From Ectocarpus siliculosus (lineage: Eukaryota > Sar > Phaeophyceae > Ectocarpales > Ectocarpaceae): a DNA stretch of 32,468 bases. Shown here piece after piece: positions 1 through 32,468 of this stretch (positions within the stretch are counted from its first letter, which is position 1; every line of letters begins with the position of its first letter). Where the stretch lies: positions 1,787,342 through 1,819,809 of the forward strand of contig FN649744.1 in NCBI GenBank assembly GCA_000310025.1. The letters are read 5' to 3'. The translations under genes and the position numbers were made by a program. The notes under the pieces are model-generated. The model saw only the letters and a list, made by a program, of their open reading frames with translations. It was not told where the DNA came from and ran no database searches.

Positions 1-338
1 GAGGGGATAGCAATTTCGAAGAGGAAAAGGATATGACGGGGAGTAGTCCAGGGTAGGTGGGGAGGGAGGATCATCGAAAGGGGCCGGCGGGGAGAGGAAG
101 GCAACGGTCTAACGACCGCGGCATGCGTTTACATGAGTACACCCCCCCCCCCCCCCGGCGATAGGGCAAAGATATTTGAGTCACGTTTGGCAAAATACGA
201 AGTAGGAAGGAACGATTGGCCGTCGGTAGATCGGTCGTCCTGCGGGAACAATGCTCCGTCCTTTCGAGAATACGTGGTCACTGGTGTAACCGTTAAGGCA
301 TGCAAAACATAAGAGTCCACCCACCCCCCCTCCCCCCC
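1..338. repeat. Two head-to-tail copies of a poly-C-tailed interspersed repeat
   Basis: No gene is seen here. About 104-150 and 195-332 are related plus-strand copies of a short interspersed repeat. Each has a GGCATGC core near its 3' end and finishes in a run of C (139-154 and about 322-338). The second copy shares AATGCTCCGTCC, CGTGGTCA and a GATCGGTCGT block with the minus-strand copy at 27.7-27.83 kb, and is more distantly related to those at 10.5-10.7 and 14.37-14.56 kb. The sharing is seen directly by eye. The mobile class is unknown. Confidence 0.6.
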
Positions 339-1432
339 TCACTCCCTACTTGCCTTGCCCACTGTGCACCCGTAAAAGCCGGCCACCTCCTCGGCCGAGA
401 CACTGTGCGGCTGAATCAGGTCCAACACTGGCGCCGCCCCCCCCGCCCCCGCTTCCCCCGATGCTAGAGGCGGCGCAACCTTTCGCGTCCGCTGCAGCTT
501 TTGTGACCCCCTTGCCACCTTTTCCATTCGCCCCCCCCCCTGGTGCTGACCATCCGCGCACCCCCTACCCCCCCTCCTCCTCCTCCTCCTCGGTACCGGC
601 GGCGTGTTTTGCTGATGCACGTAAGGGTTGTTGGAGACATTGTGAAGCAGCAACAGCAGCAGCAGAACCTTAAGCTATTAGCCGGTAGTGTAGAAACAAG
701 CGCCATCCCAGAGAGGGATTGCAATGCAATCTTTCGAGTGCAGAATGCGAATCTAGGTTGGCCATGCACGACGACACCCCCCCCCCCCCCTTCGCATTCT
801 CTGTCACCCCCCGAACCCGGTTCTGGACACAAGGACAGTCAAAGAAAATGACGAGAATCGACAACATGCCTCTTGTCCGTAATGGTCCGCGTGTGGTCAT
901 GAGGTACCGTTCGTCACAGTCAAGAGATGTACATGTACCTGACCCGCACACAATCGTAGCTCTTGGTGTCATCTGCATTCGTGGCAAGCGACTGACAGAC
1001 GAGAGCAGCCATCACCACCCAGCTAGCTGTTAACCCAACCTAGCCGACGAGAGCAGCACCAACATATTCGCCTATTGAACGACACCGGCATCATCCAACC
1101 CCCGAGTCCGAGTTGCTACTGCTGTACTGCTGTTGTCTTGCGACTCGAGCGCGCCGTGTCCGGTTGAACGCCTCCAAACAGAACAGGAGAGGGGCGGATT
1201 TGTCCCGCCGTGTTGGGACGAACCCCCCCCCCCCCCCCCCGACAAAAACGAGAACAACATGCCCAGCCTTCACGCAAAAGCAGAAGGCCGTTGTTCACGC
1301 CGCTCTCCCGTCCCGCCCCGCCCCCGTCGGCGCGTCTCGCTCTCACCCGTCGCTAGCGGAAGAGGCCGTGGCGAAGAAGTCTCTCACGCCGCTCTTCGCG
1401 GACGACAGCAGCGAAGAGGTCTTTGCGGACAT
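339..1432 (-). CDS. Possible small two-exon gene, product unknown (about 85 aa)
   Basis: Tentative model: exon 1 from ATG at 1432 down to 1347 with donor GTGAGA, exon 2 from 510 down to a TGA at 341-339. The phases match (2 then 1 nt). The predicted product starts MSAKTSSLLSSAKSGV, is rich in Ser and Ala, has a Gly/Ala-rich middle and ends with a more complex stretch (LDLIQPHSVSAEEVAGFYG). I recognise no family. The donor is good; the acceptor at 512-511 has no clear pyrimidine tract, and a GC-type donor (AAG|GCAAGT) near 352 could instead lead to a further exon. It would be head-to-head with the histidinol dehydrogenase gene, about 1.3 kb apart. Neighbouring poly-C tracts create spurious Pro/Gly frames, so this could be chance. 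Confidence 0.28.
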
Positions 1433-2769
1433 CGCCGCCCCTGCCCCTGCCCTCCCGCCATTTCCTTGGGCGTTGTTGCTCCCCCCCGCGTGGGCCGGCG
1501 TGCCGGCGGCGCTTGACGCAAACGCTGAGCCCTCGCACAATCCTTTTGGACGGGAAGAGAAGATGTATTTTTGGGCGAATTAACAAAGGGGGGCGACGCC
1601 TTCCTTAGTGTCATATTTCGAAGGGTATTTTCTGTTTTTCGCAGGTATGCATGGGTACCGCTGGCAGTACCGCACACACCTCTTGAGCGCGTTTCTTCCG
1701 CAGAACCAAGGAGGACTTCCGTCAACAGATACTGCTGCCGTAGGGAGGGCTTGCATTGCTTGTCAAAAACGTCGAGGACAAGAGAATTTGTGGAGCATGT
1801 CGGTGAATCACAGGAGAGCAGCTGGGAACGACAGCTGCTGCCACACCATCGATGATGGCGGCGCCATGAGAGACGAGTAACATCAGGAATGCTTCATGGA
1901 ACAAAGTGCGCCCTCTACCGTTTGGGAGCATAGCAGCGCCATGTAAAGAGTAATGTTGACCTGCGCCTCCAAATAAATGCGTGTGTAGCACTACAACCTG
2001 AGATCTGGGAAAAGATCGTAGGCCCCGCATGCAGCAATTCAACTTTCAATTTGAGACGCATTTATTCCCCATAGCCCCTTTCTGAGGACTGCACAACGAA
2101 CGCAGTCGCGACCGCGACATGCAAGCATGTTCTCCTGCCGGCTGAGATCCCATCATCCACAGCGCGCCAAGTGGGCAGCTGTTGAAGTATGCAGAGTGGG
2201 TGCAGTGTGCAAAACAGGACACACAGGGGACGTGTTTGTTTCCCTGCTGCGACAAATTCAAAAGTCTCCTCGCTTGTCGCCGATGATCCCCGCCGTTTCC
2301 TGGGTAGCAGGGACTGCACGATGCAGCTAGCACCACCCGCCGCTGCTGTCCAGACACAATGGCCTGCTGCCGTACCGCACCGCAAGCCCGCCAACAACAT
2401 GAACTACAAGCAGATGTGCCACCTGCTGTTGGTTGGTGTAGTAATACTTGAAGCACACCCATCGACTCGTACAAAGCGGCTGGTTGCACTCACCCGCAAG
2501 CAGCTGCACGCCCAGCACGATCCATGTCGTCCGTGTCACCATAGACCTCCGGATGCAAACCATCGGAATGCTCCCTTGCTCCGCTCTGCACGGGGGCACG
2601 GCGCCCCGGTCTCTGCGTGCGTGCCTCGCTCAGCGAGGCAGGAAGCAGAGCTCCTCTGAGGTTTCGCAAGCACCTGGAAGGCCTTCTTTAACCGGGTTCA
2701 GCCAGCATTCGATCATGAACGCAGCAAGGATCAGGGGCGACGGGGCGACAGTCCCCCTCCCGTTCTCGA
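1433..2769. other. Spacer upstream of histidinol dehydrogenase
   Basis: No convincing exon is seen on either strand; open frames here are short and have no recognisable motif. It should contain the 5' UTR and promoter of the downstream plus-strand gene, but I see no clear TATA box. A perfect 8-bp inverted repeat with a single-base loop (GCCTCGCT at 2623-2630, AGCGAGGC at 2632-2639) lies about 130 bp before the start codon. Its role is unknown. Confidence 0.5.
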
Positions 2770-3204
2770 ATGCCACCTTCCGTCCTCGAGAGGGTGGTAA
2801 ACCTCACCAGCATTCTGTTTCTCTGGCGTTTCACGACCCGGGCCGCGAGTTTCGTGCCGACTAGCCGGCCCTTTTCATGGCCAACGTCCTTGCAACCACG
2901 GCACCCCTCCTCGAGCACACCCCTTCGGTCTGACGTGTGCTTCACCCGCACCACCACCACGGCCGCCATTGTCGCCGGCCGCCGCCGTAAGTATCACGCT
3001 GCTGCTGGTGTCGATTCTGGTCCTCGACGCAGCGGTGCTTCTCCCGCTTCCTTCTGTATTGCTGCTGTTGCTGCTGCCGGTACAGACGAGACCGACACCA
3101 TGGCCTCGGAGTCCGACATGCCGGAGTTGAAGGTTATGACAGTGGACCAGGTTCCTACGGTCAAGGCGGACCCCGTGGACCCTGTTGCTCGGGAGCAAGC
3201 GAAG
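2770..3204 (+). CDS. HDH: Histidinol dehydrogenase exons 1-2: presequence and N-terminus, optional 99-nt intron
   Basis: The frame from 2770 to the donor GTGAGC at 3205 is open throughout. Inside it a good donor (GTAAGT, 2987) and acceptor (pyrimidine-rich, TACAG ending at 3085) bound a 99-nt piece, a multiple of three with no stop. Splicing and retention therefore both keep the frame. The retained piece encodes Ala/Ser-rich sequence between the transit region and the conserved domain. I favour splicing because of the splice-site quality, but the sequence alone does not decide. Confidence 0.7.
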
Positions 3205-6200
3205 GTGAGCAGCCGGCGGTGCACGTGGCTTGCATGGAATAAGAAGCCCATCGGGTTTTTGCACCTTGTACAACCGTATGTAGGTGGGTTTGTTGAAACA
3301 AACACCACAGCAGGCCTCGATAGGCGGCATGTATGGCATCAACTCGCTCCGCAAACATGATGGGTACATGTTGTACAGCAGACGGCGGTGTACTCGGTAC
3401 TCGTGGTTTCCTTGAAAGATTCGATGACTTCCCCATTCGCGATGCTGCTGTAGCCCTGTAGTCGACCGAGGTGCCAGTCGGAAGCAGCAACAGCAAGGAT
3501 AACAAAGATGGGCTCCTGGCGATTTTGAGTGCACACAAACTCCCGAAGCGTGCCGCAGCAGAGGCTGCAATGGTTGACACGGCCATTTTCGATGTGCTCG
3601 CATCACCCATCTCCTACCATCTCCGGTATCAACTACCACACGTAGAAACACAGCCGACCAAATGCCGGTCGAAAGCTACAGCAAGCAAGAGCAAAGATAG
3701 ACCCAGCCGGCGATGCTGCTAATTTTTTTGAGATGGGGTGGCATGGCGTCGTGTAAGACCACACACCACCGCTGCCGCTGCTGCTTCTGCTGCTGCTGCC
3801 TGCGTACCGGTGCTTGTGGCCATCAGCACCGGTGCTTGCGGTCTAAAGAAGCCGAAATCAATTAGCGTTAGGCTTGCCAGCTTGTGGTCCGTGGTCAGGC
3901 ATGCAAACAAACCCAGCAAGATGGAGGCAGCCCGCGTGGTACTCCGGTCGACGCGGTGCGGTTGCTGATTGGCTGCGGCGCGATCGATCTTTGATGAGGA
4001 AGCTCGGGGAAAGCTACTGTACAGTAGCTAGCATGCGCTGCTTTTCTCGGCACGTCATGTATGCGGTGCAATCCTCAGCGGTGGATGTCGCATGATATGC
4101 CAACCCCCCTGGCGTTTCTGTTTTTTGTCCTATGAACGAATACCAACCAGGCGATTGTCGACGACGTGGAGAGCGGCGGCACCAAGAGCCTGGTTGCGCA
4201 GGCGTTGCGACTCGGGGACATCAAGAGCGAGAGCGACCCGCTGCTGCTGGGGCCGGCCGAGATGAAGGCGGCGTTCGACGAGCTCCCCGAGGAGGACAGA
4301 CAAGTTCTCGTCAGAACCAAGGTGTGTGAGTGTGATGATGAACGCGCTGCATGTGGCTGCGGTCCAAGTCCTGGCGGCGGCGGTAGGTAGGTAGGTAGCG
4401 TCGCCAAGTGGACGTGCGAGCCCGTTTTTTCGTTTTCTTCTCTTTTGTATTTTTTCGGGCCCTTGCCGGAAAGCGTCTACCGAAGCTGTGTGGTGTTAAG
4501 CAACATTTGAGACTCTGTGCTGGGGGTGTAGACTATTCACCCCGTACGTTGTTGAGCAAAGATAGAACGCCTTACTTGACCTTCTATGTAGCGCATCACC
4601 TTTGCTGTGTGCTCCTGCTGTGCTTCGTGCCCCGCGCTTGAGTCTCATTTGCCGAATATCAACACTACGGGTACCCAGCCGCGTCCATCTCCTCTCTCTC
4701 CCCCCCCCCGTATCTCTTTCTCTCTTCTTTCTCAACAACTGTAAACAACTGGAAGGCGGGTTCGTACTTATGAGGGGGTCCCGCAGAATGGTGCTTGCCG
4801 AAACGCGGGTTCAACCCGTAATAGATTGATGTGTTGTCGGGGCTGGCCCACACGGCGCCTGCGGCTCTCCCCGTACCTGAGGCCGAAATCCCTAAACACC
4901 TCAAGCGCTGAGAGCGGCGCAATATTCTCCGGGGAGCCCCAACGTGTCGCACACCTTTATACCAGATGAACGGGGGCTGGTTACCCAATTCTAGTCACCT
5001 TTCCTCGCAGCAGTACTTCTCTCGACTGCATGACAACCTCCGTGCGTAGTATGCACACGTCTGTCTCGGTGTGTGTGTTTGGTGATTCGACTGCGTAGCA
5101 ACCTCTGCGCGCGTGCACACCTGTGCTCTCTATGTGTTTGGTACCTACACAGTTTCCTTTACCAAACAGCACAGCACTAGTAGCCCACCCCCATCTCGAA
5201 AAAGTACAACACGTACTCTAGCTCAGCAGCCCTTTCCAACCCCCCTACCCGTCACACCCCACCCCGCCAGGATCGCGTGGAGACCTTCGCGAAGGCGCAG
5301 CGCGCGGCCCTCACCGACGCTTCCGTCCCCATCCCGGGCGGCATGGCCGGTCACACCGTCAGCCCCATGTCCGTCGCTGGCTGCTACGCCCCAGGCGGGC
5401 GGTACCCCCTGCCTTCGTCGGTGATTATGACGGCCGTCACCGCGAGAGCCGCCGGGGTTTCCAAGGTATGTTGTATGGGATGTCGCGCACACGCGGGGCA
5501 TGTTGTCCCCGCTGCTTTTTTTTTTTGCCACTGACATGCATGCAATGCCTTGTGTTGTGCTTTAGGGGGGTGGGTGGGGGGGAGGTGAATACAGCGGCTA
5601 CGAATAGCGTCAGATCAACGGTCAGAGTGAGTGATGTTGTGCACGTGTGTAGCGGTACCTGCAGGAGGTAGGTGGGATACTGGCAGTGCACATCATAGGG
5701 CGTCCGTTGGTGGTGGTGTGTGTTGGGAATTTCGTGTGGGGGAGGGCGGTCCGGCCCAGCTACTACTCAGCCCCACCAGTAGTCAAGTCACACCTGGACG
5801 AGGTAGGTGTAAACACACGCTTGACTGGCGCTCAAGAGTTGTCCGCAAATTTCCGGCTGTACGTTTGCGCCCACCTGCCCCCATCCCGCCCGCTCACACG
5901 CTGCTGCTCAAAAGTTTGTCCGATTTTCCAACTGTGCCTTTGCACCCACCCCCCCCCACCCCCTCCTGCCCGCCGCGCGTGCGATCGCAGGTGGTTGTGG
6001 CATCGCCGAGGCCCGCGGCTGCGACGGTGGCGGCGGCCCACGTGTCCGGGGCGGACGCTCTGCTCTGCGTGGGAGGGGCCCAGGCGGTGGCTGCCATGGC
6101 TTTCGGGTGAGAGCGGATCGGAGAGTAGCTGCAACCTGTCTGTAGGTTCTTGCGTGGTCCTCTTGGTCTCGTGCCGCGCCCGTCTTCGAGTTTGACTGTG

Positions 6201-7907
6201 CGCGGTGGTAAAACAATCCCGGAAGAAGCGGGCAAGCTTATATCTTGTTTGCCATGTTCTCTTGTTGGCAATTCTGTTCCGAATGATTTGCAATGATTTG
6301 TTATCTGTTCTGGCAGGCGAGTCGTGTCTATGTGTAGGCGCTCGCCAAACCAGCGTTGTTAGTACCCTGGGCGTGGCTGTCGTCGCTCATGCCTTTTGGT
6401 TCTCCGCGTGCAACAAACGGCTTTTACCCCCACGCTACCGGCGTTACTCGTGCCCTGACCGCTGCTAGGGTGGGCGGGGTGCCTCCGTGCGACATCATTG
6501 TGGGCCCTGGCAACAATTGGGTCACCGCTGCCAAGTCGCTCGTCTCGGGAAGGTATTTATTTGCCAAACCAACAAGGGATGGATAAAATTCTCTCCAAAA
6601 TATCATCCTGTGCACTTTGTTGCCCTGAGAACACAAACACGTGGCGATGACTGCTGTCATGCTGTTTGGTGTGAGTTTTTTTACACGCGCACCGCCGCCT
6701 CGATGTTTGCATGGCGCGTGGCGTAATAAATCGCTTGCCTCTTGTTTTCGTCTTCGCCGCACCCACCCGCGGGATCGGAGGCCGAACTCCTGCGGTTTGC
6801 GGGGCGGCTCGCTGATGCACACTTAGTGTGGGACACCCAGTGGTGTTTTGGTCCCACATGATCGTTGTTGTTTCTTTCCCGCGTTTGCTTGTGTGTGCCA
6901 TCGATATGCTTGCCGACTTTTGGTGTGGGACACACGCGCGGTGTGTGTTTTTTCCGCCTCGATCGCTGTTGTTTTCTTTTCCGTGTGCGTACTTTTAGGT
7001 GTGCGATCGACATGCTTGCCGGGCCCAGCGAGGTCCTGGTCATCGCGGACTCCACGGCGGACGTCGAGACCGTCGCGGCCGATCTACTCGCCCAGGTAAT
7101 AGCTTACAACACCTGCTGAATGTGTCAATTGCTGCTTCAGAACGCCCATAGTCTATAGAGCTGCTGAATATCTCGGTTGTTTCAGATAGCCTAACTACAG
7201 CTAGCTGCTGAATCTCTGTCGGTTGTTGATTCACAACGCAGGTAGTCCACCTATAGTAGCTGCTGAGTGTCTCGGTTGGTGTTTCAAAACATCGGCGAAC
7301 GTTTTCGAATCGAGGTGTGCCTCTTCTTCTGCGTCCACCTCTGTTTTGCTGGTCACGTATATATATAGGCTCTGCTGCGTAGCTTCAATGTTTTGCAGGC
7401 GATCTGCTGTGGGGCATGCATGCATATTTCTGTGTCTAGCTGCTGATAAATCTCTCAGCTGTTTCAGGATAGCGGCGAAGGTTGAGTTTTCGTGCCCACG
7501 CCGAGGCGTCGTCCGTGTGGAAACAATGGGCCGTTTGCCCCCCATCCCAACCCGGACATTCCATCCGCATGCCAAACGTGATGGATGAACCACACGGTTT
7601 CACGTCCACTATTACTCTCTTGACGGTCTCGTGCGGTCGTACGTTATCTTGCATTTTCCGTTGCGTGTGTGTGTGGGCGTCGATCGGGAGGCCAGGCAGA
7701 GCACGACACAGAGGCGAGGCCCATCCTGGTGAGCACGAGCGAGTTGCTGGTGGCGGAGGTGAACGCCTGCCTGAAGAAGAGGCTGGCCGTGCTGCCGACG
7801 AGGGACACGGCCTTGGAGGCCGTTAAGAAGGGCTTCGCCGTCGTCTGCAAGGTGAGACCCACCCGCTTCCTCCTTCTCTCTCCCTCTCTCTCCCTCTCTC
7901 TCTCGCT

Positions 7908-7943
<36 letters not shown>

Positions 7944-7946
7944 TCT

Positions 7947-7985
<39 letters not shown>

Positions 7986-10812
7986 TCTTCCATCTCTCCA
8001 TTTTCGTGTGCCTTTATTATTTGCATCGAGCGCGCTAACCGGCACACCCATGAAAAGACGTCTGTTGTCTGCGTGTGCGTGAGCCATCAACTATGTAACG
8101 TCTGCGCTTAGTCGTCTGACTTGTGAAAATACATGCAGCTGAATGATTGACGAACACGGTTCTAAAAAGTCGTCGGGCTCCCGCCGGCCGTGGGGCTGAG
8201 GAGGAGGAGGTCGAACGACAAGGTTTAGTCTCCGGATTCGGAGTACTTGGCACAATGAGAAAGAAGACTGCACCACCACGTGGCATTTCCTGCTGCATTT
8301 TATATGCTTCTGCTCGTGAATCTGTAGTTGTATGTTTTTGTGTCTCTCCAATAAACATGGACCGCGCTTGCCGGCTGACCTGCGATAACAGCTCGGTCTG
8401 ATCGATACTTGACGAAAAGTTGTGGGAAGTCTCTGTTTTCCCCCTTTTTTCTGTGCCTCGTTGCGTTTGGCTCCCTTGTTTAGCACAGCAGCGTTTGTGT
8501 GTCATCGGGCCTTGGGTTATTCTTCGCTGCGTGATGTTCTCTCTCGATGCGGCATGGTTTTGCATTCTCGACGTTGCTGTGTGCATGCACCCCTGGGGCT
8601 CCGTTGTGTGGCAAGACTCGACTGGGTGTGCATAAATCCTACTTTAGCAGCGCGAACCGAGCCCTGCATTGTCCCCAATGGCCCGGCGTAGCTGATCGCG
8701 TCTTTTTGTGTCTCGTTCGGTGTGGTTCCTCTCAGGACGTCGCCGAAGCGGTAGCGGTCAGTGATCTAGTGGCACCGGAGCACTTGGAGATCCAGACGGA
8801 GGACTCGCAGAAAGTGGCAGACAGGTGAAGGGTGTATACTTGTTTCGCTTTAGTGCCTCTGTCGTCGTCCGTAGCGTCTACCGCTATGCCGGCCTGATAT
8901 GTACTCTCCTCCCGTCTGACCATAGGCCTGATTTTTACGGACGTCACCCCCGTGCTCCCCGGTGATTGTCCTTCAGGAGATGTAGCCTTGGACCCAGCCT
9001 GACACCAGAAGCAGCCCATTAGAACCTTGTTCTCCACTTCTTCCCGTATCAATTGTTTTTGTTGTCGTTTCCATTGAGCGAAACTTCCCTTTGATCATGA
9101 GCAATGTTTTCGCGGCGTAGCCACCACCACCCAACAAAGGCCCTTTCGACGTTTCCAAACGAAGAGCTGCACCCCATGCTAAACCCGGATCAGATCCTCT
9201 CCGACCTCTCTCCTCTCTCTACTACCAATCTCACGATCTGATGATGACAAAACGACGCTACCTCCAACGCACAACCCAGATCATAACCTCTCCCCCCCCC
9301 CCCCGTCTCTCTTTTACCGGTCTCACGATATGGTGATGACAACGATCTGATGATGACATGATGGAAAAACCAAAAGCTGCCTCCACTACGGTGGCCTCTT
9401 CATCGGGCGACGGGCGGCCGAGGTGCTTGGCGATTACGGCGCGGGGCCGAACCACGTCCTGCCCACCGGCGGCACCGCCAGGTACACCGGAGGGCTGTCG
9501 GTCATGACGTTCCTACGCGTCAGGACGTGGATGCGAATCGACGAGGCGCAGCCGTCGCAGGCGCTTGTCCGGTGAGTTTGGGGGGCGGGCGGGGGCGCAA
9601 AGCGTGGTGTGTTTGGGAAAATTGTCCTAGCCTCGCCTGTTGACCGGTGAGTTTTCACAAGCGGGGGGTGCTTGGCGCATACTTATCATGTAGTAGACCC
9701 TTGCCTCACCGGTGTTTCCAGCCGTAGCAGGCGCTTGTCCGGTGCGTTTCCCCAAGCGGGGGGTGGGGGGGCAAAGCGTGATACGTTTGGGCAAAATGGC
9801 CAGCTATGGACCCTAGCCTCGCTTGTCCGGTGAGTCTTCACGCGGGGGGTGTTTTGGGGCGGGAGGGGGCGAAACGGGGGTTGTTTGGCTCAAAACGAAT
9901 GTAGTAAGACCCTAATCTCACGAGTGTCTTCAGCCGGAGCAAGCGCTTGTCCGGTGCGTTTCCCCAAGCCGGGGGTGGGGGGGCAAAACGTGGTGGATTG
10001 GGCTCAAAATTGTCATGTAGTTAGACGGTAGCCTGACGAGTAATCCAACCATATGCCCGGCTCCGTTTCTGTTCCCTCCACTCAACACTATGTGGTACTG
10101 TAGTTGCAGATGCTCCTGCCGTACTTTCCGGTGGCATGGCCAACCGGCACCTTTCTTGATCCATGTTGGTTCGTTGCTGTAGCTCTTGCTTTGACGTTCA
10201 AATCCATTTTTTTCGCGTACCCCGCAACATCCGCACCGGTCTTTGAAGACGAGAGGAACCAGGTATCGGTGGTCACAGACCACAGGCCAAACACGAAGCA
10301 TAACCTAGTCGGCGGAAAAAGTACGGCCTCCTCCTCCTCCTCCTCCTCCTCCGAGCACCTCATTCTCTTTGGCCGTTAACGCGGATCCCGGTGTCAAACA
10401 CATAGCTCTCTGCTACGTACACGGTCGGTCGTGCTTGTGGATCTGGCCGATTGCGCCCTACTTAAGACCCTGCTCCTCTTACGGAAATCGACGTTTTGAT
10501 CCTGTGCTGATTTGATTCGCCTCCCCCCCCACGCCACCCTCATCTGGATTGGCACGGCAAACGCAAGTATGGTGATCAGCTTTATCCTTACGAAACGTGG
10601 CCTGGGCCGGCGAAATATCGCTCCGTCCCGGTACTGTAGGGATGCAAGGTCTACAACGACTACGGCATACGTTGACATGAGTAAGCCCCCCACCCCGCCC
10701 TTGTCCCTTGCCTTCTTCGGCCTATCGTCGCTGTTCCAGGGACGCGGTCCACCTTGCCAGGATGGAGGGGCTGGAGGGACATGCCCGAGCGGCCGAGTGC
10801 AGGCTAGACTAA
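2770..10812 (+). CDS. HDH: Histidinol dehydrogenase, plastid-type, 11 exons, complete
   Basis: Oxidises L-histidinol to L-histidine in two NAD-dependent steps, the end of histidine synthesis. Exons: 2770-2986, 3086-3204, 4151-4321, 5271-5465, 5991-6106, 6469-6552, 6999-7095, 7696-7851, 8736-8824, 9377-9571, 10740-10812. All borders are GT-AG and all phases agree, giving 503 aa. Seen: [11 protein letters not shown] (exon 4), GGAQAVAA (5), GPGN (6), [11 protein letters not shown] (7), APEHLEI (9), [15 protein letters not shown] (10), EGLEGHARA (11). Counterparts of the E. coli zinc ligands Q259, H262, D360, H419 are Q333, H336, D434, H494; the catalytic E326-H327 pair is E400-H401, and the spacing between them matches to within one residue. 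The N-terminus has a hydrophobic segment and AASFVP, like the ASAFAP signal of stramenopile plastid proteins. ATG 2770 is chosen because it supplies this. The PGGRYP and LPTGG variants resemble many bacterial HisD more than plant ones. Without splicing at 2987-3085 the product would be 536 aa. Confidence 0.93.
3205..4150 (+). other. Intron 2 of histidinol dehydrogenase
   Basis: A 946-nt GT-AG intron. No nested gene is recognised. It holds a CTG/CTGC-rich tract around 3772-3808 followed by two close copies of ACCGGTGCTTG (about 3807 and 3828). Confidence 0.75.
4322..5270 (+). other. Intron 3 of histidinol dehydrogenase
   Basis: A 949-nt intron (donor GTGTGT, acceptor CCGCCAG). It contains a short GGTA array near 4382-4398, a TC-rich tract near 4686-4735 and nothing that looks coding. 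Confidence 0.75.
6827..7022 (+). repeat. 106-bp tandem duplication spanning the acceptor and start of exon 7
   Basis: The end of intron 6 plus the first about 22 nt of exon 7 is present twice. The decoy (TGTGCCATCGATATGCTTGC, from 6894) differs by two bases from the true exon start (TGTGCGATCGACATGCTTGC, from 7000), at a spacing of 106. The upstream halves are also alike: both begin with GTGTGGGACAC and share a CGATCG-TTGTT-TTTCTTTTCC stretch. The decoy has lost the acceptor AG (GCTTGTG where the real site is TTTTAG). Confidence 0.8.
7110..7485 (+). repeat. Degenerate minisatellite in intron 7 of histidinol dehydrogenase
   Basis: About five degenerate copies of a roughly 45-55 bp unit begin near 7112, 7160, 7204, 7258 and 7438. 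Each starts with GCTGCTGA, followed by a TCTCGGTTG-like and a TTTCA(G/A)-like block; several carry AGTCTA/CTATAG. Each TTTCAG block resembles a 3' splice site. Confidence 0.65.
7870..8000 (+). repeat. (TC)n microsatellite with CGCTTCTTC interruptions
   Basis: A long TC tract just after the donor of exon 8 (GTGAGA, 7852). It is broken three times by a TCGCTTCTTC-type unit, so the repeat unit itself has been duplicated. It lies in intron 8. Confidence 0.9.
8005..8085 (-). repeat. tRNA-Ile-like short interspersed repeat (SINE-like), copy in HDH intron 8
   Basis: On the minus strand this reads ACGTCTTTTCAT, then CCGGTTAGCGCGCTCGATGC, then AATAATAAAGG and CACACG. The same order of blocks occurs at 15.27-15.36, 28.16-28.28 and 29.52-29.64 kb (plus) and twice at 31.49-31.65 kb (minus). 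GGTTAG-GCG-GATGCTAATAA resembles the D-loop to anticodon region of eukaryotic tRNA-Ile(AAU). No B box is seen. Confidence 0.6.
8086..8735 (+). other. Remainder of intron 8 of histidinol dehydrogenase
   Basis: The intron runs from 7852 to 8735. Beyond the TC tract and the SINE-like copy nothing coding is recognised. The acceptor is TTCCTCTCAG ending at 8735. Confidence 0.7.
8825..9376 (+). other. Intron 9 of histidinol dehydrogenase
   Basis: A 552-nt intron (donor GTGAAG, acceptor CCAAAAG, which is purine-rich and weak but gives the only frame matching the conserved HYGGLFIG). It contains two similar blocks around ATCTGATGATGACA near 9236-9247 and 9346-9358, a poly-C run at 9293-9304 and no coding signal. 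Confidence 0.7.
9545..10030 (+). repeat. Minisatellite that has copied the exon 10 end and its 5' splice site
   Basis: The block GCGCTTGTCCG|GTGAGT at the end of exon 10 (9561-9577) is repeated at about 9636, 9731, 9831 and 9943, with units of roughly 75-115 bp. Each copy is followed by an AAGCGGGGGGTG-like G-rich stretch and an ACCCTAGCCTCAC-like stretch. The copies at 9636 and 9831 keep GTGAGT; those at 9731 and 9943 read GTGCGT. All extra copies lie inside intron 10 (9572-10739). Confidence 0.8.
10031..10739 (+). other. 3' half of intron 10 of histidinol dehydrogenase
   Basis: Holds a (CTC)n run at about 10328-10352 and a plus-strand copy of the poly-C-tailed repeat at about 10520-10702 (CTCCGTCCCGG, TGTAGGGATGC, CGACTACGGCAT, ACATGAGTA then C-rich). 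It ends in a good acceptor (TCGCTGTTCCAG) before the last exon. Confidence 0.65.
10740..10812 (+). CDS. HDH: Terminal exon of histidinol dehydrogenase
   Basis: A short exon of 73 nt giving (R)[23 protein letters not shown] and a TAA at 10810-10812. EGLEGHA carries the C-terminal zinc-ligand histidine of the family. It is joined in phase to the CG left by exon 10 across a 1168-nt intron. At first sight the DNA resembles a tRNA (CCCGAGCGGCCGAGTG), but the coding reading explains every base. Confidence 0.9.
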
Positions 10813-11643
10813 GCCGGGACGCAACAGGATGCCCGATCGAGCGTTTGGGTTGTCGCTAGATTTGTCGCGAACAAGCTTGAGTCGCGCCCCCAAAACGTTG
10901 TCGTCGGCTTTTTTTTCTCGTCTCCTTTTGGTTTGACCGTCATCGATTTTCCGACTGGCTGGCTGATCGGCACTGGTTGCGTGGTGTTATTTTTTCGGTG
11001 ACTTTGATGGTTTGTCGCGGTTTTAGCGGTCGAGCGAGGCCTAAGCACAACGGTGCTGTACAACAGTGACAGAGGTGCTGGCGCCAGGGGAGGCGGGGGG
11101 TTGCAAAATCCATCTTCTGCATTTACCGTCTAGTTTTTTTCCCTTTCGGGCTTCATGAAGTTCTTGTCCACAAGAAAACACATCCATACAAGCATCACTT
11201 GTTGCGCAACAAACAAAGCCTAATGTTAGGCGCAAGAAGTCTTTGGGTTACTTGGATCTTGGGAGAGACTCGCCTCTTCAGCCGAAGAGACACAGACACA
11301 AAGCGGCTTCGTTTGCCATGCTTTTCCCCCCAAGCACACATACTGTAGGTGGAGATGCTTCGCGTGCGACGTATCCGGCACGAGATATGGTTGGTCCTCA
11401 GGGCGAGGATACGTACCGCGTGGCGACCGCGAACAGTAACATGTGTACCCACGCTTTTGTGTTGTATTGTCGTATTCGTCTTTCCACGTTGTTCGGTGGA
11501 GAAATGTTCCAGAGCTCATGTTAGGTTGTTGTGAGGGGCCAGGAGAATCTGAATCATTCACCACGAGATTCGAACTCGGTGCCAAGTCCTCTCGCATTTT
11601 CCTCTGATGACAGATAGACACGACCTCCTAGACATAGACAGAC
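10813..11643. other. Intergenic region after histidinol dehydrogenase
   Basis: No exon is recognised. It should include the 3' UTR of the upstream gene; no AATAAA is obvious close to the stop. Several short T-rich tracts are present. A B-box-like GAGTTCGAATCTCG on the minus strand near 11568-11581 is discussed under rejected items. Confidence 0.5.
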
Positions 11644-12270
11644 ATGGTCTACATGGTTTATATCTTCACCTACAGACCCAGGAAACCTGCCACGGGTTCG
11701 AGGACGACTGTCTCGGCGACAATAGGCTGCCCTTTATCTAGTAGGGTCACCTCTCAGCACGTGTTAGACTACTGTGTGGGACGACAGCGTTCACATGCAT
11801 ACGCAGATAGGCCAATTTTTTCCGACTGTGCGAACCGCCATCACAACGGGTATCACTTTGCCCATGGTAGCGCACCCCTTTTCGTCTGCTGGCTCCGGAT
11901 GTACAATCATGCGTTTTGCGGAACACGGATGTGGGCAATTGCTGTTTTCGGCTGCCTGCAAGCAGAGTACAACAACATCGATTGCCCCCGAGAGCAGGAT
12001 TCTATTGTTTGTCTCCAACCCCCCTGTCCCACCGATTTTTTTTTTTTTGCCGGGTTGGTGATGGGAGAAGAAGCCCAAGCAAGCTTGGCACTTGGATACG
12101 AACGTACAGCAGCAGTAGACATGAAGCGGTATCGCCTTCGGTCCATCAGCCAGTATCAACCGCTCTTTTGGGGTGGCTTGGGAGCTTTCGTGACGAACCC
12201 ATGTAAGGCGACAGGAGCGTGCTATTTTACAAGCGGCAGTTATGTATCCATCCCGTCTTCCGTTTCATAG
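11644..12270 (+). CDS. Unrecognised 208-codon open frame
   Basis: The longest uninterrupted ATG frame between the two recognised gene regions. The predicted product has no recognisable domain, contains many His, Cys and Tyr, and includes a Phe run that merely reflects a poly-T tract (12038-12050). There is no signal peptide or clear helix pattern, and base composition is like the surrounding spacer rather than like the GC-rich true exons. Such a frame can arise by chance in 32 kb or be a relic of a mobile element. I report it because of its length, not because of a function. Confidence 0.2.
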   Translation: MVYMVYIFTYRPRKPATGSRTTVSATIGCPLSSRVTSQHVLDYCVGRQRSHAYADRPIFSDCANRHHNGYHFAHGSAPLFVCWLRMYNHAFCGTRMWAIAVFGCLQAEYNNIDCPREQDSIVCLQPPCPTDFFFFAGLVMGEEAQASLALGYERTAAVDMKRYRLRSISQYQPLFWGGLGAFVTNPCKATGACYFTSGSYVSIPSSVS

Positions 12271-13984
12271 AGTCTAAAACTGAAATGGTGGTCCCCCCAC
12301 AGACTTTCTTGCCCCCATCTTCACATCGAGAAACACCGCCCTAACTTCTTCTAAGTGGGATGCAAATATGGGAACATGAGAGTACCTAGGACGGGCCACA
12401 TGCAGGACGTTCCGGCAAGTTCTGTTGGGCCTGTGGTATGGGCGGGATGATTTGGTATCATAATGACTAGCTATGATGAATTTTGTGTTTTGATGTTGTT
12501 TCGCCCCTCGATAAATGAAACGAATTACCGCATGAATCATACTGAGCTTGCTGGGCTTGTACATATGCAAACAAGCGGCAGGGTAGTTAGATCCATAAAT
12601 ATCCAGCCGATCAATCCACAGGGAGCTGATTGGCTAAGCCGCTAAGTCCCAAGAAGCACGTGGTGCGGGTCAACAAGTGCCGTTTCGGAAAGACTACTGA
12701 TTTTCCGATTTTACGTCACCCCCGTGGCAAGACCGAAGATACCACGCATCAAGACTGAAGATTCCACGCGTCGGCCAAAAACGCCAAGCCCCCCTCGCTG
12801 TCCTCTGCCTACCCACTACCCACGGTGTGCGCGTGCTACGCCCGCTCTCCTCTGCGTCACACCTTGACTTCGGCACAGAGGGAGTTACTTGAAACATGAC
12901 TGCTGAAGGTGACAGAATCCTGCTTTTTGGTGCGAGGGGTGTGCCGTTGATGAACGGATGCCCACGGGAGGGGCGGGAGGGTGATGCTGTGGTGTGCAAA
13001 TGCTCAACGTGTTGGATGGTCTACCACCTCAGATCCTATCCAAGCAGGAACCCTGCCTCAGAAATGCACAAACACATCCCCACGACGTACTTCTGAAGGC
13101 TTTGGCGAACGATCGGTCGCAAATTTTATTTTTTGTTTGACGTCCAGACCCCCTTTGTTCAAGTTGGCACATGAGCGAGCACGCATGTAGCACACATGTA
13201 CTTTGTAGTATGCAGCCTACAAGGCAGTCTAGTCTCTTTCAGCTGCTCTTTTGTAGTCTAGTCCACACAGCAGTTGTGTTATCTCTCGGAACACATGATA
13301 GCAGACCCCTCGCACACTTCGAGCGGTGTTCCCCGTGCATTCCGCATGCATACATTTTAGGCACAGCAGCAGCAGGAAGGTTCAGATAGATGGTGCAACC
13401 TCGTACGTATCATACGCATAACGTTATGAGGTTTGGACATGGGACGCGGGGCGTGGGTTCAAACCTTGCTTGGTGCAGTCGCTCGAACCGGGATTTCTCT
13501 TACACTTTAGAGTTTTGGAAGCCGTTTCGCGACGGGATAACGGGATGTCTTTTTCAGAACGTTTCTCAAAGCGGCGGAACACCGCACCCTAGTCTGCGAA
13601 CGCCATTAAAAAGGTGTCTGCTATGGAGCCCTCTACTCTGGGTGAGCGGAGAGTTCGGAGTGTGGTGGCCATGACTTGCCACCACCGGAGGTTGGCGCTT
13701 TCCTTTGGTGCGATGTGGCGAGGAATGCCAAGCGTGACCGAGCGAACTCAGTCAAGCTAGGGTGGGTGGTGCGGAGTGTGGGCGAGCCTTCGTGGACTGA
13801 TTTTCCCATCCTCCTAAAGATTCATCAACTATTCGCAGTTGTTGGGAATCGCAACAGTCATGGACCCTCGGGAAGAGCAGTGATCTATTTTCACACGTTC
13901 CCCCAGATCCTACTCTTATGTGCGTGTGTCTGTGCTCCCTGAATGTCCATATCTTGACCTCACACTGTTTTTTCAGCTTAGTTT
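12271..13984. other. Spacer without recognised gene
   Basis: Nothing clearly coding is seen. It contains two adjacent copies of a roughly 23-bp unit (AAGACCGAAGATACCACGC near 12729 and AAGACTGAAGATTCCACGC near 12752). A GGGTTCAAACC box near 13456 looks like a tRNA B box but has no matching A box. Confidence 0.45.
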
Positions 13985-14270
13985 TACAGGGGGGGGGGGG
14001 GGGGGGGGGAACCCAAATCCGGGCTGGCGGAAACCTTTTAACCTTTACCCCCCATCCCCAAAAAACCGGGGAGGAACACCCCGGGGTTTCCCCGGAACAG
14101 GGTCTCCCATTACCAAAGGGGAAAGGCCCGGGGGGATTTTGGGAGGCCCAAGAAAGGGGGGCTGCCCCCCCGGTAAAGGGGGTTGGGAACTTGGGGTTTA
14201 TTTCTTTGGGACGGGTGAAAACCACCGATGAATTAAATTTTTTTTTGGGGGTTTTCCCTCCCAAAAAAAG
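13985..14270. other. Low-quality left flank of the assembly gap (smeared duplicate)
   Basis: After a 21-G run (13989-14009) the sequence becomes a chain of stretched homopolymers. Block by block it follows the sequence just right of the gap. For example ATCCCCAAAAAACCGGGGA here matches ATCCCTACAAAGCCGGGA there, then GAACAGGGTCTCCCATTACCA matches GGACCAGGCTCTCACATCACCA, and GACGGGTGAAAACCACCGATG matches GTACGGATGACAGCTACGTATG. This is the look of a read that slipped in poly-G and lost phase. The frames in it should not be annotated as genes. Confidence 0.85.
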
Positions 14271-14370
14271 NNNNNNNNNNNNNNNNNNNNNNNNNNNNNN
14301 NNNNNNNNNNNNNNNNNNNNNNNNNNNNNNNNNNNNNNNNNNNNNNNNNNNNNNNNNNNNNNNNNNNNNN
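14271..14370. other. Assembly gap of 100 N
   Basis: Exactly 100 N, the usual placeholder for a gap of unknown length. Because its two flanks represent the same sequence, the true gap may be zero or negative. Confidence 0.98.
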
Positions 14371-14560
14371 GGGGGGGGGGGTGTACTCATAGTCGTGCAT
14401 GCCGTAGTCGTTTGACCATTGACCTCGCATCCCTACAAAGCCGGGACGGAGCACGCCGGGTTCTCACCGGACCAGGCTCTCACATCACCAAGCGCGAAGC
14501 GCCGTGAGGTATTTGGCGAGTCGCATGAAGGGTGAGCTGCCATCCTGCTAAGGGTGTTCG
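14371..14560 (-). repeat. Poly-C-tailed interspersed repeat, minus-strand copy
   Basis: Read on the minus strand this contains GTGCTCCGTCCCGG, TTTGTAGGGATGCGAGGTCA, AACGACTACGGCATGC and ATGAGTACAC, then a run of C. It matches the plus-strand copies near 104-150, 195-332 and 10520-10702. The C run (here G, from 14371) is what breaks the assembly. Confidence 0.7.
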
Positions 14561-14771
14561 GCATCTTGTGCTTACTTCCTTGCGTACGGATGACAGCTAC
14601 GTATGACTTAATTTATTTTCTGGTGCTTTCACTTCCAGAGACAGTTGTAAGCACTGTGTAACTGCCTCGAGGAAGCTTGACCATTTTAACACAACGTGGT
14701 ACGATCATCCCCCGTTGCGCGGAGTGAGGTTTCTCCACCCCGCACAACATGATCTACTCGACCACCATTAT

Positions 14772-14821
14772 GGTTACCGCCAAAAAAAAAACCGAGGTAA
14801 AAAAAAAAAAAAACGGTAACC
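14772..14821. repeat. 8-bp inverted repeat around poly-A tracts
   Basis: GGTTACCG (14772-14779) and CGGTAACC (14814-14821) are perfect inverted copies flanking two A runs. It may be a small foldback; no function is assigned. Confidence 0.6.
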
Positions 14822-14847
14822 TGGTTGCCGAGTTCACGAAGTGAATT

Positions 14848-14973
14848 GGCTTGTTTTACAACGTCGTTGCCAAGCGACGAAAACCCAATCCCGATGGCAA
14901 ACACCGAGTGGGGGGCTTGTTTTACAACGTCGTTGCCAAGCGACGAAAACCCAAACCCCGATGGCAAACACCG
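14848..14973. repeat. 66-bp tandem duplication
   Basis: Two almost identical copies (14848-14906 and 14914-14973), each from GGCTTGTTTTAC to GGCAAACACCG, differing mainly at AATCCC versus AAACCCC. Each contains CGTCG-TTGCCAAG-CGACG, a short inverted repeat. Confidence 0.9.
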
Positions 14974-15269
14974 TTTAACGGGGGGGCAGAAAAATACAAA
15001 AATACAGGTAGACTAACGTACTGTAGTCAAACTCCTGGCGCCAAGCAAAGGTTGCTGCGTGGACTGACTCGGCGAAAGACTGAAGAAGGCCATACTACAT
15101 ACATGTAACGGTTGCTCTTCGTGCTGAAGTGAGGTGGTGTGGAGCTGTCTGGGCATGCCAATCGTGTTTGCTTTGATGTGTGTGATAAGTAGTAACAGTT
15201 GCAGACGTCTGCAGACAACCGCTTGCTGCGCATACACACACAGAGAGATGGCGGCCTATAGAAGCTTGC

Positions 15270-15356
15270 GTTTGTTTGTAGCTGCAATAACACTGGCACT
15301 TCATTGTTCAGCTGGTTAGCGCTGCCGATGCTAACAACAAAGACATACACACACAT
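15270..15356 (+). repeat. tRNA-Ile-like short interspersed repeat, plus-strand copy
   Basis: CACTGGCACT, TTCATTGTTCAGC, TGGTTAGCGCTGCCGATGCT, AACAACAAAG and ATACACACACA occur in the same order as in the copies at 28.16 and 29.52 kb. This copy best preserves the tRNA-like TCAGCTGGTTAGCGC block. Confidence 0.6.
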
Positions 15357-16475
15357 TGGTCCTCATAGATGCCACCATCGTCGTCCCTGCAGCGAGCAGA
15401 AGCGTAAAGAAAAAATCCAAACGCCACGATCCGCCCTCAACGAGATGTTCGTGAGGTCTAGCCCTGGTGTGAGCCGGCGGACTTCGGGGGTTGCTGTTTG
15501 ACTCTGTGTAATAGCTTGCAAGAGAGAAGACACGAAGGCGAGAGGGAGATAGAAGGAGGGGTGCCCCAAAACTTCGACAGGAAACAGGGATTCCACACTA
15601 TCATCCAAAGCTTCTCACTACGTACCCTCCAGGTACATCCCAACTGCGTCCAATGTAACGGCTACTTTCGACGAACACGAGAGATTATCTACAGTAGCAG
15701 TCGTCTAGCTCTGCCGTCCTTACTGCTGATACTTTTTTGGCGTAACGGAGGTGGTCTTGGCAAAGGCACCAAAACCTAGCCTGCGGAGATTACAACGGGG
15801 GTGATTGTGATGAAAGACTCGGCCAGCTGCGTGAACGGAAAACAGCCACGAAAAATGGAAGGTCTGCGGCCAGAGCCCACTGGTGCGTTGAGAGGATGAG
15901 AAAGAAAGCTGGTCTGGTGCAGCCTGAGAACTTGACCGTCGCTTTGAAATGCTGCTGCTGCTCTGTTGCTGCTGCTCTTTCTCTCTCTGTCTGCCCCCCC
16001 CTCCCCGCTCCTCTCTCCCTCTCTCATCTCTTCTCCTGCTCTATTTGCTGTGTCATTGGCGTACATTGCCATTCATCGGCATTCTTTACACTCCCTCAAC
16101 GCTGCTGCTGCCGCATGATAGTTTGTATCTCGCAAGGAAGGAATTTGTTGTATCTGAGCACAAGTAAGCGAAAGAACTTGCAGGAAAAAACGAATAGCCA
16201 ACCCGCCATCACTCCAGCAGGTCAGCAGCAGCGTTATCCTTACAGAAGTCCTTCGTTGTCTAGATTAACCTGTATGTTCGATGCCGCCACACATGCTCGG
16301 TGCGAGTTTGTCAGAACAGGCAGTCCTTGGAACGCATTCGCCAATAAGCCTAGCTCTGCTCCAGCAACACTTCGCCTGCTCATGGCAGCATCTAAAGTTG
16401 CCTCTGAAAGATAGTATGGAATACCGAATATTCTAGTAAAGAGGTATATTTGTCTTGCCGGGAGCAGATTTTCAG
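15357..16475. other. Spacer before the FNIP block
   Basis: Contains a TC/CTG-rich stretch at about 15950-16040 and a 172-codon plus-strand frame (15896-16414) without recognisable domains. An upstream exon of the FNIP gene is expected somewhere here or is lost; I could not place it. Confidence 0.4.
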
Positions 16476-17259
16476 GTTTTCGGGGTGATTTCAATCAGCC
16501 CATCGCCCAAGTGGAGTGGTCAGCCTCACTTCAACAGCTATGTTTCGGAGACCGTTTCGATCAGCCCATAGCGGAAGTCGTCTGGCCGGGGTCTCTCCTG
16601 GACCTGACGTTTGGGTTTTGTTTCAACCAACCTATTGCCGCAGTCGTGTGGCCACCCTCCCTGCAATGTCTAGAACTCGGGCAGATGGCGGGCGACTTTG
16701 ACCAGCCCATCATCGACGCGCTCTGGCCAAGCTCGTTGAACAAACTTTGTTTTGCGGACGACTTCGACCATCCCATTGCCGGGGTGGCTTTTCCGGAATC
16801 TCTCGAACAACTCGAGTTTGGATTCAATTTCGATCAGCCAGTCGTTGGCGTCGAATGCCCTGATTCACTTCAGGTAGTGTTTCTCGGAGCAAGTTTCGAC
16901 CAGTCCGTTGACGAGGTCACGTGGCCGGCTTCCCTGCAAAGGCTGATGTTTGGAGCGAGGCATCAGATACCGCCGAACAACAGAGGTTTCGACCATCCTG
17001 TCTCCGGGGTTGCGTGGCCGCCGTCGCTTCAAGTGCTGGATTTCGGGCTGTTCTTCAACCAGCCGGTTGCCGATGTGGTGTGGCCGGCCTCCCTACGGGA
17101 GCTGGATTTGGGACCTCGATTTGAACATCCCTTGAACGGGGTCTTGTGGCCGGCCTTCCTTCACGCCCTGACGTTCTGGTCAGGGTTCAACCGGCCTCCC
17201 TTCAGCAGCTGTTCTTCGGGGGTGCATTAAGCCAGGAGTCGTGCGGCCGGAGACCCTGA
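16476..17259 (+). pseudogene. FNIP-repeat (LRR-like) coding block, 5' end missing, last repeat frameshifted
   Basis: From a likely acceptor (GATTTTCAG ending at 16475) the frame encodes ten consecutive repeats of about 22-23 residues with the pattern F-[ND]-[QH]-P-[IV]-x-x-V-x-W-P-x-S-L-x-x-L-x-F-G, as in the FNIP/IP22 repeats known from Dictyostelium, stramenopiles and giant viruses. Repeat 7 is followed by an insert (ARHQIPPNNRG). In the eleventh repeat FNRP is followed directly by DNA that encodes ASLQQLFFGG in another frame (from 17194 to a TGA at 17257-17259). A small deletion near 17190-17194 has therefore removed the middle of the repeat and put the old frame out of phase, so the present frame stops at TAA 17228-17230. 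No start codon or N-terminal domain is attached. It may be a truncated gene still making a short product or a pseudogene. FNIP repeats form a solenoid thought to bind proteins. Confidence 0.75.
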
Positions 17260-17391
17260 TGAAACTCGCACGTTGAGGGTCGTTTCTACTGGACTTATGT
17301 AGTGGTTTTGGTAAGCTGTTTCGATGGCGCAAACCGTGTAATTCTCCCCCCCCCCCCCCCTGTAGCGTATTGCATGGTAGACGAAAGGGGT

Positions 17392-17475
17392 CAGTACCTT
17401 AGCTAGTTCAATCGGTAAGACACACAGCGGTTCCACCGTTGAAAAGGGTTGCGCATAGATTGGACGGGGCTTCAT
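17392..17475 (+). other. tRNA-like fragment
   Basis: CTTAGCTAGTTCAATCGGTA (17398-17417) resembles a tRNA D-arm/A box. It is followed by a perfect 5-bp stem with a 7-nt loop at 17425-17441 (CAGCG-GTTCCAC-CGTTG) that would present a TCC anticodon. The D stem does not pair properly and no GGTTCRANYCC T-arm follows, so it is not a functional tRNA. It could be a tRNA pseudogene or a SINE head. Confidence 0.3.
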
Positions 17476-18681
17476 TTTGATGGCGGATAGGCAACGTTTG
17501 CGCACAAATTGGTCTAGATAGGAGAAATTTGGTAAGTCGTGTGCACCTGTTGCGTGCTCGTGTGCCTGCCGATCACCGACACAGCCAAACGTTAACGCAG
17601 GAGGGACCAATCAAGCCCAAACTTGCTGAGGGCGTCTAAAGTAGTGCAGGGCGGCCCATGGGGGTGATTTCTCGCGCCTCGGGGGTACGGCACAAGAATG
17701 TGCGTTGGTTCGGATCTTCTCGACTGAAATTGATCTGACAGATAATCTTCATCTTTCACATTTTTTTTACGGCACGGTGAGCAACGGTCTCTTCGAGGAA
17801 TATATTTCAGAGTTGAATCCAGTTCTGAAGAGCATCGCAACGCGCGACGGCAGGCAGAACCGAGGAGGAAAGCGCAACGGGAGGCATTGTTGTGAGCACA
17901 AAGCTATTTTCCGTTTCTGATTATCTTGGTTGGTATTGCCTAAATACCTAATATCGTGCGCCCTTCCTTCTTTTGACGCCTATATACGTTGAGTATTGCG
18001 GTCGTTTCGCTCACTTGAAGCCCCATCGAACGACCCCCAGGTCGAAAAAGTAGCTGACTTGTACGACGGTGATTTTGTGGCGCGAGAACGCCAATTCAAG
18101 AGCATCCGGTGGGCTGAGAACTAGCGTATATTTTTTTGGTATATCCTGGCTCTGTTCGTTTTAAGTCCCCTCCTCAAAACACAACCAATTCCTAAAGGAG
18201 AAAAGCGGTCAAGGGAAGGGATTGCGTGAAAACCAGAAACGATTAGAGCCCGTCGATCAGAAGCCAACGACGCCGGAAACAAAGCCCAGACGTCAAAGAG
18301 CATCTTCACACCACCCAAAGGAACTCTCGAGAATCCATGTAGTTTTGTGCGTGGTTCGGTCCCATCTATTCTGGGCGCCAGGCTGCACCTGTCGGTGTAC
18401 CATTGACGCATCGGCCGGGGTCACACACAGACAGGAGCTTTTTCTCCACCTTTTCCCCTGCGGTGCTTGCTGTTGTTGTTGTTGATGTCTCCTTGACGTT
18501 TAACATTTCGATCTCGATCCGTCTAGCCTATTTCTCCATAACAAGTGCTCTAATGGGAGAGAACCATAGCAAGTGCTCTAATAGGAGAGAAACAGATTTT
18601 CGTTGCCACAAGCTAACCACATGAGGGTATACAAACGAAAAAAAAAGACTCGCGATTACAAAGGTCCTACAGTAGAACAAC
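17476..18681. other. Spacer with one possible terminal exon
   Basis: Mostly non-coding in appearance. It includes a 28-bp tandem duplication (18538-18593, AAGTGCTCTAAT twice). The stretch 18041-18124, annotated separately, is the only part that reads like a compact exon. Confidence 0.4.
18041..18124 (+). CDS. Possible orphan terminal exon (27 aa), product unknown
   Basis: After a plausible acceptor (CGACCCCCAG) the frame reads VEKVADLYDGDFVARERQ, then FKSIRWAEN and a TAG stop. The charged, aromatic composition is protein-like. The preceding frame at 17.7-17.9 kb (which includes FEEYISELNPVLKSI) does not join it in phase by any splice I could find. It may be a relic of a larger gene; I cannot name the family. 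Confidence 0.25.
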   Translation, partial: VEKVADLYDGDFVARERQFKSIRWAEN

Positions 18682-18942
18682 ATGGCCGCAGAGACGAAAA
18701 ACGGTGGTTCATTGGTAAGATTCCAACAGGAAGAGCCCGTTGTCGTAACTCGGGAGCTCGGCCACGAGTTCTTCTGGAGCACCCCGCGACGACCAAACGT
18801 AAGCCTCTAAACAAACAAGCTGTCCTCGCAACCCCGCGACCCGTCAAATGCCAATCGTCATCAACGTATTTTTGCCGACAACCTGGTCAACCCCGCCCCA
18901 CACCCTTTCAACACTTGCGTCATTGAGTACGTAGACTAAACG
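18682..18942 (+). pseudogene. Degenerate coding frame with one internal stop
   Basis: From ATG 18682 one frame runs as MAAETKNGGSLVRFQQEEPV, then TRELGHEFFWSTPRRPNVSL, a TAA at 18808-18810, and resumes in the same frame as NRHQRIFADNLVNPAPHPF to a second stop at about 18940. A donor-like GTAAGC lies before the stop, but the gap to the resumed frame is too short for an intron. A downstream frame (19003-19135, including EEIFHVTSSAVDEGTRGPF) may belong to the same relic. No family is recognised. Confidence 0.25.
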
Positions 18943-19916
18943 TCAAGAATGAAAGAGATCGTTGATGACTAGATGGGGCGCTGAACGGAGAGGGCTGGGT
19001 TGTTCCGGAAAGGCGAGTCGTTCGGCAACCATACCGAGGAAATATTCCACGTCACGTCCAGTGCCGTTGACGAAGGAACCCGAGGACCTTTCCGGCATTC
19101 CTGCTGCACGTACTACAATATCACGTTCAGGTATTCGTACAACAGTGGCTTGGGCAAGAAACCTTGGCGAACGGGCGCTATTTACACTAGTCTAAAATGC
19201 ATATTTTTACACTGTACTCTCATTGTCTTTCACCCAGCGGACATGTTTTGCGTCAAAATCTGTAAAAAGGAATGTAGGTACATACACTGAACAGCCGGGT
19301 GTCACGCTAATGGCCAAGAAATTCTGATGCTCGGCTGTATACGAGAGGGTCGAAGTCGTCATACCGGACGTGAGGTGCAACAGTAACAAAACACACTGCC
19401 ATCCTTCACTTGAAGAGCTTGCCGTCGAGAGCTTGAGCCAAGACTTGTTATTCAACAATCTAGGAACTTGAGAACAGACCGAAATGCTAGCCAGCTGCCT
19501 TGCATTGAACTCCACCACTTCACCTTGCTTCAACTCGTTACTGCATACATCAACCGCAGAGTCTACCATACTCCGTTTATTATGTCCCCTGTACAAGATG
19601 CTACGTGTCACCTAATACTGGGCTATCGGAGGAAATGCTGTCCGTCAACACTCCACATGCCAGTAAGTACACCGGACTGTCGTCGCCAAGGTAGTCGAAA
19701 CCTTCCAAGAGTTAAACCATCTATCTAGCACAGCATCCACATTCTATACCTGTCACGTCGGCTATTCGGTAGGCATCAATATTTCTAGACTCACTACTAG
19801 GAAACACATCCTTGCTGACGGCGGAAGGGGCACAATGTACACTCCGAAAATATATATCCCCTGCACGCCGGAGGTCTGATGAGTTGCTGCAAGCTACAAG
19901 GATGTGCACCTGTTTT
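18943..19916. other. Spacer downstream of the membrane-anchored NTR gene
   Basis: Should contain the 3' UTR of the minus-strand gene that ends at 19917. A 134-codon minus-strand frame (19207-19611) is present but has no recognisable feature. Confidence 0.4.
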
Positions 19917-22696
19917 TCATGCAAAATTCGGTGCTTCAGAAGCCCCAATGAATGAAAGTATCGTGTAGAGGCTCACAAGCCAAGCAACGGCGGCAACCAC
20001 GCCTCTGCTAGCGATCAGCCTCAACGCTGATGAGTCGTCGGGGTCACTCTCAGCTACACTTGCCTGCGACGTACAGGGAACCAGGTGAGAGCGATGAAAG
20101 GGGCCGGGTGCAATAAGCAAGGGATGGTGGGGGGGCAGCCAAGCACGGTTTGGAGCAAGCGAGGCGCAACAGCAGCCCGTGGTATCACCTGGCGTGATCC
20201 ATTCTGGGCCTTCCGGAAATATATGTTCTCTGCCGTCATCAACGCTAAGATATCGAACAGAAGCGATGAGTTGTCAACACAAACTACGAGCCATGAACGC
20301 CAACGTATTCTGCAACATCTGTGAAAGGGAGGAAGACGTTCACTGGTCGGTCAACGTATCCTCTCTATCTTTCCTCGCGCTGATTCATCTCGTGGATAAT
20401 CCTTCATTCTTTTGAAGGCCTATTTCCCCCACCTGAACCGAAGTTTGCGCTGGGACAGGTGTCGAAGCGCACCCGCCTTCAAGAATTGCCGCATCATCAT
20501 CACTCCATTCCTTGAACGCGCCACAAAGTCCCACAGCTCGCAATTCGTCGGTGCTCCCGATGCGACGGAGATCGAGGAGATACTCTAGGCTTTCTTCGTC
20601 TCCTCCGCTGATCTCCAACGAGATCCCGCAGAGAAAGCTGCTGGCTGTCGTGGTGAAACTGAGTGGGTCTCCGGAGATTCCGCCATCGTCTTTGTAAGTT
20701 GTGATCACCTCCACGGTGTAGGTGACGTCGGCGTATTGGGGCATGTCGGAGCTGGAGCTCTCAACAACTCTGGGTATTCATTGGTCGCGCATATTGTTTG
20801 GGTGGAATTACGAAGAGGTTAGGTCATGCTCAATCCAGAATATCGATCTACGAGTCGTCGCAACGCCGTCAAGTACTTGCTACCCCCGACACGGGCTGAA
20901 AATGACTGCAGTCGCCGGTGGGAGTCAAGTTGGTTTCAAGGCTGAACCTTGGTACAAGTACCTTCTTCGCATGTACGGTATGTATTGGTGGACTCGAAGC
21001 GGGCCGTGTTGTTCGTTTTTGATCGGGCTCGTTTTGGCTCTAATATCGCTTGCTGTTGTTTGGTTACTAACCAGCACCTTCACGTCCGGCGTTTCGCCTT
21101 GATCAGCCCTATGAGGAACGTGTCCCGAGGTCACAGGGCGAAACATACGCACAACGAGCCCAGCAATTGTTCCGCGTCGATACACGAAGCACTGGGGTCC
21201 ACATTTATGCAGTCAGAATCCATACCAAACGAGAAACGAACTGGGCGGAAGTCCGCCCCCCCCTCAATGACGTACATGCATTTTAGACTCTGCACGTCTC
21301 CACAAACGACCATCACTTGGCGGACCTGTGTCATTCGTGCCGATGACATTCCCGATTGTTTACATCCCGTTTGGAACCACAATCAATCTTTGGTGATGGT
21401 CGTCTCCATGTCGGAAAGCAACTCCCGCGTTGTCTGATTGGGTCTTCTACTTCATACATTCCCACGATCCTGAAGCCATGGTCAGCCTTCAATCTTTCAT
21501 CCTATTCTCCAACGTACACCCTTCCAATGCACGCTGACCTATTCACCCACAACCTACGTAGCCCGAAACCTTGTACAGCGACGGTATCGATTGTCATGAT
21601 GAAGGGTGGCCTTCAGCTCAGGGTAAGGATCATCCGGTTGTCACTGAACGTTTCAGTCATCGAGCGAATTGCATCATCCTCTCGAAGGAAGCCTCCACAG
21701 AGAGAGGTCCACGGCCATGCCCAAGGAACGGACCGTGGGCGCGTCCATGTACCTTATTCACAAGCGTTTCCGCGGATGAATGCGGCCGGTGGAACAGGAA
21801 GGACTGTTTAGTCATCCAGATGGCGGTGGTGACTGCTCCGAAAAACAAATCCTACATCCTGCATCATTGCTATGCTTGCTGACAGATCCGAATCTGTACA
21901 CAACACCAGCGTCTTTGCCGAATAGTTTACTCCATGGTTGCGACAGTGTGGCCACTGATGGTTGCGCAGCAGTATATCCCCCTCTTCATGCGGGTGATCA
22001 CCAACCATGTCAGTCAGTCAGTTGGCGTCTCGCACGATGGGTGTGCTATACATACAGAAGTCAAACTACATACTTCCACCTTCCACCCGCCGGGAAGCTG
22101 AAAGCTCAAGTGCTTCCGCTCGCTGGTGCACAAAACCACCGACAACGCGTGCAGGCGTTGATTAAAACTAAACTGTCCCCCATATCTACCTACCCACCAA
22201 CCCAAAGTGGATGTGAACGCTGTGCGCGCCTCGTGCCAACTGGTTGGAGGACGGGCTCATCAGGGAGAGGAATCTCTCAGGCGATTCCCCGACTCAAAAA
22301 CAGCAGTGGCGATCGGCACCAAGACTACGAAGCTACGAGCGCTGGGAATAGCGGGAGGTCGGTCTAACGTGTAGTGCTGCTATCACGACCGAGCTTGTCT
22401 TTGTATTCTCCCGGCAGTCTGTAAGTGGATGAACAGACACTCTCGCACTACAAGCGAAACGAGGCGAACAAACCGTATTGACTACAACACATACTGCAGT
22501 CCACACGTGGATTTTCCCACCTGGAGATTGCTCTAGCATGCACCACCAGGTCTGCTTCTCGATAAGCGTCGCACAAGGTACGATCCGGTAAGCAGCTGCA
22601 AGCTTCGGCCCCACGCAGCAAGCCGTCGAATCCGCCCGAGACAAGTGCGGCGAAAGCCGCCGCAAGGCTTGAGCACTTTCCAGGCTTCATGATCAT
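19917..22696 (-). CDS. TIMP-like NTR-domain protein with signal peptide and C-terminal membrane helix
   Basis: Three exons on the minus strand: 22696-22521, 20751-20433, 20063-19917 (phases 2 and 0), 213 aa. Residues 1-32 form a signal peptide ending GAEA, so the mature chain would begin Cys33-Ser-Cys-Leu-Pro, the CSCxP start of animal TIMPs. Six mature cysteines lie at mature positions 1, 3, 10, 68, 103, 121, against 1, 3, 13, 70, 99, 124 in human TIMP-1. FLCGISLEISGG and YLLDL match the TIMP CGVSLDVGG and EYLI region; VGLCGAFKEW matches its next cysteine and Trp. After a short acidic linker, residues 186-205 are a hydrophobic helix followed by ASEAPNFA, suggesting a membrane anchor (a GPI signal is less likely). 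The exon 2 acceptor could also be 6 nt further upstream. In TIMPs the free N-terminal Cys chelates the zinc of a metalloprotease; whether this protein inhibits anything is inference. Confidence 0.8.
20752..22520 (-). other. Intron 1 of the membrane-anchored NTR gene
   Basis: A 1769-nt intron at a position and phase shared with the divergent paralog. On the opposite (plus) strand it contains a 66-codon frame from ATG 20901 with a strong hydrophobic segment (CCSFLIGLVLALISLAVVWL) and, at 21300-21400, a frame reading WRTCVIRADDIPDCLHPVWN that resembles a C2-domain strand. Neither forms a convincing gene model. Confidence 0.55.
20901..21101 (+). CDS. Small open frame with membrane helix inside an intron, doubtful
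   Basis: ATG at 20901, 66 codons, stop TGA near 21099-21101. The N-terminal half is soluble (MTAVAGGSQVGFKAEPWYKY) and the C-terminal half has a single long hydrophobic helix. The hydrophobic part also reads as a possible intron: donor GTATGT near 20978, a perfect TACTAAC branch-point-like box near 21063, and TTGATCAG near 21106. It may be a nested antisense gene, an exon of one, or chance. Confidence 0.2.
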
Positions 22697-23506
22697 CTAC
22701 TCCCCTCCCTGTCTACAGGTATTTATAGGTGGTCTTTGTTATCGTTGGAACCGGTGTGCGTCCTTCCTATCTTTTTGTCTTTGGGACCGGTGTGCGCTTC
22801 GTCTTCTTCCTGAAGCACAACAAATAGAGGGTGTTTGCATCCGCCCCCCTCGGGGGCAAGTGCTCGGGGTCTTCCACCGCATCCTCTTCATGTGTCGGTT
22901 GGATTGAAACGGCCAACCAACGTGTTTGCGCCCATCATGGACGAGAGACCGTTGAGTGCCACCCGCCTTCAGGACAGGTGTGCCGTTGCCACCCCCAAGG
23001 GGCGGACACACAGCCCGAACACACACAAAGCATCGAGGGAACATAAACATACCCTTCAACAAGCGTTGGAGGCGCCTGGCCTTGTAGATGTTAATTAATG
23101 CCAGGCGGAGCTGGGAGCTGGGAACGAAAAATAGTTTTTTCGTATCTTTCGATCCCAACGTCCAGATGTCCAGCCGCTGCTAGTGATGTCACCTCGAAAG
23201 ACCGTCATGTCCTGGCCAATCCCGCGCCGCGTACAACTGGTTGCCGCTTTTCGGACTCGTTTTCGGAAAAGAGGCGAAAAACCTACGGCCTCCTGTCGCT
23301 TGCGTTGGTGCGTTGGTGCGGACTACTGGCTGTTGTTGGTTGTTGGACCCCGGTGAATGGCGAGCGGACCGTACCACGACAACATCCGTGCGCAGGCTAC
23401 AGGCTGAAGTGATTACCTCTCTCTCGGTCTCGCTTGCTGGGCAGCAAGGGGTTGCTGCTTGGAGGTCGCGGATTGCAAGGGCTTTTGCACAGAGCAGGGG
23501 ACGCAG
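22697..23506. promoter_or_regulatory. Bidirectional spacer between the two divergent NTR genes
   Basis: The start codons of the two paralogs are 810 bp apart, head to head. On the minus side TATAAATA lies at 22727-22720, only about 24 nt before the ATG. Just upstream are two copies of TTGG(A/G)ACCGGTGTGCG, at about 22745-22760 and 22781-22796, 36 bp apart and containing the palindrome ACCGGT: candidate regulator sites. On the plus side GCGTTGGT occurs twice at about 23301-23317. No exon is recognised in this stretch. Confidence 0.45.
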
Positions 23507-23536
23507 ATGGTGTTGTTCCGAAATACCAACGTTTTC

Positions 23537-23578
<42 letters not shown>

Positions 23579-23700
23579 TTCAGCTCGGTGGCCTTGCTGC
23601 TCCTGGCCCCGGCGGCGCAAGCTTGCAGATGCGATTTCAGGTCCCTGTGCGAAAATATCGGCTTTGCGAGTGTCGTGCTACGTGGGCATGTTGTGCGAAG
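23507..23700 (+). CDS. Exon 1: poly-Ala signal peptide and N-terminal Cys-Arg-Cys of the NTR domain
   Basis: Encodes MVLFRNTNVFG, thirteen Ala (twelve GCA plus one GCG, 23540-23578), then FSSVALLLLAPAAQA and CRCDFRSLCENIGFASVV. It ends CGA-AG|GTGAGA, phase 2, exactly where the divergent paralog has ATC-TCC-AG|GTGGGA. The repeat reads as CAG, AGC or GCA depending on frame; only the Ala frame continues into the signal-peptide core. Confidence 0.85.
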
Positions 23701-26700
23701 GTGAGACTATACCTCTGTAGGGCAAAGGGTCCGACGCGACTCTTTACTGGTGTGATGAATTATTTTCACAGCAAGATGTGGGTTTCTTGGCGGCCGGTGT
23801 GATGATTATCATTGCCTGTTCGCCCATGCCAACCTAACACCCTCATTCTACTAGTCTAGAGGGCTTTTGCCGACGTGAGGCATAGCAGTAGATGGCCATC
23901 GCTGACACACCAGAGAGAGTGACACCAGATTGGTCAAGTTTGACGCGTTGAAAGAGAGGTTTGAGAGTGGGCTTACGGGAACGAACGCGGATGAGCAAAT
24001 AAATCAAATCAGCAGTGAACGCTCTTGTACTACAACTGTGCAGTCCCAAAACGTCCGTCCGTCGTACGTTATCAACGGTCCCGTTACCCCGATGGTCGAA
24101 ACACCGCAGGGGAGCTACATACACTGAGAGGTTACACTGGAGGCAACCCGTACAAAGCCGTACAAGCTACGCTTTCATCATTCATTATTATGTTTATCTT
24201 CGGATTCTGTCCAACGCGAGTGTAGTATAGTCTATATTAGTTAAAGTCGATACGTTGTTGTTGCATACATACCTGTAGTCTACACCTGGAAGTTATAGGT
24301 TCTTCAGCAGTTTAGATAATACTGCAAAGAAAGGCATTTTTTCCGTCACAAATACTTCCTTTTCGAGAACCACTCTCAGACTCTCAGGGATCACCAATCA
24401 ATACGCACCCGCGCCGCCTTGCAGTCGAACCGCCCCCGACCATGAGAGCCTCGATCACGTCGTCCCCGCCGGTCCTTGCTTCTTCTCATATTGTAGTACT
24501 GTAGTCTAGAGAGACGTCTTGTACTTACAGTAGGATCTCCCCTTCCGGCCCCTTCAAAGAAAGGCAAAAGCAGCAAGTTTCTGGGACGCACAACGATGCA
24601 TTATACGGGAACTCTCGTATAAAGTATAAAGTACTTTTTTCATTTACTCCGTACGTACGCATAGTACTTGCTGGTGCGGACGTCCTTTGCGTTGGTTAGC
24701 CTGTCAGCGCTGCGCTTAGCGAGGAACACAAACTCGCACCAAGTCGTCAGTGGTTACTGCCTGACGCAGGTATTTTGAGTACGAGGCCGGTAGTGTACCA
24801 GGTCTACCTTGTCCCGTGGGCGTTCCAAAAGCACCGAAAGGTGACGAGTGCCGAACGCGGGTGGGTGTACAAGGTGTGGGGTACAGCGCCAGAGATACAC
24901 ACGTACCGTTATTCGGAGTCTACACTCTATACACCCATGCGCCTCGGGACGTGTACAATACTGACACGTTGGCGTGGAGTTCGGCTCCATTGAGGAAGGA
25001 GAAATAACAACCAGCAGCGGACGGTTATTTTGTGAGAAGGTCGGGCCGGCGAAACCCCTATCGAACGAGGGCCAATTCTCGCGTTTGTCTTGGCGCCCCG
25101 ATGTGTTCCAGCAGTACGATAACCTTTGATGACTCTTATGCATTATGTGGCGGTAAGATTAAACCAGACCAGGCACGAGGAGAACGAAGCACCCGCGGTC
25201 CTGCTACGAAGCACTTGTAGATATACGGCCTGGCGGTTCGGCGATGCTTGGCAATGCCGCAAGCGTACTGCGTCGTGCAGCGATGGCGCCGTGCCTTTCC
25301 TGTTGCTGCTATCTACGCTGTTGTTGCCGCGCCTACTGATCGCATGTTTTGCCCTACCTGGAACCACCTACAACTTGGTTGGTGTTTCATTTATTGCTTG
25401 GCGATTGGCAGCAGGTTTCAGAGTTTTTCTGCTGGCACCAAGTGCCGCAATGCAACAGCCATGCACGGCCAAAGAGAGACCTGAATTGAATTTCAATATT
25501 GCTTGGGGGTCAAGCTGGCCGAGAAGAGTTGCAAGAATCGTTGTGACAAACAGAAAACGAGGCTTAAACAAACTCAAAATTAGCCTAGTTTCCTACCGGT
25601 TTCCCTCCACTCGCAGAAAAACTTCAGCACGTCCCTTTCGACTACTGCTGTGGTTATATCTCGAACGAGTGGTCTTTCTGTGAGGTTGTATACTTTCTAA
25701 AGAAAAAGAAACGAGAAGAGCTTTGCAACACTCTGTAGCGAAGAAACAATTCCGAACAAGAACAACTCCATACGTATGTACAGAAACCTGAGTCGGTTGG
25801 CTTGCCAGAGAGGGCCTGCAACAAAAGCAAGGCCCGTCGCTCAACTTGGGAACTGAGTCAAACATATTCTCCAAGAGTACTCTACGATTGACAGAGCTAA
25901 AATCTATGTCGAGCATGATCATGTTTTCTCCCGCACCCATATTCCGCGGAATCATGGAACACGCGTTGTGTGCATTTTGGGTTTTCCACCGACCACCGTC
26001 AGCCCACTACAATACTGTCCGTGTGCCAAACCGTTGCTATTCTAATGTTCCATGCACAACCCTCGACATTCGTTCAAAATCCTACGTAGGTGTTAGCATG
26101 GACTAGGGGCGCCATGTGTTGCTAATATAAGCCTTTGCAGATAAGACCCCAGACTCCCGTGGTACTTTGCTCGAGTCGCGTGCCCGACACCTGCTGTAGC
26201 ATGGAGGCTTTCGCTGCCATGGCCGAACGGGTTCGATCCGAACTCTGCTGGTTTTCAGTAGGACGGTGAGGTAGACAAAACCAAACAAGTAAAGGTCGCG
26301 CAAGGTGATAATTTCCTGCCCCCCCCAGCAACGGACGCCAACAAAACGACGCCACGCTGAACGTCGCCGAGGGGACTGACTCACACTTATGTTACATAGA
26401 CTTGACCCTAATGCCCCCATGTCCCAATAAAGCCTATCGGGTGGAAACCTCGAAGGGCGTCCAAATACCCCTTTCGGCTGGAAACCCCTGACCTTTTTTT
26501 TTTTTTTTCTTAATATGACACAACGAATCTTTTTTGCTATGTTTTCGCATTGTTGGATTTCTCCGCCGGCGAATCGCCGCCGCTTCCAGCAATAATTTGC
26601 GACGTGGTTTCAGAAGGGCCGCCTCAAGTGCGGCGCGGCCTGTTTGCGCAACATCTTGAGCATCTATCTCCACGTGTGACGCCCTAACCCAGGGAGGGTC

Positions 26701-29408
26701 TAATATTGTGACTCACGGCATGCGTTTGCGTGACTACTCCCCCTCCCCCATCTCACCCAGAGAGGCCCCGAAAGTCACAGAGTTTTCACAGTGAAGAGAA
26801 CATGTGACCAATCACAACTCAGCAACGCTTAAGCGCCGTATGGACATATGTATCTGACCAATCACAAATAGCAATTGAGCGGCGTAACACCTCTCCTTGG
26901 CTACAAACAGGACGGCGCTGGTGGATCGCCCGGATGTCGTGACGTACAATGTGAAGGTCGGCACGCTCTACAAGACGGAGGCCGGAGTGGACTACCCCGT
27001 GGAGATCGAGGTCACTACCAGCGCGAGCGCCGCCCATTGCGGCGTCTATCTTCAAGTCGGGGGGGAGTACCTCCTTGACCTCTATCGGTACGTTGTTTGT
27101 AGACAGAGCCTCGAAAAGATGGGGGCAAGTATGCATATGTATGTATGCGCCTCTTGATGATTATAGTTCACTTATATACGTCCTTGTCGCTCTTGAACGC
27201 ACTACATGTGGCGTTGCGCTCCTGTGTGGTATGGTTATATTGGAGGTGCAGTGGAAGCGTGTTATGCTTGGTGCATCTCCCCACCGCTTTTTTTTTTTTG
27301 TCAGACGCACATTGGTCAAGGCGGTTTGTTTTCACTGAGGAGCTAGTTGACGCGGGTCGATAGATGCCTCTTGTGCCTGCCGAGGCCTGATGAACACGTG
27401 TACACACACCCTTCGCACAGCGGCGTGTAACCGCTCAGTGCTTCACGATAAGCACCAACCATCCTATTATATTATACTCATCCGACACCAATGTAATGGC
27501 CGACACACACAAAAAATATATATAGGTATAAGGGCGAGTTGCGGAGCGTGGGCGCTTGCGGGGCAACCCAAAGCTGGACGACCCTTCCCGCGGATAGGAT
27601 CGCCACCCTGGGAGACATCAACAGTGCGTGCGACCCGTGTGCGGCCTGCGGGGAGTCGCAGGTGTGTCGTGTTGGCGGTGGCATGGGAACGGGCGCACTC
27701 ATTTTTAGCTTGCCGTAGTTGTTGGGCCAATGACCACGCGTCCTCGCGAGGACGGAGCATTGTTCCCACACGACCGATCGCCGATGGCCGATCGTCCCTT
27801 CCTACTTTACCGAAGGTGGCCGGGGGGGGGGTGATGAACATTGAAATTCTTCAGGTCGTTTATGCCTTTGTAGCGTCGGTTGTCTTCATCGCCATCGTTG
27901 GGAGGACCAATGACATGACATGGGTATGAAAGAGGCGGGAAGGGCCTCGATGTGTCCGGTGGAACACGGGAGGAGCGGTGTGGTCAGCCCGTTGGCGCGA
28001 CGTCGATGCCACAATAGGTAACGAACACACAGGCACACATTGCAGAACTCATGTTCGCGTTTCCTCGTTTTCCCGCTGTAAGGCTGACATTGTCAGCATG
28101 TCAACCGGTTCGCGAAATGTCGATGCCACAATAGTTACCGACCACACGGGGTCCCAGGTAATGGCATTTAGAATTGTTTTGTGTTTTCAACCGCACTGGC
28201 ACTGACGTATTTTCATTGGTCACCCGGTTAGCGCGGTCGGTGCTAATAATAAAAAAAAAAACGCACACGCATACAGGATGCGTGTTGATGTTTCTTTTCG
28301 TCCCGATGTACGACTGATATCCTCTGCCCAACCTGTCAGCCCTTCCCGATGCTCACAATTCAAACACACAACGCGCATACGCCAGGACTGCCTCCTGTAC
28401 ACCGACGGCGACTCGACAACAACATCGTCTTCGGTGACGGGGGGGGGGGAGGAGTTCTACTGCGCCGACACGTGCGCCGCCGGGGTGTGCGGCGCCGAGG
28501 AGACGTGCTACCTTAACGAGTCCGACTGCACCGGAGGGCCTTGCCCCCCCGTAGCCGAGTGCGGCTCCCCGCCCGCATCCCCGATAGACAAGTGCGGTGG
28601 ATCCTGCCTGGACTCAGAGGTGAACACGAAGAGAAGACAAAGAAGAGAAATGCTTTTTTGCCAATTTGTAATGGGCTGCCAAGACCTGCTGTATGAATGC
28701 CCCCCACAGGTGTCGTAGATCGAGGTAGGACTGACGTAAGGAAAAGGTCTCTTTGGTTGCTATGTTTTGGCGGTGCCTGTGTTCTTCCCGCCGCGCCCTT
28801 GAAACACCTCCCCTTCCCCCGACCGGAAACCCGCCTGAACACTTTTGACGCTAACAGGCCCTCCTCAGGCGTGGTTACATGTTGATCGTCGCATCCGGTA
28901 GGTACTTGCGGGAATGGTGTCGTCTCCCCCACCCCTTTCGTCATTTTTTCGAAACTTCCCCATTTGCTTAGCAATGGTGTCAATAGCCTTTACCGATCGT
29001 CGTCCTCTCAACTTTTGAGTGTGAAGCGGTCGTTGGGGTCACGGGCTGTCAGTTTTTCACCGGGAGACATGAAAAGTTGCGCCAAGCCGCGCTGGTTGTG
29101 GCGCAAACCCACCCCATGCGGCACGCACACGTTCGGACTCAATCATCCCAACACTTTAGTGTGCGCCACTACTGTTGTGCTGGATTTTGGCGCGTATTTT
29201 GTTGCTGTGTTTCGTCGAGGACAGCAGTGCTACTGCAATACGGCGGCTGTGACCTGTCTCCCCCCCCCCGAAAACGCCTCCGTGCTTTCAAAGCACGCCG
29301 CGTTTTGTGTCTCCCGGACACCCGATATCGACACCCAGTCGTACTCTCGACGACGGTTTTCGACACTATGAAATCCCGCCCCCAAGCCTCTAACGACCCC
29401 CCCCCCAA

Positions 29409-29448
<40 letters not shown>

Positions 29449-30043
29449 CTCTCTCCCTAACTCTCTCACACACACCCTAACTTAGCCTCCCCCATGCCGC
29501 CCCCTCACGGGGCCCCTGTTAATCGCATTTAGAAGTGTTTTGTGTTTTCAACCGCACTGATACTGACGTCTTTTCATTGGCCAACCGGTTAGCGCGGTCG
29601 GTCGATGCTAGTAAAAAAAGCAAATCACACACACGCACTTGCTCGTGCTTTCACCATGACCCGCCGCTTTCCTTCCGTTACCTCTTCTTGTCTCCGCGCG
29701 GCCCCGCAGGAATGCCTTCCTTACACGGCCGGCGTCGACCAGTACTACTGTTCGGCCGTCTGCGACCCTTCCCCCTGCGAGGGAGAGGGCGAGGAGTGCA
29801 GCGTGCTGCCGGTGTACTGCGCGGCCAACTCCATCTGCAGGAGCGGCTTCGCGTGCACCCGAGCCGGCGTGGTGAAGAAGACTTTCCGGGCCGCGATCGG
29901 AGAGGGGGGCCTGTGCGAAGGACGGTGCAGCGAGTTCCAGGTGTGCGTGAGATAAGGGGGGGGAGAGAGAGAAAGAGAGAGGGGGGGAGGAGGGACAGAG
30001 GAGAAAGAGGGAGAACGAAAGATAGGGGGGGAGAGACAGAGAG

Positions 30044-30085
<42 letters not shown>

Positions 30086-31988
30086 CCCCCGGTCCCTAGA
30101 AGCACGCAATCAATGCTTCTGGTGATGCGCTGCTAGAAGGTAGTGTTGCTGCTGTTCTTGCTGTCCCTGCCGTTGCACGTATTATAGTATCCGCCGTCGA
30201 GGCCCTGGTACCGGTGCCCTCTGCCTTCCTCCACCGGCACCGCAACAGCAGTTTCGAGCCCCGAGTTCGCTTGCTTCCGCCTACAAGTGCCGAGCTCTTT
30301 TTCTTTTCTTCGCATTCGAATGATTGTTGCCGCAAGATTCTGTGTTGTTGTTGTCTCTAGAAACCCGTTTGTTGTAGAGAGGCTTGGCATCACCGTCTGC
30401 GACTTGCGCCCCCCCCCCCCCCCCCTCCAATCCTCGATCGAAACCCGTGCAACTACTACTGCTGCTGCTGCTGCTGACGTTTGTTTCGTCCTGCGTGCGT
30501 GCGTGTGTGCGTGTCCTCAAGGAGTGCCTGTTTTACAGCGGCAACTTCGCGGAGGACCAGTACTACTGCTCGGCCGTCTGCGACCCTTCCCCCTGCGGGG
30601 ACGGCGAGGAGTGCACGCTGGTTCCGGCGAGCTGCGCGCCGGGTTCGATCTGCGGGAAGAGGTCAATCTGCTCGCCCCTCCCAGCAGCGACGGAGGTCGT
30701 GGCGACGATCAAGCAAGAGGATCCGTGCGACGGGCGATGCGGGGACTTCGAGGTGGGCAGCGAGCGAAACCAAACGCGTGCGCAGGCGAAGCGCATCTGC
30801 CGCGACGCACACGGGGGTAAAACTGTCCCCCTCCCCCCGGGGGGGATTCGTTGAAAGAAGCATGAAACGGCGTCCCGGGACATTTCAATATGAACAAGAC
30901 AAAAATATGTGAATGGGCCTACCGGCGTTGGCTTTGATGGGGGCGTTTTCTACGTGCTTGGCGATGCTGATGCGGCCCTCTGAACGTCGAAGGCGTTCGT
31001 GTTTCATGTTCACCTCGGCCGGGGTTGAGTTCGTTCGTGTTTCTTTTTGTTTTTTATGCTCGATTATGTTCCATCTTTCCGTAAGCGTCGTACCTCAGGA
31101 CCGCCAGGGTCTAAGCACAGCAGTGCTTCTCGTCCCCCCCCCCGCCCCCCCTTAATTGCGGGGCCGTTCCCGAAAACTCGCCCCCCACATGTATTGGACG
31201 ACAGACACCTCACAGCCCGTCTCTCCCTGCCTCTTGTTGCCGGGACCCCACCCCTCTTGCCTGTGCGTACCCGGCAGGAGTGTCTGTTCTACACCGGCGA
31301 TCTCGCTGAGGACCAGCACTACTGCTCCGCCGTCTGCGAACCTTCGCCGTGCGAGGAGGGCGAGCAGTGCCACCTCATGCCCGAGAGCTGTGCGGCCGGG
31401 TCTATCTGCGGGAACGGGTTCCTTTGCGCCCCTGCCGCAAACGCAACCCTGCAGGAAGGAGATCCGTGCGCCCCCTGCGGAGAGTTCCAGGTGTGCGTGT
31501 GTGTGTGTGTGTGTATGCCTTGTTTATTATTGGTATCGACTGCGTAAACCGGCTGACCAATGAGACAGGCGTCACGGTTTGTGTGTGATTCTTTTATCGT
31601 CAGCATCGAGCGCGCTAAAAGCGGCCGGCCCATGAAGAGACGCCAGTCTCGTCGCGGGACAAGAAAACTTGAATACTTTATTTAATTCTTGGCGCCTCTC
31701 CTTGTTCTCTGACCGCTTCGACTTGGCTTTCATGACCAACAACGAAAAACAAAACAGGACTGTCGCGTCTACGCTAACGGCGCCTTCGCCGAGTACTACT
31801 GCGCCGACGTGTGCGACCCCAGCCCGTGCGGGGGCAGCAAGGACAAGTGCTCGCTGGTGGAGCAGGGAGACGACTGCGACGCGGCGACGTCTGCGTGCCC
31901 ACCGTTGGCGACGTGCGCGTCCGCGACCGTGACGGTGGAGGAGGAGGAGGAGGAGGAGCGGGCGGACCCTGCGGAACAAACACCGAAG
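23507..31988 (+). CDS. TIMP-like NTR-domain protein with tandem cysteine-rich modules, 3' end beyond window
   Basis: Eight exons: 23507-23700, 26911-27087, 27526-27661, 28386-28619, 29710-29940, 30522-30752, 31278-31490, 31758-31988. All phases agree, giving 549 codons with no stop. Residues 1-39 are a signal peptide containing 13 Ala encoded by a GCA repeat; cleavage after AQA would give mature Cys40-Arg-Cys. NTR domain, residues 40-159: AAHCGVYLQVGGEYLL and VGACGATQSW align with animal TIMP and with the divergent neighbour; mature cysteines are at 1, 3, 9, 69, 96, 120. Residues 170-549 are five cysteine-rich modules of 71-78 residues with a YYC-x-x-VC-x-PSPC-x-x-GE-x-C core. The last exon ends in an acidic run and donor GTGATC, so more exons follow. 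ATG 23507 is chosen because it directly precedes the signal peptide. A secreted, disulfide-rich extracellular protein is likely; partners are unknown. Confidence 0.82.
23701..26910 (+). other. Large intron 1 of the plus-strand NTR gene
   Basis: A 3210-nt intron. It contains a 184-codon plus-strand frame (ATG 25129 to 25683) with a hydrophobic stretch but no recognisable domain; a minus-strand frame at 26434-26673 whose TGRAALEAALLKPRRKLLLE is reminiscent of a decayed ankyrin repeat; a C-rich repeat end at about 26690-26750; and a tandem duplication at about 26802-26886 built around TGACCAATCACAA, close to the acceptor. None is supported as a gene. Confidence 0.5.
26911..27661 (+). CDS. Exons 2-3: core and C-terminal part of the TIMP-like NTR domain
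   Basis: Exon 2 (26911-27087) encodes DRPDVVTYNVKVGTLYKTEA, then DYPVEIEVTTSASAAHCGVY and GGEYLLDLYR. Exon 3 (27526-27661) encodes YKGELRSVGACGATQSWTTL and ends CDPCAACGESQ. The intron between them (27088-27525) splits the Arg codon after YLLDLY. The divergent paralog has no intron at this place. The acceptor is unusual (ATATATATAG, AT-rich rather than pyrimidine-rich), but only it restores the frame. Confidence 0.82.
27700..27835 (-). repeat. Poly-C-tailed repeat family, minus-strand copy in intron 3
   Basis: On the minus strand AAAGTAGGAAGGGACGATCG, then GATCGGTCGTGTGGGAACAA and TGCTCCGTCC, CGTGGTCATTGG and ACTACGGCA follow the same order as positions 195-300 at the left end of the window, with high identity. 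It lies in the intron before the first cysteine-rich module. Confidence 0.7.
28164..28276 (+). repeat. tRNA-Ile-like short interspersed repeat, intron 3 copy
   Basis: TTTTGTGTTTTCAACCGCAC, TGACGTATTTTCATTGG, then CCGGTTAGCGCGGTCGGTGC, TAATAAT, a run of A and CGCACACGCATACA. It matches 29524-29638 almost base for base. GGTTAG, GCG and GTGCTAATAA are as in eukaryotic tRNA-Ile(AAU). Confidence 0.7.
28386..28619 (+). CDS. Exon 4: cysteine-rich module 1 (78 aa)
   Basis: A phase 0-0 exon, DCLLYTDGDS through GGSCLDSE. It is more divergent than the later modules and carries a Ser/Thr/Gly insert and the motif GGPCPPVAEC, which resembles cysteine-rich extracellular repeats of the type C-x-x-x-PCPP-x-x-C. 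An 11-G run (28439-28449) lies in the coding sequence and encodes Gly; a length change would break the frame. Confidence 0.82.
29412..29457 (+). repeat. (TC)n microsatellite in intron 4
   Basis: A nearly pure TC repeat in the intron between modules 1 and 2. Confidence 0.9.
29524..29638 (+). repeat. tRNA-Ile-like short interspersed repeat, intron 4 copy
   Basis: The sister copy of 28164-28276, inserted (or co-duplicated) at a similar distance upstream of the next module exon. It keeps CCGGTTAGCGCGGTCGGT, GATGCTAGTAAAAAAA and a CACACAC tail. Confidence 0.7.
29710..29940 (+). CDS. Exon 5: cysteine-rich module 2 (77 aa)
   Basis: Phase 0-0. Contains ECLPYTAGVDQYYCSAVCDP, SPCEGEGEECSVLP and RCSEFQ. 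Its DNA matches exon 6 over a block of about 40 nt (GACCAGTACTACTG onward) with one difference, so the duplication is recent or homogenised. Confidence 0.88.
29953..30083 (+). repeat. (GA)n-rich purine tract in intron 5
   Basis: A long G/A-only stretch starting shortly after the donor of exon 5 and ending in a (GA)n run. It is the mirror of the TC tracts in the other introns. Confidence 0.9.
30522..30752 (+). CDS. Exon 6: cysteine-rich module 3 (77 aa)
   Basis: Phase 0-0, from ECLFYSGNFAEDQYYCSAVC to DGRCGDFE. It has the same length as module 2 and the full cysteine pattern. The acceptor (GTGTGTGCGTGTCCTCAAG) is preceded by a poly-C run and CTG repeats. Confidence 0.88.
31278..31490 (+). CDS. 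Exon 7: cysteine-rich module 4 (71 aa)
   Basis: Phase 0-0, from ECLFYTGDLAEDQHYCSAVC to APCGEFQ. It is six residues shorter than modules 2 and 3 in the linker before the last cysteines. The donor GTGTGC runs straight into a (GT)n tract that is the CA tail of a reversed SINE-like repeat. Confidence 0.88.
31491..31651 (-). repeat. Two adjacent tRNA-Ile-like repeats, minus strand, in intron 7
   Basis: Read on the minus strand, 31651-31578 gives CGTCTCTTCATGGGCCGGCC, TTTTAGCGCGCTCGATGCTG and AAAAGAATCACACAC. Then 31572-31491 gives CTCATTGGTCAGCCGGTTTA, CGCAGTCGATACCAATAATA and a long CA tail ending at the exon 7 donor. They are two head-to-tail copies of the same family. Confidence 0.65.
31758..31988 (+). 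CDS. Exon 8: cysteine-rich module 5 (77 aa) with acidic end
   Basis: Phase 0-0. Contains DCRVYANGAFAEYYCADVCD, PSPCGGSKDKCSLVE, then ACPPLATC and a run of seven Glu (GAG repeat, about 31938-31958). It is more divergent than modules 2-4 and, like module 1, has the CPP-x-x-C ending, so modules 1 and 5 look like the older outer members of the array. Confidence 0.85.
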
Positions 31989-32468
31989 GTGATCTGGTTT
32001 TTTTTTTTGCGAATTTTTTCGTTTTTTTGTTTTTTGCCGTCGCTGTCGGCGCCTCTCCTGTCTTGTACGCTCTTTTGCTTTGCCTCGTTCGGCATTGTGT
32101 GTGTGTGTGCGGCGCATCTATGGCCTTGTGCCTGGAATCTCAAACTCGAGTATCACCCCCGTTCTCTTCGCCCCCATCCCCTTGTCGCACTCACACCCCC
32201 AACGAAAGGCGAACTCCAGACTAGGCTCATCATCGGCGAATTGATTTCCCGTCGGCGGCGGCGGCGGCGGCTTCGACTGCGGCGACCCATGCCGGCGATT
32301 AATAGGGGCTCGACCATAGCGTCCACTTGCTCTGCGGAACCACGCCAAGGCTTTTCGAACAGGGCAAAACGGTCGAGTTTTCGTCGCTCCCATGTACAAC
32401 GGTTGTAGGATACACGACCTTGTGAATGATGGCCGGAGGGACAAGGGGGGGGGGGGGGGGGGGGGGGG
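31989..32468 (+). other. Partial intron 8 ending in poly-G at the window edge
   Basis: No further module exon is seen. The window ends in a 24-G run (32445-32468). This is the same kind of homopolymer that breaks the assembly at 14 kb, so the edge may coincide with a contig end inside a poly-C/poly-G repeat. Confidence 0.6.

Follow-up and report, generated by a model that had tools for sequence, protein, structure and literature searches.

A divergent gene pair

The window, that is, the whole stretch of 32,468 nucleotides of Ectocarpus siliculosus DNA analysed here, contains gene A on the minus strand and gene B on the plus strand, which diverge from start codons 810 bases apart. The initial annotation had described a head-to-head gene pair at this position, and we find that the exons of both genes join in frame across introns that begin with GT and end with AG. 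The features are as follows.

19917..20063, minus strand: gene A exon 3, acidic linker and hydrophobic C-terminal segment
20433..20751, minus strand: gene A exon 2, remaining TIMP N-domain with CGISL, EYLLDL and W
22521..22696, minus strand: gene A exon 1, leader (ending AEA before Cys1) and first part of the TIMP domain, mature start C-S-C-L-P
22697..23506, no strand: 810-base interval between the start codons of A and B
23507..23700, plus strand: gene B exon 1, poly-Ala leader and first part of the TIMP domain, mature start C-R-C
26911..27087, plus strand: gene B exon 2, TIMP domain with CGVYL and EYLLDLY
27526..27661, plus strand: gene B exon 3, end of the TIMP domain with cysteines 5 and 6, and linker cysteines
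28386..28619, plus strand: gene B exon 4, cysteine module 1
29710..29940, plus strand: gene B exon 5, cysteine module 2
30522..30752, plus strand: gene B exon 6, cysteine module 3
31278..31490, plus strand: gene B exon 7, cysteine module 4
31758..31988, plus strand: gene B exon 8, cysteine module 5 and acidic tail

The three exons of gene A encode a protein of 213 amino acids that consists of a leader, a TIMP domain, an acidic linker, and a hydrophobic tail. Exon 3 is predicted from splice signals and hydropathy (the best mean over 19 residues is 2.13), and its hydrophobic segment may be either a membrane span or a GPI signal. No counterpart of this exon was found in the other four genes of the family described below. 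If intron 2 is retained, the frame stops after a short tail, VGEIGLQKNEGLSTR (window positions 20432-20385, minus strand), and the hydrophobic segment is lost. Judging from the coordinates, the interval between the two start codons is possibly a shared promoter.

The start of gene B was taken as the ATG at 23507, although the same open frame extends back as far as a TTG at 23459. Read as far as exon 8, gene B has at least eight exons and encodes at least 549 amino acids, comprising a leader, a TIMP domain, and five cysteine modules. The window ends in poly-G, with a long run of N just beyond, 3' of exon 8. The cysteine-rich array to which the gene B domain had been said to be fused corresponds to the five modules of exons 4-8. 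The proposed cysteine positions of the mature domains were likewise recovered (1, 3, 10, 68, 103, and 121 in A; 1, 3, 9, 69, 96, and 120 in B, which has a further cysteine at 123), and the CG[IV]-x-L and EYLL signatures are present in A and B alike.

Several other features were seen in the window. A 100-base block occurs twice in the gene B region (28142-28241 and 29503-29602; 89% identical), where its copies end ≈107 and ≈144 bases before the start of two of the module exons. Similar stretches were seen by eye near 31541-31600 and, reversed, near 6090-6190 of another locus (L002), and this block may be a dispersed repeat. An open frame of FNIP repeats lies at 16511-17230 on the plus strand (Pfam FNIP, 79.4 bits over 205 amino acids), an open frame with a partial histidinol dehydrogenase lies at 6865-7119 on the plus strand (Pfam, 46.8 bits), and a run of 100 N spans 14271-14370. 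Searches of the window against Rfam gave no match.

A five-gene family and its cysteine module

Protein searches of the genome with gene A as the query gave matches on contigs C9 and C14, and the gene B query matched these two contigs and C489. The gene E query matched contigs C19 and C9, plus C489 at an E-value of 0.5. The family thus comprises five genes at four loci, each locus on a contig of its own: A and B together on contig C19, gene C on contig C9, gene D on contig C489, and gene E on contig C14. Each of the five genes has at least two introns.

The five genes share a common beginning. In all of them, exon 1 encodes a hydrophobic leader with Ala at position -1 followed by Cys-x-Cys, and the leader sequences predict secretion-type leaders whose removal would leave Cys1 as the N-terminus. 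The first intron is in phase 2 in all five genes and breaks the same alignment column (32, with the codon placed by hand), and this common position would lend partial support to the exon 1-2 junction. The residue at the exon 1/2 join of gene E is Trp. A second intron within the TIMP domain is present only in genes B and E. Six cysteines, EYL, and one Trp are invariant in the five domains, and residue 2 is Ser in A, D, and E, Thr in C, and Arg in B, such that four of the five carry Ser or Thr. Identity of the paralogous TIMP domains to that of A is 32-42%. The third codon position differed most in all 10 pairs of TIMP exons (pooled differences of 0.395, 0.394, and 0.595 at the three positions in 812 codon pairs) and in 18 of the 21 pairs formed by 7 of the 9 module exons.

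The cysteine module is carried behind the TIMP domain by genes B, C, D, and E, and A alone is without it; gene C, for example, has four exons, two modules, and a stop codon. Copies of the module were searched for in the genome with the B and E proteins as queries, and eight cysteines are invariant across nine aligned copies. These nine copies gave no significant match to Pfam (best E-value 0.25), and the module gave none to the PDB (best E-value 0.78). The fold predicted for the module from a single-exon piece had a pLDDT of 41.7. A partial WSC domain (24.1 bits; cut-off 27.8) was seen at about 9315-9500 of locus L003, ≈3.3 kb 3' of the last gene D exon that was identified.

Relationship to animal TIMPs

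The initial annotation had identified the domain as TIMP from motif and cysteine spacing. This identity is supported by a curated Pfam profile and by a profile search of the PDB. The gathering cut-off of the Pfam TIMP family (PF00965) is 23.1 bits, and it was exceeded by all five genes (A, 27 bits; B exons 1-3, 26.5; C, 24.2; D, 30.6; E, 26.3). The full 549-amino-acid gene B protein matched no Pfam family at E ≤ 10, and PF00965 searched directly against the genome, exon by exon, missed all five genes. A PF00965 match on contig C2 scored below the cut-off (18.2 bits), and the 8 kb around it (locus L004) contained no CxC-exon motif; we took this match to be due to chance.

A profile built from the five TIMP domains and searched against 177,635 PDB sequences gave 17 matches, of which 15 were TIMP-1, TIMP-2, or TIMP-3 (E-values of 5.4e-15 to 9.9e-8), with alignments that start at residue 1. 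The other two were Nup133 (E-values of 0.82 and 1.3), which is unrelated. Netrin, agrin, and complement chains were absent from the PDB matches of this profile. Single sequences matched more weakly in phmmer searches of the PDB: A alone gave five chains, all TIMP (best E-value 0.0041), and B alone gave 13 chains, including five TIMP (best E-value 0.0081), six repeat-protein, and two other chains. The six repeat-protein chains (pentatricopeptide or alpha-solenoid) matched a short repeated stretch, where no single match passed, and they were rejected. When sequences were shuffled with the cysteines held in place, none of 10 shuffles matched TIMP, which implies that cysteine spacing alone is insufficient for a TIMP match. 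Neither the NTR (PF01759) nor the NtA model was listed for any of the five proteins at E ≤ 10 in the Pfam searches, where HMMER filters can drop weak matches, and NCBIfam gave no match for A or D.

A profile match with all six cysteines aligned had been proposed as one check of this identity. The profile match was obtained and five of the six cysteines align with those of TIMP-2, but the third does not; it lies ≈4 residues, or about one helix turn, before TIMP Cys13 in the alignment. The fold predicted from single-exon input (A exon 2, with B exons 2 and 3 as alignment rows) had a pLDDT of 43.0. The Pfam matches stop between positions 114 and 134 of the 183-position TIMP profile, and the C-terminal subdomain of animal TIMPs was recovered neither by these matches nor by a profile extended to include the module. 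This extended profile (B, C, D, and E plus module 1) scored 54.1 bits against TIMP-2 compared to 58.9 bits for the five-gene N-domain profile, and its alignment reached TIMP-2 residue 167 with no gain in score. Equivalence of module 1 to the animal TIMP C-domain is therefore not supported by these comparisons, and, since no C-terminal subdomain was recovered, we regard the algal products as N-TIMP-domain proteins rather than full animal-type TIMPs.

Thus, the algal proteins resemble animal TIMPs (PF00965) in a leader followed by Cys-x-Cys, a six-cysteine N-domain, CG[IV]xL, EYL, and a conserved W. They differ in their C-terminal part and third cysteine, as described above, and in what follows the domain, namely cysteine modules in B, C, D, and E and a hydrophobic tail in A. 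All members of the TIMP family are described as consisting of the TIMP domain only and as apparently never having taken part in domain shuffling (PMC3927612), and the domain appears in a table of extracellular-matrix domains (PMC4224354). An algal precedent is py03343.t1 of the red alga Pyropia yezoensis, which has a signal peptide and a PF00965 domain and which was induced 2.13-fold and 5.89-fold at two stages of infection by an oomycete (PMC6928737). Compared by description only, py03343.t1 and the present proteins are alike in being algal and in having a signal peptide or leader and this domain; py03343.t1 belongs to another algal phylum, and the excerpted account gives TIMP as its core domain and mentions no module array (PMC6928737). 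Searches of open-licence PMC papers revealed no description of a TIMP from a brown alga or any stramenopile. TIMP in algae therefore has a precedent (PMC6928737), whereas the gene family and its architectures appear to be new.

Candidate targets and proposed function

The genome contains sequences resembling metzincins, the proteases that animal TIMPs inhibit. When one reprolysin-like exon was searched against the genome, eight places matched, including the query itself (nine candidates were scored). A genome search with Reprolysin_5 gave five matches, all below its cut-off, and among these five stretches HExxHNxGxxH is present in four and a Met-turn (RTIM[AS]Y) in three. Four metzincin exon peptides fell below their Pfam cut-offs (best, 26.6 versus 27), and one metzincin exon matched M10 weakly (16.2 bits against 24). 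The classical matrixin (M10) model gave no genome match at E ≤ 0.01, where the control responded in 7 of 14 genomes, and the M11 and M8 models gave no match in this genome or in any control genome. The reprolysin-like metzincins are possible targets of the TIMP-domain proteins, as judged from sequence.

In animals, the N-terminal Cys1 of TIMPs chelates the catalytic zinc of metzincins. Residue 2 of inhibitory animal TIMPs is Ser or Thr, and Arg at this position is unfavourable for MMP inhibition; the Arg2 of gene B thus argues for a different or lost specificity of its product. On balance, we favour the explanation that the five genes form a family of secreted TIMP N-domain proteins that would inhibit metzincins via Cys1, at the cell surface (A) or in the wall or matrix (B-E), and we consider this explanation probable. 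Cleavage of the leader would free Cys1 of the Cys-x-Cys N-terminus, and Cys1 would then chelate the active-site zinc of a metzincin in the manner of animal TIMPs. In the case of gene A, the inhibitor would be retained at the cell surface, and the cysteine-rich modules of B, C, D, and E would direct it to the wall or matrix. The targets may be reprolysin-like proteases of the alga itself or those of pathogens, such as oomycetes.

We prefer this explanation because all five genes exceed the PF00965 cut-off and the PDB matches to TIMP-1, -2, and -3 begin at residue 1, and because no shuffle matched and the six cysteines, EYL, Trp, and Ala at -1 are kept in all five genes. It is further supported by the Ser or Thr at residue 2 in four of the five genes, as in inhibitory animal TIMPs, and by the excess of third-position differences in both TIMP-exon and module-exon pairs. 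Additional support comes from the reprolysin-like sequences in the same genome and from the induction of the red-algal TIMP-domain protein by oomycete infection (PMC6928737). The explanation is weakened by the Arg2 of gene B, the lack of an M10 match, the scores of the metzincin peptides below their cut-offs, the failure to recover the TIMP C-terminal subdomain, and the uninformative fold predictions.

The same induction of py03343.t1 (2.13- and 5.89-fold; PMC6928737), together with the divergence of the paralogs (32-42% identity to A), would also fit proteins that act in defence against pathogen proteases only, and not on endogenous enzymes. This narrower role is conceivable, but we lean against it, because reprolysin-like metzincin sequences are present in the same genome.

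The main rival explanation is that the domain is a true TIMP-type OB-fold that serves as a binding or matrix-building module instead of as a protease inhibitor. Animal agrin (NtA) and netrin-type modules use an OB-fold in this way, and the algal proteins would share with them this fold class and have, as in agrin, a domain followed by cysteine-rich repeats. The agrin-like layout, the fusion of four of the five genes to cysteine modules, the Arg2 of gene B, and the lack of an M10 match in the genome all favour a binding role. By contrast, Cys-x-Cys directly after an Ala-ending leader is kept in all five genes, which would be unneeded for binding alone, and the solved relatives that were found are TIMPs, with no NTR or NtA model listed and no netrin, agrin, or complement chain among the PDB matches. 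We therefore consider a binding role unlikely compared to the proposed inhibition of metzincins.

TIMPs have been described as eumetazoan in origin (PMC10755359), which would be consistent with recent acquisition from an animal or with animal contamination of the assembly. Contamination is rejected and recent acquisition is highly improbable, since the five genes lie at four loci on as many contigs and each contains two or more introns, four of them share a cysteine module that has no significant Pfam or PDB relative, and the domains are strongly diverged from one another and, when searched singly, give only weak matches to animal TIMPs. Searches of prokaryote genomes and viral contigs by short near-exact peptides returned no relatives. 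Plasmid tblastn searches returned two and four records at E-values of 0.6 or weaker, in or near unrelated genes (two were inspected), which we took to be chance matches. Finally, long introns (3.2 kb in B and ≈5.6 kb in E) and gene models built from sequence rather than transcripts could suggest that exons were picked to fit the motif and that the domain is a chance assembly, but this idea is rejected by the first intron, which is in phase 2 and interrupts one shared alignment column in each of the five genes, by profile scores above the cut-off, and by the negative shuffles.

The genome contains 82 matches to light-harvesting domains, and thus belongs to a photosynthetic organism; on contigs C92, C232, and C488, copies of light-harvesting proteins are clustered and have identical scores, suggesting recent amplification. 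A broader reading, which we offer tentatively, is that control of the matrix by TIMPs and metzincins exists in a photosynthetic, non-animal lineage, with its own architectures (a surface-tethered TIMP, and a TIMP joined to a new array of cysteine modules), and is either older than animals or was built independently. If true, this reading contradicts a published account that traces the TIMP family back to the ancestor of eumetazoans (PMC10755359).

TIMPs are generally counted among the matrix tools of animals. The algal five-gene family, which has its own architectures, adds to the hint from red algae that TIMPs are used in seaweed defence (PMC6928737), and it suggests that this mode of protease restraint outside cells is not an animal speciality. 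The presence of this family beside metzincin sequences in the same genome lets one ask directly whether protease restraint by a free Cys1 arose before animals or independently of them.
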